In this document: positions 1-64,000 of the stretch, piece after piece
Position numbering within the stretch: the first letter of the stretch is position 1
Layout: every line of letters starts with the position of its first letter
From: Candidatus Accumulibacter contiguus
Lineage (GTDB): Bacteria; Pseudomonadota; Gammaproteobacteria; Burkholderiales; Rhodocyclaceae
DNA: 64,000 nt
Direction of reading: 5' to 3'
Assembly: GCF_012940005.1 (NCBI RefSeq)
Contig: NZ_SPMX01000006.1
Span: 186,001 to 250,000 of the forward strand
Position numbers and translations under genes: made by a program
The notes under the pieces: model-generated
What the model was told of the DNA's origin: nothing
Databases searched by the model: none
Seen by the model: the letters and a program-made list of their open reading frames with translations, nothing else

Positions 1-94
1 GATGATTCACCAGGCAGACAGAGCACAGGCGCCGGATTTCTGACACCACTTGCCTTACCGCCATCGGATTCGCGTTGAAGGAGGCGAACGAACA

Positions 95-116
95 GAAGTC
101 GGCCCTGACCGACTTC
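95..116 (-). terminator. Hairpin downstream of the GRDP-like gene, weak terminator candidate
   Basis: An 8-bp perfect stem (95-102 with 109-116, loop of six) lies about 30 bases beyond the stop codon of the minus-strand gene ending at 147. No clear T-run follows on the minus strand, so intrinsic termination is only a possibility. Confidence 0.3.
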
Positions 117-146
117 GACTGTCTACCTGGCCTTTGCCGACGGGCT

Positions 147-935
147 TCAGCCGCAGCCGCAGGCCCCATCGCCGTCACTGTCACCGGCGGAGTCGTCCGC
201 CTGCTCAGAATCGGTCTCACCTTCCGCGAAAGACCGCCAGAGGACCACGGCGATGACGGCGACGACGGTGATCAGGGTGATGACAGCCATGACGATGGAG
301 TGGAGCCAGACGGCGGCGCCGAGCAACAGGAGAGTCCCGGTCAGGGCGATGGACGGGAACGCGGCTGCAGTCTCTGTGGCCAAGGCGCCGGCGAGCAGGC
401 CACCTACCACCACCAACCGACGCCGGTCTGGCAGACGCGGACGTGGCACGACCAGATGGCGACGAAGGTCGACCCGCCTGATGCGCGCCGGGTTGGCGAA
501 GCGCTCTCGACTCGCAGGCCAGAAGTCGAGCGGCGGTGGACCGAACCAGCGCTCGTAGGTGGCCAGGGTGCGGGCGTATTGCTCGCGGTAACGCCGCCGC
601 TCCGCCTGCCCACCGCGGGTTGGCCCATGATGCAGGGCGATGCCGAGCACTTGTGGGCAAAACTGCTGCCAGTAGTCGCGCGTATGGATGAGGTGCAGGT
701 GCCAGACCTCGTCGACCTCCTGGCTTGGCGTCAAGGGTCCGTCGGCGATACCACAGAGGAAGCAGAAGCGGCGGTACTCGTCGATCGCGCCGCGCGCGCG
801 CTCGATAGTCCAACCCTGCTCGCGTGCCAGGCGGCGAGTCAGGTCGAGACCGTCTTCCGGTTTCTCGAAGGAATGGGCGGACAACCGCCGCCAAAGGGCT
901 ATCGCGTGAACGGACCAGTCAGTAAATTCAGCCAT
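147..935 (-). CDS. GRDP-like (DUF1399-type) membrane protein, short paralogue
   Basis: This 262-residue protein of unknown function has a helical N-terminal half with the motif VDEVWHLHLIHTRDYW (about residues 75-90). The WHxHLxHT...Y pattern is typical of the glycine-rich-domain-protein (GRDP/DUF1399) family. Two hydrophobic segments follow (about residues 170-230), then an acidic tail ending in a Cys/Gly cluster. I chose the ATG at 935 because AAAGGAG lies just upstream. It is a close paralogue of the protein at 20562-21956 over the first 180 residues, and even the leader and ribosome site are alike, but it lacks that protein's TIGR04222-like second half. It sits just downstream of the ABC importer operon on the same strand. 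Its role is unknown. Confidence 0.75.
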   Translation of the reverse strand: MAEFTDWSVHAIALWRRLSAHSFEKPEDGLDLTRRLAREQGWTIERARGAIDEYRRFCFLCGIADGPLTPSQEVDEVWHLHLIHTRDYWQQFCPQVLGIALHHGPTRGGQAERRRYREQYARTLATYERWFGPPPLDFWPASRERFANPARIRRVDLRRHLVVPRPRLPDRRRLVVVGGLLAGALATETAAAFPSIALTGTLLLLGAAVWLHSIVMAVITLITVVAVIAVVLWRSFAEGETDSEQADDSAGDSDGDGACGCG

Positions 936-1015
936 CGTCGCTCCTTTCGTCGTGCTGTGCTCAGCGGCCATCTCTTGCGTGGCGTGACCCGCCGCTGTGG
1001 TGAGACCGCTCTGCT

Positions 1016-2086
1016 CTATTCACCCGCGTCGGACATTGGATACCAGGTCGAGTCGGCGAAGGTCACGCCGCAGTTTTCGCCGACCTGCGGGCCGCTTTCG
1101 TGCCGTAACTTCTGCACGCGTAGTACCTGCGTGCCGATGGTGATTTGATAATCGACGATCTCGCCGAGGAAGGCGCGGCGGCGCGCGACGCCGCGCAGGC
1201 CACCTTCGGAAACGAAATCCACATCGGCCGGGCGCACCGCCAGCACGGCTTCACCGGCGCCGACCAGTTCTGCCGGAGCGTCTCCCGCCACAGCAAGCGG
1301 CATGGGCACATTGCCAACCTGGATACCGCCGCCGGAAAAACTCACGCGCAGAAAGCTCGATAGCCCGATGAAGCCGAACACGAAGCGATTGGCCGGATGG
1401 TAATAGACCTCCATCGGGCTGCCGACCTGCTGCAGCACGCCGTTTTTCATGACCAGTATGCGATCCGACAAGGCCATCGCCTCGGACTGATCGTGCGTGA
1501 CGTAGAGCATGGAAAACCCCAGCCGACGCTGGATATCCTTGATCTCGAAGCGCATCTCCTCGCGAAAATGCGGATCAAGGCTGGAGAGCGGCTCGTCGAG
1601 CAGCATTACCGCCGGCTCTATGACCAGCGCACGCGCCAGCGCCACTCGCTGTTTGCCGCCACCGGAAAGCTCGTCGGGGCGGGAGGCGGCGACATCGAGA
1701 AGATGGGTATGCGTCAGCGCCGCACGCACGCGGCGCTCGATTTCGGCGGCGGGCAGCTTCCTGACGCGCAAGGGGAAGGCGACGTTTTCATGAACGGACA
1801 GGTGTGGCCAGACGGCAAACGCCTGGAAAACCATGCCGAGATCGCGTTTTTCCGGTGGCAGATAGTAATTGCGTTTCTTTGACGAAAGTAACCTGTCGCC
1901 GGCCTCGATTTCGCCCTCGTCAAGATCCTCGAAGCCGGCCACCATGCGCAAGGTCGTGGTCTTGCCGCACCCTGACGGCCCCAGCAAGGCGACACACTCG
2001 CCAGGCGCGACTTCGAGGTCAAGACCGGAGACGGCGACCACATGGCCGAAACGCTTGCCGATCTGGCGTAGTCGGAGAGATGACAT
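1016..2086 (-). CDS. ABC transporter ATP-binding protein (FbpC/PotA-like), second ATPase of the operon
   Basis: This 356-residue cytoplasmic ATPase would power an FbpA/PhnS-type importer. Walker A (GPSGCGKTT), a signature variant SGGGKQRVALARA (one Q of the usual LSGGQQQR replaced), Walker B (VMLLDEPLSSLD) and the switch His (VTHDQ) are all visible. A C-terminal TOBE-like regulatory domain follows residue 240. The ATG at 2086 follows a GGGAG site and lies 8 bases after the permease stop, so it is the last gene of the transcript. A longer open frame runs upstream inside the permease gene but reads in the wrong frame there. It is the second ATPase beside a single permease, which is unusual. Substrate unknown: iron, phosphonate or an organic acid are all possible. 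Confidence 0.9.
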   Translation of the reverse strand: MSSLRLRQIGKRFGHVVAVSGLDLEVAPGECVALLGPSGCGKTTTLRMVAGFEDLDEGEIEAGDRLLSSKKRNYYLPPEKRDLGMVFQAFAVWPHLSVHENVAFPLRVRKLPAAEIERRVRAALTHTHLLDVAASRPDELSGGGKQRVALARALVIEPAVMLLDEPLSSLDPHFREEMRFEIKDIQRRLGFSMLYVTHDQSEAMALSDRILVMKNGVLQQVGSPMEVYYHPANRFVFGFIGLSSFLRVSFSGGGIQVGNVPMPLAVAGDAPAELVGAGEAVLAVRPADVDFVSEGGLRGVARRRAFLGEIVDYQITIGTQVLRVQKLRHESGPQVGENCGVTFADSTWYPMSDAGE

Positions 2087-2094
2087 GGGGCTCC

Positions 2095-3756
2095 CTACTG
2101 GCTGACTTTGAAGAAGCGCTTGACCACTACTTCGGCGGTGACGATGATGATCAGCGCGATACCGGCCATGGCGGCCGAGTACACCGTTTCGCCGTCCTCG
2201 TTCAAGGTATAGATCGCGACACCGATGGTGCGACTGGTCGGGCCGTAGAGCAGCACCGAGACGGTCAGTTCGCGCAAGGCGGGTAAGAATATGAGGAAGA
2301 ACGCGGCCACCATGCCGGGGCGCACGAGGGGGATGACGATATCCCGCAGTGCTTGCCACAGGGTGGCGCCAGAGGCACGCGCGGCTTCCACGAGTGAATC
2401 GTGCACCTGCTCCAGCGCCGCCGAGTTGGCCTTGAGCGAAAAAGCCATGTAACGGGCGATATAGGCCACCAGAATGATCCACAGCGTGTTGTAGATATTC
2501 ACGCCGAAGCGACCGCTCCAGGCGAGGATCACGCCCAGTGCAATCACCGAGCCGGGCACCGAAAAGGGCAGCATGCCGAGGAATTCGAGCAGCCCCTTGC
2601 CACGCACCTTCATCTTGACGATCACATAGGAGATGATGACGCCGGCGAACATGGTGATCAGGGCGGCGGCCAGCCCGAGGCTGATGCTGTTCCAGATCGC
2701 GTCGCGCGTGAGGTCCCACTCGAAGAGGATGTGGCGATAGTTGTTCAGCGTCATGTTCTCGAGCGTGAAGGGCAGGCCATAGGTGTTCAAGCCGCCGACC
2801 ATGAAGATGGTGACCGTGGGCAGCACGATGGTGAGGCCGATATAAGCGATGCAGAAGCAGAGCAGCGGGATGCGTAGCCCGCGCAGCTTCAATTCCGCCG
2901 GACGAAAACTCTTGCCGGCGATGATCTGGTAGCGCCCGCGTGCGAGCACTTGGTGCTGCAGCCAGATGATCAACGCGGCGGTGATCACCAGTACCGTGGA
3001 CAGCACCGTGCCGGTACGAATGGCGGCGAAACTGCCACCGCTTTGATGGATCCGTTCGTAGATCAAGGTGGGAATGTTGTAGATGCCGGCTTCGCTGCCC
3101 AGTACGGCGACGGTGCCGAAATGCGCCATTGAATACAGCATGATCAGGAGCGACCCGGAAAGAATCGACGGCAGCACGAGCGGAATGGTGATCTTGCGGG
3201 TAATGGTGAAGAGGTCGGCACCAGAGATGCGTGCCGACTCTTCCAGGGTCGGGTCCATGCGCTCCAGCGCGCCGCTGACCTGGATGAAGACGAAGGGGAA
3301 GAGATACATGGTCTCGACCGCGATGATGCCGAGGTAGGAATAGATGTTGAAGATCGGCGAATCGAAACCCAGCTCATCCATGAAGAAGCGGTTGATGTAG
3401 CCGGCGCGGGGCGAAAGCAGCATCTTCCAGGCGAGCGCGCCAATGAATGAGGGCAGCATGAAGGGCACCAGAAACAGTAGCTTCATGCTGCCCTTGCAAG
3501 GAAGGTCGGTGCGCGTCACCAACCATGCGAAAAAGGTGCCGACGAAGGTGCCGGTGACGGTGACGCCCGAGGCAAGAAGCAGCGAATTGAGCAGTGCCTT
3601 GTAGGTATCCGGTTCGCTCAGGACATTGACCAGATCGACGACATTCAGACCACCGTCCACCCACAGCGCATTGACAAAGATCAACAGCACCGGCACGGCG
3701 ACAAAAATGACCAGAATGCCGACCGCCAGGCCAAAAAAGGATCTGCGGCGTGCCAA
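2095..3756 (-). CDS. ABC transporter permease, double-length FbpB/PhnU-like
   Basis: This 553-residue inner-membrane permease is built as two fused halves, each with about six membrane helices and an EAA-type coupling loop (residues near 175-200 and 455-480). That is the layout of FbpB and of some 2-aminoethylphosphonate permeases. No ATG lies in frame near the start. TTG at 3756 is the only plausible start before an in-frame stop at 3783, giving MARRRSFFGLAVG with an early transmembrane helix. A perfect 14-bp inverted repeat (3777-3824) lies just upstream, in the gap after the first ATPase gene, and could affect expression. It should work with the binding protein at 5011-6009 and the two ATPases. 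Confidence 0.88.
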   Translation of the reverse strand: MARRRSFFGLAVGILVIFVAVPVLLIFVNALWVDGGLNVVDLVNVLSEPDTYKALLNSLLLASGVTVTGTFVGTFFAWLVTRTDLPCKGSMKLLFLVPFMLPSFIGALAWKMLLSPRAGYINRFFMDELGFDSPIFNIYSYLGIIAVETMYLFPFVFIQVSGALERMDPTLEESARISGADLFTITRKITIPLVLPSILSGSLLIMLYSMAHFGTVAVLGSEAGIYNIPTLIYERIHQSGGSFAAIRTGTVLSTVLVITAALIIWLQHQVLARGRYQIIAGKSFRPAELKLRGLRIPLLCFCIAYIGLTIVLPTVTIFMVGGLNTYGLPFTLENMTLNNYRHILFEWDLTRDAIWNSISLGLAAALITMFAGVIISYVIVKMKVRGKGLLEFLGMLPFSVPGSVIALGVILAWSGRFGVNIYNTLWIILVAYIARYMAFSLKANSAALEQVHDSLVEAARASGATLWQALRDIVIPLVRPGMVAAFFLIFLPALRELTVSVLLYGPTSRTIGVAIYTLNEDGETVYSAAMAGIALIIIVTAEVVVKRFFKVSQ

Positions 3757-3776
3757 AACGTGACGCGGCTTTGCTA

Positions 3777-3895
3777 ACGGTCATGACTTTTCCAGGCACC
3801 CCCGATCATGAAAGTCATGACCGTTTCCCTCTCCCCCCCGACCCCTCCCCCCGCGAGGGGGGAGGGGAGATTCGTGCGTCGCTGACGCGACTTTC
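3777..3895. repeat. Intergenic repeat with 14-bp inverted repeat, copy A
   Basis: Perfect 14-bp arms (3777-3790 and 3811-3824, core GGTCATGACTTT) enclose a 20-base loop. A C-rich then G-rich hairpin (about 3832-3868) and a short hairpin GTCGC-TGAC-GCGAC at 3878-3891 follow. A diverged copy of the first part lies at 17108-17160, and the GTCGC hairpin recurs at 63684-63697. Both copies of the 14-bp repeat sit just upstream of minus-strand start codons (3756 and 17093). Either a mobile intergenic element or a shared leader structure. Confidence 0.6.
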
Positions 3896-3898
3896 ACA

Positions 3899-4996
3899 TT
3901 AAGCATGTGCTGCTCCTCTTGCATTGCCTTCCGGCCAGACCTCGTCGAACCATTGCAGGGCGTGAAAGCCCAGACGACAGGCTTCGCCGTCGCGAAACAT
4001 CTGTCCGTCGCCCTGGGCATGGCGGCTGTCGGTCGCTGCGCGCAAAGTCATGCCACCGACCTCGATCAGATAATCGACCTGCGAGCCGAGAAAACTCGCC
4101 CGGCGCACGATACCAGGCAGGCCTTCGCCAGCGCGGCAGAGAAGCACATCGTGCGGGCGAAAACCGGCCGTGATGTGATCGCCGCCGCGCTCCGGCGGCC
4201 GGCCGACCCATTCGGTGGAACCGTCGGGCAAGCGCCAGGCGCGGGCGACTTTCCGCAGCGGAATGAAGTTCGCCACGCCGAGAAAGCGGTAGAGATAGGC
4301 ATCAACGGGGTGATCGAACAATTCGCTCGGCGCGCCGATTTGCCGCAGGCATCCTGTTTCGTCCATCACGGCCAGACGGTCGGAGATGGCCAGCGCGATC
4401 TCCTGGTCGTGCGTCACATAAATGACGGTAATACCCAGTCGCTGCTGGAGTTCGCGAATCTCGAAGCACATTTCCTCGCGCAGATTGGCGTCGAGGTTGT
4501 TGAGCGGTTCATCCAGCAGCAGCAGCGCAGGCTTGGAGACCAGCGCGCGCGCCAACGCGACGCGCTGCTGCTGGCCGCCGGAAAGCTGCGCGGGCAGACG
4601 TTGCTCAAGTCCGGCAAGCCCCACCTGCGCGATCGCGGCCTGCGTACGCTCCTGTCGCTCAGCAGCCGAGAATCTGGCGATTTTCAAGGGATAGGCGACG
4701 TTGTCGCGCACCGTCATGTGCGGCCAGACCGCGTAGTCCTGAAACACCATGCCAATGCCACGCCTATCGGGCGGGACATGGACGCCGGCGTCCGCGACTA
4801 CCGTGTCGTCGATGACGATGCGACCCGCGTCCGGGGTGTCAAAGCCGGCCAAAAGTCGCATCAAGACCGTCTTGCCGCAACTGGAAGGCCCCAGCAGCGT
4901 GAAGCACTCGCCTGCCGCGACCGTCAGATCAAGTCCGACCAGCACGCGGCGACTGCCATAGGACTTGGTGAGTCCCTCGATCCGAATAGCGCTCAT
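3899..4996 (-). CDS. ABC transporter ATP-binding protein (FbpC/PotA-like), first ATPase of the operon
   Basis: This 365-residue ATPase carries Walker A (GPSSCGKT), the signature LSGGQQQRVALARAL, Walker B (LLLLDEPLNNLD) and the switch VTHDQE. A TOBE-like C-terminal domain follows residue 240. The ATG at 4996 lies 14 bases after the binding-protein stop, and the gene belongs to the same minus-strand transcript. It is related to but clearly distinct from the ATPase at 1016-2086, so the transporter may use a heterodimer of ATPases, or one of them may serve another permease. The final residues run into the intergenic repeat at 3777-3895. Confidence 0.9.
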   Translation of the reverse strand: MSAIRIEGLTKSYGSRRVLVGLDLTVAAGECFTLLGPSSCGKTVLMRLLAGFDTPDAGRIVIDDTVVADAGVHVPPDRRGIGMVFQDYAVWPHMTVRDNVAYPLKIARFSAAERQERTQAAIAQVGLAGLEQRLPAQLSGGQQQRVALARALVSKPALLLLDEPLNNLDANLREEMCFEIRELQQRLGITVIYVTHDQEIALAISDRLAVMDETGCLRQIGAPSELFDHPVDAYLYRFLGVANFIPLRKVARAWRLPDGSTEWVGRPPERGGDHITAGFRPHDVLLCRAGEGLPGIVRRASFLGSQVDYLIEVGGMTLRAATDSRHAQGDGQMFRDGEACRLGFHALQWFDEVWPEGNARGAAHA

Positions 4997-5010
4997 GATG
5001 ACCCCGCTGC

Positions 5011-6009
5011 CTACTTCTGCATGATGGCGGTGAACTTCTTGATGGTCGCTTCCTTCTCCGCCATCAACTGCTTGTAGTCAATCTTGATGGCACGCTTCAG
5101 CGCGTCGCTCACTGGGGGCAGATGGAAACGATCCGGCACCTTGACATCGGTGCGCACCGGCAGCGCGCCCTCGTTGGCGACGATCGTCTGGCCTTCCCTG
5201 GACAGCACGAAGTCGACAAATTTCCTCGCCGCCACGGTATTCTGGCTGCCCTTGAAAATGGCGATTGGGCTGGGAATGACCAGCATTTCCGGCGGATAGG
5301 CCAGGGCCAGGGTGGCCCCTTTATCCATTTTGTCGAGCGTGATGTAATCCACGGCCAGGCAGGCGAGCAGGTCGCCGGAGGCGGTATCGTCAATCACCTG
5401 CCCCGAACCCTTGCCCATCCTGGCGCCGTTGGCGCGCAAGCCCTCGATGTACGGCCAGCCGAAGGTCTTGACCAACAGCGAAATGCTCATATAGGCGGTG
5501 CCGGAAAGCGCCGGATTGGCAATGCCGAAGACCCCTTTGAAGAGCGGTTTCTGGACATCGGCCCAGGTTTTCGGCGCTTCCTTGACGAGACGCGTGTTGT
5601 AGGCGATGCCCAGCGTACCCAGCCGCACCGCGGTGAAGGATCCGTCGTAATCGGGCAGTGGATTCTCCAGCGCCTCGATCTCCTTCGGTACATAGGGCTG
5701 CCATACCCCTTGCGCCTTGAGCTGGTAAAAGTCCGGCACTTCGCTGGTCCATAAGATATCGGCGAGGAGTTTGCCGGACTCGATCTCAGCGGCGATCTTG
5801 GCCATCAACTTGCCGGCGCCGGTGGACAGGTAATCCATCTTGACTTCGGGATGCTTGGTGGCAAAGGCCTTTTTTAACTCCCCGATCAGCGATTCCTTCA
5901 TCGAGGTATAGACGTAGAGCTTCTCTTCTGCCTGAACGGCGAACCCCACCAGACCGGCGAGCGCGAAACAGGAAAGTTGCAACAGGCGATGGATTCGATG
6001 GCTTTTCAT
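5011..6009 (-). CDS. ABC transporter periplasmic substrate-binding protein (FbpA/PhnS-like, family 1)
   Basis: This 332-residue protein starts with a Sec signal peptide (MKSHRIHRLLQ, hydrophobic core, cleavage near AVQA-EEK). It has the two-lobe fold pattern of extracellular binding proteins for ferric iron, phosphonates or small acids (YVYTSMKESL, NTRLV, GVFGIANP, LSREGQ). The paired Tyr residues of ferric-binding FbpA are not obvious, so iron is not assured. I chose ATG 6009 over an upstream start at 6063 because it begins the signal peptide. A diverged, internally deleted copy of this gene's 5' end sits at 14770-14959, next to the TctE/TctD-like pair, which suggests that pair once headed this operon. 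Confidence 0.88.
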   Translation of the reverse strand: MKSHRIHRLLQLSCFALAGLVGFAVQAEEKLYVYTSMKESLIGELKKAFATKHPEVKMDYLSTGAGKLMAKIAAEIESGKLLADILWTSEVPDFYQLKAQGVWQPYVPKEIEALENPLPDYDGSFTAVRLGTLGIAYNTRLVKEAPKTWADVQKPLFKGVFGIANPALSGTAYMSISLLVKTFGWPYIEGLRANGARMGKGSGQVIDDTASGDLLACLAVDYITLDKMDKGATLALAYPPEMLVIPSPIAIFKGSQNTVAARKFVDFVLSREGQTIVANEGALPVRTDVKVPDRFHLPPVSDALKRAIKIDYKQLMAEKEATIKKFTAIMQK

Positions 6010-6104
6010 GGCAGGTCTCGGGTGGTTGGCTAGTGGGGTACCACGACCGTGATTGAAAACCACCTGCCTTTCAATAGCCTTTCATTGCTTGTTCAATGGC
6101 ACGC

Positions 6105-6590
6105 TCAATGACCTTCCGAACGGACGGAAAAAGAAGCCGCTCAGCAACTGATCGCCGCATGGTCTGGCCTTTCCTTTCCGTTGGCGATGGCGTGGCACGC
6201 GCTCGCAACAGTTGCTGCCTTTCGGGCACTCGTAGACGATGACTTCCATCGGAATCTCGACGACTTCGATGTCGGTCTCCCAGACGCTGCGTTCAACCGT
6301 CGGGGCCGTTTCCACAGGCTCGCCGGCTTCGAACACGGGCAGAATCGACACCTCCTCCGCCAGAAAAAGTTCCTCCACACCGATCCCACGTCCGTGCGTG
6401 CCAACAGTGTTGCCTTGGCCCGCAATGCCGGCAGATCGTCGTCGGAGTACATGCGGTAGCCAAACAATTTGGCAATTTTATTGCGCTGCACATAGTATTC
6501 GCTGGTGTGTAGCAACGCATTAACAAGCGTCTGACCCGGAAAAATATCGCTGCAAAAGGATATCCACGTCCTCTTGTTGCACGTCGAATG
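6105..6590 (-). pseudogene. Degraded unknown coding sequence beside the IS66 element
   Basis: Protein-like sequence reads on the minus strand through two frames. One contains EYYVQRNKIAKLFGYRMYSD and the next continues with EELFLAEEVSILPVF, with a 2-base shift near 6375-6385. The end runs into low-complexity sequence. I do not recognise the family. The upstream side is cut by the 52-bp repeat and the IS66-type element at 6643. It is probably a broken resident gene and could be partly fortuitous. Confidence 0.35.
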
Positions 6591-6642
6591 GATGGTTGAA
6601 GATGTCTCAGGGTATGACGTACACCTATCCGAGTTCCCTGTT
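6591..6642. repeat. 52-bp direct repeat, left copy, flanking the IS66-type element
   Basis: These 52 bases are identical to 9496-9547. The right end of this copy abuts the left inverted repeat of the element, and the left end of the other copy abuts its right inverted repeat. IS66 elements normally duplicate 8 bp, so the length is abnormal. Confidence 0.9.
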
Positions 6643-6727
6643 GTGTCGCTCCGGTAAGCGTGCATGAAATTGCTGAACGTCCTTGATAACGTGAGCGCCG
6701 AGTTCAACGTGATGAGGATTGCAGTTG

Positions 6728-7153
6728 ATGGACGATCTGGCGAAGATAGAGCAAGGAAGGGCTGGGGAGAGCCTGGAACAGGTACGGGAGCGCTTCAGGC
6801 ACTGGCGTGAGATGCGAGGACGCGGTGAGCATCTCCCGCGCGTGTTGTGGATAGCGGCGGTAGATGTCGCTCGGAAACACGGTCTGCACATCACCGCTCG
6901 GGAACTGCGAGTGGATTACGAGCGGTTGAAGAAGCGCCTGGAGCAGTCCTCTGGCGCACGCCAAGCTAGCGGGATGGAGATGCAGTTCGTGGAATTGACG
7001 CTTGCGCCAACCCCTCAAGCGGCTGCTCAAAACCTGAGCGAGTGCGTCATCGAGTTGCAAAGCATGCGCGGCGCGAAGATGCGCGTGGAACTCAATGGGC
7101 CGGGTCTTGCTGGTTTGGTCGGCTTGTGCAGCGCCTTCTGGAGTGGCGCATGA
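6728..7153 (+). CDS. IS66 accessory protein TnpA-like
   Basis: This 141-residue protein has an N-terminal helical part with a helix-turn-helix-like region (residues 20-75), as expected for the IS66 first-ORF protein, whose precise role in transposition is unclear. Its stop overlaps the tnpB start (ATGA at 7150-7153), the translational coupling usual for IS66 tnpAB. I prefer ATG 6728, with GAGG upstream, over the TTG at 6719. Identification rests on position, size and coupling more than on a strong motif. Confidence 0.65.
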   Translation: MDDLAKIEQGRAGESLEQVRERFRHWREMRGRGEHLPRVLWIAAVDVARKHGLHITARELRVDYERLKKRLEQSSGARQASGMEMQFVELTLAPTPQAAAQNLSECVIELQSMRGAKMRVELNGPGLAGLVGLCSAFWSGA

Positions 7154-7497
7154 TTCAGATCACGCCGCATATGCGCATCCTGATAGCGGTCGATCCGATC
7201 GATTTCCGGGCGGGAATTGATGGGTTGGCGGGCGCCTGCAGGCAGCGCCTGGAAGCCGATCCTTTCAGCGGCGCCTTGTTCGTCTTTCGCAACCGCGCAC
7301 GGACAGCGATCAAGATTCTGGTTTATGACGGTCAGGGTTTCTGGCTGTGCCAGAAGCGTCTATCGAGTGGGCGGTTCGCTTTTTGGCCAGACGGGACAGC
7401 GCCGACACAAGGACTCGAGAGTTGCGAGTTGCAGGTGCTGCTGATGGCAGGCGACCCGACGAAGACCCGCGCGGTGCCGCCATGGCGTCGTCTTTGA
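7150..7497 (+). CDS. tnpB: IS66 family protein TnpB (Orf2)
   Basis: This 115-residue protein matches the IS66 Orf2 family. It has the PIDFRAGIDGLAG region near residue 17, the FVFRNRARTAIKIL motif (classically FxNRRRDxxKxL) near residue 45, and LVYDGQGFWLCQKRL after it. Typical length is about 115 residues, so it is complete. It overlaps tnpA by four bases. It converges on tnpC with 41 bases between the stop codons. Confidence 0.88.
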   Translation: MIQITPHMRILIAVDPIDFRAGIDGLAGACRQRLEADPFSGALFVFRNRARTAIKILVYDGQGFWLCQKRLSSGRFAFWPDGTAPTQGLESCELQVLLMAGDPTKTRAVPPWRRL

Positions 7498-7538
7498 GGT
7501 GATGTTCGCGAAGGGGGGGTGACTGACGACGGATCGGC

Positions 7539-9182
7539 TTATGCTGCGGTCAATTGCTCGCGGTAATTCCAGGGCAGCCACAAGGCGGGCTGGGCCAGCA
7601 CCTCCTGGGCATGGCTATGCAAGGCCTGCAGATACGCAAACGGATTGACCCGACAGAACTGACACGTATGAATGAGGCTCATGTAGATGTCGCCCACCTC
7701 GGCCCCCTTGAGCGTCTTGTAGAACATCGAATTCTTGCGGTGCAGGATCGCCCGTTTCAGCGCTTGCTCGCAAATGTTGTTATCGAGCGGAGCGCCGGCC
7801 TGGCGCAAAAAGAGCGTCAGTCCGTCCCAGTGCTTGAGCAGATAGTTCAGCGCCTTGCCCAGGCTGCCGTTGGGTTCGACGAGATGCTCGGCGAATTGCG
7901 CCTTGATCCAGTCTTTCAGTTCCTGCAGGGGTTCGGCGCTGTGCGCCTGATGGTAGAGCAGGCGTTGCTCGGGTGACATCTTCTCCTGGCGACAGTGCGC
8001 GTCGTTCGCGTAGGGTTTGGCCAGGATATTGATCAGGTAGTGGCACTCCTTGGGAAAATGCTCCCGCACGTCGACCACCTGGCGTCGGCCATGGGCCAGG
8101 CATTTGCCGATGATCGTGGAAAACTCGCCCGCGTGGTTGCTCGCCAGGGCATCGCTCATCTGGATCGGCAGGCCCAGCGCCGGGTTCCGCTTCGCCAGGA
8201 TATCCGACAGATTCTGCCCGGCGTACTGATGGCCCGTGAAATACAGCGCCACATGCTGCCCTTCCGCCAGGACGGCGACGATGCCAGAGGTGTTGATGGC
8301 CTTGGCCTCTGGCTCTAGACCGTCGGCTTCGAGTTTGCTCCGTTCATTGATCAGCGACAGAACCTTCATCCGGGTGTCGTCGCAGTACAGCAGATCGCCT
8401 TGTCCGGCCTGGTGGGTCAGTTCTCCGAAGACGGCGCGCGGCGCCGGCGCGGCCTGGGCGATGATGTCCCACTGAGTCGCATCAGGCAGGGGGGTGTTGA
8501 GACTTTCCTGCAGACCTTCGATGCGATAGAACGGCAAACCACTGCCGTAGCGCAGCAGAGCGAGCAGGCTGGCACAACTCGGGTCGTATTTGGCGGGGCT
8601 GGTCCCTTCGGGCAGCGACGCGCTGAACATCGCGTCGCACAAGCGGCAGCGCAACTGTTCCAGCTTGTAGACCGTGGCCATCAGCGGTGGCTGGCCGACC
8701 ACCTTGACGACGGTCTTGGGCGGCGCGTCATAGACCTTGCCGATCTGGCACTCCGGGCACAGGTCGCCCGATTTCAGACCGGCCACCGCCCCTTCAATGA
8801 CCGGAGAGTCGGTGTACTTCGCGGCGCCATTGCGGCCGTGACCCTTTTTCTTCCCTGCCCCCTCTTTCTTTGCCTCGCTCTCCTCGACGACCGGTGCCGC
8901 CCCTGCCTCCGCGTTTGCCTCGTCAACCTCGGCGGGTTTGTCGCCCGTTGCCGCGCCTTGACCCAGCACATTGCGCTTGCTTTCCGTCTTCCCGCCAAAC
9001 AGCATTTTGCGAAAGCGAGCGAGGGATGTCTTCGCGTTCTGCAAGGCCAGCATCACGAACACAAAGGTGGCGAGCACCCCTTGCAGCAACTCGTATTGCG
9101 CCGCCGGGAACACCGGCTTGGCCAGCGTCAGCAGTTCGTCGAGCTGCTCCTGGGTCGCATTGACGTGTTCAGGGGGCTTCAT
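7539..9182 (-). CDS. tnpC: IS66 family transposase TnpC (DDE type)
   Basis: This 547-residue transposase has an N-terminal coiled-coil/basic segment, a zinc-finger-like CPECQIGK...CRLCDAMF region (about residues 150-190) and the IS66 DDE domain. The acidic residues are seen in LLYCDDTRM, IQMSDALASNH and LDNNICEQALKRAILHRKNS. The last also holds the N..E...R signature. ATG 9182 overlaps the stop of the small upstream gene by one base (TGATG), implying coupled translation. It reads opposite to tnpAB of the same element. Complete and probably functional. Confidence 0.92.
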   Translation of the reverse strand: MKPPEHVNATQEQLDELLTLAKPVFPAAQYELLQGVLATFVFVMLALQNAKTSLARFRKMLFGGKTESKRNVLGQGAATGDKPAEVDEANAEAGAAPVVEESEAKKEGAGKKKGHGRNGAAKYTDSPVIEGAVAGLKSGDLCPECQIGKVYDAPPKTVVKVVGQPPLMATVYKLEQLRCRLCDAMFSASLPEGTSPAKYDPSCASLLALLRYGSGLPFYRIEGLQESLNTPLPDATQWDIIAQAAPAPRAVFGELTHQAGQGDLLYCDDTRMKVLSLINERSKLEADGLEPEAKAINTSGIVAVLAEGQHVALYFTGHQYAGQNLSDILAKRNPALGLPIQMSDALASNHAGEFSTIIGKCLAHGRRQVVDVREHFPKECHYLINILAKPYANDAHCRQEKMSPEQRLLYHQAHSAEPLQELKDWIKAQFAEHLVEPNGSLGKALNYLLKHWDGLTLFLRQAGAPLDNNICEQALKRAILHRKNSMFYKTLKGAEVGDIYMSLIHTCQFCRVNPFAYLQALHSHAQEVLAQPALWLPWNYREQLTAA

Positions 9183-9379
9183 CACGCCACCTGCAACAGC
9201 CGTTGGCGAAAGTCCTTGACCAGCGCAGAGCCCGGCACTTCGTCGAACGAACGATTGACCGCATGAGTTGTTGAGTCCTGGCCACCTCCGGTCGTCATCC
9301 CCATCAGCGCCGGCTGCCAAAGAAAAACGAGGTCGTCTTCGGTGATCTCGCGGTGGCGGTAGCTCAGGGGGGTCTGCAT
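9182..9379 (-). CDS. Small protein translationally coupled to tnpC
   Basis: This 65-residue open frame starts at ATG 9379 and ends so that its TGA overlaps the tnpC ATG by one base (TGATG). It lies inside the element, just inside the right end. The sequence (MQTPLSYRHREITEDD at the start, mixed charge, no membrane segment) is not one I recognise. Coupling and location suggest an accessory or regulatory product of this IS66 subgroup, but it could be a non-functional leader frame. Confidence 0.5.
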   Translation of the reverse strand: MQTPLSYRHREITEDDLVFLWQPALMGMTTGGGQDSTTHAVNRSFDEVPGSALVKDFRQRLLQVA

Positions 9380-9495
9380 GCCCCGAAGACTAATCCCGCT
9401 TCAGCCCGAACGTAAGCAAAACTTCCAATTACCTCATCGCCGACCGCCTCTAACCCACCCTCCACACCATTTGTGCAGTTTTGCCGGAGGGACAC

Positions 9496-9547
9496 GATGG
9501 TTGAAGATGTCTCAGGGTATGACGTACACCTATCCGAGTTCCCTGTT
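9496..9547. repeat. 52-bp direct repeat, right copy, flanking the IS66-type element
   Basis: Identical over 52 bases to 6591-6642. It starts immediately after the right terminal inverted repeat of the element. Confidence 0.9.
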
Positions 9548-9611
9548 CCATTGCTACCAAGACCCCAGTTTCCTTAGGTGACGCAAGATTCTGGGCCGCA
9601 TCAACGACCCC

Positions 9612-9673
9612 GATTGGCCGCTTTGAGCGGCTCACATAATAATAGCCCCGGCTCTGCCGGGGGATGGTTACTT
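9612..9673 (-). repeat. Double-hairpin interspersed repeat, copy 1
   Basis: Two adjacent hairpins (GCCGCTTTGAGCGGC and CCCCGGCTCTGCCGGGG) recur in opposite orientation, with few changes, at 27255-27312. The element lies beyond the right copy of the 52-bp repeat and at the 3' end of the AT-rich kinase operon, where it could also act as a terminator. Function unknown. Confidence 0.65.
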
Positions 9674-10172
9674 CAACTTCCCGACGTCATTCTCATCGGC
9701 TAAGTCAGGGATCATAAACAGCAGCTCTTCCGGAGATAGCTCTAGGCTAGCATCAAGCTTGTTCAGCGCGACTCGTAAATCAAGAAGACACCTGTGAAGC
9801 TTTGCATGTTTTTCCTGAATTTCATAATAGCGCGCAAAGTCTGCATCTAGCTTGCTTTTTTTCATCGAGTAACGTAGCCAGCAACCTTGCCTCGCCAGTT
9901 TTGCCAAGTCTTATTTGAACTTTATCGATATTTGCCTTAATGGAATTAAGACTCATACTGTCAAGAAAATTCTCATACTTTTCCAATAGCGCCACCAGAT
10001 CAAAAGCAGACCAAACTAATTTAGTCAGCATGTGGGGATCGACCGTCATGGCGCTTCCCTTTGAATTTGATGATATGTTCAAATACTTTTGCACGATGTT
10101 GCCCATCATGCTTCTGAGTCCAATGTGAGAAATGTTACGAAACCGGGCCGCCATTTTTGTGATTTGCGTCAT
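9668..10172 (-). CDS. Coiled-coil protein of the kinase operon, one homopolymer frameshift
   Basis: About 167 residues if one extra base in the T7 run at 9856-9862 is discounted. Frames MTQITKMAARF... and ...SKLDADFARYYEIQEK then join smoothly across LLDEK-SKLDAD. The protein is helical and charged with heptad-like stretches, and has no membrane segment or recognisable catalytic motif. It overlaps the C-terminal end of the first kinase gene by 38 bases and is the last gene of the minus-strand operon that begins near 14518. Base composition is much more AT-rich than the flanks. A structural or adaptor role is only a guess. Confidence 0.55.
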
Positions 10173-11551
10173 TTGACTGCTGGCCGCTTTTTCGCCCGGA
10201 AGCGCCCAGAGTAATGATAGAGCGGACGCGCTGCCGGTATAGAAATATAATAAACAATTCCCCTAAAATAACAGATTTTCCTATCAGAATAAAAGTGATG
10301 GGAGAATTGACGATTAGTATTAATATAAGCGGGAGCAACCCCACAATAAAATAGTAATATGGCAATTGAAAATGTTTGGGAAGGCTCTCGACAATACTCA
10401 GATCAAGCGACAGATTAGCCAATTCATTGACAATGCTGTGAGCCATATTTTTACTAATATTTTTGAATAACAAGGTGGGAAGTCGTTTGAATCGTTTGGT
10501 GAGATTGATTTTTTTGGAGTCTGGAAATGCCTTCAACAAATAGGCACTTAAGGCACTCGGATTGTCGCACCTATGCAAGACAATGGCACAGACGCCTTTC
10601 TCGAAAATATCGTGGCTGAATTTTCCGCAGTTATGGCAGAAAATTAGCCCGGGGATAAGTTCCATCTTGCAACCCCAACATTCGCTGACAGCCATTTCAT
10701 TACCGACAAGCGCCCTCTCCCCTTTTTCAATATCCAACAAAAGCTCGCCACAACTTTGGTATCTCTTGTTCGAATCGGTACGCAAACATTTCAAAATTAC
10801 TTTCTCCAGCCACGGCGGAACATCCTGTCGAAATGCTGAAAAGTTAGTTATTTCCTGCTTGATTTGCTGCGACATGACGGATGAAAGTGACTCACCAGAA
10901 TATGGGGGGTCGTTTTTGTCAGGAACTCAAAAAAAAACACAGCCAAGCGAATAAATGTCCGATCTGGTATCGGATCGGCCCGTAATAAAAAAGCTCCGGG
11001 GGCATATACTCCGGCGTGCCAAGTATAGTGCCGGTTTTAGTAAGGTTTGACATTGTGTTGACCCTGGAAATGCCAAAATCAACTACTTTTATGTCCTTAT
11101 TTTGACTAATCAACACGTTTTGAGGTTTTATATCTCGGTGAAGAACGCTAACCTTGTGGCAGCTTTCGATAGCGGAAACAATTTTCTTTGCAACATCCAG
11201 GAAATCTGCCACTGGCATGGCACCGTAGCGATCAAGATACGCAATACCATTTCTGCTTTCAAAGTACTCCATGACGATAACGTAAAATTCCTGGAATTTG
11301 AGAAAGGCATAGACCTTGACGATGCCGGGATGGCTGAGTGAACGGATAATGCTAACCTCACGACGAAATCTTTCGAGATAGACAGGATCCTGTGACAAGA
11401 ACGGATCGAGTATTTTAAGACTGACCTGAGTCGACGTTTCTGCATCAAAAGCGCGATAGACCGCCGAACTGCGCCCTTTACCCAGAAGTCCTTCAACCCA
11501 GTAGCGATTGTCGATAGTAAAACCGTGCGGGAGAGCATCGTAACTAATCAT
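10135..11551 (-). CDS. Ser/Thr protein kinase with zinc ribbon and two-helix membrane tail (kinase 1), frameshifted
   Basis: A Hanks-type kinase of about 471 residues after correction. The kinase domain (about 1-270) shows a Gly-rich loop (LLGKGRSSAVYRA), catalytic Lys (SLKIL), HRDIKPQN, DFG (VDFGIS) and the P+1 element (PEYMPPEL), all intact. A CxxC...CxxC ribbon (CWGCKMELIPGLIFCHNCG) and two hydrophobic helices near the C-terminus follow. The frame breaks in an A6 run (10987-10992), and a run of nine A (10929-10937) would put a stop codon in the recovered frame before it resumes. It starts at ATG 11551, overlapping the preceding stop (ATGA). It is paralogous to kinase 2 (12101-13491). Presumably cytoplasmic kinase, membrane-anchored; targets unknown. 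Confidence 0.75.
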
Positions 11552-11929
11552 AATGCCCTTCTTGGAAGATGCTCCAGATCGGCTTTGATCCGCTTCCAGA
11601 TATCGACATCTTGCCGCAGTTCGCCGATTCCTTCACGAATAACTTCTAGCTCTGCCTCCTCTATTTGTCTATCAAAAACCAAAGCCATTCCAATGAGGCG
11701 ATTGAATAGTGCCATGGCCATGAAAAAAACGATTCACCAATGCCGCATAATTCTCTTCTTTGGTGAAAAGGCGCTGCATTGCACTTTCAAGATAACTAGT
11801 ATCCTGATCGTTGCGCATTTTAAAATAATATTCGCGCATAAGTTTTGCCAGTTTAACATTCTGCTGTGCCAATTTAACGTGGGAAATATGATTGGCAATG
11901 GGCAACATTGTTACTACGAGTTCACGCAT
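11548..11929 (-). CDS. Unknown 126-residue helical protein of the kinase operon, one homopolymer frameshift
   Basis: It starts at ATG 11929 (MRELVVTMLPIANHI) and, if one base is removed from the A7 run at 11723-11729, continues without interruption to a stop at 11548. That stop overlaps the start of kinase 1. The protein is predicted helical, with a hydrophobic stretch around FFMAMALFNRLIGMALVF (about residues 70-87) and an acidic amphipathic C-terminal part (EEAELEVIREGIGEL). I do not recognise the family. Tight overlaps with both neighbours argue that it is a genuine operon member. Confidence 0.55.
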
Positions 11930-12072
11930 TTGCACTCTTACCCTGTTGCTGGTGCTTTTTTGCATGTTTCTCAAAAATCCACAAACGTTCCAGCGTTTGC
12001 GAGATGATTTTTTTGCATGTCTTCATTTCTCTTTACTTTGAGAAGCGGAGAAATACTGCCAAACCACCTCAT
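11922..12072 (-). CDS. Small 49-residue basic protein of the kinase operon, one homopolymer frameshift
   Basis: From ATG 12072 the frame (MRWFGSISPLLKVKRNEDM) continues into QKIISQTLERLWIFEKHAKK if one base is removed from the T7 run at 12008-12014. It ends at 11922, overlapping the next start at 11929. The span is 3n+1 bases, consistent with a single overcalled base. It is basic and helical with no known domain. Supported mainly by tight packing and the consistent error pattern. Confidence 0.4.
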
Positions 12073-12100
12073 TTCCGATAATTTGCCACTTTCAAAATCC

Positions 12101-13491
12101 TTACTGACCAGTACTGGCTTTGGGAAAATGGCGATATAAGTTGTTTTTTACCCACCAACCCAATAAAAATAAAACAAACACTAGTAAAATTAATGAACCC
12201 CAAGTGGGGGAAGAGATACCCAAAGAAAAAGAAATAATAATGAAAGCCAAATATATAGTAATAATACAGGCTATTGGCAGCCTGAAAAGAAGGCTGACCA
12301 CCCTGCCAAGATTTCGGGTAACGCTACCTTGGCTGACGACGTGAATACCATATTGTTGCATGGCCTTTTTAATGGTATTGACAAATACCTCATCAACATT
12401 CGCCGCAATGACGGTACCCCGCTTGCCTGGGCAGACAATGTCTTTCCCAGTATAATCCATAAAAAAACATCGCAATTTTTCAGGGTCTTGTGGCGAGTCA
12501 CAGATGATGTAATAGTCACCCTCACTGTAACGCTCGGAGCCGTTATCCCCGCAGGAGAAACATACAAAAGCATCAGCAGGCATTTGCTCTCCACAGGCAA
12601 AGCATGGTCTGGTTTTAAATACGGGAATCTCGCTGGAAATTACCTTTTTTTGCGTTGAGGTCGATCCTGACATCATTGGCGCTTTGATATCGTTGATATG
12701 ATTTCTTTGCCAGCAACTTGAAAATTATTTGTTCGAGCCATTGAGGAATATCCTTGCGATAATTGGACAGCGCGGGAATCTGATCATTAAAATGCTTGTT
12801 AAAAATTACTGCAAGCGTATCCCCTTGAAAAGGAATTACTCCGCTTAATAACTCGAAGGCAATAATGCCGATCGCGTAAAGGTCGCTGCGCGGTTCATAC
12901 GCACTGGCGGCAAAAAAGTTCCGGTGCCATATATTCCGGTGAGCCAAGCGAGGTTCCAACTTGCGTCAGGTCGCTAAGGGCTGTCATTCGCGCAATACCG
13001 AAATCGAGAATTTTGATGTTCCCATCTGCGGTAATCATAATATTTTGCGGTTTAAGATCGCGGTGAATGACGCTTTTAGAATGACACAAGGAAAGCGCAT
13101 CCAATAGTTGCGTGATGACTGAGACTACCGTTTGAATGGAAAGTGGCGAGTGGAGCTTGATGTAATCCTTGAGACTCATGCCATCGATGAACTCCATTAC
13201 TAGGTAATTCAGATCACCCCTGACCGCAAGATCATAGATGGAAATGACATTCGGATGATGGATGGCACGGGTAATTTGAATCTCCCGTTTGAATCGTTCA
13301 AGGCTAATTTTATCTGTTTTAAGATGTGGATTTAATACTTTAATTGCGACGGTTGTACCGGTTTTCTTATCCAATGCCTTAAATACTTTTGAGGTCATCC
13401 CTTCGCCAATGAGTTCAATCTCGGAAAAATGAGATGTCAACGCGCTCGTCTGATCAGAATTCACAGGTTTTTGCTCGACGATGTGAGGCAA
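12101..13491 (-). CDS. Ser/Thr protein kinase with zinc ribbon and membrane tail (kinase 2), frameshifted
   Basis: A Hanks-type kinase of about 462 residues after removal of one base at each of two runs: A6 at 12912-12917, inside the P+1 motif APELF, and T7 at 12645-12651. Visible motifs are the Gly loop IGEGMTSKVFKA, AIKVL, IHRDLKPQN, LDFGIA, SPEYMAPEL and the SDLYAIG helix. The tail has a zinc ribbon (CFACGEQMPADAFVCFSCG) and two membrane helices near residues 395-440. The start is a TTG at 13491, next to the stop of the PspA-like gene. The first frameshift lies at exactly the same motif as in kinase 1. Likely membrane-tethered signalling kinase. Confidence 0.75.
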
Positions 13492-13492
13492 T

Positions 13493-14257
13493 TTATTCCC
13501 AATCGGATTGATTTACATATGGCTTGTGCTCCAATTGAGAAATTTGGGATAACTTCTCATCTGATTTAATAACTTTCTGCGCAAGTTTTTTCTTTTTAGC
13601 TGCTGAATAGCCTGATCACCACGATCTTTTTCTTTCTAACTGAATAAATCGTGCTTCGAGGTCAGAGTTATTCGTATCGCTCATTAGCTCCATATTTGCT
13701 TCAGCCTCTGATTCGATCATAAGAATACGATTATTCAATTTGTTCATTATTTCAAACGGAGAATTATCCATGCCAGGCGAAAGCGTTTTTCGAGATTTTT
13801 TTGATTAGTTTCCGCTGCCTTGTATCGCGCCACAAGTAACGTATATTTTTCTTTTTGCTTCATCCACTCTCTCCTTTGCAATAGATAATGAGTGCTTAAG
13901 CTTTAAGGTGGCTTCTTTTTTGTACTTCCCACGTTTTGTAAATAACGGGAATTTGATTTTCATTTTCTTCTTTTTTTAAGCAAGGCCTCACGGGCAAGAT
14001 TTTCATCTTCGGCTTTTTAATGCCATTATGGCTTTCCGCTCCCATTGTTGTGCATTTGCGTCAAGATCATCCATCTGCATTTTAAGGCGCTTTTCATCAG
14101 CCATGGCGGCAGCAACCGCTTTACGAAGACCAACCATTTGGGTGTTGAGATCATCAATAAACACAAAGAGTTGTTCTTCGGGCTTTTCAAGTTTTTCCAA
14201 CATTAAATTGCTCTTGCCGCGTAAGATATTTAAGACACGATTGATGAATTTTGTCAT
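13493..14257 (-). CDS. PspA/IM30-like coiled-coil protein, multiply frameshifted
   Basis: The intact start (ATG 14257, GGGAGGT upstream) reads MTKFINRVLNILRGKSN then LEKLEKPEEQLFVFIDDL, a typical PspA/IM30 N-terminus: an amphipathic helix, then a long coiled coil. Downstream, family-like pieces (ENLAREALL, ENQIPV, ERVDEAKRK, VARYKAAET, SPFEIMNKLNNRILMIESEAEA) appear in order but in shifting frames. The shifts fall in A/T runs near 14014-14018, 13971-13977, 13916-13921 and others down to about 13620. Corrected length would be about 250 residues against the usual 220-230. PspA-family proteins bind and remodel stressed inner membrane and are ESCRT-III relatives. Either error-ridden sequence or a pseudogene. 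Confidence 0.6.
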
Positions 14258-14371
14258 AATAAAATTACCTCCCAGAAAATATATGCGATTGGGCCTTGAT
14301 CATCGTTTCGGCTCCCTGCTACGTCGCCAGAGGCATCAGAGCGTGTTAAAAAAACCATTCTTGATTATGTT

Positions 14372-14518
14372 TCATAGTTTAATATTGAAGACCTGTCGTC
14401 GTGTGGATTCGCTGTTGATATAGGGGTTCAGGGAGTAACGGAACCCGTAGCGCATCAGGTCGGAGTCGGGATCTCCTGCGAACTGGTGGGTGATGTCCAG
14501 TAGATCGCTGCTATTCAT
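14372..14518 (-). CDS. Small 48-residue protein, first gene after the sigma-54 promoter
   Basis: The frame starts at ATG 14518 with GGAGAAC upstream and reads MNSSDLLDITHQFAGDPDSD, ending in a Lys/Arg-containing tail. I do not recognise it. It is the first open frame downstream of the minus-strand sigma-54 promoter at 14608-14622 and precedes the PspA-like gene by 114 bases. Small size makes it tentative, and it might be the remnant of a longer gene. Confidence 0.4.
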   Translation of the reverse strand: MNSSDLLDITHQFAGDPDSDLMRYGFRYSLNPYINSESTRRQVFNIKL

Positions 14519-14607
14519 GATGCCGTTCTCCAGGGGACAGGCAATCGAGAAGATGCGAGCTGCGAGCATCTCGCCTTGCCATGCAAGATGCCGTGAGGTG
14601 ATACTAC

Positions 14608-14711
14608 GCAAGTGCCGTGCCAGCACAGATGGCCTTCATGGAATATGTAATAAATTAATTTAATGTAATTTTTTAAAATAACACAAAGCACGAGTGCCGG
14701 ATTTCCGATAC
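14608..14711 (-). promoter_or_regulatory. Sigma-54 promoter with upstream activator-like site for the kinase/PspA operon
   Basis: On the minus strand TGGCAC-GGCAC-TTGC (14622 to 14608) matches the -24/-12 consensus exactly. About 87 bases upstream is TATCGGAAATCCGGCAC (14710-14694), similar to sites at 17857, 18498 and 30657, which have almost the same spacing. The sequence between is strongly AT-rich, as expected for an IHF bend. Confidence 0.7.
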
Positions 14712-14769
14712 CGCCCGTTTTGCAGACATCGTATTTCCGACGCCCGGACGCCAACGGATCAACACTGAA

Positions 14770-14959
14770 GAGCGGGACCAGGAATGACCAGCATGTAGAG
14801 CGTCTCTTCTGCCCGTGCGGCGAAACCCAGCAGACTGGTGAGCGCAAAACAGGAAAGTTGAACAGGCGATGGCTTTTCATGGTCAGGTCTTCGGTTGTGG
14901 GCCAGTGGGGTCCCGCGACCGTGATTGAAAACCGCCCGCCTTTCAATAGCCTTTCATTG
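14770..14959 (-). pseudogene. Remnant of the ABC substrate-binding protein gene with its leader
   Basis: This stretch aligns with 5275-6087 after a large internal deletion. The leader (14881-14959) and the start (ATG 14880, MKSHRLFNFP) match the intact gene at 6009. The match then continues into its signal peptide and jumps near 14794 to the segment corresponding to about 5287. Similarity ends exactly at the kinase stop (CAATGA at 14954-14959), as it does at 6087. Divergence from the intact copy shows the duplication is not recent. Confidence 0.75.
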
Positions 14960-16387
14960 TCCCGCGGCCGGATCGGACGAAACGGGCAGGCGCACATTCA
15001 CCGACAACCCCTGTCCTTCGGTGCCGTTGCCCAATTCCACCATGCCGCCGTGCGCCAGGCAAATCTGGCGCACGATGGCCAGACCCAGACCCGATCCTTC
15101 CGCTCCGCTCCGGTCGAACCGGCGGTGAAAGCGATTGAACAGTGTCACGCGCGCGGCGGGGGCGATGCCGGGACCGGTGTCGGTGATGGTCACCCGTGCC
15201 ATTTCACCCTCGATGTCGGCGGCAATGCCAACCCGCCCGCCGTAGGGCGTGTAGCGCAGGGCGTTGTCGATCAGGTTGGAGAAAAGTTCGCGCAGCATGA
15301 CTTCGTTGCCGATGACCGGCACCGCTCGGCCGGTATCCGTGTAGGTCAGGTCAATATGCTTTTCGAGCGCCAGCACGCCCAGGTCCAATGCGGTTTCGCG
15401 CAACAAGGCGGCGAGATCGAGACGGACGCCGCCATTCATCAATCCCTTCGCCGCCTCGATGCGCGATAGCGACAGCATCTGGTTGCACAGGCGCTGGGCG
15501 CTTCGCGACGCAGCGACGATGCCTTCGATGATGCGGCGCATTTCCTCAGTGTCCTTCTGGCGCAATCCGTACTGCGCCTGGGCGCCGAGCAGGGTGAGAG
15601 GCGTGCGCAACTGATGGGCGACATCGGCAGCAAAGCGCCGGCTGGTCTCCAGGAGATCGGCAAGTCGCGCCAGATGGCGATTGATCGCCTCGATCAGCGG
15701 ATGGACTTCCGTCGGCATGTCGTCAGTCGCCAGCGGCGCCAGATCCTCGGCTTCGCGCCTGGCGAGATCTTCGCTCAGGCGACGCAGAGAGCGCAAGGTC
15801 GCGGCAAGCCCCAGCCACGCGAGCGCCACGCTGAACACCGCCAAAGCGAGTTGCCGACGCAAGTCGGCATAGAACACTTGCTGTGCGAGCGCCACCCGTG
15901 CTCCTGCGTCTTCCACCAACACTACCTCCAGGAGCAAGCCGGCACCGTCCACCGCCGTCAGGTGCTTCGATCGAATGTCTATCGACGCGACGCGCACCGC
16001 CTTCCCGCGATAACGGGCGTCGGCGAATCGGATCGTACCGTCGGCATTCGGCTTCGGCTTCGGCAAGTCGTTTTCGCCAGCGAGGCTACGCCCATCCGAA
16101 GCGATCACCGCGAAGAAAACGCGCTCGCCATCCGCCCCGGCGCCTTCCCCTCCGGCACTTTCCCCCAACACCTCGCGGATGGAGCGCGGCAGATCCCCGG
16201 TCGCCGCCACCTCTTCAGATGTCGTAAGCCGCTCGCCAAGGAACATGAGTGCCATATGGAGTGAGCGGTCGTAAGCGAGATCGGCTGCTTCACGTGCGCC
16301 ACGATAGGACAACACGGCGTTCGCCGCCAGAAGCAAGATGAGCGGCGGCAACAGCCAGAGCGCCACGCTGCCCTTGAGGCTCGTCAT
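14954..16387 (-). CDS. Sensor histidine kinase, TctE/QseC-like
   Basis: This 477-residue inner-membrane sensor has a TM helix near residues 8-25, a periplasmic TctE-type sensor domain, a second TM helix near 180-200, a HAMP-like linker, the phosphoacceptor motif DVAHQLRTPL and an ATPase domain (NLIDNALRYTPYGG, DTGPGI, GSGLGLAIVRQI). I chose ATG 16387. A longer frame would overlap the regulator gene. It lies 40 bases after the partner response regulator and immediately before the binding-protein remnant, so it probably senses or controls uptake of the transporter's substrate, as TctDE systems do for tricarboxylates. Confidence 0.88.
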   Translation of the reverse strand: MTSLKGSVALWLLPPLILLLAANAVLSYRGAREAADLAYDRSLHMALMFLGERLTTSEEVAATGDLPRSIREVLGESAGGEGAGADGERVFFAVIASDGRSLAGENDLPKPKPNADGTIRFADARYRGKAVRVASIDIRSKHLTAVDGAGLLLEVVLVEDAGARVALAQQVFYADLRRQLALAVFSVALAWLGLAATLRSLRRLSEDLARREAEDLAPLATDDMPTEVHPLIEAINRHLARLADLLETSRRFAADVAHQLRTPLTLLGAQAQYGLRQKDTEEMRRIIEGIVAASRSAQRLCNQMLSLSRIEAAKGLMNGGVRLDLAALLRETALDLGVLALEKHIDLTYTDTGRAVPVIGNEVMLRELFSNLIDNALRYTPYGGRVGIAADIEGEMARVTITDTGPGIAPAARVTLFNRFHRRFDRSGAEGSGLGLAIVRQICLAHGGMVELGNGTEGQGLSVNVRLPVSSDPAAGQ

Positions 16388-16427
16388 GGCTTGATCGACG
16401 GAGACTGGCCCGAGTCGCGCGGAAATA

Positions 16428-17093
16428 TCATGGCTCGACCGACAAGGCATAGCCCAGACCGCGCAAGGTGGTGATCGCTGCGCCCGAGCCTTCGAGTTTC
16501 TTGCGCAGGCGATGGACATAGATTTCGATGCTCTCGATACGTGCTTCGGAGTCGAATTCGAACACCCGGTTGAATACCGCTTCGCGTGCCACAGGACGGC
16601 CTAGGCGCGCTGCCAGGACCTCCAAGAGCGCCAGTTCGCGCGGCGTAAGAACCAGGGGCTTGCCGGCCAGCGAGACCTCGCGGGTCAGCGTATCCAGCGT
16701 CAACTTGCCAATCTTCATCTGCGGCGTCTGCCCATTGGCGCGACGCAAGAGTGCCTTGATGCGCGCTTCGAGTTCGTCCAGTTCGAAAGGTTTGGGCAAA
16801 TAGTCGTCGGCACCCAGATTGAGGCCGAGTACGCGATCATCCTTGGTTCCGCGTGCGGTCAGGACCAATACCGGTGTCGTGTCGCCACGTCCGCGCAGAC
16901 GCTGCAACACATCGATCCCGTCCAGTTTGGGCAGCGACAGGTCGAGAATGACCAGGTCGTAGCGGTGGGTTGCCAGCGCAAGATCGGCTTGGTCACCACG
17001 ATCGAGGTGCTCGACGACATAGCCCGAGTGGGTCAGCCAGTCGAGTAGCCATTTGGCCAGTTCGGAATGGTCTTCGACTAGGAGCAGGCGCAT
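16428..17093 (-). CDS. OmpR-family response regulator, TctD-like
   Basis: This 221-residue regulator has a receiver domain (acidic pocket LLLVEDH, phosphoacceptor in LVILDLSLPKLDG near residue 51, LTARG, Lys in YLPKPF) and a winged-helix DNA-binding domain (LTPRELALLEVL through RLRKKLEGSGAAITTLRGLGYAL). It is the first gene of the minus-strand pair with the kinase at 14954-16387. The leader contains the diverged inverted repeat at 17108-17160, similar to the one before the ABC permease gene. Confidence 0.92.
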   Translation of the reverse strand: MRLLLVEDHSELAKWLLDWLTHSGYVVEHLDRGDQADLALATHRYDLVILDLSLPKLDGIDVLQRLRGRGDTTPVLVLTARGTKDDRVLGLNLGADDYLPKPFELDELEARIKALLRRANGQTPQMKIGKLTLDTLTREVSLAGKPLVLTPRELALLEVLAARLGRPVAREAVFNRVFEFDSEARIESIEIYVHRLRKKLEGSGAAITTLRGLGYALSVEP

Positions 17094-17107
17094 GGGAGAT
17101 CGCTCAA

Positions 17108-17400
17108 ATGGTCATGATTTTGCAAGACACCCCCGATGATGACAGTCATGACCGTTTCCCTCCCTTGCAGGGCGCATTCCGGCTTGCACGCCGGAATCGT
17201 TCGATGGGCGCAGAGCATGCTCTGCGAATTCCCCATCTCGCCCCCGGTCCCTCCCACGGCCCACGCTGCATCGCGGGCCGGTTGCGGCGGCGCGGAGCAA
17301 TGCTCCGCGAAACCCCGCCTTCGCCCCCGCGAGGAGGGAGGGGAGCCCTTCGACAAGGCTCAGGGCTGGATTCGAGAGTCGCTCACAACTTTCATAGTAA
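17108..17400. repeat. Intergenic repeat, copy B
   Basis: The inverted repeat GGTCATGA (17110-17117) / TCATGACC (17146-17153) and the 50 bases around it match copy A at 3774-3826. Further pieces (a GAGGAGGGAGGGGAG stretch at 17331-17345 and a degenerate GAGTCGCTCACAACTTTC at 17378) match the rest of copy A, separated by extra sequence. It begins about 15 bases upstream of the TctD-like start codon. Confidence 0.55.
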
Positions 17401-17419
17401 CGGGATTTCGGATTATCGT

Positions 17420-17745
17420 GCTTTGTGCGGCGTATTGCGATGACCTGAGTTTGGCGACAGCTCTGACGCATGCCCTGCGGTCGAAACGTGCTCTGTAGAT
17501 TGATGCGCAGTAGCGGGTGCCAGCCCAGCGCCTGAATCGCCTGGAAAAGCTATTGGGCATACAAGCCTCGATCGGCGAGGACGATCACGGTCCAGCCGGG
17601 TGGTCCGACGGCACTGAAGTGTTTCAGTAAGGCCAGCCATTTGACGCCATCTCCCCGCAGTAACTGCTCGCATCCACGGCGAATGGTTCGCTCTCCCAGG
17701 CCCGTTGCTTCAGCCACTGCCTGAATTCCACCGTGCCTAGCATGA
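17420..17745 (-). pseudogene. Transposase remnant (DDE, IS4-like)
   Basis: On the minus strand the sequence reads GDGVKWLALLKHFSAVGPPG, then WTVIVLADRGLYAQ, an in-frame TAG near 17550, then LFQAIQALGWHPLLRIN and FRPQG. The VIVLADRGLYA...LGW..LLRIN pattern is that of IS4-type DDE transposases. Both ends are missing and a stop interrupts it, so it is inactive. Confidence 0.65.
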
Positions 17746-17856
17746 ACCCCACCCTTTGGAAGACGAAAAACCGATGGAATCTCAAGTACTGTGGCGACTG
17801 AAAGACGGTCGCCAACCGTCTGCTTGTCTGAAAGCCGATGGCTGTAAAAAGATCAG

Positions 17857-17959
17857 TGTCGAAAGTCCGGCGACTGTGCTCTGTCGGCATGTGAAAAAAT
17901 CCATAAAACCAATGCATTATAAATCAACGAAAAGCCGCTTTCGCTGGTACGGAACATGC
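17857..17959 (+). promoter_or_regulatory. Sigma-54-like promoter with upstream activator-like site
   Basis: TGGTAC-GGAAC-ATGC (17945-17959) keeps the essential GG and GC ten bases apart. TGTCGAAAGTCCGGCGAC at 17857 lies 87 bases upstream of it, the same spacing as at 14710/14622 and 18498/18586. An AT-rich stretch lies between. It would start transcription near 17970, ahead of the small gene at 18048. Confidence 0.5.
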
Positions 17960-18047
17960 TGAGTAAGAGGTGCCAAAGCCGATCAATGGCTTCCTCGGCA
18001 AACTGGATGAAACCGCTCAGCACACTACACCGGAAGGATTGACCATC

Positions 18048-18239
18048 ATGACGCTCAACCAGACTCAGGAAGATCTCCTGGAAACCACTCCGCTGCTCAG
18101 TCGATTATTCGAGGTGCTCCCGATGGCACGTGCCTGCGATCTCCACCAGAGACTCCAGGCCGGACGAACCGACCGGGAAACCCGTGAACTGCTGCGAACA
18201 GCACTGTCTCTCTGCGAGCAATCGCGAAAAATGAACTGA
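18048..18239 (+). CDS. Small hypothetical protein (63 residues)
   Basis: I start this frame at ATG 18048 with AAGGA nine bases upstream. A longer frame begins at 17970, but that start would fall at the predicted transcription start. The product (MTLNQTQEDLLETTPLLSRL... ending QSRKMN) is helical and soluble, with an Arg-rich middle (QRLQAGRTDRETRELLR). I do not recognise it. The sigma-54-like promoter upstream and the strong inverted repeat about 65 bases downstream (18304-18372) make it look like an independent transcription unit. Confidence 0.45.
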   Translation: MTLNQTQEDLLETTPLLSRLFEVLPMARACDLHQRLQAGRTDRETRELLRTALSLCEQSRKMN

Positions 18240-18303
18240 ACGACGCCCCGCTCTGCCAGGGCTATGCCGAGTACGTTCCCTGAGCACCCTTCGGAAAGCA
18301 GAT

Positions 18304-18372
18304 CCGCAGGATGTGCTGACCGAAGCGCATCGATCACGATTGATGCGCTTCGTTCCTCAGCACATCCTGCGG
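18304..18372. repeat. 69-base near-perfect inverted repeat
   Basis: Outer arms of 16 bp (18304-18319 and 18357-18372) are perfect. Inner arms of 15 bp (18321-18335 and 18338-18352) have one mismatch that forms a G-T wobble. It could fold as a long hairpin downstream of the small gene, either a terminator-like or processing structure or a mobile palindromic element. Confidence 0.75.
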
Positions 18373-18497
18373 GCTACGAGAAAAGCCGGCCTTGCCGCCG
18401 CTCCCACTGAATTCACGTAACAGCTGTGCAACTTCTGGCAGCCGCTTCTTTGTCGCCCTCTGGGCTTCGGAAATCCGAGGGAGGAAGAACAGGTGGC

Positions 18498-18601
18498 GTC
18501 GGAATTTCTGCAACCATGCGCTGACTTGATTGAAAAAAACTGCACAACATCAACGGCTTGAAACTTTACAGAATACCAGCTCCGCTGGCACGGTATGTGC
18601 G
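18498..18601 (+). promoter_or_regulatory. Sigma-54-like promoter with upstream activator-like site for the 18642-21956 operon
   Basis: TGGCAC-GGTAT-GTGC (18586-18600) retains the -24 GG and -12 GC with one mismatch from consensus. GTCGGAATTTCTGCA at 18498 lies 88 bases upstream and shares nine bases with the site before the PEP-CTERM-type gene (30657). The operon's first start codon is at 18642. Confidence 0.55.
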
Positions 18602-18641
18602 TAGTAATTGGTCATCACGCTTTTGCCTAGAGGGAGGAAAT

Positions 18642-19409
18642 ATGAACCTGCCAGACGAGTTGGACCCGCGGGTCATCCGGCTGGAGAAGCTGATCAAAGG
18701 CATCGGCCTTGCCGCGGTAGCGGTAGCGGCTTCAAGCGCGGTCATTGCTGTCGGCGCGTCGGTCGTTGCGGCTTCGGCAATCGCTCTTGTCGCCCTGGCG
18801 GCCGTGAATTTCGCCGTGCCGGTGGGTGCGCGCTATCTCGCGCTGAAGAAGCAGCAAGCGCTTACCAGGCTTGCCGAGGTTTTCTCGGAAGAGACGATTC
18901 GCGAGGACGAAAGACAGGAAGCCGAGCGAATCAAGGATCTCGAACAGTCCTACAAGACCTCTCGATCCGAGATCGAAGGAGCGCAGGAGGAACTTCGTTC
19001 CCAGATGAGTTGTGCAAGTGACGAAGAGCAAACCATGCTCGAGTCGCAAATCCGGGCGCTGCAAGACGTCATCGAGAACGCCGAGGAAATGCTGCGGCAG
19101 CGCAAGGTGGACTTCTGCGAGCTGCAGCGGGTGAACAAACTCTATATCGCCTTCCATCGGTCCGCAGCAGCGATGGAAAGAACGCAGGGCGCCGAACGTA
19201 ATCCAGCGGAATTTCAGCGTATCGAGACGGCGCGCGCCGGCATCAAGCAGCGTTTGCGCCAAGCGCTGGCCGGCAAGACCATTGAACAGATGAATGCGCA
19301 GATGCGGCCGAAATCCGACTTGCAACGGGTCGCGCAAATGGGCAATTCACGACCGCTTGTCTCGCCGGTCAGAATCAAGGAGGAACCGAATGTTCCGCGT
19401 CATCGCTAG
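18642..19409 (+). CDS. Membrane protein with long coiled coil, unknown function
   Basis: This 255-residue protein starts at ATG 18642 with a strong GGGAGGAAAT site. Residues 22-65 form two adjacent hydrophobic helices (AAVAVAASSAVIAVGASVV, ALVALAAVNFAVPVG). Residues 75-180 are a charged coiled coil (ERIKDLEQSYKTSRSEIEGA, LESQIRALQDVIENAEEML), and a basic tail follows. No known domain was recognised. It heads a plus-strand operon with a small membrane protein, a TAXI binding protein and a GRDP/TIGR04222 fusion, so it may organise a membrane complex. It overlaps the next gene by 20 bases. Confidence 0.65.
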   Translation: MNLPDELDPRVIRLEKLIKGIGLAAVAVAASSAVIAVGASVVAASAIALVALAAVNFAVPVGARYLALKKQQALTRLAEVFSEETIREDERQEAERIKDLEQSYKTSRSEIEGAQEELRSQMSCASDEEQTMLESQIRALQDVIENAEEMLRQRKVDFCELQRVNKLYIAFHRSAAAMERTQGAERNPAEFQRIETARAGIKQRLRQALAGKTIEQMNAQMRPKSDLQRVAQMGNSRPLVSPVRIKEEPNVPRHR

Positions 19410-19518
19410 CATCATCGTCATCACCTGCATCGCGCTGGTCGCGTATCTGTCTCAATCGCCAGTCGACCACCCGAACAGCAGCATGACTACCTCGCCGCCG
19501 CGCCAATTCAACGACTGA
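19390..19518 (+). CDS. Small single-pass membrane or secreted protein (42 residues)
   Basis: The start at 19390 has AAGGAGG upstream, an excellent ribosome site embedded in the end of the previous gene. The product begins MFRVIASIIVITCIALVAYL, a signal or anchor helix with a Cys near residue 13, and has a short Pro/Ser-rich polar tail. Function unknown. The strong ribosome site and tight operon spacing support expression. Confidence 0.6.
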   Translation: MFRVIASIIVITCIALVAYLSQSPVDHPNSSMTTSPPRQFND

Positions 19519-19530
19519 AGGAGCATTCTG

Positions 19531-20469
19531 ATGAGACGACAAGAGCTTTTGTTCCTGGTGGCGACCCTGCTCATCTCGGCGTTCGCCGAGGCACAGATCG
19601 TGCTGGGCACCGGCGGGAGCGACGGAACGTACTTCGCCATGGCCAACGACATGATCAAGCGCTGTGGGGCCACGGTGACGATCAGCGTCAAGGAGACCGA
19701 GGGTTCGCAAGCCAATCTCCAGGGCATCATCGACAACTTGCTCACCGCCGGCATTGTCCAGTTTGATGTCATGCGCTACTACGACGACAAGGATCCGGCC
19801 ATGGCTCGTGTCAAGGTCCTGTTTCCTCTCAACGAAGAAGAAATCCATCTCGTCGCCGTCAATAAGACGACCAAGGAGGACAGCTTCCTGGGGCTGTCAT
19901 TCGCTCAGAAATCACTCGAGATCGAATCGCTGAAGGATCTTGCCGGCAAGACGGTCGTCGCGTGGGGAGGATCGCACCTGAGTGCCGAATATTTCCAGTA
20001 CAAGCTGAAGATTCCTTTCAACCTCGTTGATCTCACCAGGGAAAAGAACCCATCGGCGGTGGCGGCGAAGATGTTGCTCGATGGACAGGCGCAAGCCCTG
20101 TTCGCGGTCGGCGGTGCGCCGCTGAAGTGGCTGCGGGATGAAAAGGTCTTCGGCAAGCAATTCAAGCTCGTTTCGATGGGTAGCGACGTGCTCGACCAGG
20201 TGAAGGGAACCTACAACGGGGCCAGGCTCAATTACCCGAACCTGGCCAATGGCCAGGTTCCGACCCTGTCGGTGCAGGCGCTTTTTGTGACGCGTGACTA
20301 CCGCACGCCGGACAGAGCGACGGCTCTCGTGAAACTCAAGCAGTGCGTTATCGAGAACATCGACCATTTGCGCGACATGCCAGGCACGCATCCCAAATGG
20401 CGAGCGGTGAACCCTGGGCGACCGTTTGAGCGCTGGGCCAACTACCAAGCGCTTACCAGCAGGAAATAG
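19531..20469 (+). CDS. TAXI-family (TRAP transporter) periplasmic solute-binding protein
   Basis: This 312-residue protein has a signal peptide (MRRQELLFLVATLLISAFAEA) followed by the TAXI/NMT1-like start IVLGTGGSDGTYFAMANDM. ETEGSQANLQGIIDN and the typical order of hinge segments (LAGKTVVAWGG, ALFAVGGAPLKWLRD) follow. Such proteins usually deliver glutamate or organic acids to a fused DctQM permease, but none is present here, so it may instead act as a sensor partner for a neighbour, perhaps the DctB-like kinase at 22264. AAGGAG precedes ATG 19531. Confidence 0.82.
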   Translation: MRRQELLFLVATLLISAFAEAQIVLGTGGSDGTYFAMANDMIKRCGATVTISVKETEGSQANLQGIIDNLLTAGIVQFDVMRYYDDKDPAMARVKVLFPLNEEEIHLVAVNKTTKEDSFLGLSFAQKSLEIESLKDLAGKTVVAWGGSHLSAEYFQYKLKIPFNLVDLTREKNPSAVAAKMLLDGQAQALFAVGGAPLKWLRDEKVFGKQFKLVSMGSDVLDQVKGTYNGARLNYPNLANGQVPTLSVQALFVTRDYRTPDRATALVKLKQCVIENIDHLRDMPGTHPKWRAVNPGRPFERWANYQALTSRK

Positions 20470-20561
20470 TGCCGACAGAGAGCACAGCCGTACCACCACA
20501 GCGGCCACGGTACGCCACGCAAGACACGGCCGCTGCGCACACGACGACAAAAGGAGCGACG

Positions 20562-21956
20562 ATGCCTGAATTCACTGCCTGGCCCGTGGAGGCAATAGCC
20601 CTTTGGCGGCGGCTGTCCGCCCATTCCTTCGAAAACCCGGAAGACGGTATCGACTTGACTCGCCGCCTGGCGCGCGAACAGGGTTGGACCATCGAGCGAG
20701 CGCGCGGCGCGATCGACGAGTACCGCCGCTTCTGCTTCCTCTGCTGTGTCGCCGAGGAACCCTTGACCCCGAGCCAGAAGGTCGACGAGGTCTGGCACCT
20801 GCACCTCATCCATACGCACGACTACTGGCAGCAGTTCTGCCCACAAGTGCTCGGCACGCCCCTGCATCATGGGCCGACCCGGGGTGGACAGACAGAGCAG
20901 CGGCGTTACCGGGAGCAGTACGCGCGCACCCTGGCCGCTTATGAATGTTGGTTTGGTCCGCCGCCGCTCGACTTCTGGCCTGCGAGTCGAGAGTGCATCG
21001 CGAACTCGGCGCCAATCCGGCGGGTCGATCTGCGCCGCCATCTGGTCCTGCCGCGCCCGCGTCTGCCAGGCCGACGCGGGTTACTGGCAGGGATCGGCCT
21101 GGTCCTCGGCGCTCTGACAACGGCAGCGGCTGCTCCGTTCTCATCCACGACACTGACTGCTGCGTACATTTGCTTCGTGTGGCTCGGCTTTCTGTGTCTC
21201 TCCAGCACCATCGTCGTTGGCTCCTGGCTCTGGTCCGCCAGGCTGCGCGAGACAGGTCCTGCGCAGGCGGACGATCTGGACACCTACCAGTTGGCCTACC
21301 TGGCTGGCGGACCCTCGCGCACCATCGACACCGGCGTGACGCAGTTGCTGACGCAGGACAAGGTCTGTGTGCAAGGCAATCCCTTGCGGCTATGCCTGAC
21401 GACGCCAGGCTCGCCGCTACCCGCTCCGCTCGGTGACCTGGGGACGGGCATCGCCCTGGACGGGACGCGCAAGGCGGTGCTCGACAATGCGACAGCATGG
21501 ATTGCGCAGATCCGGGCCAGACTGGTGTCGCGCGGCCTCGCGTTGTCCGTGTCACAGTCCTTGCATATTCGGGTGATGGGCGCCACGCCGGTCCTGGCGG
21601 TCGTTGTCTTGGGCCTGATTCTGCTTAAGTGGTGGCATGGCGGCTTCCTGGTCGTAGCAATGATGATGGTGGCTGCCATCGTGGGTCTGTATCGACTGCT
21701 TCATGACCCGATTCGCACTCGCGCCGGCGATCGTGCCCTGAGTGATGCACGGCGCCGCTTCGCGCGGCTGCAACGCGCCCCAGGCGGCGAAGAGTTGGCG
21801 CTCGCAGTGGCCCTGTGGGGCACCGCTGTCCTGGCCCACACCGCCTATGCCGACTACCTCGACGTCCAAGCGCCCAAAACCCATGACGGGGGAGGTTGCG
21901 ACGGCGGTTGCGGCGGCGGTTGCGGCGGTTGCGGCGGTTGCGGCGGCGGTGGATAA
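20562..21956 (+). CDS. GRDP-like domain fused to a TIGR04222-like membrane domain
   Basis: This 464-residue protein carries the GRDP/DUF1399-type motif VDEVWHLHLIHTHDYW near residue 75. Hydrophobic helices follow around residues 170-225, then a segment resembling TIGR04222 membrane proteins (DTYQLAYLAGGPSRTIDTGV near residue 240) and two more helices near 345-380. The C-terminus is a run of Gly/Cys repeats (CGGGCGGCGG type). Start 20562 is set by AAAAGGAGCG upstream and matches the start of the paralogue at 147-935. It is the last gene of the 18642 operon. Role unknown; the Cys-rich tail suggests metal or disulfide chemistry, by inference only. Confidence 0.72.
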   Translation: MPEFTAWPVEAIALWRRLSAHSFENPEDGIDLTRRLAREQGWTIERARGAIDEYRRFCFLCCVAEEPLTPSQKVDEVWHLHLIHTHDYWQQFCPQVLGTPLHHGPTRGGQTEQRRYREQYARTLAAYECWFGPPPLDFWPASRECIANSAPIRRVDLRRHLVLPRPRLPGRRGLLAGIGLVLGALTTAAAAPFSSTTLTAAYICFVWLGFLCLSSTIVVGSWLWSARLRETGPAQADDLDTYQLAYLAGGPSRTIDTGVTQLLTQDKVCVQGNPLRLCLTTPGSPLPAPLGDLGTGIALDGTRKAVLDNATAWIAQIRARLVSRGLALSVSQSLHIRVMGATPVLAVVVLGLILLKWWHGGFLVVAMMMVAAIVGLYRLLHDPIRTRAGDRALSDARRRFARLQRAPGGEELALAVALWGTAVLAHTAYADYLDVQAPKTHDGGGCDGGCGGGCGGCGGCGGGG

Positions 21957-22263
21957 GGCTGAAGGGAGGACAAGCGCATGGCAAACGAATTCCGTCAGGG
22001 GATCCCTATCCTCTTTCAAGTTGCGCAGGAGCCTGTGCCGAATCATGCTCCTTGGTTGCGTAACCGGTTCGCGTCAGGTAGGATCGGTCCTGTGGCGTTC
22101 ATGATGTTGGTCTGGGGGGAGGCCGCCTGCCGGACAGGCTCGCCGACATCCCCAGCTTTCGCCTCCGCAAAAAACAATCCGCCCCGCCACAAGGGTTTGA
22201 CTAGAAGCCTGCTCTTGTATCTCTGGTTTGAGTGTCCCTGGCTTGCATCCATCCGGAATCACC
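21957..22263. other. Intergenic region, nothing recognised
   Basis: These 307 bases lie between the GRDP/TIGR04222 gene and the DctB-like kinase. I see no convincing gene, terminator or sigma-54 site in them. Confidence 0.4.
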
Positions 22264-24147
22264 ATGCCTGAACCCGACCAGCGTTCACTTCGTTTGCCGA
22301 AGCGGCAGCATGCACTGCTCGTCATTGGCCTGCTGGCGGCATGGCTGCTGGTCGGTCTGTTGGCCTTCAAGATCTCCGAGACGCAGGGCCTCAAGCAACT
22401 GCACGAGGCGACCAGCCACCAACTGGACCTGCTCGCCGCGGCCATCGACAACGAGGTCACGCGCCATGCCTCGATAGCGAGCGCAGTGTCCCTGAGCACG
22501 GATGTGCGAGCCTTGCTGCAGGCCCCCGCCAAAGAAAAACACCTCGTCCAGGCAGCAGCCAACCACTTTCTGGAAATGCTGAACGACCACCTCGGCGGAC
22601 CCGCCATCTTCGTGCTCGGCACGACGGGACTCGTGGTCGCATCCAGTGATACGAACATCTCAGACACTCTGCTGGGTGCCGATCTCTCTGGCATGCCATT
22701 TTTTCAGGGCGCGCTGGCCGGCACGCCTGTGCGCCATTATGCGATTGACCACGTCAGCAAGGAACCCGGTTTTTTTATTGCCCTGCCGATCCTCGACGAG
22801 CAACATGACTGGCAGGTGATTGGCGTGGCCGTCGTCAAATGGAGGGTGCGCGAGGCGGAGCGACGCTTGCTGGCGCAGGAAGTACCGACGCTGATCGTCG
22901 ACGCCAATGGCATCGTCCTGCTCGCTTCGCTGCCGGAGTACCGCTATGCCACCTTGCAGCGGTATCCGCGCGAAACGCTGGCGCGTATCAGCCGCGAACA
23001 ATTCGCCGGGGAAGTGCTCGGGGCAACCGTGCTCGACATCGACATCCGTGCCGCTGAAGAAGGCGTTACCGTTCCTTCGGTATGGCAAGCGGGCAACGCA
23101 CTCGACACCTTTGAGGGAACGAGATCCTATCTCGCGTTGAGTCGCCGTCTACCGGAAACAGCCTGGCGCATCGTCGTTTTCTCCGATCTGCGCCCGGTGA
23201 CCGTACTCGCCTTGACCCACGCCACCCTCGCTGCGGCCGCTTTTGGCTGCCTGCTGCTCGGCCTGCTCTATCTTGATCAGAGTCGCCGGATGGCGCGCGG
23301 TCGGCGCAAGGCGCTGGCCATGCTGGAGAGGGCCAATCAGGAACTCGAGGGCAAGGTTGCGGCGCGAACCATCGACCTTTCGGAGGCTGTCCGGCGCCTG
23401 GAATGTGAAGTTGCGGAACGCCTGCGTGCCGAGCAGACGCTGCGCGCTGCCCAGGACGAACGCATCCACTCCGCCAAGCTGGCCGTGCTTGGGAAGATGG
23501 CGACCGGCATCGTGCACGAACTCAGCCAACTGCTCGGAGCCATCGGCACGCTGTCGACCAACGCCATCGAGTACATGCGCCGCGGCGATCAGGCAACGGC
23601 GGCGGAGAATCTTGGCATCGTCGGCCAGTTGTCGGAAACAATGGGCGACATCATCACGCCGCTGAAAACCTTCGCCCGCAAATCGCCAGCGACACCGAGT
23701 GCGGTCGATGTGGCGCAGGCCGTCGATGCGGCGCTCTTTCTGTTCGCGCAGCGCCTGGAGAACATTGAAGTCAAACTGCCGGCCACTTCCTGGATCGCCT
23801 GGTGCGATCGGAACAGCCTGCAACTGGTGCTGGTGAACCTGATCGGCAATGCCATCGACGCGATGGTCGGGCAACCGGTGCGGCGACTGAGCTTTGCCAT
23901 CGCGCCGGCCGGCGAGGGGCGGCTGGCGCTCTCGGTCACCGACAGCGGCAGCGGGTTGTCGCCGCAAACGCGGGCGCATCTGTTCGAGCCCTTTTTCACC
24001 ACCAAACCGGCGGGCAGCGGCCTGGGGCTGGGGCTGACCCTGTCGCGCGACATCCTGCATGATTTCGGTGGCGACCTGCTGGGCGAGCCGGCCCCCGGTG
24101 GTGGCGCACGCTTTATCGTTGTGCTGCCGGTCACCCCAAATTCCTGA
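22264..24147 (+). CDS. Sensor histidine kinase, DctB-like
   Basis: This 627-residue kinase has a TM helix near residues 18-38, a large periplasmic double-cache-like sensor region (to about residue 305), a second TM helix near 320-340 and a coiled coil. The phosphoacceptor motif is MATGIVHELSQLL (His near residue 418), and the ATPase boxes NLIGNAIDAM, DSGSGLS and GSGLGLGLTL follow. DctB-type kinases sense dicarboxylates and phosphorylate DctD. Here the HELSQ motif replaces the usual HELNQPL, but the key His is present. It is followed after 26 bases by the partner regulator. Confidence 0.88.
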   Translation: MPEPDQRSLRLPKRQHALLVIGLLAAWLLVGLLAFKISETQGLKQLHEATSHQLDLLAAAIDNEVTRHASIASAVSLSTDVRALLQAPAKEKHLVQAAANHFLEMLNDHLGGPAIFVLGTTGLVVASSDTNISDTLLGADLSGMPFFQGALAGTPVRHYAIDHVSKEPGFFIALPILDEQHDWQVIGVAVVKWRVREAERRLLAQEVPTLIVDANGIVLLASLPEYRYATLQRYPRETLARISREQFAGEVLGATVLDIDIRAAEEGVTVPSVWQAGNALDTFEGTRSYLALSRRLPETAWRIVVFSDLRPVTVLALTHATLAAAAFGCLLLGLLYLDQSRRMARGRRKALAMLERANQELEGKVAARTIDLSEAVRRLECEVAERLRAEQTLRAAQDERIHSAKLAVLGKMATGIVHELSQLLGAIGTLSTNAIEYMRRGDQATAAENLGIVGQLSETMGDIITPLKTFARKSPATPSAVDVAQAVDAALFLFAQRLENIEVKLPATSWIAWCDRNSLQLVLVNLIGNAIDAMVGQPVRRLSFAIAPAGEGRLALSVTDSGSGLSPQTRAHLFEPFFTTKPAGSGLGLGLTLSRDILHDFGGDLLGEPAPGGGARFIVVLPVTPNS

Positions 24148-24173
24148 ACGACATCCCTTGCAAAGGCTTTGTG

Positions 24174-25505
24174 ATGAAACCTGAGAAACCTGGACTCTCT
24201 GTCCTGCTCGTTGAAGACGACACTTATGTCCGCCGCGGTTGCCGGCAGGCCATGCAACTGGCCGGTATTCCAGTCGAGACGGTGACGACCGCGGAAGACG
24301 CCCAGCGGCGCTTACAGACCGACTGCCCCGGCGTGGTGGTCAGCGACCTGCGCCTGCCGCGCATGGACGGCATGGACCTGCTGCGCTGGGTCTATCAGCT
24401 TGACCCTGATCTGCCCGTGATCATCATCACCGGCCACGGCGAAATCACGCTGGCGGTCGAGGCGATGCGCTGCGGCGCTTACGATTTCATGGAAAAACCG
24501 TTCTCGACCAGCGTTCTGGTCGATGTGGTTCGGCGCGCACTGGAAAAACGCGCACTGGTGCTCGAAGTCGAATCGCTGCGCCGCCGACTGGACCACCGTG
24601 ACGACCTGGAAGGCCGACTGATTGGCCGTTCGCCGCAAATGGCCAAGGTCCGCAAGTTGATCCTCGACGTCGCCGATGAGGCGATCAACGTGCTGATCAT
24701 GGGCGAAACCGGCACCGGCAAGGAACTCGTTGCCCAATGCCTGCACGACTTCTCATCCGCCCGCCAGCAAAAATTCGTGGCGCTCAACTGCGGCGGCATG
24801 GCTGACAGTCTGCTTGACAGCGAACTCTTCGGCCACGTGTCGGGCGCCTTCACCGGCGCGCAAAGGCCGCGCACCGGCAAGTTCGAATACGTCAACGGCG
24901 GCACCCTCTTCCTCGACGAGGTTGAAACCATGTCGATGCACATGCAGATCAAGCTGCTGCGCGTCTTGGAGAACAAGGTCATCGAACGGCTCGGATCGAA
25001 TGATCCGATTTCGGTCCCGTGTCGCGTCGTCGCGGCGGCGAAGGAGGATCTCAAGGGGTTGTCCAGAGAAGGGAAATTCCGTCTCGACCTCTATTTCCGC
25101 CTGAGCGGCGTGCGCATTGAACTGCCGGCGCTGCGCGAACGGCGTGAGGACATTCCCGAACTGTACGACAAATTTCTGTTACAGGCAGCCAAATGCCACA
25201 ACCGGCCATTGCCGCCGCTGACTCCGGAACATCTGCGCCAACTGATGGCGATGGACTGGCCGGGCAATATCCGCGAACTGCGCAACGCGGCCAATTGCCA
25301 CGTTCTGGGCATCGCTTACGAAACACTTACTACGGGCAAGGACGGTACTCCGCTGTCACTGGCCGAAGATGTGGACAACTACGAGTGCCTGCGCATCAGC
25401 ATTGAATTCGCCAAGCAGGACGGCAACATTGGCCGCACTGCCGAGGCCCTGCAAGTAGCGCGCACGACGCTGCACGACAAGCTGAAGAAGTATGGCCTGA
25501 TCTGA
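24174..25505 (+). CDS. Sigma-54-dependent response regulator, DctD/NtrC family
   Basis: This 443-residue activator has a receiver domain (LLVEDD, phosphoacceptor in VVVSDLRLPRMDG at residue 58, FMEKPF) and an AAA+ domain with Walker A GETGTGKE near residue 176. The sigma-54 contact loop GAFTGA is intact, as are GGTLFLDEVE (Walker B) and the Arg-finger region. A Fis-type helix-turn-helix follows at the end (NIGRTAEALQVARTTLHDKL). AAAGG precedes ATG 24174, and a GTG three bases earlier is possible. It could drive the sigma-54-like promoter at 18586, upstream of the TAXI operon, but the PEP-CTERM regulator PrsR is an equally good candidate. Confidence 0.92.
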   Translation: MKPEKPGLSVLLVEDDTYVRRGCRQAMQLAGIPVETVTTAEDAQRRLQTDCPGVVVSDLRLPRMDGMDLLRWVYQLDPDLPVIIITGHGEITLAVEAMRCGAYDFMEKPFSTSVLVDVVRRALEKRALVLEVESLRRRLDHRDDLEGRLIGRSPQMAKVRKLILDVADEAINVLIMGETGTGKELVAQCLHDFSSARQQKFVALNCGGMADSLLDSELFGHVSGAFTGAQRPRTGKFEYVNGGTLFLDEVETMSMHMQIKLLRVLENKVIERLGSNDPISVPCRVVAAAKEDLKGLSREGKFRLDLYFRLSGVRIELPALRERREDIPELYDKFLLQAAKCHNRPLPPLTPEHLRQLMAMDWPGNIRELRNAANCHVLGIAYETLTTGKDGTPLSLAEDVDNYECLRISIEFAKQDGNIGRTAEALQVARTTLHDKLKKYGLI

Positions 25506-25794
25506 AAGCGACGCCAGCGGCTTGCGGCAACGCTCTGTGCTCAGGTCCGGAACCGCCGATCTATTTCAACGTCAGTTCGGGATAAGTTTGGGGGACGGTG
25601 AGAGCCGGTAGAAGTCCTGAAGCGGTAGTCTGGACTTGTTGGGCATGAGGCAATAGGCGACCTGATTAGTTTTACTTTGTAACATTGCTAAAATGTTTTC
25701 AATACAATCTATTGAGCCACATATCTAATCTTTTATCACATCAAAAGTATGACAATGAAAACTCCAAATTTATTTATTTGGGATCAGGCGAGCG
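25506..25794. other. Intergenic region, AT-rich in its second half
   Basis: No gene is seen in this stretch. The part from about 25660 to 25790 is clearly more AT-rich than the flanks and ends where the IS701 remnant begins. It may be the broken promoter region of the downstream PEP-CTERM gene, but I found no -24/-12 element here. Confidence 0.3.
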
Positions 25795-26103
25795 GTGGCC
25801 AGCTGCTGCGAGAATCTGAGCATCCGTTTTCAGTCGTTCCGAGAATGTTTGGCAGTAAGACGCGAAGTATGGCCGATCATCGACTTCGAGTTGTTCCTGC
25901 CAGAGCATTGGGTAGAAAACGCCAAACATTGCCAGGAAGCCGGGATTGCGGAATCGGCACCGGTCTTTCGGAGTAAGCCACAGATGGCTGCCGAGATGGT
26001 CAAGCGGGCACGGGCCGCTGGGGTGCGCTTTGGCTTCATCGGTGCCGACGGCCTCTATGGCCACGCGACCTGGTTGCTGTTGGATTGGGACGATATCTGT
26101 TAA
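25795..26103 (+). pseudogene. IS701-type transposase fragment
   Basis: About 100 codons resemble the central part of IS701-family DDE transposases: VWPIIDFELFLPEHW, then CQEAGIAE, SKPQMAAEMVKRARAAGVRF and FIGADGLYG, where the Asp is a catalytic candidate. The beginning and the rest of the catalytic domain are missing. The fragment stops 26 bases before the HAF-repeat gene, so its insertion may have displaced that gene's promoter. Confidence 0.7.
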
Positions 26104-26129
26104 TAATGACCAAGAATTGTGAGGAATTC

Positions 26130-26936
26130 ATGAACAGAAGCAGTTTTCTTCGGAGCGCCCTTGTGGTCGCATCCTGCCTGCCGGCCCTGGCCGCCGCGGT
26201 ACCCACCTACACGGCCATCGACTTGGGTGGAGCCACTACTGGCCTCGGCATCAACGCCAGCGGGCAGGTCACGGGCGAAACCCAACAGGTCGGTGGTAAC
26301 CCTCACGCCTTTCTGTATTCCAGCGGCAGCATGACGGACCTGGGCACTCTGGGCGGGGTGGAAAGTCGCGCCACTAGCATCAACTCCGTCGGGCAAATCA
26401 CGGGCTCTTCCTCCACGACCGGCGATGCTAGCCGGCACGCCTTCCTGTATTCCGGCGGCATCATGACGGACCTAGGCACTTTGGGCGGGACGTACAGTGA
26501 CGGCTGGGGCATCAACGCCAGTGGACAGGTCACGGGCTTTTCCTCCACGACCGGCGAGGCTAGCTGGCACGCCTTCCTGTATTTCAGCGGCATCATGACG
26601 GACCTAGGCACTTTGGGCGGCACGTACAGTGATGGTAAAGGCATCAACGCCCTCGGGCAGGTCGTGGGCACCTCCAATATTTCCGGCGATGCTGACTACC
26701 ACGCCTTCCTGTATTCTGACGGGCTAATGTACGACCTGAACGACTTACTGTCACCGGGGATTGGTACTACGCTAACTGATGCTCACGGCATCAACGATAG
26801 CGGCCAGATTGTTGCCAATGGGAATAACGGTCATGCTTACCTCCTTACTCCTGATCCAGTTCCGGAGCCTGGCAGCTTGCTACTCCTCGCCACAGCGCTT
26901 GGCAGTGTCTTCGGGCTTCGGCGCAAACAGCAGTGA
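26130..26936 (+). CDS. HAF-repeat PEP-CTERM protein
   Basis: This 268-residue secreted protein has a signal peptide (MNRSSFLRSALVVASCLPAL), about four HAF-type repeats (HAFLYSGGIMTDLGTLGG and variants spaced about 45 residues, from near residue 50) and the sorting signal VPEPGSLLLLATALGSVFG-LRRKQQ. The PEP-CTERM tail is recognised by exosortase/archaeosortase-type enzymes, which process proteins for the outer surface or the extracellular matrix. GAGGA precedes ATG 26130. No exosortase gene is in this window. The DNA repeats at 26320-26640 simply encode the protein repeats. Confidence 0.88.
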   Translation: MNRSSFLRSALVVASCLPALAAAVPTYTAIDLGGATTGLGINASGQVTGETQQVGGNPHAFLYSSGSMTDLGTLGGVESRATSINSVGQITGSSSTTGDASRHAFLYSGGIMTDLGTLGGTYSDGWGINASGQVTGFSSTTGEASWHAFLYFSGIMTDLGTLGGTYSDGKGINALGQVVGTSNISGDADYHAFLYSDGLMYDLNDLLSPGIGTTLTDAHGINDSGQIVANGNNGHAYLLTPDPVPEPGSLLLLATALGSVFGLRRKQQ

Positions 26937-27104
26937 TACGGATAGGAATTTGAATGCCATTTTCCGAGGGTATCCGGGGCCATGGAATCTCGGTCAATCG
27001 TCGAAACGACGAGCGCATGTTCTGAAATCTCTGTCCGGGAGCCTGCTGCACGAGTTTCTCCAGGCGGATGTGCGCACTCGTCGGCTGGTGCCCGGTTACC
27101 GCGC

Positions 27105-27230
27105 GATCCTCTGATCGAACTCGTAGTCTGGTGCCGGTTGAAATAGGGGATCGAGTGCGCCGGGATTGGCGCCCGGCATCTCCCATAGGGGCGGTCCGCG
27201 TGCCGGCACGAGGTGCGGCGGCGAGGTCGG
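27105..27230 (-). pseudogene. C-terminal gene fragment shared with 30280-30375
   Basis: On the minus strand the sequence reads PPLWEMPGANPGALDPLF, then QPAPDYEFDQRIAR and a stop. The fragment at 30280-30375 encodes a related ending (PSLWEMQGATVGED... EHEFDQRVAW). Both are isolated tails of a gene I cannot name, each lying upstream of an accessory gene. The remaining bases of 26937-27552 hold no recognised gene besides the hairpin repeat at 27255. Confidence 0.45.
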
Positions 27231-27254
27231 TTTGCCCAGATGGCTGAAGCAGTA

Positions 27255-27312
27255 ACCATCCCCCGGCAAAGCCGGGGGCTTTCATTATGTGAGAGCCGCT
27301 CAAAGCGGCTAA
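27255..27312 (+). repeat. Double-hairpin interspersed repeat, copy 2
   Basis: Inverted copy of 9612-9673, with hairpins CCCCCGGCAAAGCCGGGGG and GCCGCTCAAAGCGGC separated by ATTATGTGA-like sequence. It lies in the gap before the CoA-transferase gene. Confidence 0.65.
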
Positions 27313-27552
27313 AGGCGATTTCCGGCACAATCAAAATCCCGAACAACTACCGCAGCGGCTTGTTTTGCTGGCCCTGAGTCCGGCCTAACGCCATGATTCC
27401 AAAAAGCACGAGGTCGCCTGTTGTCCCGGCAGCCGACCGACTTTTTTTGGAGCGTGGCAAGTACAAACCTCGAACAGGCCGCGATTATCCCGGAAAATGA
27501 GCCCCTCAAGCCTTTTTCCCCCCGCAAAACACTTTCCCGAAAGCCCATTCCC

Positions 27553-28716
27553 ATGCGTTCTCCCCCTCTCGCCGGCCTGCGTGTACTCGACCTGACACGA
27601 CTCTTGCCGGGGCCTCTGGCCAGCATGCACCTCGCCGACCTCGGCGCCGACGTGATCAAGATCGAAGATACCGGCGCCGGTGACTACGCGCGCAGCGCCG
27701 GTGCGGTGCACGGCGACATCAGCTACTTTCAGCTCGTGAACCGCAACAAGCGCAGCCTCACCCTCGACCTCAAGCAGGCTGCCGGTGTCGCGGCATTCCT
27801 GCGCCTCGCAGCGACCGCCGATGTCATCCTCGAAGGCTTTCGCCCCGGCGTGGTAGACAAGCTCGGGATCGGCTACCAGGCGGTGTGCGCGATCAACCCG
27901 CGCATCGTGTACTGCGCGATCACCGGCTATGGGCAGGACGGGCCGTATCGTGACCGTGCCGGCCACGATCTCAACTACCTCGGCTATTGCGGTCTGCTCG
28001 ACCAGATCGGCGTCGCTGGCGGCGCCCCGGCGGTGCCCAACTTCCAGATCGGCGACCTGCTCGGCGGCTCCTTGAGTGCGCTGGTCGGCGTCCTCGCGGC
28101 CGTCCACGATGCCCGCGGCAGTGGCCGCGGCCGCTACGTCGACGTGGCGATGACCGACGCGGTTTTCGCGCACACGATCTTTCCCTTGCTGGCGGTACTC
28201 GGGCTCGGCCAGGCCTTGCCCCGCGGCGAGGACGTGCTCTCCGGCGGCATGCCCAGCTACGGGGTCTATGCAAGCAGCGATGGCCGCTACTTGGCGGTCA
28301 GTGCGATGGAACCGAAGTTCTGGGAGATGCTGTGCACGGCCATCGACCGCCCGGACCTCAAGCCTTTCGCTTTCGCGACCGGCGCCGAAGGCCAGCGCAT
28401 CCGCCACGAACTCGAAGCCGCTTTCGCAAAGCGCAGCTTCGCCGCATGGACGGCGCTGTTCGAGCGCGTCGATTGCTGCGTCACGCCGGTGCTGCGTTTC
28501 GAGGAGAGCCTGCAGAACGAACAGTTGCAGGCGCGCGGAATGATCGTCGAGGTCGCCGGCGTCAAGCAGTTCGCACCGCCCTTCAAGATCAGTGAACTGC
28601 CTTTTGCAGCCCGTCTGCCGCCACCGGGTGCCGGCGAGCACAGCGAGGAGATTCTGCGCGAGAACGGTTTCAGCGCCGACGAGATCGCCGGCTTGCGCGC
28701 GCAGAAGGTGATCTGA
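27553..28716 (+). CDS. CaiB/BaiF family CoA-transferase (alpha-methylacyl-CoA racemase-like)
   Basis: This 387-residue cytoplasmic enzyme belongs to the family III CoA-transferases. The N-terminus LAGLRVLDLTRLLPGPLA, the VIKIEDTGAGDYAR region, NRNKRSLTLDLK and GFRPGVVDKLGIGY are typical, and the DVAMTDAV segment holds the region with the active-site Asp. The SGGMPSYGVYASSDGRYLAV part and the order of motifs resemble alpha-methylacyl-CoA racemases. The substrate is unknown. ATG 27553 starts the conserved fold, and a longer in-frame extension upstream looks non-coding. It converges on the metalloprotease gene at 28780. Confidence 0.88.
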   Translation: MRSPPLAGLRVLDLTRLLPGPLASMHLADLGADVIKIEDTGAGDYARSAGAVHGDISYFQLVNRNKRSLTLDLKQAAGVAAFLRLAATADVILEGFRPGVVDKLGIGYQAVCAINPRIVYCAITGYGQDGPYRDRAGHDLNYLGYCGLLDQIGVAGGAPAVPNFQIGDLLGGSLSALVGVLAAVHDARGSGRGRYVDVAMTDAVFAHTIFPLLAVLGLGQALPRGEDVLSGGMPSYGVYASSDGRYLAVSAMEPKFWEMLCTAIDRPDLKPFAFATGAEGQRIRHELEAAFAKRSFAAWTALFERVDCCVTPVLRFEESLQNEQLQARGMIVEVAGVKQFAPPFKISELPFAARLPPPGAGEHSEEILRENGFSADEIAGLRAQKVI

Positions 28717-28779
28717 GAGGCATCCATTTCAAGGCAGGAGCGGAGCTTGGTCCGGTGAAATCGAGTGCGGTGACACCAA

Positions 28780-30042
28780 TCAAGCCGGCGGCGTGCAACG
28801 CACCCGCGGAGTGCCTGTGCCCATCAACGCAGCCGCGAGTTCGTCGTAGCAGTGGGCGTTCACGTAGGCACCGCCCGGACCCGCCGCCGTCCGGTCGCGG
28901 ATTTCGCCGCGCTCGGGGGGGTTGTTGCGGCCCCAAAGGATGTGCACCGACTCGTGCAGGACGACGGCCGAGCGACTGTCGTCGTCGGCGATTTCATCCC
29001 AGAAACCGGGGCAAAGAACCATACTGCCGCTGCCACGACGCGACCAGGCGAACGCCTCGCAGTTGGGCACGCGGGCGCGGGCTATCGAAGCCGGGTCACC
29101 GGCGCAGACGTACTGGATCGGCTGCGCCAGCAGTCCCGCGACCAGCGAATAACGGCGAGCAAGAATTCGTAGCTCTTCGCCGAGCGCGGTGTCGTGGTCG
29201 GGCCGCACGCGGCCGGTGAGCCGGTTCAGGAAACCGCCGCGCACTTCGGGCGGTAGCCCAAAGCGCGCTTCGAAGGCGGCCAGCGTCTCTGCCGCCGGCG
29301 GCTGCGCGCCGAGCAGCGCGGCGGCGTTGGCGGCGATCTCGGCGGCTCGGGAATCGACCGTGGCCAGCGCCAGGCGTGCGTCGTCCGGAGCGCTGTTGAC
29401 CCCATCCGGGCAATTCGACCAACTGGCGACGCTGCGCAGCAGGCGCGGCAAACCCGCCGCGCGGCCCTGAACCACGTGCGCCAGCTCGTGCGCAAGCAAG
29501 GCGCGCCCCGAGTCAGTGGCCGGGCGATACTGACCGTCGGCGAACACCAGGTGCTCTCCCGCAGTGTACGCCAGCGCGTTGACGGCGCGTGCCGAGCGCG
29601 CGGCGACCGCATCCGTGTGCACCCGCACCGCGGCCAGGTCGTGGCCAAAGCGCGGCTCCATCCAGGCTCGCAGCTCACCGTCCAGCGGCGTGCCGGGCGA
29701 GCGTAGAACTTCCCCGACAGCCTCAGCAGCGGCCGGCCCAGGCAGCGCCGGTATCGCCGCGTTCGCCGCGTTCGCCGCACTCGTCGCGTCCGGAACGGCG
29801 CGGCGCAGGACGCGCTCCGCCATTCGGTCGGCTTCGCGCTCCAGTGCATCCCCAGGCTGGCTCAGCGGCAGGCCTGGCGGTAAGCGACCGGCACAGCGGG
29901 GGCAGCTGCCGCCACAGGCACAGGCCGTCCGGCGCAGCAACGGCGCGGCGAAGTCCGCGCGCCGCCCGTCTGATGGCACGAGGGATTTCCCCCGCATAGC
30001 AGGGTCGCGCCCGGCTGAACGTAAGACTGGTTGCCGCAGCAT
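28780..30042 (-). CDS. DUF4157 (eCIS core domain) protein with a second metallopeptidase domain
   Basis: This 420-residue protein begins with a Cys cluster (CACGGSCPRC near residue 41) followed by DALEREADRMAERVL and the DUF4157 block. The block runs through GTPLDGELRAWMEPRFGHDL and VRVHTDAVA to the zinc site LLAHELAHVVQG (HELAH at 185-189). A second half has VVLHESVHILWG (HESVH at 363-367) and AYVNAHCYDELAAAL, resembling deuterolysin-like (M35) peptidases. DUF4157 proteins are common cargo or partners of extracellular contractile injection systems, though they also occur without one, and no such system is in this window. ATG 30042 has GGAGA upstream. Possibly a secreted protease or toxin. 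Confidence 0.8.
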   Translation of the reverse strand: MLRQPVLRSAGRDPAMRGKSLVPSDGRRADFAAPLLRRTACACGGSCPRCAGRLPPGLPLSQPGDALEREADRMAERVLRRAVPDATSAANAANAAIPALPGPAAAEAVGEVLRSPGTPLDGELRAWMEPRFGHDLAAVRVHTDAVAARSARAVNALAYTAGEHLVFADGQYRPATDSGRALLAHELAHVVQGRAAGLPRLLRSVASWSNCPDGVNSAPDDARLALATVDSRAAEIAANAAALLGAQPPAAETLAAFEARFGLPPEVRGGFLNRLTGRVRPDHDTALGEELRILARRYSLVAGLLAQPIQYVCAGDPASIARARVPNCEAFAWSRRGSGSMVLCPGFWDEIADDDSRSAVVLHESVHILWGRNNPPERGEIRDRTAAGPGGAYVNAHCYDELAAALMGTGTPRVRCTPPA

Positions 30043-30279
30043 GACTTATCTCCGTAGTCGGCTATTAAGGATAGGAAATCCAACGGCGCCATGAAAAGTA
30101 TATGAGCCTCCGTCAAGGGGCGTCAATCTCTAATTGGGTCCCATGAACCCCTGAAAAGTCATCCGAATCCCGCCCGGCTCAGCGCCTGTGGCACGAGTCC
30201 TCCCACGACGGGCGATGTCAACTCGTCTTGCTTCAGTCTGGACCTTTGCGCATGGCTACTTCCATCCAGCACCTACCAG

Positions 30280-30375
30280 GCGACGCGCTGATCGAATTCG
30301 TGCTCAGGCGCCGATTGAGCCTGGGGATCGTCCTCGCCCACGGTGGCGCCCTGCATCTCCCAGAGCGAGGGCGCA
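30280..30375 (-). pseudogene. C-terminal gene fragment related to 27105-27230
   Basis: Reads PSLWEMQGATVGEDDPQAQ then SAPEHEFDQRVAW-stop on the minus strand, aligning with the tail encoded at 27105-27230. No upstream coding continuity is visible. The rest of 30043-30650 shows no recognised gene. Confidence 0.4.
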
Positions 30376-30656
30376 CGGGCGGGCATCGGGGTAATGGTGA
30401 TGCCATCTATTGGAGACGGGAACGATTGTTCACTTGCGAAGCGAATGTCCGCTGAGGGCGCAGGACGGGTCATCCGACGCTCCCAAGGCTCGATGACCGC
30501 TGTGGGTCGGTGGCAGCCAGTAGCCTACGAAATCTGAACGACCGCTTCCAGTCTGATCCGGCCATTGCGATCGGCCATTCGGCGAGTACGAGCAGCGCCT
30601 TCTCAATCGAGGGTGCTGGGAAGGTCCATCCGAGCTGGGCGAGGCAAGAAAGATCT

Positions 30657-30750
30657 TGTCGGAATTCTTTACACCCCCCACTCCCCAGGTCATGGCTGGG
30701 AAAGAAAACGCCATTAAATAAAAATATTCTATTGCTGGCACATCAATTGC
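30657..30750 (+). promoter_or_regulatory. Sigma-54 promoter and PEP-CTERM-type upstream activating site
   Basis: TGGCAC-ATCAA-TTGC (30736-30750) is an exact -24/-12 match. TGTCGGAATTCTTTACA (30657-30673) lies 79 bases upstream and resembles the upstream element I associate with PEP-CTERM genes controlled by PrsK/PrsR and RpoN. The sequence between is AT-rich. The gene start is at 30827. Confidence 0.78.
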
Positions 30751-30826
30751 TTTAATGACGTCAGGCCACGGCGGCCCAATTCACAACCTCTACCCATCCA
30801 AGATTCATCCTTTTGAAGGACAACTC

Positions 30827-31423
30827 ATGAAAACCCTCAATTCAAGAACAATCATCGCCACCGCTTTCGTGACTTGCATGGGACTGGCCTCGACGGCCCA
30901 GTCTGCCGTACTGACCTTCGAGGGCATTCCTGGCGGGACTGGAATCAATTTCAGCAGTTCGGCCGAGGCCGGCTTCGACCTGGTAGTGAACGGCCTCTTC
31001 CTTGATGCTAGCGGTAACGGTGCTGGCGGCAGCGCCAACGAACTCGAAGGCCTTGCCGGCAATCCCTCTACAGGCAATCTCGATGTCAAGCGGACCGGCG
31101 GTGGAACATTCAAGTTCACCTCGATCGACGTCGAACTGGAATATCCATCGCCCGCCACCGTGACGCTGAGGGGATACCTTGGCGGAATCCTCCAGGCCAC
31201 GGATATTCTGGTCGCCAGCGGCGGCTATACCACCAGTCCGGCGGTCAATCTGGCCGGCGTGATTATTGACGAAATCGTGGTGACCGGACAACGCGACTTT
31301 AACGGTGGTACGGCTTTCGACAACCTCAGACTCGAAAATGTGATCCCGCTGCCCGGAACCTTGGCCTTACTGGCGCCGTCGCTGCTCGGGCTGGCCTGTG
31401 TCCGGCGGCGTCCTCAGCAGTAA
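30827..31423 (+). CDS. PEP-CTERM-type (PLPGT variant) secreted protein
   Basis: This 198-residue protein has a signal peptide (MKTLNSRTIIATAFVTCMGL, cleavage near AQSA-VLTF), a beta-rich middle domain of unknown function (residues 30-170) and a C-terminal sorting signal IPLPGTLALLAPSLLGLACV-RRRPQQ. In the signal, PLPGT stands in for the usual PEP. GAAGGA precedes ATG 30827. A sigma-54 promoter with an upstream site lies directly before it. A hairpin at 31468-31493 follows the gene. It is presumably anchored or released by an exosortase encoded elsewhere. Confidence 0.85.
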   Translation: MKTLNSRTIIATAFVTCMGLASTAQSAVLTFEGIPGGTGINFSSSAEAGFDLVVNGLFLDASGNGAGGSANELEGLAGNPSTGNLDVKRTGGGTFKFTSIDVELEYPSPATVTLRGYLGGILQATDILVASGGYTTSPAVNLAGVIIDEIVVTGQRDFNGGTAFDNLRLENVIPLPGTLALLAPSLLGLACVRRRPQQ

Positions 31424-31467
31424 GAGCGGCGACAGACCCTTTGTCACTACTCCGCTAGCGCCGCAGC

Positions 31468-31493
31468 CCTGCCCCGACCCAGTCCGGGGCAGG
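31468..31493 (+). terminator. GC-rich hairpin after the PEP-CTERM-type gene
   Basis: A 9-bp perfect G/C stem (31468-31476 with 31485-31493) lies 45 bases after the stop codon and between convergent genes. No T-run follows on either side, so it may be a partial or bidirectional terminator. Confidence 0.4.
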
Positions 31494-31565
31494 CACCCAT
31501 CGCGCAGGTAAATTGCCGGAGGCGCAGGTGCCTGGAATGATGTTCACGGCACGCCGACACGCGGA

Positions 31566-32177
31566 CTATCCGGCACCAGACCCCTCGACGCGATCCAGTT
31601 CCTCGCGGCTGTTGATGTTCTCGAAAGCCTCGGCCTGGTCATCAAAAGCCACCTCGACCACCTGCAGCTTCGCGTGCCAGCGATCGACGCGGCGCCCACC
31701 GCTTTCCAGGTATTCGCTCAACGACGGCAGGACATCACGCCGGCACAGGCAGAATACCGGTTGCGGCTGGTCGAGGGTGCGGGCGACGGCGAGATTGGCG
31801 CCGCTCGCGGTCAGGGCCTGCAGCAGGCGAAGAACCAGATCGTCCGGCAGGAACGGTGCGTCGCAGGGAGCGGTGGCCAACAGCGAGTGCGTCGCCGCCA
31901 TCAGCGCGGCGTGCACACCGGCCAGCGGACCAGCGAAACCGGGGATCTGGTCGGAAAGGACGCGGTGGCCGAAAACGGCGTAGCGATCGCCGTTCTGATT
32001 GGTGTTGATCAGCAGTTCGTCGACCTGCGGACCAAAGCGCTCGATGACCCAGGCCAGCAGCGGCCGCCCGCGCAGTTCCTGCAGTCCCTTGTCCACGCCG
32101 CCCATGCGGCGACCGCGCCCGCCCGCGAGAATGACGCCGGTGATGCGCACGGCTTCATCAGGCAGGTCTTCTCTCAC
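31566..32177 (-). CDS. mobA: Molybdenum cofactor guanylyltransferase MobA
   Basis: This protein of about 203 residues transfers GMP from GTP to molybdopterin to form the bis-MGD cofactor. The nucleotide-binding signature [21 protein letters not shown] is near the start, followed by [10 protein letters not shown] and PCDAPFLP (metal-binding Asp). I place the start at GTG 32177, which overlaps the preceding stop (GTGA). GTG 32150 is an alternative closer to the family's usual start. It is the last gene of a signalling operon, an odd setting for a cofactor gene. Confidence 0.88.
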
Positions 32178-35100
32178 GGGTGTGCGGCTGAAAAAGCCTG
32201 TCGATGAGCCGCTTGCTGCCTGCTTGCCAGCTCGGCGAACTGCGCTGCCGGCACCGGTCGACTGCAGAGAAAGCCTTGATAGGCGTGGCAACCCTGCGCC
32301 AGCAGAAAATCCCGCTGCGCCGCGGTTTCCACGCCTTCGGCGAGAACCCGGAGGTTGAGGCCGCGCGCCATGCCGATGATGGCGCTGGCAATCTGCATGT
32401 CGTCCGGGTCGTCGGGAATGTCGCGGACGAAGCTCCTGTCGATTTTCAGTTCGTCGATCGGGAAACGTTTCAGGTAGGCCAGCGACGAGTAGCCGGTACC
32501 GAAATCATCGATCGACAGGCCCAGTCCCAGCGACTTCAGGGCATGCATCATCGCCAGCGCCTGCTCCCCCTGTTCCATGATCATGCTTTCGGTCAGCTCC
32601 AGCGTCAGTTGCGCGGCCGGCAAACCGCTTTCCTGGAGGATCATCGCCACACGCGCTGGCAGTTCCGTCTGCTTCATCTGGCGAACCGACAGGTTGACCG
32701 CCATCACCAGCGCGGGCAGGCCGGCGTCGCACCAGGCGCGGGCCTGGCGGCAGGCCTGCCGCAGCACCCATTCACCGAGCGGCACGATGAGGCCGGTCTC
32801 CTCCGCCAGCGGAATGAAGCTGGCCGGTGAAACCAGGCCCTGTTCGGGGTCCCGCCAGCGTACCAGCGCTTCGCAGCCGATCAGGGCGCTGCTGGCAAGA
32901 TCGATCTGGGGCTGGAAATGCAACTCGAATTGGCCCTGGTTCAGCGCCCGGCGCAGGCGGACCTCCATGGCGAGTCGCTGATTGGCCACCAGGGTCAGCG
33001 CCGGTGTGTAGAAGCTGTAGGCACTGCGGCCGGATTCCTTGGCCTGATACAAGGCCGTGTCGGCGTGCTGGATCAGCTCCGTCACCGAGGTGGCGTCATC
33101 CGGGAACAGGCTGATCCCGATGCTCGATCCGACGAACACCTCCTGGCCCACGGACAGTTTGAAAGGCTCGGCGAGCAGTTCGATCACCGATTGTGCCACG
33201 CCCGCGGCATGTTCCGGGAGGAGCACCTGTTCCAGCACCAGCAGAAACTCGTCGCCACCCAGACGCGCCAGCGTGTCTTCGTCGCGCAGGCGCATACACA
33301 GTCGTTGCGCCAGGGCGGCAAGCAATTCGTCACCGACGGGATGACCCAGACTGTCGTTGACCGTCTTGAAGCGGTCGAGATCGATATACAGGGCGGCGAC
33401 ACGGTAGCCGTGCCGCGCGGCGCGTTCGATCGCATGCTGCAGGCGCGATTGCGCGAGCAGGCGGTTGGGCAGATCAGTGAGCGGATCGTAATGGGCCAGA
33501 TGCTCGAGGCGATCCTGCGATTTCTTGATCTGGCTGATGTCGGTGAACACGCCGACATAGTTGGCGGCTTCTCCCTGGGCATCGCGAACGCTGCTGATGG
33601 TCAGCCATTGCGGGTAGATTTCGCCATTCTTGCGCCGGTTCCAGAGTTCGCCCTGCCAGTGGCCGGTCTGGCGCAGACTCGCCCACAGCGATTGATAGAA
33701 GGCGCGCTCGTGGTGGCCGGACTTCATTAGCGAGGGATTGCGGTCCAGCACCTCGGCCTCGGCGTAACCGGTGATCTCACTGAAGGCACGATTGACGGCA
33801 ACGATGCGTGGGGTCAGGTCGGTGATCAACACGCCGTCACGGGTGTTTTCGAAAACTGCTGCGGATTGCCGCAAGGAATTGCTGGCACGCACCTTTTGCA
33901 CTGCCAGGCTGGTGATGCGGGCGAACTCCTCGATCAGCCCGAGTTCGGCGGAAGACGGTTCGCGCGGTGCGGCATAATAGATGCCGAAGGTTCCCAGCAC
34001 GCGTCCGGTTTCATCCTTGAAGGGCAGCGACCAGCAGGCGTGCACGCCGGCACGCCGGGTCAACTCCAGATATGCCGCCCAATACGGGTGGCGGTCGATG
34101 TCGGCGACGATCACTGGCTCGCCCAGGCAGGCCGCCGTGCCGCAGGAGCCATTCCCCTCGGCGGCTTCCAGTCCGTCCACCGCCGCATTGAAGAAGGCCG
34201 GCAGGCTTGGCGCCGCAGCGTTGTACAGGCGGCCGTCGCGCGCATCGAGCAACAGGATCGAGACGCGCATCGCCGCTGCAATCGCTTCCAGGCGGCGAGC
34301 AATGTCGTGCAGGATGTCCGGCAACGGCCGATTGGCCAGGATCTGGTCGAGCACCGCGTTGCGTGCCAGTTGCACCGCCTCAGCCAGCTTCTGCTCGCTG
34401 ACATCGAGCCAGGCGCCGACGACTTCCTGCGGGCGGCCCTGGGTGTCGCGCAGCAGGCGTAGTTCGTCGCGCAGCCAGATCACCTCGCCGGCGCCGTTGA
34501 AGAACCGGTAGTCATGGACATGGTGGTCTCGGGCAGACAACAGCGCGTGCCCGGCCAGCGCCGCCAGGCGATCATCGGGATAGAGATGGGAGTACCACCA
34601 CTGCGGAGCCAGGGCCTCTGCCGGCGGGTACCCCAACAGGCGAGTGATGTTGTCGCTGACCCATACCAGTCGCTGCGTCCCGGCCTCGACCCGCAGACTG
34701 TAGAGGATCGTCGGGCTGGTCTCGAGCAGGTGCGAGAGACGCTGACTGGTGTCGTGCAGGCGCGCGCTTTCGCGCGCCAGCGCCGCCTGGCGCTCGACCC
34801 TTTCAATGGTGGCGACGAGTTCGTGCAGATAGCCCGCGTGCTTGGCCAGGCAATCGTCCGCCCCAAGATGCAGGGCGCTGGCGGCAACATCCTCGCTGCC
34901 CTGGCCGGTGACCAGGACAATCGGGATGGACAGGCCGCGTTCTGCGCGCAGCACATTGGTCAGTTCGAGACCGTCCATGCCGGGCAAGCGGTAGTCGATC
35001 AGCAGCACGTCCCACTCGGCCGCCTCGGCGGCGCTGCACGGCAGTTGCGACAGCGCTTCCTCGGCGTTGCCCAGCGCGCTCAGCTGGATATGGGGTGCGT

Positions 35101-35566
35101 GCTGGACGAGATGACGGCGCAGCAGGTCCACGTCGAAGCGGGCGTGTTCGACGTAGAGCACGCGCAGCCGGTGACTGCGGCGCCTGACGCCGTCGCGGAA
35201 GCGGGTCAGTGCGGTCGCCAGGGTGCGCGGCAGACGCTTCCGGTAGTCGTCGCGCTTGACCAGATAATCGTCGGCCCCGGCCTTGAGTGCGCGCACGGCC
35301 GCCTGCGGGTCGCCCGAGCCGGTGAGGATGACCACGGCCAGCGGCAGCTCGCGTTCGCGAACCCAGGACAGCGCCTCCAGGCCAGAGCCATCGGGCAGCG
35401 AAAGATCGGCGAGCAGCAGGTCGAACGGCGCGCCACTGGTCAGCCTGGCAACCCCCTCGCTGAGCGTCGGCGCCACCTCGATCTCGAATTCCGGCGCCGA
35501 TCTGGCGAGCGCACGCCGGACCAGGTCGACGTCGCTGGCGCAGTCCTCGATGTAGAGCACCCGCAT
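32174..35566 (-). CDS. REC-REC-PAS-GAF-PAS-GGDEF-EAL signalling protein
   Basis: This 1130-residue cyclic-di-GMP enzyme has, in order, two receiver domains ([18 protein letters not shown] near residue 55; then [12 protein letters not shown] near 190), a PAS domain (about 285-400), a GAF domain (about 420-560) and a second PAS domain (about 575-690). A GGDEF domain with intact RLGGDEF and a possible RxxD inhibitory site (RDED) follows, then an EAL domain ([34 protein letters not shown]). Both cyclase and phosphodiesterase motifs look active. ATG 35566 is preceded by GAGGT. It is downstream of a binding protein, a kinase and a response regulator on the same strand. Confidence 0.93.
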
Positions 35567-35571
35567 CGCAC

Positions 35572-36006
35572 TTACCTCGGCAGTTCGTTGGTCACGCACC
35601 AGTACAGCTCGATCTGCTGGGCCACGTGCATGAACTTCTCGAAATCGACCGGTTTGACGATGTAGGAATTGGCACCAAGGTCATACGCACCATTGATGTC
35701 GCGGTCTTCTTTCGAAGTGGTCAGGATGACCACCGGGATGCGCTGCAGGCCAGGATGGATTTTCAGCTCGCGCAATACCGTAAGGCCATCGACACGCGGC
35801 AGCTTGAGGTCGAGCAGGATCACCGCCGGCTTCAACTCGCCGGCTTCCCAGCGCGGAATCCAGGCCAGTGCCTCCTCGCCGTCCCGCGCCACCAGCACGG
35901 GATTGACGAGTTTGCGGCGGGAAAAGGCACGCATGCTGAGGTCTACATCGACCGGACTGTCTTCGACGAGCAGGATCGGTGGGTGGCATGCGAAGGAGCT
36001 CATCAT
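35572..36006 (-). CDS. CheY-like single-domain response regulator (Rcp1 type)
   Basis: This 144-residue receiver has the acidic pair LLVEDSP, phosphoacceptor in [20 protein letters not shown] and Lys in SYIVKPVDF. The insert after the first strand and the ending ([12 protein letters not shown]) resemble Rcp1-type regulators that serve phytochrome-like kinases. ATG 36006 and ATG 36003 are both possible, with GAGG upstream. It lies between the kinase at 36059 and the GGDEF-EAL protein, so it probably relays phosphate from that kinase. Confidence 0.9.
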
Positions 36007-36058
36007 TTGCGCCTCGCAGAGCTGCGCAGTGGCCGCTCAAGGATCATGTCATTCTCCT

Positions 36059-37828
36059 TCACTTGGGCAATTGCACGTAGAAGCTTGCCCCCTGCCCCGG
36101 CACGCTTTCCGCCCAGACCCGGCCACCCATGCGTTGCATGGCTTTCTTGACCAGCGCCAGGCCGATGCCCGTACCGGGATAGTCTTCCAGTCGGTGCAGA
36201 CGCTGGAAGATCTCGAATATTCGCTCATGGTACTTCATATCGAAGCCGATACCGCTGTCGCTGATCCACAGCGTCACCGTCTTTTCATCCTGGCGCGCGC
36301 CGATCTCGATGCGCGGCGCCGACCCTTCGAGACTGAACTTGAGTGCATTCTCGATCAGGTTGCGCAACACCAGTTGCAGCCCCTCAACGTCAGCGCAAAC
36401 GGCCAGGGGAGGAACCGCCTGGACGACGGCGACGGCACGCGCGGTGATCTCCTCGCGGCGTTCAGCCAGCACGCCAGCCACCAGGCTCGGCAGATCCACG
36501 TGCGTTCTCTCCAGCTTGCACCGCTCCATGCGCGAGTAGGTCAGCAGATCGTCGATCAGCTCGTGCATGCGCGCAATCCCGTTGCAGATATTGGCGATGA
36601 ACAGGCGCCCCTCGTCGTTCAGGCGGTCGCCGTAATCTTCCGCGAGCAGCCGGCTGTAACCCTCGATACCGCGCAGCGGTGCCTTCAGGTCGTGCGACGT
36701 GGAATAGACAAAACTCTCCAGCGACTGGTTGAGCGCAGCGAGTTCGGCAGTACGTTCAGCGACGCGCATTTCCAGCGTCGCGTTGAGTTCGCGCAAGGCT
36801 TCTTCGGCCGCCTTGAGGCGGAGCACCTGACGCTCGATCTCCCGCTCCGCGAGCTTCTGTTCGGTGATGTCGCGGGAGATGCCGAAAATGCCGATCACCC
36901 GCCCTTCGCCATCCCGCAGAGGCCCCTTGGTTGCGAGGAAAACCCTGGCGCCAACCGCGGTGTCGAGCGCCTCTTCCTGGGTCAGAATCCTTTCCTGCCG
37001 CATCACCTGCCGACCGACCTGCATGAGCATTTCCGCCTGTTCGGCCGGGAATAGATCACGGTCGTCGCGACCCAGCATCGTCTCGGCAGACTTGCCGACG
37101 AAACGACTGGCGGCCCGGTTGAACAGCAGATAACGGCCCTCGTTGTCCTTGGCGAAGATGGCGTCTTCGGTGGATTCGGCGATGGCGGCCAGCAACTCCA
37201 GGGCTTTTTGCCGTTCTTTCAGAGAGCGGCGTTCATCGCCGGTGATCTTGAGGATGATCCCGACGATCAGACACAGAGACAGGACCGATCCCAGCAGGCT
37301 GAACGTATAGGTCTGTTCGTTGTGGGCGTTCAGGGTTTCGATGTAGCGCCGTGCGGCATGATCGACCCGATCTGTCCGCCGCTCGAGATCGGCAAAGGCG
37401 ATGCGCAGCGCCACCAGGCCACGCTGATCGGTCGCAGGGGCCTGCCGCCAGGCCGCCAGGCGGGCACGAAAGGCCTCGGCGCTACGCCGGAAGGCCTCGG
37501 CTTCGACGCCATCCAGGACGCCAAGCTGATCCAGCGATCGTTCGAACGAGAGCACGGACTGTTGCAACAAAGCCAGCCCGGTGTGCTGGCTGAAGGAAGA
37601 ACCGGACGTTCCGGCGAGACTGATCTGCAGGAAACCTTTCGCCAGCTCGACCTGGGCTTGCCGGAGTTCCTGAACGTGCCGGGTCGCCTGCTGCAGGGCC
37701 CGGCGTTGCTCATAGTGCAGCCAGCTCAACAAGGCGATGATGCACAGCCCCAGCAGAATGGCGGCGACGATCCGGCCACCCGAGCGGCGAGGGCCATCTT
37801 GCATGGGCAGGCACATGGCGTCGTTCAT
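36059..37828 (-). CDS. PAS-containing sensor histidine kinase
   Basis: This 589-residue kinase has a TM helix near residues 20-40, an extracytoplasmic helical region of about 130 residues and a second TM helix near 175-195. A PAS domain follows (IAESTEDAIFAKDNEGRYLL to FGISRDITEQK), then a coiled coil. The catalytic core is phytochrome-type (SHDLKAPLRGIEGYS, NLIENALKF, DSGIGFD, GTGIGLALVKKA). ATG 37828 overlaps the preceding stop (ATGA), so translation is coupled to the binding-protein gene. The pairing suggests that the binding protein delivers the signal sensed by this kinase. Confidence 0.92.
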   Translation of the reverse strand: MNDAMCLPMQDGPRRSGGRIVAAILLGLCIIALLSWLHYEQRRALQQATRHVQELRQAQVELAKGFLQISLAGTSGSSFSQHTGLALLQQSVLSFERSLDQLGVLDGVEAEAFRRSAEAFRARLAAWRQAPATDQRGLVALRIAFADLERRTDRVDHAARRYIETLNAHNEQTYTFSLLGSVLSLCLIVGIILKITGDERRSLKERQKALELLAAIAESTEDAIFAKDNEGRYLLFNRAASRFVGKSAETMLGRDDRDLFPAEQAEMLMQVGRQVMRQERILTQEEALDTAVGARVFLATKGPLRDGEGRVIGIFGISRDITEQKLAEREIERQVLRLKAAEEALRELNATLEMRVAERTAELAALNQSLESFVYSTSHDLKAPLRGIEGYSRLLAEDYGDRLNDEGRLFIANICNGIARMHELIDDLLTYSRMERCKLERTHVDLPSLVAGVLAERREEITARAVAVVQAVPPLAVCADVEGLQLVLRNLIENALKFSLEGSAPRIEIGARQDEKTVTLWISDSGIGFDMKYHERIFEIFQRLHRLEDYPGTGIGLALVKKAMQRMGGRVWAESVPGQGASFYVQLPK

Positions 37829-38685
37829 TTGGGCGTCGCTCCCTGCGGCACCCGCTCGCGCTTCGGCTCCGGAGCCAGGCCCAGACGGGCCAGCAGGGCG
37901 GTGTGCTCGGGACTGTGCAAATAGGCCTGCAAGGCAACATTCCAGACTTCCCACAGGCCTTGGTCATCCGATCGGAACGCGAAAGCGGGACGCCCATAGG
38001 CTTCGGCTTCACCGGCCTGGAAACTGGTCTCGACGCTTTCGGTCTGTCCCAGCTCCGCCTGGTGTGCCATCCAGCGCACGGTGGGTTCGGACAGCAGCAA
38101 GGCATCGGCCAGTCCGGTCTCGATCGCCTGGCGGCCGGTTGGTGCATCCGGAACCACCACCAGGCGTTCGTCCGGTGCTCCCAGTTGCCGAAGAATCCGC
38201 TCTTCCACCGCGCCGGCCAGCACGGCAATGAAGACGTCGTCGCGTGCGGCCGCCTCGCGGTAGGACGAAATCCGCTTGGGATTGCCGCGGGCCACCAGCA
38301 AACCGGGATGAACCTGCAGGGTAGGTACCGAGAAGCGCACCCGTTCCTCGCGCTCTGGGGTGATGAACATGCCCGCCGCGATGACGTCGATCTGACCGGC
38401 CTCGAGTGCGTCGATCAGCTTGCCGAACTCCACTTGCCGCCATTCGATGTGCTTGATTCCCAGTTGTGCGGCGACATGGCGAACGATTTCCGGTGCTTCG
38501 CCGGTGACCTCACCGTCGGCCGTTAGAAAGGCGTAAGGTGGTTCCACCGCATAGCCGATGCGCAGGCCAGCGTCGGTGCGCGCGCGCGCCAGCGTATCGT
38601 CGTGCCAGGATAGCCACCAGAGGCCGGCAAACAGGGCAAGCAGGGCCAGGAACAAGCCGGCCAGGCGGGAACGTGTCAGCTGCAT
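37825..38685 (-). CDS. Family 3 periplasmic solute-binding protein, sensor-type
   Basis: This 286-residue protein has an N-terminal signal or anchor (LAGLFLALLALFAGLWWL) and the amino-acid-binding family 3 pattern: LRIGYAVEPPYAFLTADGEV near residue 40, GEAPEIVRHVAAQLGI, FGKLIDALEAGQIDVIAAGM and ITPEREERVRFS. No permease or ATPase accompanies it. The next gene is a histidine kinase whose start overlaps its stop, so it more likely serves as a soluble sensor for a small amino-acid-like ligand than as a transporter part. It is the first gene of the operon that ends with mobA. Confidence 0.85.
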   Translation of the reverse strand: MQLTRSRLAGLFLALLALFAGLWWLSWHDDTLARARTDAGLRIGYAVEPPYAFLTADGEVTGEAPEIVRHVAAQLGIKHIEWRQVEFGKLIDALEAGQIDVIAAGMFITPEREERVRFSVPTLQVHPGLLVARGNPKRISSYREAAARDDVFIAVLAGAVEERILRQLGAPDERLVVVPDAPTGRQAIETGLADALLLSEPTVRWMAHQAELGQTESVETSFQAGEAEAYGRPAFAFRSDDQGLWEVWNVALQAYLHSPEHTALLARLGLAPEPKRERVPQGATPK

Positions 38686-38897
38686 GCCTGCGCCTCCTCC
38701 CTATCAAGGCTCTCGGTGAAGTCGACATTGTAGTGCGGCTACTGCCAGAGTGACGGGGAGCATCCGTTGAGTTCCCGCTGGCACGCTGCGGTAGATCGCG
38801 TTATTCTTCGTTGCATGCCACACACACCCTACCCGCACGATCCTGTCCGCACTGGCCTGACCGGTCCGGGGTTTCTGCTGACGCAGTCCAGGCGCGG

Positions 38898-39668
38898 ATG
38901 AAGGCAGTGATTCTTGCTGGCGGTGCGGGCACCCGGCTGGCGGAAGAAACCATCGTCCGGCCAAAACCGATGGTTGAAATCGGCGGCAAGCCCATCCTCT
39001 GGCACATCATGAAAATCTATGCCAGTCACGGGATCAACGACTTCGTGATCTGCCTGGGCTACCGCGGCTATGTCATCAAGGAGTATTTCGCGAATTACTT
39101 TCTGCACATGTCGGATGTCACCTTCGACATGGCGACCAACCGGATGGAAGTCCACCAGCGACACGCCGAGCCCTGGCGGGTCACGCTGATCGACACCGGC
39201 GATGCCACGCAGACGGGTGGGCGCCTGCGACGCGTGCGCGCGCATGTCGAAAACGAGGAACTCTTCTGCTTCACCTACGGCGATGGCGTGGGCAACATCA
39301 ACATCAGCGGAGCGATCGACTTCCATCGCCGGCAGGGAGTCCGCGCGACCGTCACTGCAGTGACCCCGCCCGGTCGTTTTGGCGCACTCGAGATTGCTGG
39401 CGATCGCGTTCTTGCCTTCCGGGAAAAACCGGCGGGGGATGGCGGAGAGATCAACGGCGGATTCTTCGTTCTCCACCCCAGCGTTCTCGAACTGATCGAT
39501 GGAGATTCGTGCCTGTGGGAAGCCGGGCCGGTCGAACGTCTGTCGCAGACCGGCCAGCTCGCCGTGTGGCGACATGATGGCTTCTGGCAGGGAATGGATA
39601 CGCTGCGGGACAGGAATCATCTCGAAGAACTCTGGGCCTCGGGGACTGCTCCATGGAAGAACTGGTGA
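38898..39668 (+). CDS. rfbF: Glucose-1-phosphate cytidylyltransferase
   Basis: This 256-residue enzyme makes CDP-glucose from CTP and glucose-1-phosphate, the first step to CDP-3,6-dideoxyhexoses. The nucleotidyltransferase start MKAVILAGGAGTRLAEET and RPKPMVEIGGKPILWHIM are diagnostic, and CFTYGDGVGNINI and INGGFFVLHPSVL match RfbF/DdhA. ATG 38898 begins the conserved fold. It overlaps rfbG by 16 bases and opens the glycan gene cluster. The 212-base gap before it separates it from the divergent signalling operon and should hold its promoter, which I could not pin down. Confidence 0.95.
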   Translation: MKAVILAGGAGTRLAEETIVRPKPMVEIGGKPILWHIMKIYASHGINDFVICLGYRGYVIKEYFANYFLHMSDVTFDMATNRMEVHQRHAEPWRVTLIDTGDATQTGGRLRRVRAHVENEELFCFTYGDGVGNINISGAIDFHRRQGVRATVTAVTPPGRFGALEIAGDRVLAFREKPAGDGGEINGGFFVLHPSVLELIDGDSCLWEAGPVERLSQTGQLAVWRHDGFWQGMDTLRDRNHLEELWASGTAPWKNW

Positions 39669-40771
39669 TCCAGCCTGCCTTCTGGAAAGACCGGCGCGTC
39701 CTGCTTACCGGCCATACCGGTTTCAAGGGGAGCTGGCTTGCCATGTGGCTGCAATCCATGGGTGCCAGAGTGGTCGGTTATGCGCTGCCACCGGGTACGC
39801 AACCCAACCTGTTCGAAATCGCTGGCTTCGCCAGGCAGATGGTGTCCATTTTCGCCGACATCCGGGATTCTGAACGGCTGCGCCGGGCCTTCACCGACCA
39901 CCCGCCGCAAGTCGTCTTCCATCTCGCAGCACAAGCCTGGGTCCTCCCCTCCTATGCTGACCCGGCCGAAACCTATTCCAGCAATGTCATGGGCACGGTC
40001 CATCTGCTCGAAGCCGTTCGCCAGACGCCCGGAGTACAGGCGGTCGTCGTCGTCAGCAGCGACAAGTGTTACGAAAACCGTGAAGGCGAGGCCCATCGCG
40101 AAAGCGACCCGCTCGGCGGATGCGATCCGTACAGCAGCAGCAAGGGCTGCGTCGAACTCGTCACCGCCGCGTATCGCGCTTCCTTTTTCAAGCCGGCCGA
40201 CCCTGCCGGACACGGTGCCGCCGTGGCGACGGCGCGCGCAGGCAATGCCATCGGCGGTGGCGACTGGTCGCCGGACCGATTGATCCCGGACGCCATCCGC
40301 GCCTTTGTGGACCAGCGTCCGTTACCAGTGCGTCATCCCCAGGCGATCCGCCCATGGCAGCATGTCCTTGAGCCACTGGCCGGATATCTGCTGCTGGCCG
40401 AGCAACTATGCAAAAAGGGAACGGCTTTCGCCGGAGCCTGGAACTTCGGTCCGCCCGACCAACACCGCGTCGAACAGGTCATCGACAAGCTGGCCGGCCT
40501 CTGGGGGGAGGAAGCGGCCTGGGTCAGCGATCAGGCCTCTCATCCACAGGAAGCACACTGCCTCCGGCTCGACGCCTCGAAAGCGATCTCGGCGCTGCGC
40601 TGGCAGCCGCGCTGGTCGCTCGATACGACCCTGCGGATGACCGTCGACTGGTACCGCGCACACTTGAGCGGCGCAGATATCGACACCATTTCCAGACGAC
40701 AAATCGACCGCTATTGCCGGGAATGTTGCCGGGAATATTCCCATGACTCAGGAAACCCGTTCGTGACATGA
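39653..40771 (+). CDS. rfbG: CDP-glucose 4,6-dehydratase
   Basis: This 372-residue short-chain dehydrogenase/epimerase-type enzyme converts CDP-glucose to CDP-4-keto-6-deoxyglucose. It shows the NAD-binding motif [14 protein letters not shown] near residue 16, [22 protein letters not shown] and the catalytic YSSSKGC, which replaces the usual YxxxK in a way typical of RfbG ([12 protein letters not shown]). It is of normal family length. It overlaps both neighbours (16 and 4 bases), so it is co-translated in the rfbFGH unit. Confidence 0.95.
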
Positions 40772-42081
40772 GCACTGACGAATTACGACGACAGATCCTC
40801 GAACTCGTCGAGCGCCATGCCTGTGAGGCGCAGTCGGCGCCGGCCTTTCGCCCCGGCATCAGCGCGATCCCGGCCGCTGGCAAGGTGATTGGCGGCAGCG
40901 AGATCCGCCACATGGTCGATGCTGCACTGGATGGCTGGCTGACCAGCGGGCGCTTCAACGACGAATTCGAACAACGGCTCGGGCGTTTCCTGAACGTTGA
41001 ACACGTACTTACCACCAACTCGGGCTCCTCTGCCAACCTGCTGGCCTTCAGTGCGCTCACCGCGCCGAGCCTGGGTGACCGCGCCATCAAACCGGGCGAC
41101 GAAGTCATCACGGTCGCGGCAGGCTTTCCGACTACCATCAATCCGATCCTGCAGAATGGCTGTGTGCCGGTCTTTGTCGACGTCACGCTGCCGACCTACA
41201 ACATTGATGTCGGCCAGATCGAAAGCGCCATCTCCACCCGGACAAGAGCGATCATGCTCGCTCACACGCTGGGCAACCCCTTCAACCTGCGCGAGGTCTG
41301 CCGGATTGCCAAAAAGCATGGGCTCTGGCTGATCGAAGACTGCTGTGATGCGCTTGGATCAAGCCATGATGGCTACCTGGTGGGAACTTTTGGCGACATC
41401 GGGACGTTGAGCTTCTACCCCGCGCACCATATCACCATGGGCGAGGGCGGCGCAGTTTTTACGCGCAACCCGCAACTGAAGAAAATTCTCGAATCGCTGC
41501 GCGACTGGGGACGTGACTGCTATTGCGCCACCGGCTGCGACAACACCTGCGGCAAGCGCTTCGCCCAGCAGCACGGCGACCTGCCCTTCGGCTATGACCA
41601 CAAGTACACCTACTCGCAGCTCGGCTACAACCTCAAGATCACTGACATGCAAGCCGCATGCGCACTCGCGCAGATGGACCAGTTATCGCACTTCATCGCC
41701 GCGAGAAAAAGGAACTATGCGTACCTGATCCAGCGCCTTGGCGATTGCTCCGAGTTCTTGGTTCTACCCGAAGCGACGCCCGACAGCGACCCGTCCTGGT
41801 TCGGTTTTCCGCTGACGCTCAAGCCGAAAGCCAGGTGCACGCGGGTAGACCTGCTCGCCTATCTTGATCAATACCGCATCGGCACACGCTTGCTCTTCGC
41901 CGGCAACGTGACCCGGCAGCCGTATATGGCCGGACGCAGCTTCCGCGTCGCAGGAACCTTGACCGAGACTGACAGGGTCATGAACGATACCTTCTGGATT
42001 GGACTGTGGCCGGGGCTGACGGAAGAAATGCTTGAATTCGTCACCAAACGGATTGGCGAATTCATGGGGGTCGGGTTGTGA
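40768..42081 (+). CDS. rfbH: CDP-4-keto-6-deoxyglucose 3-dehydratase (E1)
   Basis: This 437-residue PMP-dependent enzyme removes the 3-hydroxyl to give the 3,6-dideoxy sugar. Its aminotransferase-like fold lacks the usual PLP Lys and has His in [13 protein letters not shown] (near residue 220), the hallmark of the E1 dehydratase. The Cys cluster [15 protein letters not shown] (near residue 251) would hold the [2Fe-2S] centre. A reductase (E3, RfbI/AscD) is needed but not seen in this window. ATG 40768 overlaps the rfbG stop. Confidence 0.95.
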
Positions 42082-43154
42082 ATACTCCGGGGTGTTACAA
42101 TGGGCATCTGCTCGTTGCAGATCTCGACGCCATCCTCGATCGTGGTGAGTCCCTATTCCGGCGCATGGCTGGCGAACGGCTGTTCGTTACTGGCGGCACA
42201 GGATTTTTCGGCCGCTGGTTGCTGGAAGCACTGACTCACGCTGACGATCGCTTGCGGTTAGGGCTGCGCATTACCGTGCTGAGTCGTTCCCCTGAAGCCT
42301 TTGCCGCCCGAGCACCGGCACTGTCCCAATACGCGGCTCTCGACTGGTGGCGCGGCGATGTACGTGACTTCGCCCTGCCCCCTGGCGGCTACCCGCTGAT
42401 CATCCACGCCGCTACTGCGGCCAGCGAACAACTCAACCGCGCACGCCCGCTGAAAATGTTTGATACCATTGTCGCCGGCACCCGGCGAGTGCTCGAACTC
42501 GCCGACCAGGCAGGAACGTGCGCAATGCTGCTGACCAGTTCAGGCGCCGTTTATGGCCGCCAACCCTCGGAACTCACTCATGTCAGCGAGGACTATGGCG
42601 GCGCGCCCTGTCCACACAGCGCTGATTCGGCCTACGGCGAGGGCAAGCGCGCTGCGGAGTTTCTCGCCGCCGCCTCCAGCCTGCCGGTGAAGATTGCTCG
42701 CGGATTCGCCTTCGTCGGAGCATTCCAGCCGCTCGACGCGCATTTCGCCGCTGGTAATTTCATCGGTGATGCACTCTCTGCTGGCCCAATCGTAGTACGC
42801 GGCGACGGTACCGCGCTACGCAGCTATCTTTATGCCGGAGATCTGGTGATCTGGCTACTTAAGATTCTTCTCGATGCCCCTCCAGCGCGGCCATACAATG
42901 TTGGCTCCGATCAAGCGATCAGCATCGGCTCCCTTGCCGCCAGGGTTGCCGACATCGCCGGCGGGGTCCCTGTCAAACGGCGCTGCGAGCCTGACGGCAA
43001 TCCCCCGGCACGTTACGTTCCCGACATCCAGCGCGCCCGCAACGAACTCGGCCTCGACATGTGGACCGATCTCGACACGGCACTCGAAAGGACCTTTCGT
43101 TTCGCTCAGCAGACATGCGCCACCCGATCAAGGCACGTCAGTGTGCGACAATGA
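42078..43154 (+). CDS. NAD-dependent epimerase/reductase for a CDP-3,6-dideoxyhexose
   Basis: This 358-residue SDR enzyme has the Rossmann motif [18 protein letters not shown] (near residue 35), [13 protein letters not shown] with the catalytic Ser/Thr, and YGEGKRAAE with the Tyr and Lys. The start is a GTG overlapping the rfbH stop (GTGA). Position after rfbFGH suggests a 4-keto reductase or epimerase such as those for abequose, paratose or tyvelose, or the YerI-type reductase of yersiniose synthesis. The exact stereochemistry cannot be read from the sequence. Confidence 0.85.
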
Positions 43155-44125
43155 AACATGTTCGAGGTGATCATCTGCCCGAAGTCAGAACAGTCGCTTC
43201 GGAGCAACACCAAAGATCCCTGCAGCCCCAGGCTGAACGCCTCAGCGCATCTTCCCACGAGGGCGAGCAAGCCGTAGCCGAACCGCTGACCGCCCACATG
43301 TCCAACACTTCTGCCCCATCAAATCCCCAGTTCGCAATCATCCGGCTCATCAGATACCATTACCTGATCGGTCAATTGGTCAAGCGCGAGGTCCTAGTCA
43401 AGTACCGTGGTTCGCTGCTCGGGGTTGGTTGGTCCTTCCTTTACCCGTTGTTACTGCTACTCGCCTTCACGATGGTCTTTGGCGGTGTCTTCGGCGGCCG
43501 CTGGAGTGAGGCAGAATCAAGCCGCGACGGCATGGAGATGGCTTTGTTCATTTACTGCGGACTGGCGGTGTTCACGCCCTTCTCTGAGGTCATCACCAGC
43601 AGCCCACGCCTGCTCATCGCCAACCAGAATTTCATCAAGAAAATCGTTTTTCCAGTCGAGATCTTGCCACTGGTCGCCGTACTGGCTGCGATGATCCACT
43701 GTGCCGTTCACCTGTTGCTGCTTGCCGGTACTGCGTTGCTCGCCGGCCACAGCAGCGCATCAATGCTGATGGCGCCCCTCGTTCTTCTGCCAGTCTGGCT
43801 ATTCACGCTTGGCGCAGCCTGGTTCATCGCTGCAGCCGGTGCTTACGTCCGGGATCTGGCGCACGGCATGCCGGTACTAGCGCAGTTCCTGATGTTTATG
43901 CTGCCGGTTTTCTATCCGGCAACCGCGGCGCCAGGCGTCCTGCTCACGCTGAATAGAGTTAATCCTCTGGCGCTTGCGATTGAGGATCTGAGGAGAACGC
44001 TGCTGCAAGGAGAATCGCCAGTTTGGACGCATTGGTGCGCATCGCTGCTGGCCGGCGTAGTCGCTGCCGTCGCTGGCTACGCTTTCTTCATGCGTTGCCG
44101 AGAGGAGTTCGCTGATGTCGTCTGA
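43151..44125 (+). CDS. wzm: ABC-2 polysaccharide export permease (Wzm-like)
   Basis: This 324-residue inner-membrane protein has about six helices, and the family motif LVKREVLVKYRGSLLGVGWS lies before the first. Further features are FGGVFGGRW, NQNFIKKIVFPVEILP and the end AIEDLRRTLLQG, all typical of O-antigen/teichoic-type ABC-2 exporters. I start at ATG 43151, overlapping the previous stop. ATG 43298 (MSNTSAPSNPQF) would give a more usual length. It pairs with the ATPase that overlaps its end. Confidence 0.92.
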   Translation: MKHVRGDHLPEVRTVASEQHQRSLQPQAERLSASSHEGEQAVAEPLTAHMSNTSAPSNPQFAIIRLIRYHYLIGQLVKREVLVKYRGSLLGVGWSFLYPLLLLLAFTMVFGGVFGGRWSEAESSRDGMEMALFIYCGLAVFTPFSEVITSSPRLLIANQNFIKKIVFPVEILPLVAVLAAMIHCAVHLLLLAGTALLAGHSSASMLMAPLVLLPVWLFTLGAAWFIAAAGAYVRDLAHGMPVLAQFLMFMLPVFYPATAAPGVLLTLNRVNPLALAIEDLRRTLLQGESPVWTHWCASLLAGVVAAVAGYAFFMRCREEFADVV

Positions 44126-45350
44126 ACCGGTGATCTCGGTACGCGGCCTCAGCAAGACTTACCGGGTCTACGATCACCCGCTGCACGGACTGCTGTCACG
44201 TCTGAGCGGCGACCGCATCGGTCGACGCAAGGAATACCGCGCCCTTGAGGATCTCAGCTTCGACGTCGGTCACGGCGAGACTGTTGGCATCATAGGTCGC
44301 AATGGGTCGGGCAAGAGTACCCTGCTGCAACTGATCTGCGGCATCCGCAAGGCGACCGTCGGAAGCGTTCGCACCCACGGGCGTGTGTCGGCGCTGCTCG
44401 AACTCGGATCTGGCTTCCATCCGGAGTTCACCGGGCGCGAGAATGTCTTCCTGCAAGGAGCAATCGCCGGCTTCTCACGCCCCGAAATGGAGTCACGGTT
44501 CGACCATATCGTTGCCTTTGCGGACATCGGCGAGTTCATCGACCAACCGGTGAGATTGTATTCTAGCGGCATGTTCGTCCGCCTCGCCTTCGCCGTCTCG
44601 GTCGAGGTTGCGCCGGATATCCTGGTTATCGACGAGGCACTATCGGTGGGCGACATCGACTTCCAGGCCAAGTGCCTCACACGTATGCGCGAACTGATGG
44701 CCAACGGGGTAACGACCCTGTTCGTCAGTCACAGCATGCAGGCCGTCAATGCCTACTGCACCCGTGCGCTACTGCTCGAGGACGGTCGGCTACGCTTCGA
44801 CGGCAGCCCGGAACAGGCGGTTGACCTACACCGAGGTCAATTCGCAATGGCGACCCGTATCGACCTGCGCAAGCCGCAGAGCGGCCGGCGTGGCTTGCGC
44901 CATTGCATCGAATTGCTCGAACTTGCTGTCAAGAACATGAGCGGCGAACCCTGCTCGAACTTTGCGATGGGCGAACAAATGCACATTCGTCTGCACTTGC
45001 GCTGCTCCGAACCGGTACCGGAGGCACGCTTTGGCGTGCTGCTGACGAATTCAGCTGACTCGCTGATTCATGACTTCGCCTCCGGTTTCGCCGACATCGT
45101 CGGCCTCGACGAGGGAAGCCATGCCTTCGAAATCATCACCGGTCCGCTGATGGTCTATCCTGGCACCTATTACCTCGGCGCATGGGGGCAGCGGGCGCTA
45201 GGTATCCCTTCTGACGATTACGTGCGTGCAGCGCTGTCGATCACCATTGTCGACCGCGGCCAAGTGGGCGGTCGCGAAGCGAAATTCGATATCATCAGCA
45301 AAGCGAATTCGGAAGTATACCTACCCTGCCGATGGCGCAAGCTCGCGTGA
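44115..45350 (+). CDS. wzt: Polysaccharide ABC exporter ATPase with C-terminal binding domain (Wzt-like)
   Basis: This 411-residue protein has an ATPase with Walker A (IIGRNGSGKST), the signature region YSSGMFVRLAFAVSV and Walker B (ILVIDEALSVGD), then a beta-rich C-terminal domain of about 150 residues after residue 245. In Wzt proteins such a domain recognises the capped non-reducing end of the glycan. It overlaps wzm by 11 bases. Its presence predicts that chain export here depends on a terminal modification, which the gene at 51410-53195 could provide. Confidence 0.93.
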   Translation: MSSEPVISVRGLSKTYRVYDHPLHGLLSRLSGDRIGRRKEYRALEDLSFDVGHGETVGIIGRNGSGKSTLLQLICGIRKATVGSVRTHGRVSALLELGSGFHPEFTGRENVFLQGAIAGFSRPEMESRFDHIVAFADIGEFIDQPVRLYSSGMFVRLAFAVSVEVAPDILVIDEALSVGDIDFQAKCLTRMRELMANGVTTLFVSHSMQAVNAYCTRALLLEDGRLRFDGSPEQAVDLHRGQFAMATRIDLRKPQSGRRGLRHCIELLELAVKNMSGEPCSNFAMGEQMHIRLHLRCSEPVPEARFGVLLTNSADSLIHDFASGFADIVGLDEGSHAFEIITGPLMVYPGTYYLGAWGQRALGIPSDDYVRAALSITIVDRGQVGGREAKFDIISKANSEVYLPCRWRKLA

Positions 45351-45368
45351 CTCCTGGTAAACCTACTC

Positions 45369-46985
45369 ATGAATAGAATCGACAAGGCTGCAGCCTTCCG
45401 TTCAATGCTCGAATCGCCGCGATTGGAATTCATCTGCGAGGCACACAACGGCCTCAGCGCGAAGATCGTCGAAGAGGCAGGGTTCAAGGGCATCTGGGCG
45501 AGCGGCCTGGCGATCTCGGCGCAGCTCGGCGTGCGCGACAACAACGAAGCGAGCTGGACGCAGGTGCTCGACGTCATCGAGTTCATGGCCGACGCCTCGT
45601 CGCTGCCGATCATGCTTGATGGTGATACCGGCTATGGTAACTTCAACAATGTCCAGCGCTTGGTCCGTAAGCTGGAGCAACGCGACATTGCCGCCGTCTG
45701 CCTTGAGGACAAAATCTTTCCGAAGGCCAACAGCTTCATTGACGGCAACCGCCAGCCGCTTGCCGACATCGACGAATTCTGCGGTAAGATCAAGGCTGGC
45801 AAGGATGCCCAGTTCAACGACAATTTCTCGATCGTCGCCCGTGTCGAGGCCTTCATTGCCGGATGGGGCCTCGGCGAGGCCCTGCGCCGCGCCGAGGCCT
45901 ACCACGCAGCCGGTTCCGATGCGATCCTGATCCACAGCGCGCTGCGCACGCCCGACGAGATTCTCGCATTCAAGGATGCCTGGGGTGAACGGTGCCCGGT
46001 GGTCATCGTGCCAACGACCTACTACGCCACTCCGAGCGAAGTCTTCCGCGAACATGGCATCGCCCTCGTCATCTGGGCCAACCCAACCCTCCGTGCCAGC
46101 GTCCGGGCGATGCAGCAGACGGCGAGGGCGTTGTTCACCAGCGAAAGTCTGGTCGCCGTCGAAGACTCCATCGCGCCGGTGCGCGAGATTTTCCGGCTGC
46201 AAGGTGCCGCTGCCCTGCAGGAAGCCGAGGACCGTTACCTGCCGAAAGCCCGGCATGCGCCCGGGGCCGTCGTACTCGCCGCCGCGCGCGGCGCGGAACT
46301 CGGCGAACTGACCGCAAAGCTGCCGAAGACGATGCTGCGGATCGGCAACCAGCCGCTGCTCGGCCACATCGTCGCCACATTCAATGCACTCGGCATCAAT
46401 CGCATCCATGTCGTGCGCGGCTACTGCAAGAAAGCGATCAATCTGCCCGGGTTGCACTACGTCGACAACGACCGCTACGCTGACAGTGGCGAGATCTATT
46501 CGCTGGCCCTCGCCCTTGCCTGCGTCGATGCCGATACACCGTTGATCGTTTGCTACGGCGACGTGCTGTTCAAGAAGTATATTGTCGAACTGCTACGCGA
46601 TGTCGACGTACCGGTCGCCGTCGCTGTCGACACCAACTGGCAGGAAAGTGTCAATCGGCACCGAAAGGCTGATTACGCGCGTTGCTCGTTGCCATACTCA
46701 CGCTCTGCCTACAACCGCGAAGTTCATCTGCTCGAGATTGATCCGCAACTCACAGCAGACGAGATTCACGGCGAGTGGATGGGTTTCATGAAAATCTCCG
46801 TGTCCAGCCTCCCCGAAGTCCGCGCAATTACCGAGCAAATCTTGCAACGCGATCGTCATGCCAAACTCCCGGCACTTCTGCACGAGTTGATCCTGCGTGG
46901 TCAACCGGTGCGAGCGCTCTACACGACCGGAAACTGGCTCGACATCGACAGCGTCGAGGATCTGGTCTATGCCGGAGGCTTCTAG
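45369..46985 (+). CDS. aepX: Phosphoenolpyruvate mutase fused to a nucleotidyltransferase
   Basis: This 538-residue protein has an N-terminal PEP mutase domain (about residues 1-290; [13 protein letters not shown], then [13 protein letters not shown], the EDKxFPKxNS signature of the mutase rather than lyase) that forms the C-P bond of phosphonopyruvate. The C-terminal half (about 300-538) is nucleotidyltransferase-like ([37 protein letters not shown]), as in fusions that activate 2-aminoethylphosphonate to CMP-AEP. The start of that half ([14 protein letters not shown]) has lost the usual GxG-R motif, so its activity is uncertain. The next gene begins right after its stop. Confidence 0.93.
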
Positions 46986-48134
46986 ATGATAAACGCTGCA
47001 GATTTCGTCGACGCTGCACAGCGGCGCGGCTACGGTCTTTGGGCAGGTGTCCCGTGCTCCTACCTGCAACCCTTCATCAACCATGTGATCGGTCGCGACG
47101 ATGTGCGCTACGTTTCAGCGGCCAACGAGGGCGACGCCGTGGCCATCACCGCTGGAGCTGAACTGGGCGGCGTCCGGGCGATCGCCATGTTTCAGAATTC
47201 CGGCCTCGGCAATGCGCTCAGCCCGCTGACCTCGCTCAACCACGTCTTCGCCATCCCCAGCCTTCTTATCATCACGCTGCGCGGCGAGCCCGGTGGCCCC
47301 CCGGACGAACCACAGCATGCGCTTATGGGCCCAATCACCACATGCATGCTCGAGACCATGGAAATTCCCTGGGAATATTTCCCGAGCAAGGCCGGTACGA
47401 TCGGAGTCTGCCTCGACCGGGTCGACGACTACTCCCGGCGGAGTTCACGACCCTACGCACTAGTCATGCGCAAGAATTCGGTCGAGGCCTGGCCGTCACC
47501 ACCACTGGCACCACTCAAAGCCGTGCGGGTTTCTGGGCGAAGCGGTGGACCGCCGGCCCCGGCGCTCTTCTGCCGGCACGAATTTCTGCGTGCCATCCAG
47601 CAAAGTACCGGCCCCGACGATCTGATCATCGCCACCACCGGCTACACTGGCCGAGAACTCTACGCACTCTCTGACCGCTGCAATCAGTTTTACATGGTCG
47701 GTTCAATGGGCTGCGCTTCGAGCTTTGGTCTCGGATTGGCGATCGCACAGCCGCAGCGTCGGGTGATTGTCCTCGACGGAGATGGAGCCGCCCTGATGCG
47801 CCTCGGCGCGCTCGCCGCCGTCGGCCGCGAGGCACCGGCCCGACTGACGCACGTCGTCTTCGACAACGGCATCCACGAGTCCACAGGCGGTCAGGCGACC
47901 GCCGCGCCCGGTATCGACTTCGCTGCAATCGCTACTGCTTGCGGCTACCGCCACGCCGGGGTGGCGACGACTCCGGCCGAACTGCTGGCGCAACTCGGCA
48001 CGGCAGACGGCCCGCGATTCGTTCAAGTACCGGTGCTTCCCGGCGCGCTGCCCGACCTGCCGCGCCCGCGCGTCGCGCCGGCGGAAGTCGCAGCACGCCT
48101 GCGCGCCACGCTCGCCGTAGGCGGCCGGCCATGA
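46986..48134 (+). CDS. aepY: Phosphonopyruvate decarboxylase
   Basis: This 382-residue TPP enzyme pulls the unfavourable mutase reaction by making phosphonoacetaldehyde. The N-terminus (VDAAQRRGYGLWAGVPCSYL, SAANEGDAVAITAG with the catalytic Glu) and the TPP-binding GSMGCASSFGLGLA ... VLDGDGAALMRLG segments fit the family and its length. It starts at the base after the aepX stop and overlaps phnW by four bases, giving a tightly coupled AEP synthesis unit. Confidence 0.94.
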   Translation: MINAADFVDAAQRRGYGLWAGVPCSYLQPFINHVIGRDDVRYVSAANEGDAVAITAGAELGGVRAIAMFQNSGLGNALSPLTSLNHVFAIPSLLIITLRGEPGGPPDEPQHALMGPITTCMLETMEIPWEYFPSKAGTIGVCLDRVDDYSRRSSRPYALVMRKNSVEAWPSPPLAPLKAVRVSGRSGGPPAPALFCRHEFLRAIQQSTGPDDLIIATTGYTGRELYALSDRCNQFYMVGSMGCASSFGLGLAIAQPQRRVIVLDGDGAALMRLGALAAVGREAPARLTHVVFDNGIHESTGGQATAAPGIDFAAIATACGYRHAGVATTPAELLAQLGTADGPRFVQVPVLPGALPDLPRPRVAPAEVAARLRATLAVGGRP

Positions 48135-49222
48135 TCCTGCTCAATCCTGGACCGGTTACACTGTCGCAACGCGTGCGCAACGCACTACTTCACGAGGACC
48201 TCTGCCATCGTGAAAGCGAGTTTGCCGAACTCAGCCTCGACCTCCGCGCCCGCATCGAACGGGTCTACCCGGAAGCGGCAGCGGACTTTACGGCGGTGCT
48301 GCTGACCGGATCGGGCACGGCTGCAGTCGAGGCGATGCTGAACAGCATCGTGCCACCGACAGCGAGATGCCTGGTGGTCGCCAACGGCGTTTATGGCGAA
48401 CGAATGGCAACGATGCTGGCACGACATCGTCGCCCGCATGCGCTGATCGATTCGCCGTGGCTGTCCCCGATCCCGCTGCAACGGATCGACGAGGCTCTGG
48501 TCGCCGATCCTGGTATCGCCTTTGTCGCCTGCGTGCAGCACGAGACGACGACCGGCCGCCTCAACGACATCGACAGCCTGGGCGCGATCTGCCGCCGGCA
48601 CGGCGTCAACCTGCTGCTCGACGCAGTCAGCAGCTTCGCCGCCGAGGAGCTGCGCTTCGCAGAGTGGAACCTGGTCGCTGTTGCTGCGGCGGCGAACAAG
48701 TGCCTGCACGGAATCCCCGGCACGGCCTTCGTCCTCGCCCGCCGCGACCTGCTCACCGGCTGCGCTGACCACGCCGATTCGCTCTATCTAGACCTGTACC
48801 CGCTGTTCCGCGAACAGCAGGCCGGCTGGTCGCCCTTCACTCAATCGGTACAAGGATTCTTCGCCCTGCAGGAAGCCTTGCGCGAGTTCGCCGATGCCGG
48901 CGGCCAGCCGGCGCGGCGGCATCGCTACCTGGCCATCTCGTCACGCCTACGCCGCGAACTGCCGACGCTGGGAGCCGAACTGTTGCTCGCCGAGGCCGAC
49001 TATGCCTCGATGCTCACATCCTTCAGGCTACCCTTCGGCAACCGCTACGCGACAGTGCACGACGGGCTCAAACGCGCCGGTTTCACCATCTACGCCGGCC
49101 AAGGCCCGCTGGCCGCCGATGTCTTCCGCATCGCCGGCATGGGCGCCATCACAGATGCCGACGTAGACCGCCTGCTGGCTGCCTGTTGCGAACTGCTCGC
49201 CGGCCCCGAAGCGGCGCCATGA
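48131..49222 (+). CDS. phnW: 2-Aminoethylphosphonate aminotransferase (biosynthetic direction)
   Basis: This 363-residue class V PLP aminotransferase starts MILLNPGPVTLSQRVRNAL, typical of PhnW/AepW. GSGTAAVEAML and VQHETTTGRLNDI follow, and the PLP Lys lies in AAANKCLHGIPG (near residue 193). Within this gene order it should aminate phosphonoacetaldehyde to AEP. It overlaps aepY (ATGA) and the following nucleotidyltransferase (ATGA), completing a four-gene coupled block. Confidence 0.92.
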   Translation: MILLNPGPVTLSQRVRNALLHEDLCHRESEFAELSLDLRARIERVYPEAAADFTAVLLTGSGTAAVEAMLNSIVPPTARCLVVANGVYGERMATMLARHRRPHALIDSPWLSPIPLQRIDEALVADPGIAFVACVQHETTTGRLNDIDSLGAICRRHGVNLLLDAVSSFAAEELRFAEWNLVAVAAAANKCLHGIPGTAFVLARRDLLTGCADHADSLYLDLYPLFREQQAGWSPFTQSVQGFFALQEALREFADAGGQPARRHRYLAISSRLRRELPTLGAELLLAEADYASMLTSFRLPFGNRYATVHDGLKRAGFTIYAGQGPLAADVFRIAGMGAITDADVDRLLAACCELLAGPEAAP

Positions 49223-49968
49223 TCGATACGGCGGTCATTCTCGCGGCCGGCCGCGGCACTCGGCTGGAGGCGCTCGGGACGCAGATCCCGAAGGGTTTCA
49301 TCCGTCTCGGCGAGCGACCCATCGTCGAGGAATCGATTATCCGCCTGCGGCGCGCCGGCATCAGCCGCATCATCATCGTCACCGGTCACCTCGACGAGCA
49401 CTACCGGGACCTAGCAGCACGCTTGGGTAGCGGCATCGAACGAGTGCACAATCCGCTGTTTTCTGAATCCGGCAGCATGCACTCGCTGTACGCCGCACGT
49501 GACCTGCTAACCGACAGCGATTTCCTGCTGCTCGAATCGGACCTGACCTTCGAGCAACGCGCGCTGTCGGCCGTGCTCGAGCATGCTGGCACCGACGTGC
49601 TGCTATGTTCCGGAACCAGCGCATCCGGTGACGAGGTATATGTCGAGGCTGACGGCAACCGCCTGGTTAATGTATCCAAGCGTCGCGCCGATCTCGGAGG
49701 GGCGGTGATCGGCGAACTGGTCGGCATCACGCGCGTGTCGGCACCGCTCTACCGGGGCATGCTGGCCAGCGCCGAAGCACATTTCCGTAATTCGCTGCGC
49801 CTCGAGTACGAGCACGCGCTGGTCGCCGCAGGTTGCGACCGCGCAGTCGACTGCCTGCTCGTAGACAATCTGCTGTGGGCCGAGATCGACGACGCCCACC
49901 AACTCGAACGTGCGGCACAGTACATCTATCCGCACATCGTTTCGCGCGAGCACGGCCTTGCGGACTAG
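49219..49968 (+). CDS. Nucleotidyltransferase, probable AEP cytidylyltransferase
   Basis: This 249-residue protein has a full nucleotidyltransferase signature MIDTAVILAAGRGTRLEAL and PKGFIRLGERPIVEESI, then SDFLLLESDLTFE (metal Asp). It overlaps phnW by four bases, so the likely substrate is AEP, activated to CMP-AEP. The fused nucleotidyltransferase of aepX has a degraded signature, so this separate enzyme may be the active one. It could instead activate a related aminophosphonate or a sugar phosphate. Confidence 0.8.
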   Translation: MIDTAVILAAGRGTRLEALGTQIPKGFIRLGERPIVEESIIRLRRAGISRIIIVTGHLDEHYRDLAARLGSGIERVHNPLFSESGSMHSLYAARDLLTDSDFLLLESDLTFEQRALSAVLEHAGTDVLLCSGTSASGDEVYVEADGNRLVNVSKRRADLGGAVIGELVGITRVSAPLYRGMLASAEAHFRNSLRLEYEHALVAAGCDRAVDCLLVDNLLWAEIDDAHQLERAAQYIYPHIVSREHGLAD

Positions 49969-49972
49969 GCCC

Positions 49973-50226
49973 ATGGACCACTGGAAATCCGTTTGGGGCC
50001 GCCATACAACCAACACTGCAAGCTCACCACCGCAGGCGCTAATCGACCTCGATGCTGCTTTGATAAAGGCGCCGGGTGCATCGCCGAACGTGCTTGCTAG
50101 CACCGCGATAGCTTCCGCGGAACTGCGCGCGAGCATGGCTTCAGTGTCGAGATCTTCGACCAGTGCATCGATAACTACGCGTAGAACGCCTTCCACTTCA
50201 ACTGCCTGCTGTGCAGGGAACCGAGC
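49973..50226 (+). pseudogene. Possible decayed methyltransferase or similar fragment
   Basis: The stretch opens with ATG 49973 (MDHWKSVWGR), a start seen in polysaccharide-locus methyltransferases. It then loses its frame: protein-like pieces such as HGFSVEIFDQCIDNYA and HFNCLLCREPS appear in another frame with stops. No intact gene fits. Weakly supported. Confidence 0.3.
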
Positions 50227-50228
50227 CG

Positions 50229-51413
50229 ATGAATCGCAACCGCTACAGGAATTTCTGGAACCGTCGCCTTGAACGGACAATGGATATCGAGACTCTGCTG
50301 ATCGATGACCCCGCAGGTCTAGTCAACGTACGGCCGCGGCATTTCATGAAGCGCGAAATCACCTTCTTCCACACCGACAAGGTTGAGTGGCAGACGATGC
50401 GGCCGGTCGCCGTCGAAGCCGAACGGCGTGGCTACCGCGTCGAATTCAGCGACCGCATCGATGCACCCTCAGAGATCGGCGTCTACTGCTCGCATAGCCC
50501 TTCGCCGAGGAACAGTCGCTTCTCGGCAATCATGCTGCACGACCTCGCGCAGCGGCACGATATCTGGCCGGACTATTGGCTGACCGAGCCATGGAACGAA
50601 TTCGATCTCGGCTTCCTGCCGGGACCGAGTTGGGGTGAACGCTGGTACCGGTCGTCGCTGCAGCCGCAGAGTCGGCCGAGGCGCGGCGTCTTCCAACTCG
50701 GCTGGCCAAAAGCCGATTCGCTATTCAACTGTCGCGAAAACTTCCAGCGCGAGGCCGACGAACTGCGTCACCAGCTTGGGCTACGCCACGATTTCAGCAT
50801 TCTCTACGCGCCGTCATGGGAAAACCACGGCAAACAGGACGATTTCGTCCGTGCGCTCAGCGATCTACCGTTCAACCTGCTGCTCAAGCAAGCCCCGTGG
50901 TCGGATCGATATCCCGAAGTACTGGCCAGCATCGCGGAAATGAATATGTTGCACCGCAACGCCAGTCCCAATGTCCACATCATCGACCCCGAAGTCGGCA
51001 TCCTCCACTGCCTGGCACTCGCCGACCTGATGGTTTCAGACGAATCGAGCGTGTTGATCGAGGCACTATTGCTCGACGTCCCCGGCATCGCCGTGATGGA
51101 CTGGCTGATTCCCGATACCTCACCAGCGCGAAGAGCCTGCGTGCCTTTCGACTTCGTCACCCGGATCGAGCGAGGCGCGCTGCGGGCGATGGTAACCAAC
51201 ATGATCGAGTGCCTACCCGAAACACGCTCAGAACTCGCCGCGGTACGCGAGCGCCACTTTTCATGCCTCGGCCAAAGCGCGGCGCGGATCATGGACGTCC
51301 TCGACGCCTGCGTCGAAGACCGACCGATCCCGCACGCGCCCCTTTCGGCAGCGCCCACTTCGCTGCCGTCGCGCATCTGGTCAAAGCTGTGCGCACTCGG
51401 CCACTGCCGATGA
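50229..51413 (+). CDS. CDP-glycerol glycerophosphotransferase (TagB/TagF)-like protein
   Basis: This 394-residue protein has the C-terminal fold of CDP-glycerol:polyglycerophosphate transferases: FSILYAPSWENHGKQDD near residue 195, LLLKQAPWSDRYPEV, and LADLMVSDESSVLIEALLLDVPGI, where the SDxSSV..E pattern marks the nucleotide site. Next to genes that would make CMP-AEP, it is a good candidate for transferring the phosphono group from a CMP carrier to the glycan. Glycerophosphate transfer is the alternative. I start at ATG 50229, with ATG 50280 possible. It overlaps the next gene by four bases. Confidence 0.7.
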   Translation: MNRNRYRNFWNRRLERTMDIETLLIDDPAGLVNVRPRHFMKREITFFHTDKVEWQTMRPVAVEAERRGYRVEFSDRIDAPSEIGVYCSHSPSPRNSRFSAIMLHDLAQRHDIWPDYWLTEPWNEFDLGFLPGPSWGERWYRSSLQPQSRPRRGVFQLGWPKADSLFNCRENFQREADELRHQLGLRHDFSILYAPSWENHGKQDDFVRALSDLPFNLLLKQAPWSDRYPEVLASIAEMNMLHRNASPNVHIIDPEVGILHCLALADLMVSDESSVLIEALLLDVPGIAVMDWLIPDTSPARRACVPFDFVTRIERGALRAMVTNMIECLPETRSELAAVRERHFSCLGQSAARIMDVLDACVEDRPIPHAPLSAAPTSLPSRIWSKLCALGHCR

Positions 51414-53195
51414 ACGATCGCACTTACATCTTCGATTCCGAACTGCGAATCTGGAGAACACCGACGCACGACAGCATTGCTTATTCCGACGGTGACGAGG
51501 TCGAGCGCCGCCTACTGTCCATCCTGAAGCAGACTCGCGACCTGAGTTCGACCTCGGATGAGTTGCGAAAGCAGATTGTCGATTGGCCCACCGAATATCA
51601 CTTCAGTCCTACTCGCGCCAACCTGCTGCGACCCTTTCGTATTGACAAATCGCAACGCATATTGGAATTGGGATGCGGGTGCGGCAACCTAACGCGCTAT
51701 CTGGGAGAATCCGGGGCACATGTCACCGCGGTTGAGGGCAGCGTCGTACGTGCGAGCATCGCCGCGGAGCGGTGTCGTGACCTCGCCAATGTCATGATCG
51801 TGGCTGATAGCATCGAATTATTTACGTCAGCAGGTGGATTCGATATGGTCACGCTGATTGGCGTTCTGGAATATGCACCACTTTTTTTTCGCGGGCGATA
51901 ACCCAGCGTTGCAATGCCTTGCTGCCGCTCGTCATTTGTTAGCTCCAGGTGGAACAATGCTGCTCGCCATTGAAAATCAGCTTGGTCTGAAGTACTTCAA
52001 CGGTTGCACAGAGGATCACACGCGCAAACTTTTCTTCGGAGTCCAGGACCAGTACAGTCCCTCTACGCCTGTAACCTTCGGGCGCACTGAACTGAAGCGT
52101 CTTGTTGAAACTGTGGGTTTTAGCCATACCCATTTCCTGTTTCCTTTCCCGGACTATAAGCTTCCCGAAATCCTGATCTCGGAAGAGGCACAGACTGCTG
52201 CTGGCCTTAGTTTGTACAACTTGCTCACCCAAAGCCATGGTCGAGATTATTCCGGGCATCGCCTGAAAACATTCGATGAGCATCTCGTCTGGCGAGCCAT
52301 TGAGCGTAACGGCCTCATTGGCGACCTGGCAAATTCTTTTCTGATCGTCGCCAGCACCGACGAAACCAATGTCCTTTCTGTGTTCCATGATCCATGGCTG
52401 GCAAAAATTTATGCCGCATCGAGAAAGCCTGCGTGGGCTTCAGAAACAACCATACGCCGCAACTCATCAGGTCTGAGGGTCGGGAAATCAGGTCTTGGGA
52501 TAGCCAACAGCAAGGAGATAGCTGTTGGATCATTTACTCTCTCGCACCAGCTCTCATCCGACGAGCCCTACCTACCGGGCGATCTGCTGCTGCACAAATT
52601 CCAGCGCCTGGCTCCGGATGGCGATCTTGAGAAATTTGCCAAGCTGGCTCGTCAATGGCTTGATTTTCTTCTGCAGGGTAACGCCCCTGGTGGCGTTTCC
52701 TTGAGTGATCGTCTAGTCCCGGGCCATTACCTGGACTGCATCCCTGCAAATCTGATTGTTACGGATACAGGGGTCTTGACCATGATTGATCTTGAATGGC
52801 ATGTGCGCGAACCGATTCCATTGGCTTGGGTTATCCTGCGTGGCCTTGTCAACACACTTTATCAATGCACGTTTCCAGATAATTTCGGACACAGAAATTG
52901 CCAAGGAGTGATTGCCGAATTGCTCTCGCTGATGGATGTTGATGTCAAACCCGCCACGTACGAAGATGTTGCTGTACTGGAAACCGCTTTTCAAGAGGCT
53001 TGCCGTGATGACCATCTGTCCCGGGATGATTTTCGAGTTGCTCTGGCGAACGCTGTTCCGCAGCGGGCACCCGTGGAAAGAGCGTGCGAGGTTGAAATGC
53101 TTGTGGCGCGAATTGAAGCTTACGAGAATTCGCTATCCTGGCGCATTACCCGGCCGCTCCGATACCTTGCCCGCGTCTTGCTTGGGCGAAAATAG
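51410..53195 (+). CDS. Methyltransferase with kinase-like C-terminal part, WbdD-like chain-capping candidate, frameshifted
   Basis: Removing one T from the T8 run at 51882-51889 joins two frames into about 594 residues. The N-terminal part is a class I SAM methyltransferase (RILELGCGCGNLTRYLG near residue 85; LAPGGTMLLAIENQLG). The C-terminal part has YLDCIPANLIVTDTGVL then MIDLEWHV, resembling the N and D motifs of kinase-like phosphotransferases. It ends in a coiled-coil tail (ENSLSWRITRPLRYL). Methyltransferase-kinase proteins of the WbdD type stop chain growth and mark glycans for Wzt. The break is probably a sequence error. Confidence 0.65.
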
Positions 53196-53206
53196 CTGAT
53201 TGCCCC

Positions 53207-54010
53207 ATGATTGATAGTCCAATGAACCGAATATTGATAAGGGCGCGTTCCCTGATATTCAAGCTCAAGACGCGCTTTCACAGTGGGTCGCTCCATCGTT
53301 ACGAGTACCTGGTGGATCTGGCCGATGACTCCGCGCCCGCCAGTGTCGTGCGCTTTGTTGGACAAGACCGCAAGGTACTCGAAATCGGCGCCGGCCCCGG
53401 TTCCATCACGAGATTCCTGAGCGGAAAGAATCGGTGCCACGTGACGGCGGCCGAAGTCGACGACAGTGCCATCGAAAAACTCCGGCAGTTCTGCGATCGG
53501 GTGATCAAGTTGGATCTGAACGCGCCGAATTGGACGGACAGCTTGCAGGAAGAGGGCTTGTTCGAGGTGGTGGTTATCGCCGACGTGCTGGAGCATCTCT
53601 ACGATCCATGGCAAGTACTTCAGGACGCCAAGCGCTTGCTGGCACCGGGCGGCCATCTGGTCGTCTCGCTTCCACATGCAGCGCACTGTGCGATCGTTGC
53701 CTGCCTGATCGAGGGCGATTTCGAGTATCGCGATTGGGGACTGCTGGACCGAACCCATATCCGTTTCTTTGGCATGCGCAACATACAGAACCTGTTCGAT
53801 GGCGCCGGGCTCAGTATCGTGGATGCACACTTTGTCGTCAAAGCACCCGAGCAGACCGAACTCGTCGCGCATTGGAACAATCTGCCGGCGCCTCTGCGCG
53901 CGATGCTTGCACTAGGCCCGCACGCTAAGGTCTATCAAGTGGTCGTAAAAGCGACGGCAGGCAGCCCCGCACTAAAGCTCACTGAACTTCCCGTCTCAAC
54001 CGCCATGTAG
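53207..54010 (+). CDS. Class I SAM-dependent methyltransferase
   Basis: This 267-residue enzyme has motif I KVLEIGAGPGSITRFL near residue 62, followed by VTAAEVDDSAIEKL, VVIADVLEHLYDPW and LLAPGGHLVVSLPH, an ordinary UbiG-like methyltransferase core. The position among glycosyltransferases suggests O- or N-methylation of a glycan residue, or of its AEP group. It starts 11 bases after the previous stop. The substrate is not evident. Confidence 0.88.
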   Translation: MIDSPMNRILIRARSLIFKLKTRFHSGSLHRYEYLVDLADDSAPASVVRFVGQDRKVLEIGAGPGSITRFLSGKNRCHVTAAEVDDSAIEKLRQFCDRVIKLDLNAPNWTDSLQEEGLFEVVVIADVLEHLYDPWQVLQDAKRLLAPGGHLVVSLPHAAHCAIVACLIEGDFEYRDWGLLDRTHIRFFGMRNIQNLFDGAGLSIVDAHFVVKAPEQTELVAHWNNLPAPLRAMLALGPHAKVYQVVVKATAGSPALKLTELPVSTAM

Positions 54011-54035
54011 GCGATAGTGATATTCGGAAACCAGT

Positions 54036-55316
54036 ATGGATCCAGCAATCAGCGCAACACCCGACAGCAAACAATCAGCGGCAGCCCGCGGCATCAGGAC
54101 GGTAGCGTTTTTTCTGCCGCAGTTCCACCCTATTCCAGAAAACGATGCGTGGTGGGGCAAGGGCTTTACCGAATGGACCAATGTCACCAAGGCAGCCGCG
54201 CTTTTTCCCGGCCACTACCAGCCCCATTACCCGGCCGATCTGGGTTACTACGACCTGCGCCTGACGGAGACCCGGCATGAGCAGATTGCAATGGCGCGGA
54301 GTTACGGAATCGACGCCTTCTGCTACCACTACTACTGGTTCTCAGGCAAGCGGTTGCTCAATCGACCGCTGGACGAGATGCTCGCTGATAGCGAAAGCAA
54401 TATGCCCTTCTGTCTTTGCTGGGCCAACGAAAACTGGACCCGGCGCTGGGATGCAGCCGAGCATGAGATCCTCATTGCCCAAAACTATCTGCCTGACGAT
54501 GATCTGAAATTCATTCGCGACCTGACACCCTACCTCAGCGATGCGCGCTATCTCAGGTTTGACGGTGTGCCCCTTCTGATCGTCTATCGTCCCCAGCAGC
54601 TTCCGGATCCTAGGAAGACTGCCTCGATCTGGCGCGACTACTGCAAAGCCAACGGTATCGGCGAAATATACTTATGTGCAGCGCTGACCCACGGTAATTT
54701 CGACTACTCGGCGTTCGGTTTCGACAGCGGCGTTGAATTTCCTCCGCACAACCTGACGGTCAGGGGACGAGATGACAGATTGGCGTTCTCGCAACCCTTC
54801 CTGGGACACGCCGTAATGTTCCATGATATTGCCGAAAGCTACCTGAAAAGGACTTACACGGCGGCCAACGTGTTCCGCTGCGTATTCCCGTCCTGGGACA
54901 ATACCGCCCGGACCGGGAACCGCGCTCTGATTGTTCTGAACGGAACTCCGGCAAACTACGAGTACTGGCTGAGCGAGGCAATCCGGCGCACGGCGATGGA
55001 TTTTCCGGGAAAAGAACGCCTGGTCTTCATCAATGCTTGGAACGAGTGGGCAGAAGGTTGCCACCTGGAGCCTGACCAGAAATTCGGGCGACAGTTTCTG
55101 GAAGCCACCCGATTTTCCGTGCTGGGAATCAGCCGCTGGACCGATTTTTCCGACAAGGAGATTCCGGAACAGGAGCAACCCGGCGGCTGGTCGCTCCTTG
55201 GTCATCTGACCGCGCTGGTCACCCACCATTATTTCCGTTACAAACGCCGCCTGATATTCAAGATTCACCAAATGCCCCGCATCAAGCGTATCGTGAAGTT
55301 CCTTCTGCTGCGGTAG
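54036..55316 (+). CDS. WbsX-like / GH99-type glycan-locus protein
   Basis: This 426-residue protein matches the WbsX family found in O-antigen and capsule loci: AFFLPQFHPIPENDAWWGKG near residue 24, FTEWTNVTKA, YGIDAFCYHYYWFSGKRLL, MPFCLCWANENWTRRWD, and INAWNEWAEGCHLEPD near residue 340. The fold resembles glycoside hydrolase family 99, with acidic residues in the WNEWAEG segment. Its role in such loci is not firmly established; glycan synthesis or trimming are both possible. No signal peptide, so cytoplasmic. Confidence 0.9.
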   Translation: MDPAISATPDSKQSAAARGIRTVAFFLPQFHPIPENDAWWGKGFTEWTNVTKAAALFPGHYQPHYPADLGYYDLRLTETRHEQIAMARSYGIDAFCYHYYWFSGKRLLNRPLDEMLADSESNMPFCLCWANENWTRRWDAAEHEILIAQNYLPDDDLKFIRDLTPYLSDARYLRFDGVPLLIVYRPQQLPDPRKTASIWRDYCKANGIGEIYLCAALTHGNFDYSAFGFDSGVEFPPHNLTVRGRDDRLAFSQPFLGHAVMFHDIAESYLKRTYTAANVFRCVFPSWDNTARTGNRALIVLNGTPANYEYWLSEAIRRTAMDFPGKERLVFINAWNEWAEGCHLEPDQKFGRQFLEATRFSVLGISRWTDFSDKEIPEQEQPGGWSLLGHLTALVTHHYFRYKRRLIFKIHQMPRIKRIVKFLLLR

Positions 55317-55323
55317 CGCGCAC

Positions 55324-56331
55324 ATGTCCATCCCTGATGCCTCTGTCGAGCGGCGACTTTGCGCTGTGATCGTCACCTATGGCGAACGCTACAGTTTCCT
55401 CGCGCAGGTAATCGGCCAACTGGCCAGCGCGCCGGTCAGCCATATCGTCGTGGTCTTCAATGGCAACTACCATCCGGAACTGATTCCGACGTCCGTGTCC
55501 ATCGTGCCGGTCGTCCTGCCGGAAAACCTCGGTAGCGCCTGGGGTTACCGCGCGGGTATTGAGACAGCACTCAAACTCGACTGCGATTATTTTCTCTTCC
55601 TAGACGACGACAACTTACCGGTATCGAACTGCATCGACAGTTTGTTCGCCGAGCATTTGCGTCTCGGAAGCGGTCCGCTTCTGGCGTTGCAAGCCTTTCG
55701 CCGGTCCCAGCCCTGGCAAAGAATCCTAGTAAGCCAAGGAGTGATGCCGATCGGTCGTCCGAATACTTTTGGTTGGTTTCATGCATTCAACGAACGACAT
55801 CTGCTGAAGCGTCAACTGTTTGGCGCCAACTCGACAGGCAAGGATTCGGCGCCACCGGCCCATGGTATTTTCAGAATCGGCCTCGCCGCCTATGGCGGCT
55901 TATTCGCTACCCGGGAAACGCTTCTGCTTGGCGAGCTCCCTGATCCGCGGTACTTCTGTTATTATGACGACCTTGACTTCAGCAACCGCCTGACGCAAAG
56001 AGGTGTCACAATCTTCCTCTGTGCCGGCGCAGTCGTAGACGATCTGGAGGCCTCATGGCACGCGCAAGATTCTCGGGTGCATCCCGCGTTTTCGCCCCAG
56101 ACGCCTGATCAAAAGGTTTATCTCGATCTGCGCAATGCCTTCATCTTCTATCGCTCAATGACGACAAGTCGTGTTGCGTTTTTCATTAATGGAATTGGCT
56201 TCTGGCTGGGCATTGCCTATCTGGCCCTGTTCAGGTCTGCGGATATCCGCACCACGGCCAGACGCCTTAAGCTGATTTTCCATGCCGCAAGGAAAGGTTT
56301 GCGTGGAGAATTCGCGCTATGCCCAGTGTAG
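55324..56331 (+). CDS. Glycosyltransferase family 2, galactofuranosyl- or rhamnosyltransferase-like
   Basis: This 335-residue GT-A enzyme starts LCAVIVTYGERYSFLAQVI. The metal-binding acidic motif is FLFLDDDNLP (near residue 98), with YDDLDFSNRLTQRG (the ED-like acceptor region) near residue 215. A C-terminal hydrophobic segment (VAFFINGIGFWLGIAYLALF) may associate with the membrane. The layout resembles GlfT2-type enzymes. The sugar is unknown. It precedes a stretch of decayed genes. Confidence 0.87.
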   Translation: MSIPDASVERRLCAVIVTYGERYSFLAQVIGQLASAPVSHIVVVFNGNYHPELIPTSVSIVPVVLPENLGSAWGYRAGIETALKLDCDYFLFLDDDNLPVSNCIDSLFAEHLRLGSGPLLALQAFRRSQPWQRILVSQGVMPIGRPNTFGWFHAFNERHLLKRQLFGANSTGKDSAPPAHGIFRIGLAAYGGLFATRETLLLGELPDPRYFCYYDDLDFSNRLTQRGVTIFLCAGAVVDDLEASWHAQDSRVHPAFSPQTPDQKVYLDLRNAFIFYRSMTTSRVAFFINGIGFWLGIAYLALFRSADIRTTARRLKLIFHAARKGLRGEFALCPV

Positions 56332-56815
56332 CCAACTATCTCGCCAATAGCCAGCCGGGCTTGACACCCGGCATGCTTTTCTCGTTATCGGCGGTGGTTC
56401 CGTGCCATGTTCCTCAAACAACGCCTTGTGCCATCGCTGGCCTGATCCTGGCGTTCTTTCACACGAACAGGCCGCTGCCATGCTCGTGGAGGCAGACGCC
56501 CGCATCGCCGCGTTGCCGCCCATCCTCCACCGAATTCAACAAGTCGACTGTCAGGCTGAACATGGCGGTGACAGCCGACCTCAAACGCTTCCTCGCCACC
56601 TTCGACCGGAAAATGCGGGTTTGGACCGCGCCGTCGGCACACCGCGAGTAGATCTGGATCGATGCCGGCAACGCCTGGCGAGCTACCCGACGGTGCAGCC
56701 CCGGCAATGCCAATTCAAGGGCAATATCAATCCCTATCATTTCATTGAGGAATTGTTCGCGCACCTGAGTGGCAACGATATCTTCGACGAAAAAAATCTC
56801 CATCTTCCAGAGGCA
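56317..56815 (+). pseudogene. Decayed, internally deleted copy of the TPP-dependent enzyme at 57400-59208
   Basis: Pieces in several frames line up with the intact gene: MPSVANYLA with MLTVATYLA, HEQAAAMLVEADARIAALP with HEQAAAMAAEAYARIAG, and RQRLASYPTVQP...GNINPYHFIEELFAHLSGNDI with RQRFFAYPAVLP...GRINPYHFVEALFDCLDEDDI. The middle third and the TPP-binding C-terminal domain are missing. It overlaps the end of the GT2 gene by 15 bases. Clearly non-functional. Confidence 0.75.
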
Positions 56816-56819
56816 ATTA

Positions 56820-57345
56820 CGATGGAATATCGAATTCCAAACCCGACATTTCATGGTATGTTGCGAACATGCTGCTCTGTTCATCTTGCCCAGCGGCTTC
56901 AGCGCTTGTACCAATTCCCGGAGCCTGCTCTCTTTGTGGACCACATCAGCTTGGAAAATCCACCCTGGCGCGACAGCTTGCGACACGCCAGGATAGCCTG
57001 GTCAAGCAGTTTGCCGTTAGATCCCGACGATCCGGCGCGACGATCCGATCCCGCTTCCGTGCCGCTTCCGCTGACCGGTTTGGTCGTTCTGAACGAAATC
57101 CAGACACGACCGGATCTTTTCCCGTTGTTGCGGGTTCTCGCCGACCGCACTGAGACACCGGCACGCTTCCTGATTCTGGGCAACGCCACACCGGAACTGC
57201 TTTGGCGTGCCGCCGAGAGTCTGGCGGACCGCGTCACATTTCAGGAACTGGAGGGTTCTGGACTCGATGGACTGGTGGAAGACGCGCCTTGGCAACTGAG
57301 CGAGGAAATTACTGCGGTCCCGGTGGCCAGCCTCGATGCATGCGT
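56820..57345 (+). pseudogene. AAA ATPase remnant (DUF4143-associated type), frameshifted
   Basis: A P-loop-like GPHQLGKSTLARQLA reads in one frame near 56938-56985. LDPDDPARRSDP, LTGLVVLNEIQTRPDLFPLL, RVLADRTETPARFLILGNAT and ESLADRVTFQELEG follow in another. This order is that of AAA_14/DUF4143 ATPases. The start, the rest of the core and the DUF4143 domain are missing. It sits between the decayed and the intact TPP-enzyme genes. Confidence 0.7.
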
Positions 57346-57399
57346 GACAGACTCCAGGAGTACTGCGCCTTTGCTCATCCCCACGGCTCAGACCTGCCC

Positions 57400-59208
57400 A
57401 TGCTTACCGTAGCCACTTACCTGGCTCAACGCCTGGCCGATCACGGCCACCGCCATGTCTTCCTCGTCACCGGTGGCGGGGCGATGTTCCTGAATGATGC
57501 ACTCTGTCATCATCCCGACATCACGCCCGTATTTTTCCACCACGAACAGGCGGCAGCGATGGCCGCCGAAGCCTACGCCCGCATCGCCGGCAAGCCGGCC
57601 ATCCTCAACGTCACTACCGGTCCCGGCGGAATCAACGCGATCAATGGCGTCTTCGGCGCCTGGACCGACTCGGTACCGATGCTGGTTTTCTCGGGCCAGG
57701 TCAAGCGCGCCACCTGTCTGGCGACGACGCCCGTTCGCGGCCTGCGCCAATTGGGCGACCAGGAAAGCGAAATCATCCCGATGGTGCGTGCTATCACCAA
57801 GTACGCGACGATTGTCGACTCGCCCGATGACCTCGCCTGGCATCTCGATCAGGCGCTGCACCTCGCGACTTCGGGCCGGCCCGGCCCGGTCTGGCTCGAT
57901 ATCCCGATCGACGTGCAGAGCGCAAAGGTGGAACCAGCCGGCATGCGTCGCTTCGTTCCTCCGCAAGAACCTGGGCACAGGGTTTCTGATGTCGAGCTGG
58001 ACGCTTTGATCAAGCGGCTGGGTCAGGCCCGCCGCCCGGTCATTCTCGCCGGAACCGGCGTACGTGCGGCGCACGCGAACGAGGAGTTCGCAACGCTGAT
58101 TCACCGCCTCGGCATCCCGGTGACGACGGCCTGGACCCACGATCTGATCGCCACCGACGACCCGCTGTTCTGCGGTCGCCCCGGCACCATCGGTACCCGC
58201 GCCGGCAATTTCACGGTGCAAAATGCGGACCTCTTGCTGGTCCTCGGCAGCCGCCTCAATATCCGCCAGGTGAGCTACGACTGGCCGGGTTTTGCAGCAC
58301 GCGCTTTCAAGATCCAGGTCGACATCGACGCCGCCGAACTGGAAAAACCGCTGGTCCGGCCCGACCTCGCCATCTGCTGCGACCTCCGCGATTTCCTTGT
58401 GGCGCTGAACGCGCAGCTCGCCGAGAGGCCGCTGCCACGCAACCCCGAGCACGAGCACTGGCTCGCCTGGTGCCGACAACGCTTCTTTGCTTACCCGGCA
58501 GTGTTGCCAAAACACCGCGAGTTCAGGGGCCGGATCAATCCCTACCACTTCGTCGAGGCGCTTTTCGACTGCCTCGACGAAGACGACATCGTCGCCTGCG
58601 GCAACGCCAGCGCAACCATCCTCCCGTTCCAGGCCGGCGCGATCAAGCATGGTATGCGCATGTTCTCGAACTCGGGCAGCGCATCGATGGGCTACGACCT
58701 GCCGGCAGCGATCGGCGCCTACTTCGGCGCGGTCGCCAGCCGCGGCAGGCAAGGCCGCGTCGTCTGCCTCGCCGGTGACGGCAGCATCATGATGAACCTG
58801 CAGGAACTCCAGACGGTCGCCCAGCATCGCTTGCCGATCAAGATCTTCGTGCTCGACAACCACGGCTACCTGTCGATACGCAGTTCGCAAACGAACTTCT
58901 TCCGGCGCGTGGCCGGCGCAGATCCTGACTCGGGCGTTTCACTGCCCGACTTCGTCGCCATCGCCACCGCCTTTGCGATTCCGGCGTCACGCCTTGACTC
59001 GGCTGACTTCGCCAAGCGGCTTCCGGCACTCCTCGACGCACCCGGCCCGCATTTATGCCAGGTCGTGCTCGACGAGACGCAGCCGTTCGAACCCCGGATG
59101 AGTTCGCGCCAGCTTGACGATGGCAGCATCGTTTCGGCGCCGCTCGAGGACATGTACCCCTTTCTCGAACCCGCGGAATTGGCCCGTAACATGCTTTCCA
59201 ATTCATGA
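57400..59208 (+). CDS. Acetolactate synthase-like TPP enzyme, candidate YerE-type branched-sugar synthase
   Basis: This 602-residue three-domain TPP enzyme shows the catalytic Glu in FFHHEQAAAMAAEAYAR (near residue 50), TGPGGINAINGVFGAW, a central domain and the cofactor motif LAGDGSIMMNLQELQTVAQH (near 468-487) with VLDNHGYLSI. It is not next to an ilvN-like small subunit. In yersiniose loci a related enzyme (YerE) adds a two-carbon unit from pyruvate to CDP-3,6-dideoxy-4-ketoglucose, which rfbFGH would supply here. I start at ATG 57400, as the upstream frame belongs to the ATPase remnant. Ordinary acetolactate synthesis is less likely from context. Confidence 0.85.
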   Translation: MLTVATYLAQRLADHGHRHVFLVTGGGAMFLNDALCHHPDITPVFFHHEQAAAMAAEAYARIAGKPAILNVTTGPGGINAINGVFGAWTDSVPMLVFSGQVKRATCLATTPVRGLRQLGDQESEIIPMVRAITKYATIVDSPDDLAWHLDQALHLATSGRPGPVWLDIPIDVQSAKVEPAGMRRFVPPQEPGHRVSDVELDALIKRLGQARRPVILAGTGVRAAHANEEFATLIHRLGIPVTTAWTHDLIATDDPLFCGRPGTIGTRAGNFTVQNADLLLVLGSRLNIRQVSYDWPGFAARAFKIQVDIDAAELEKPLVRPDLAICCDLRDFLVALNAQLAERPLPRNPEHEHWLAWCRQRFFAYPAVLPKHREFRGRINPYHFVEALFDCLDEDDIVACGNASATILPFQAGAIKHGMRMFSNSGSASMGYDLPAAIGAYFGAVASRGRQGRVVCLAGDGSIMMNLQELQTVAQHRLPIKIFVLDNHGYLSIRSSQTNFFRRVAGADPDSGVSLPDFVAIATAFAIPASRLDSADFAKRLPALLDAPGPHLCQVVLDETQPFEPRMSSRQLDDGSIVSAPLEDMYPFLEPAELARNMLSNS

Positions 59209-59294
59209 TCGCCAGCCTCCAGCCGTAACGGCTTGCCGGAATCTCAAAAATCGCCCAATATGACCCTATGATTGGTCATTGGCTGAAGAGCAAC

Positions 59295-59531
59295 ATGCGT
59301 ACCGTAAGTCTCGCCGAAGCAAAAGCACATCTCAGCGAATTACTGAATACGGTGGAAGCCGGCGAAGAATTCGTCATCACCCGTCATGGTCGCGCCGTTG
59401 CCCGGGTATCGCCAGCCGAGAAAACGAAGCAGCCTCTTCCGATCAAAAAATTGGCTACGTTGCGCAAGACGACGCCCGCCTGGACCGAGCCGAGTGCGGG
59501 CATCGTGCGCCAATTGCGGGATGCCGAATGA
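59295..59531 (+). CDS. Phd/YefM family antitoxin
   Basis: This 78-residue protein has the Phd/YefM pattern MRTVSLAEAKAHLSELLNTV then EEFVITRHGRAVARVSP, the DNA-binding part, and a Lys/Pro-rich toxin-binding tail. I chose ATG 59295 with GAAGAG upstream. It overlaps the PIN-domain gene by four bases. It would normally repress its own operon and neutralise the toxin. Confidence 0.88.
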   Translation: MRTVSLAEAKAHLSELLNTVEAGEEFVITRHGRAVARVSPAEKTKQPLPIKKLATLRKTTPAWTEPSAGIVRQLRDAE

Positions 59532-59809
59532 TCTATCTGGATACCAGCTTCCTCACTCCGCTGTTTCGCGAGGAGCCAGTCTCGGAGCGTATCGAGGGTT
59601 TTCTGGCTACCGTGCCCGCGGGTACGCTGGCCATCAGCCAATGGACGCGTGTCGAGTTCGCCAGTGTCATTGCTCGCGATGTACGCATGAAAACCCTGGA
59701 CGCGGTAACCGCGCGTAAACTCATCGAGGCTTTTGATTCGCTCGATGATGGTCTGATTTTCGCTGCGAGAAAGCGCAAGATAAAAGCAAGGCGAGGGATT
59801 CCCGCATAG
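59528..59809 (+). pseudogene. VapC-like PIN-domain toxin, truncated
   Basis: The 93-residue frame begins MIYLDTSFLTPLFREEPVSE with the first catalytic Asp, followed by LAISQWTRVEFASVIARD with the Glu. PIN toxins are about 130-140 residues. Here the frame diverges after LIEAFDSLDDG (about residue 75) into unrelated sequence ending RKIKARRGIPA, so the last acidic residues are lost. The toxin is probably inactive while its antitoxin is intact. Confidence 0.7.
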
Positions 59810-60045
59810 CCCGCAGCAAATCTCCCTTATAAAGAATGCCAGCAATACTCATGTAAAAGCATGGAAGCGCGCGTGGAGCGCCGTGTTCGGCCGCCCTTCG
59901 CTCGCGACTGCGGGCTGAATGTACTCCTCGCAGAAGCCCCGGCATCGCTTTGCATCGCGCCTTCTCCTTTCGTTCCATCTCTTGTGAGCGACAAACCGGC
60001 CCCGAACATGCTAGATTGATGCATCATCCCTTCACCCGCCAGACC
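59810..60045. other. Intergenic region, nothing recognised
   Basis: No gene or clear signal is seen between the truncated toxin and the NeuB-like gene. The missing toxin end is not found here. Confidence 0.3.
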
Positions 60046-61146
60046 ATGAGCCATTCGCAGCAGTCGCAAGCTTCGGAGATCTTTGAAGACCTGTTCGTCC
60101 TCGAACTGGCAAACAACCACCAGGGCCGTCTTGAACGCGGATTGCGGATCGTCACCGATTTTTCGCGAATCGTCCGCTTCAACAATGTCAAGGCGGCGAT
60201 CAAGCTCCAGTTCCGCGACGTCGAAGCCTTCATCCACAAGGAGTTCCGCGAGCGCACGGATATCCGCTACATCCGGCGAACGCTCGACAGCCGCCTCTCC
60301 AAGGCGGAATACGCCAAGCTCACGACAGCCATCCGGCAGGCCGGTTGCATCCCGATGGCGACGCCTTTCGACGAGGTTTCGGTGGACCTGTGCGTCAAAC
60401 TGGGCGTCGAGATCATCAAGATCGCCAGTTCCGACATCAACGACTGGGTGCTGATCGAAAAGATCGCCAGCACCAAGCGTCCGGTGATCGCATCCACTGG
60501 CGGTTCGTCCCTGAAAGATGTCGACGATCTCGTCAAGTTCTTCAACCGGCGTGGAATTCCGCTGGCGATCAATCATTGCGTCTCGCTTTACCCGTCCGAG
60601 AACCACGAAATCGAGCTGAATCAGGTGGACTTCCTGCGCCGGCGTTATCCACACAATGTGATCGGCTTTTCTACACACGAACATCGGGATTGGCAGACTT
60701 CGATTGCCATTGCCTACGCCAAGGGCGCGCGTACCTTTGAACGGCATATCGACATCGCCACTGACGGCAGCCCGGTCGCGGCGTATTGCAGCCTGCCTCA
60801 TCAGATCGACCAGTGGTTCAGGGCGCATCGGCGAGTCGTCGAAATGTGCGGCGCACCGGGTACCCAGAAGCGCATTCCACCCAGTCAGGAAATCGCCTAT
60901 CTCAATGCCCTGGTCCGCGGGGTCTATGCCCGACGGGATCTCCGACAAGGACATGCGCTCGGCGACGAAGACGTCTACCTCGCGATTCCCTTGCAGAAAG
61001 GTCAGATCTCCTGCCGCGAACTGATGCGTGGCGAGCTGTTGCTGCGCGACGTCGCGGCGGACGGCGCGATCCTGATCGACATGATCGACAGCCCCTACGC
61101 CGACAATGAGCAGCTCAAGGCCCTCATCTATCAACGCGGACTCTGA
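60046..61146 (+). CDS. NeuB-family sialic acid (nonulosonate) synthase-like protein
   Basis: This protein of about 366 residues has the NeuB-type TIM-barrel pattern: FVLELANNHQGRLERGLRIV near residue 17, AAIKLQFRD, MATPFDEVSVDLCVKLGVEI, IKIASSDINDWVLIEK, PVIASTGGSS and the GFSTHEHRDW segment. The C-terminus (ALGDEDVYLAIPLQKGQISC) resembles the SAF/antifreeze-like domain. It would condense PEP with an acyl-sugar aldehyde. The other nonulosonate genes are not in the window. ATG 60046 is tentative, with ATG 60019 possible, as neither has a good ribosome site. Confidence 0.82.
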   Translation: MSHSQQSQASEIFEDLFVLELANNHQGRLERGLRIVTDFSRIVRFNNVKAAIKLQFRDVEAFIHKEFRERTDIRYIRRTLDSRLSKAEYAKLTTAIRQAGCIPMATPFDEVSVDLCVKLGVEIIKIASSDINDWVLIEKIASTKRPVIASTGGSSLKDVDDLVKFFNRRGIPLAINHCVSLYPSENHEIELNQVDFLRRRYPHNVIGFSTHEHRDWQTSIAIAYAKGARTFERHIDIATDGSPVAAYCSLPHQIDQWFRAHRRVVEMCGAPGTQKRIPPSQEIAYLNALVRGVYARRDLRQGHALGDEDVYLAIPLQKGQISCRELMRGELLLRDVAADGAILIDMIDSPYADNEQLKALIYQRGL

Positions 61147-61181
61147 CCGGATCACGCGATGTTTCGACACGACCGGACCCA

Positions 61182-62132
61182 ATGAAACTGATCAGCATCG
61201 TGACCGGCTGTTTCAACGAAGAGGACAACGTTGAAGAACTGTATACGCGCATCCGCGCACAACTCGAACGGCTCCCTGCTTACGACTACGAGCACATCTT
61301 CATCGATAACGCATCGACCGACGGCACCGTCCGCAAGATCAAGGCGATGGCGGCGCTGGACAGGCGCGTCAAACTGATCGTCAACACCCGCAATTTCGGC
61401 CACATTCGATCACCGATCCATGCCCTGCTGCAGGCAAGTGGCGATGCGGTGATCGCCATGGCCTCGGATCTGCAAGAGCCGCCGGAACTGATTCCCGAAT
61501 TCATTGCCCAGTGGGAACAAGGCTACCGCGTCGTTGCCGGGGTAAAACCCAGCAGCCAGCACACCACGGCCATGTCCTTCATCCGACGCTTCTTCTATGC
61601 CACCATCGGACGCATCTCGGACACCCGGCTGATCCCGAATTTCACGGGCTTTGGTCTGTATGACCGGGCAGTGGTCGAAGTCATCCGCCAGATGGACGAT
61701 CCGTATCCCTACTTTCGTGGCTTGATTGCCGACATCGGTTTCGAACATGCGGAAATCCCTTTCGTACAGCCCCGGCGCAGCCGCGGCATCAGCAAGAACA
61801 ATTTCTATACGCTCTATGACATGGCCATCCTCGGCATCACCAGCCACTCGAAGGTGCCGATCCGTCTGGCGACCATGGCCGGATTCGCACTTTCGGCGCT
61901 CAGCCTGCTGGTGGCCATCGCCTACCTGGTCTACAAGCTGCTGAGTTGGGAGCAGTTTTCAGTCGGTATTGCGCCCGTACTGATCGGCTTCTTCTTCTTC
62001 GCCTCGGTGCAGCTTTTCTTCATCGGCATTCTCGGCGAATACATCGCCGCGATCCACACGCAGGTGTTGAAGCGGCCTTTGGTGGTTGAAAAGGAACGTG
62101 TCAATTTCGATGCCTCCCCACCCGCTCACTGA
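61182..62132 (+). CDS. Glycosyltransferase family 2, DPM1/GtrB-like
   Basis: This 316-residue enzyme has the GT-A start LISIVTGCFNEEDNVEELY, YEHIFIDNASTDGTV, the acidic motif AMASDLQEPPELI and YFRGLIADIGFEHAEIPFVQ. Two C-terminal membrane helices (about 228-250 and 262-290) follow. This is the layout of polyprenyl-phosphate sugar transferases such as GtrB, which load a sugar on undecaprenyl phosphate for periplasmic transfer. The multi-pass protein that follows could be the partner. Confidence 0.92.
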   Translation: MKLISIVTGCFNEEDNVEELYTRIRAQLERLPAYDYEHIFIDNASTDGTVRKIKAMAALDRRVKLIVNTRNFGHIRSPIHALLQASGDAVIAMASDLQEPPELIPEFIAQWEQGYRVVAGVKPSSQHTTAMSFIRRFFYATIGRISDTRLIPNFTGFGLYDRAVVEVIRQMDDPYPYFRGLIADIGFEHAEIPFVQPRRSRGISKNNFYTLYDMAILGITSHSKVPIRLATMAGFALSALSLLVAIAYLVYKLLSWEQFSVGIAPVLIGFFFFASVQLFFIGILGEYIAAIHTQVLKRPLVVEKERVNFDASPPAH

Positions 62133-63680
62133 AGCACGATCGGCAGGCACGCGCGCCTCAGTGACCAGAGCGCTCCTCGCCAGCCTGCTATCACACGACA
62201 GGGTCAACTCGGTTCGTCCGCCTGATTCATTGACGATCGCGGCTCTGGCCTACCTTGCCTTGCCCAACTTCATTTTTTTTTATCGGCTGGCTACGCTGGC
62301 CATTTGCCCTCATTTTTTTCATTGCTGCTGGCGTACTCGTTCAGAACCGCGATTGACTGGCAACAGGTCGTCTGGCAATTGCCGTACCGCAAATCGGTAT
62401 GTCTGACCATCGTTACTGCCGCTCTGGTCTGGTGTGCATTTGGCGGCGCGGGGCATTTTGTCGCCGCTTCCATCGACTGGCAGGCGCGCGACGTAGTTCT
62501 CGGGGACCTGGTTTATGGCGACTGGCCAATCTCCTATGCGATCAGGGACGGTGTCCACTACATCCTCCGCTCTGCGATCGGGTACTTCCTGCCGGCAGCG
62601 CTGTTTGCGAAAATGTTGGGGATCCAGGTGGTGGACCTCGCGCTGTATTTGTGGACCGCCCTGGGCGCAGCCCTTTTTCTGCTCAGCCTGCCGCTGCCGC
62701 AGCGACCTGGTTTGCGGCTGCTGCTCCTGTTGCTTGTGGCCGTGATGTTCAGCGGCATGGACTTGCTCGGTGCGCTCGCCTACTGGGGAGAATGGCCAGA
62801 GTTTCCCGTCCGGCTGGAATGGTGGACGAGATTCAGTTACCCATCCCTTTCAGGACAACTCTTCTGGGCACCGAATCATGCCCTGCCGATCTGGCTGGGA
62901 ACCACCCTCTTCTATCGGCACTGGCGACACCCTGCATTCCCGCCGTTTGCTTTGCTTCTCTGCTCGCTGCTGGCACTGTGGACCCCTTTTGCGCTGCTTG
63001 GCCTGGCCCCTTTTTTCCTGCTCAGCGTACTGCAGTATGGCGTCTCCCAAAACCAAAAAATCCCCCTGACACCGCTGATCACCACGATCCTCGTCATGGC
63101 ATTGATGGGCCGTCTCCTGACCTTGAACATCGACGAGATACCGGCCACCAGCAGTCTCCAGCAAGCGGGAACGGCAAAGGGATTTGTATTGAGCTACCTG
63201 GTGTTTGCCCTGCTGGAATTCGGCGCACTGTCGCTCGCCATGTCGCTGCGGCTGCGGCACTCCTGCGGCATCCTGTGGATCTCGGTAGCCACTCTAGGGC
63301 TACTGCCACTATTGGTTTTCGGCCCGAACAATGATCTGATGCTACGAGCTTCAGCGCCCTCGCTGGTGATGCTCTTGATCCTGACACTGACCATCTTTCA
63401 ACCGGCGAACACCCCGCCTGCCCAAGGCACAAAACCATGGCTGATCGTCGCCATGCTGAGCATTGGTGCCTTTACGCCCATCCATGAATTCGGCCGCGCA
63501 GTGATGGTGCGGCGCTGGCTACCGAATTATGACCATACCCTGGTCGACCAGCAGCACGGAGTGCTTCCACCACACTACATCGGCCGCTTCGACCGGGTGG
63601 ACCTGCAATGGATTCTCCGCGATCCGGCCATCATTCCAGGCCGCGCCCAGCGACAGGCAACGAAGGTCCGCGACGAGTAG
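62110..63680 (+). CDS. Multi-pass membrane protein, possible periplasmic glycosyltransferase, two homopolymer frameshifts
   Basis: Starting at ATG 62110, which overlaps the GtrB-like gene, removal of one T from the T9 run (62273-62281) and one from the T7 run (62313-62319) gives one frame of about 522 residues. It reads through NFIFFIGWLRWPFALIF, then SLLLAYSFRTAIDWQQ. About ten hydrophobic helices span the protein, with a polar loop near GDLVYGDWPISYAIRDG. I recognise no named family. Context with the GtrB-like gene suggests a GT-C-type transferase such as GtrC. The span length (3n+2) fits two extra bases. Confidence 0.6.
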
Positions 63681-63683
63681 TGA

Positions 63684-63697
63684 GTCGCTGACGCGAC
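63684..63697. terminator. Short hairpin shared with 3878-3891
   Basis: GTCGC-TGAC-GCGAC followed by TTTC lies just after the stop codon at 63680 and between convergent genes. The identical hairpin with TTTC follows the first ABC ATPase gene region at 3878-3891. A short terminator-like or repeat element. Confidence 0.45.
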
Positions 63698-63716
63698 TTT
63701 CCCATTCACCCAATGC

Positions 63717-64000
63717 CTACAGCCCAAGAAAATCCTTGATCATGGCAAGAATGCCGGCTTTCGGCTGCGACGCTGCATTATCGGCGGGAGAGTTGCTGAA
63801 CTGGCGGATGAAGGCGTCCATCTCGGCCTCACGGCGTGCGAGAATTTCGGCAATCGCCTCGGCGATTTCCGGGCGCGAGCGGATGACTTCTTCGACCGTG
63901 GCCTGGTCCAGCCGGTAGCAGACCACGTCGGTCTTGGCGATGATCGAGGCGCGGCGAGCCTCACCGGTCAGCACACCTTTCTCGCCGAAAGTGCCGCCGG
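63717..64000 (-). CDS. Cyclic-nucleotide-binding-domain protein, C-terminal part, cut by the window end
   Basis: From the window edge the frame reads GGTFGEKGVLTGEARRASII then AKTDVVCYRLD, the second half of a CAP/CNB fold (phosphate-binding FGE...R.A region). A helix with ILARREAEMDAF and a short tail end follow. This combination is seen at the C-terminus of mechanosensitive-channel-like or regulator proteins, but the N-terminal part is outside the window, so the full protein cannot be named. Confidence 0.75.
   Translation of the reverse strand, partial: GGTFGEKGVLTGEARRASIIAKTDVVCYRLDQATVEEVIRSRPEIAEAIAEILARREAEMDAFIRQFSNSPADNAASQPKAGILAMIKDFLGL

Follow-up and report, generated by a model that had tools for sequence, protein, structure and literature searches.

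Bacteria possess relatives of ESCRT-III in the PspA/Vipp1 proteins, and the way in which these are switched to assemble is an open matter in most bacteria. A precedent involving kinases is RsmP of Corynebacterium glutamicum, a coiled-coil protein whose position in the cell is reported to be set by the Ser/Thr kinases PknA and PknL (PMC3296230) and which is counted among the kin of PspA (PMC11237479). The gene context reported there for PspA is a thioredoxin-like gene or clgR/pspM, so the acting kinases are not among the reported gene neighbours (PMC11237479). In Bacillus subtilis, pspA is described as sharing an operon with ydjG, whose product is a membrane protein with zinc ribbon(s), and recruitment of PspA to the membrane is suggested by two-hybrid data (PMC9239133; PMC11237479). 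As to kinases, the main texts of two papers cataloguing PspA neighbourhoods name only histidine kinases and one tyrosine-kinase-related domain.

We characterized an operon of Candidatus Accumulibacter contiguus in which two membrane-anchored kinases are made together with a PspA-family protein, a pairing that was unseen elsewhere in the places searched. The locus resembles the actinobacterial RsmP-PknA/PknL system in having a PspA-family coiled-coil protein that would be placed by Ser/Thr kinases, but ribbon tails and small helical partners go unmentioned in the relevant passages on RsmP. With the pspA-ydjGHI set, proposed to recruit PspA (PMC9239133), it shares a PspA protein and a zinc-ribbon membrane protein; however, the descriptions of YdjG concerned give it no kinase domain, and the band-7 protein and YdjH of that set were unseen among the operon ORFs scanned here. 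The classical PspFABC system has the same core protein, but PspB, PspC and PspF were absent from the 10 operon ORFs scanned with Pfam, and kinases stand in their stead.

Gene content and organization of the operon

The window, a 64,000-nucleotide stretch of contig NZ_SPMX01000006.1, carries the operon on its minus strand at about 9646-14257. A preliminary description had reported an AT-rich run of six to seven genes with overlapping ends, encoding two paralogous tailed kinases, a PspA-like protein and three or four small unknown proteins. This observation was largely real, including the kinases, their tails and the PspA-like protein, although the genes number five and the small proteins two, the remaining ORFs being fragments (Table 1). 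The order is PspA/IM30, kinase 1, small helical protein A, kinase 2, small helical protein B and a hairpin terminator. The G+C content falls to 39-44% at 10-14 kb, against roughly 60% over most of the window. It was noted that 1 base separates the pspA stop from the kinase-1 start, that an overlapping ATGA is shared by the genes for small protein A and kinase 2, and that those for kinase 2 and small protein B overlap by 38 bases, provided that the listed start of the latter is right. Seven terminator-like sites were found in 9400-14800 versus 5.2 expected. The terminator region (9614-9672) is similar to 27251-27312.

Table 1. Features of the operon and its flanks (window coordinates).
Feature	Position	Strand	Remarks
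ABC operon	1016-6063		across IS66 from the island
IS66 genes, left flank	7042..9320	TnpB +, TnpC -	PF05717 7.7e-28, PF03050 3e-38
TnpB	7042-7497	+	IS66, PF05717
TnpC	7539-9320	-	IS66, PF03050
Hairpin terminator	9646..9662	-	directly after last stop codon; 7 G-C pairs, loop 3, T-rich tail
Small helical protein B	9668..10172	-	about 167 residues read through; 1 frame change; no known family
Kinase 2	10135..11551	-	paralogue of kinase 1, equal layout; 3 frame changes; Pkinase 3.4e-39
Small helical protein A	11548..11974	-	no known family; 1 frame change; roughly 139 residues when read through, with an uncertain start
Kinase 1	12101..13491	-	Hanks-type domain, then CxxC...CxxC ribbon, stretch of about 70 residues and pair of C-terminal membrane helices; Pkinase 2.7e-47; 2 frame changes
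PspA/IM30 gene	13493..14257	-	PF04012; 7 frame changes; fragmented, roughly 253 residues when read through
Ends of two repeated elements, abutting	14282..14400	-	probably insertion sequences; upstream of pspA
ABC solute-binding gene fragment	14795..14959	-	about 165 bp; duplicates gene start at 5914-6087 (83% identity, 175 alignment columns)

The first pspA piece belongs to PF04012 (2.7e-13; 50.5 bits, cut-off 33.9). With X placed at the frame junctions, the read-through protein could be aligned to the top solved PspA/Vipp1 chains over residues 6 to 219-225 (best 1.7e-16); the PspA core is full-length. Its first helix is amphipathic, with a hydrophobic moment of 0.52 over the first 18 residues; this value describes amphipathicity alone, and membrane binding is predicted. 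The eight neighbour ORFs scanned were IS66, ABC transporter and two-component genes, without a classical Psp partner, and Pfam found no phosphatase among the operon ORFs scanned.

Both kinases are of the Hanks Ser/Thr type, with catalytic motifs that are complete when read by eye. The C-lobe piece of kinase 1 scored just under the curated Pkinase cut-off (4.7e-07; 29.9 bits, cut-off 31.7). The two kinases share 37% identity over 255 columns, and the closest solved relatives of the kinase domain were 9ymt, 4eqm, StkP and PknB. While the catalytic domain is that of PknB/StkP-type kinases, the C-terminus is instead formed by a ribbon and two membrane helices. The PASTA kinase model NF033483, with the pieces of each kinase scored apart, gave 211.5 + 85.4 and 172.7 + 29.6 bits, neither total reaching the cut-off of 450; the matches stopped by profile position 271 of 563 and the PASTA repeats were unmatched. 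The ribbons scored 15.3 and 15.7 bits against Pfam DZR, below its cut-off of 27.3, and hydropathy gave two membrane-helix-like stretches in each tail. The tails are homologous (global z 8.8; 0/400 shuffles), and chance was excluded for this homology as for the kinases and PspA. A single-sequence model of tail 1 placed helices at 116-152 and 157-183, although at a mean pLDDT of 52.5 it was too poor for a fold search.

Pfam, NCBIfam, PADLOC and PHROGs offered no convincing family for either small protein (best 0.0067 in NCBIfam for A; 0.037 in Pfam for B). Relatedness between A and B was undetectable, for which reason duplication of the entire kinase and small-protein unit was set aside.

Frame changes and the integrity of the genes

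At least 14 frame changes were counted across the five genes. Twelve of the 14 fall at homopolymers of at least 5, where chance would place 1.9 on average, and the transketolase gene on the same contig is split likewise, at a T7 run. Because of these two observations, the breaks are probably assembly errors and not decay, and the operon is thus probably intact. Homopolymer breaks elsewhere on the contig, that of transketolase included, support the earlier suspicion that the frames would be made whole by better reads. It is unlikely that the operon is instead a decayed remnant without present function. Such a reading would draw on the number of changes, on the two that lie away from runs of at least 5, on the IS fragments surrounding the operon and on open frames elsewhere on the contig that contain runs of 7 to 9, so that some runs were correctly read. 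However, the joined pieces show no in-frame stop, the catalytic and ribbon residues are retained, and the sole full-length transketolase found is broken in like manner. Broken frames in the AT-rich islands of this assembly should therefore not be taken as pseudogenes without reads.

Flanks of the island and searches for relatives

The flanks had been described as an IS66 element and a broken ABC operon. The former is present on the left; on the right there is only the short fragment, followed by a histidine kinase/response regulator pair. Of the two repeated-element ends upstream of pspA, one corresponds to the end of an IS5-like element of contig C103 (transposase type judged by eye) and the other to a repeated end in C113, C4, C121, G010 and G004. 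The composition, the IS debris on both sides and the one compact gene run with its terminator fit the proposal of an acquired module pairing tethered kinases with PspA. The native PspA genes of relatives were rejected as a source, since the island proteins had no match at 0.01 at 16 such places (one from another family of the order).

We then assessed the distribution of the tails and small proteins. Tail 1 matched its own genome alone, with 149 relatives searched besides. A joined query of tails and small proteins likewise found only its own genome among 398 genomes of the phylum (397 others), with limited sensitivity, as it missed small protein B even there. With the PspA start added, the search of 399 order genomes (398 others) gave five weak matches in others (2.7e-4 to 0.007). 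One was a canonical PspA (G728) with no kinase in the 14.6 kb around it, one rested on a hydrophobic protein (G553), and one had no tblastn match at 0.1 (G629). The other two, from a single genus (G740 and G118), were 129-residue proteins, presumably of the DUF2007 type, whose C-terminal ribbon resembles that of tail 1 (54-62% identity over 21-26 residues). The likeness is confined to the ribbon, however, and no kinase or PspA match was found at 0.1 in 3.1 kb around each, or in 15 kb for G740. Credible relatives of the tails or small proteins were thus undetected across 397 phylum and 398 order genomes and, for tail 1 only, 149 relatives.

A profile of the kinase pair, with up to four candidates scored per genome, matched at least 130 others of the 398 phylum genomes at 1e-40, and among the matches listed the others end by model position 295. 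The best 29 other kinase loci lacked a PspA or small-protein match and gave three chance-level tail-1 matches (0.09 to 0.9). Three others among 350 class genomes passed 1e-64, all through the kinase domain only, and a PspA match of 0.001 in these kinase loci falls in a long coiled-coil protein. PspA was found in 10 others of 210 class genomes (11 places; 24-31% identity), without an adjoining kinase. None of 28 distinct PspA places had a kinase ORF and none of 132 kinase loci had a PspA ORF, and none of the 116 kinase ORFs examined (overlaps included) carried the ribbon pattern behind the kinase domain, so that the kinase-ribbon architecture is isolated. The pair count used an ORF limit of 120 residues, so the island's own shorter PspA pieces went uncounted.

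A first scan of genome contigs gave no match; in the second, the best 80 of 589 confirmed stretches stayed within query residues 4 to 322, which is a weak negative. Plasmids had no match for the tails, small proteins or PspA and matched kinase 1 through its kinase domain only; 80% cover was reached by one record, at 25% identity. Phages gave no match for the tails or small proteins. Viral contigs yielded one generic kinase, and no match for small protein B, for the alignment of the C-terminal pair or for kinase 1 together with its tail.

The operon is a singleton so far, and with one instance known, conservation of the kinase-PspA pairing cannot be demonstrated. The pairing might then be fortuitous, the kinases and small proteins forming their own signalling set and PspA being a separate passenger. 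IS debris could have joined unrelated genes, and both the searches and the neighbourhood catalogues accord with this; however, the single base between pspA and kinase 1, the similar low G+C throughout and the single terminator at the end argue against it, and we regard it as quite improbable.

Possible kinase control of PspA assembly

Our preferred reading, to which we assign a probability of roughly 0.4, is a horizontally acquired membrane-maintenance operon in which two tethered kinases control the assembly of the co-made PspA. The model is drawn by analogy from PknA/PknL acting on RsmP. The kinases would be anchored in the inner membrane through their paired C-terminal helices, with the kinase domain and zinc ribbon facing the cytosol, and may respond to a membrane cue or a ribbon-borne cue. 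They would then phosphorylate PspA, or the two small helical proteins serving as adaptors, and phosphorylation would set the site and timing of PspA assembly on the membrane, given frames that are whole in the living cell. This reading draws on the families and motifs, the homologous ribbon-helix tails, the tight gene ends with terminator and the breaks attributable to homopolymers, as well as on the B. subtilis precedent of pspA and ydjG. Against it stand the single instance, the isolated architecture, the poor tail model and the absence of a phosphatase or classical Psp partner among the scanned ORFs. If it is true, phosphorylation control could be tested on a compact example, an operon tying PspA to two tethered kinases. 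A bolder form of it appears rather doubtful, namely a mobile, self-contained, kinase-gated machine of the ESCRT-III superfamily, in which two membrane-tethered Hanks kinases with zinc-ribbon tails, both with a small helical protein encoded next in line, would jointly switch the assembly of a dedicated PspA polymer separate from the host PspA.

Phage defence had also been suggested; in such a role, the kinases would detect infection and, through PspA, set off or gate a response at the membrane. PspA would suit membrane protection during infection, the island is acquired, AT-rich and IS-flanked, and the kinase domains match the PADLOC models of PD-T4-6 and mad6. PD-T4-6 is a single-kinase system, and a PD-T4-6-like function is compatible with the sequence. 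However, the strong defence-library matches end with the generic kinase domain, so the suggestion gained no specific support; the ribbon-helix piece reached only 0.0056 (PDC-M48A) and 0.015 (JukA) in PADLOC. In NCBIfam, the summed pieces of kinase 1 reach about 162 bits with MAD6 (cut-off 460) and about 77 with PglW (cut-off 990), far short of either cut-off, and the partner genes of the MADS and BREX systems, a nuclease or a known effector were unseen among the ORFs scanned. Beyond the generic kinase domain the operon lacks a strong match to PD-T4-6, MADS or BREX, and the lack of phage and viral-contig relatives noted above also counts against a defence role, which we consider unlikely. In favour of such a role, GmrSD_N (type IV restriction) domains are encoded in a second AT-rich stretch of the same contig, at a distance of about 45 kb.

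An operon of two kinases and a PspA-type protein

The AT-rich island was found to hold five genes, compared to the six to seven proposed in the preliminary description; the surplus ORFs come from broken frames, which make the ORF list longer than the gene count. As had been described, the island is more AT-rich than its surroundings, with a G+C content of 39-44% at 10-14 kb and approximately 60% in most of the window. The operon genes may be adjacent by chance. Their ends abut or overlap, broadly as previously claimed. One base separates the pspA stop from the kinase-1 start, small protein A runs into kinase 2 by an ATGA overlap, and kinase 2 and small protein B share 38 bases, provided the listed start is right. 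The sole larger intergenic gap, of about 125 bases, separates kinase 1 from small protein A; where small protein A really starts is uncertain. The last stop codon is directly followed by a hairpin with a T-rich tail at the operon 3' end. It was also noted that this terminator region (9614-9672) is 89% like an inverted copy at 27251-27312 in the window, perhaps as a small dispersed repeat.

Coordinates of the operon and of the genes compared with it (G000, the genome under study; C96, the contig holding the window; C65, another of its contigs; L numbers, stretches fetched from the genome)
Feature	Location	Strand	Basis or remark
Five-gene operon, in gene order: pspA, kinase 1, small protein A, kinase 2, small protein B	window 9646-14257	minus	ORFs read in the window
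Host's own intact PspA gene	G000:C65:7302-7949 (L054)		
Split transketolase	C96 114421-116470 (L155:14421-16470)		two ORFs meeting at a T7 run
Probable methyltransferase gene	window 50639-53195 = C96 236639-239195		frame change at a T8 run

The presence of a PspA-like protein was confirmed. The first pspA piece scores above the PF04012 cut-off. Read through the broken frames, with X placed at the junctions, the protein aligned across residues 6 to 219-225 to the top-scoring PspA/Vipp1 chains (best 1.7e-16) and, at 28% identity (2.9e-16), to a canonical PspA of another genome. Its residues 1-18 form an amphipathic helix with a moment of 0.52. PspA was present in 15 of 40 other relatives searched. 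Neither the island PspA nor the kinases, tails and small proteins matched at 0.01 in 16 regions fetched around native PspA genes; recent copying from the host gene is therefore not the origin of the island PspA, and no kinase of the island type lay beside a native PspA gene in these regions.

Both kinases gave strong Pfam Pkinase matches, and their nearest solved relatives are 9ymt, 4eqm, StkP and PknB. Read by eye, both keep the glycine loop, lysine, helix-C glutamate, HRD[LI]KPQN, DFG and PEYMxPE motifs; aligned to one another, the kinases are 37% identical across 255 columns. Each kinase domain is followed by a CxxC...CxxC ribbon, which gives way to a soluble stretch and then to two segments resembling membrane helices. 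The two tails prove homologous (global z 8.8; 0 of 400 shuffles). The two paralogous kinases with complete catalytic motifs, ribbons and C-terminal helices therefore stand as originally described.

Relatives, precedents and a possible mode of action

No family scored above cut-off for the tails in Pfam or NCBIfam, and a ribbon behind the kinase domain was seen in 0 of 116 kinase ORFs from other genomes (overlapping ORFs included). The tail-1 ribbon is 54-62% identical over 21-26 residues to the C-terminal ribbon of 129-residue proteins in G740 and G118, two genomes of the order that belong to one genus, and by this sequence likeness those proteins are possibly its source or relative. No credible relative was found for tail 1 in 149 other relatives' genomes, or for the tails and small proteins in 397 other genomes of the phylum and 398 of the order (five weak matches, all examined), these samples overlapping and joined queries being less sensitive than single ones. 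Plasmids likewise yielded no relative of the tails and small proteins. The operon may serve phage defence; the tails had no convincing match in PADLOC or PHROGs, the tails and small proteins had no relative in phages, and kinase 1 with its tail, the C-terminal pair alignment and small protein B had none in viral contigs.

The kinase-PspA pairing was surveyed in 227 loci, a set that contains overlaps and also counts loci of the island, in stretches of about 2-21 kb that capture close linkage only. A PspA ORF was found in 52 loci (28 distinct places) and a kinase ORF in 132, with both in 0 of 227; the island itself is not scored as a pair because its PspA lies in short pieces. The gene set is unique within the places searched.

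PspA gene neighbourhoods have been catalogued (PMC11237479, PMC9239133). The main texts of both papers contain neither 'serine' nor 'protein kinase'; all six 'kinase' mentions in PMC11237479 refer to histidine or sensor kinases, and the 'kinase' passages of PMC9239133 deal with histidine kinases and with an EphA2-type domain. Excerpts of openly licensed PMC papers likewise gave no description of an operon joining PspA with Ser/Thr kinases. The nearest precedents there are RsmP, whose phosphorylation by PknA and PknL affects its location (PMC11237479, PMC3296230), and the B. subtilis pspA-ydjGHI operon, which encodes a zinc-ribbon membrane protein (PMC9239133, PMC11237479). The island resembles the former in combining a PspA-type protein with kinases, although phosphorylation in the island is presumed, and the latter in having pspA in an operon with a zinc-ribbon membrane protein. 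The gene set is a variant of PspA-centred membrane systems and not a separate category.

The tails would anchor both kinases in the membrane, with the ribbon acting as a putative docking or sensing element, and the kinases may phosphorylate PspA or the small helical proteins, which would set PspA assembly on the membrane. We give this control of PspA assembly by membrane-tethered kinases a probability of roughly 0.4. The anatomy of the set is shown by the sequence; the reaction, cue and physiological role are our inference.

Frame changes and homopolymer runs

There are 14 frame changes over the five genes: seven in pspA, two in kinase 1, three in kinase 2 and one in each small protein, with junctions set by hand from open frames. 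Homopolymers of at least 5 occur at 12 of the 14 (random expectation over 2000 placements: mean 1.9, maximum 7), and no in-frame stop was seen in the joined pieces. In a census of the same 278-kb contig, leaving out three AT-rich stretches and using ORFs of at least 200 residues, A/T runs lay well within ORFs in 28 of 53 cases at length 6, 6 of 15 at length 7 and 0 of 9 at length 8 or more, and G/C runs of 7 or 8 in 8 of 15.

Outside the AT-rich stretches, three genes change frame exactly at a run: the transketolase (T7), the probable methyltransferase (T8) and a DDE transposase (A9). The transketolase pieces cover profile positions 2-180 and 179-334, and no further full-length Transketolase_N was found in the genome, with partial matches at three other places. 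The methyltransferase change is likely an assembly error; the second half of that gene had no Pfam match. Since a housekeeping gene is split likewise, homopolymer errors of assembly are indicated, and the operon is therefore probably whole in the living cell. Counting against this are the two frame changes without a homopolymer of at least 5 and several runs of 7 to 9 within open frames elsewhere on the contig; the operon may instead have undergone recent slippage decay and be a broken remnant. The gene set is real and probably intact.

Edges of the island and neighbouring DNA

Two repeated elements meet at their ends upstream of pspA (14282-14400), and each recurs elsewhere in the genome or genus. 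Beyond them, 14795-14959 repeats, at 83% identity, the beginning of the gene for an ABC solute-binding protein (5914-6087), and these imperfect direct repeats bracket both IS66 and the island, which suggests a duplication or recombination event. The preliminary description had placed the island between an IS66 element and a broken ABC operon: IS66 was found downstream of the operon, but of the ABC operon the other side carries only the duplicated gene start. A perfect 52-base direct repeat (6591-6642 and 9496-9547) lies either side of the IS66 genes. Because of the repeated-element ends, the ABC-gene duplicate and IS66 at its edges, the island looks like an acquired, IS-framed insertion. Of the acquired kinase and PspA module first proposed, the gene identities were upheld and an acquired, AT-rich insertion fits the sequence, while kinase control of PspA stays conjectural.

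Two other AT-rich stretches were noted on the contig. One (C96 135000-140500; L156) is sparsely covered by ORFs and rich in A/T runs, and the five ORFs scanned there gave no Pfam family at 0.01. The other (C96 147200-151000; L157:7200-11000) is frame-broken, with ORFs mostly of 38-41% G+C and GmrSD_N and DUF7834 domains, and has the appearance of a type IV restriction locus gained by transfer.
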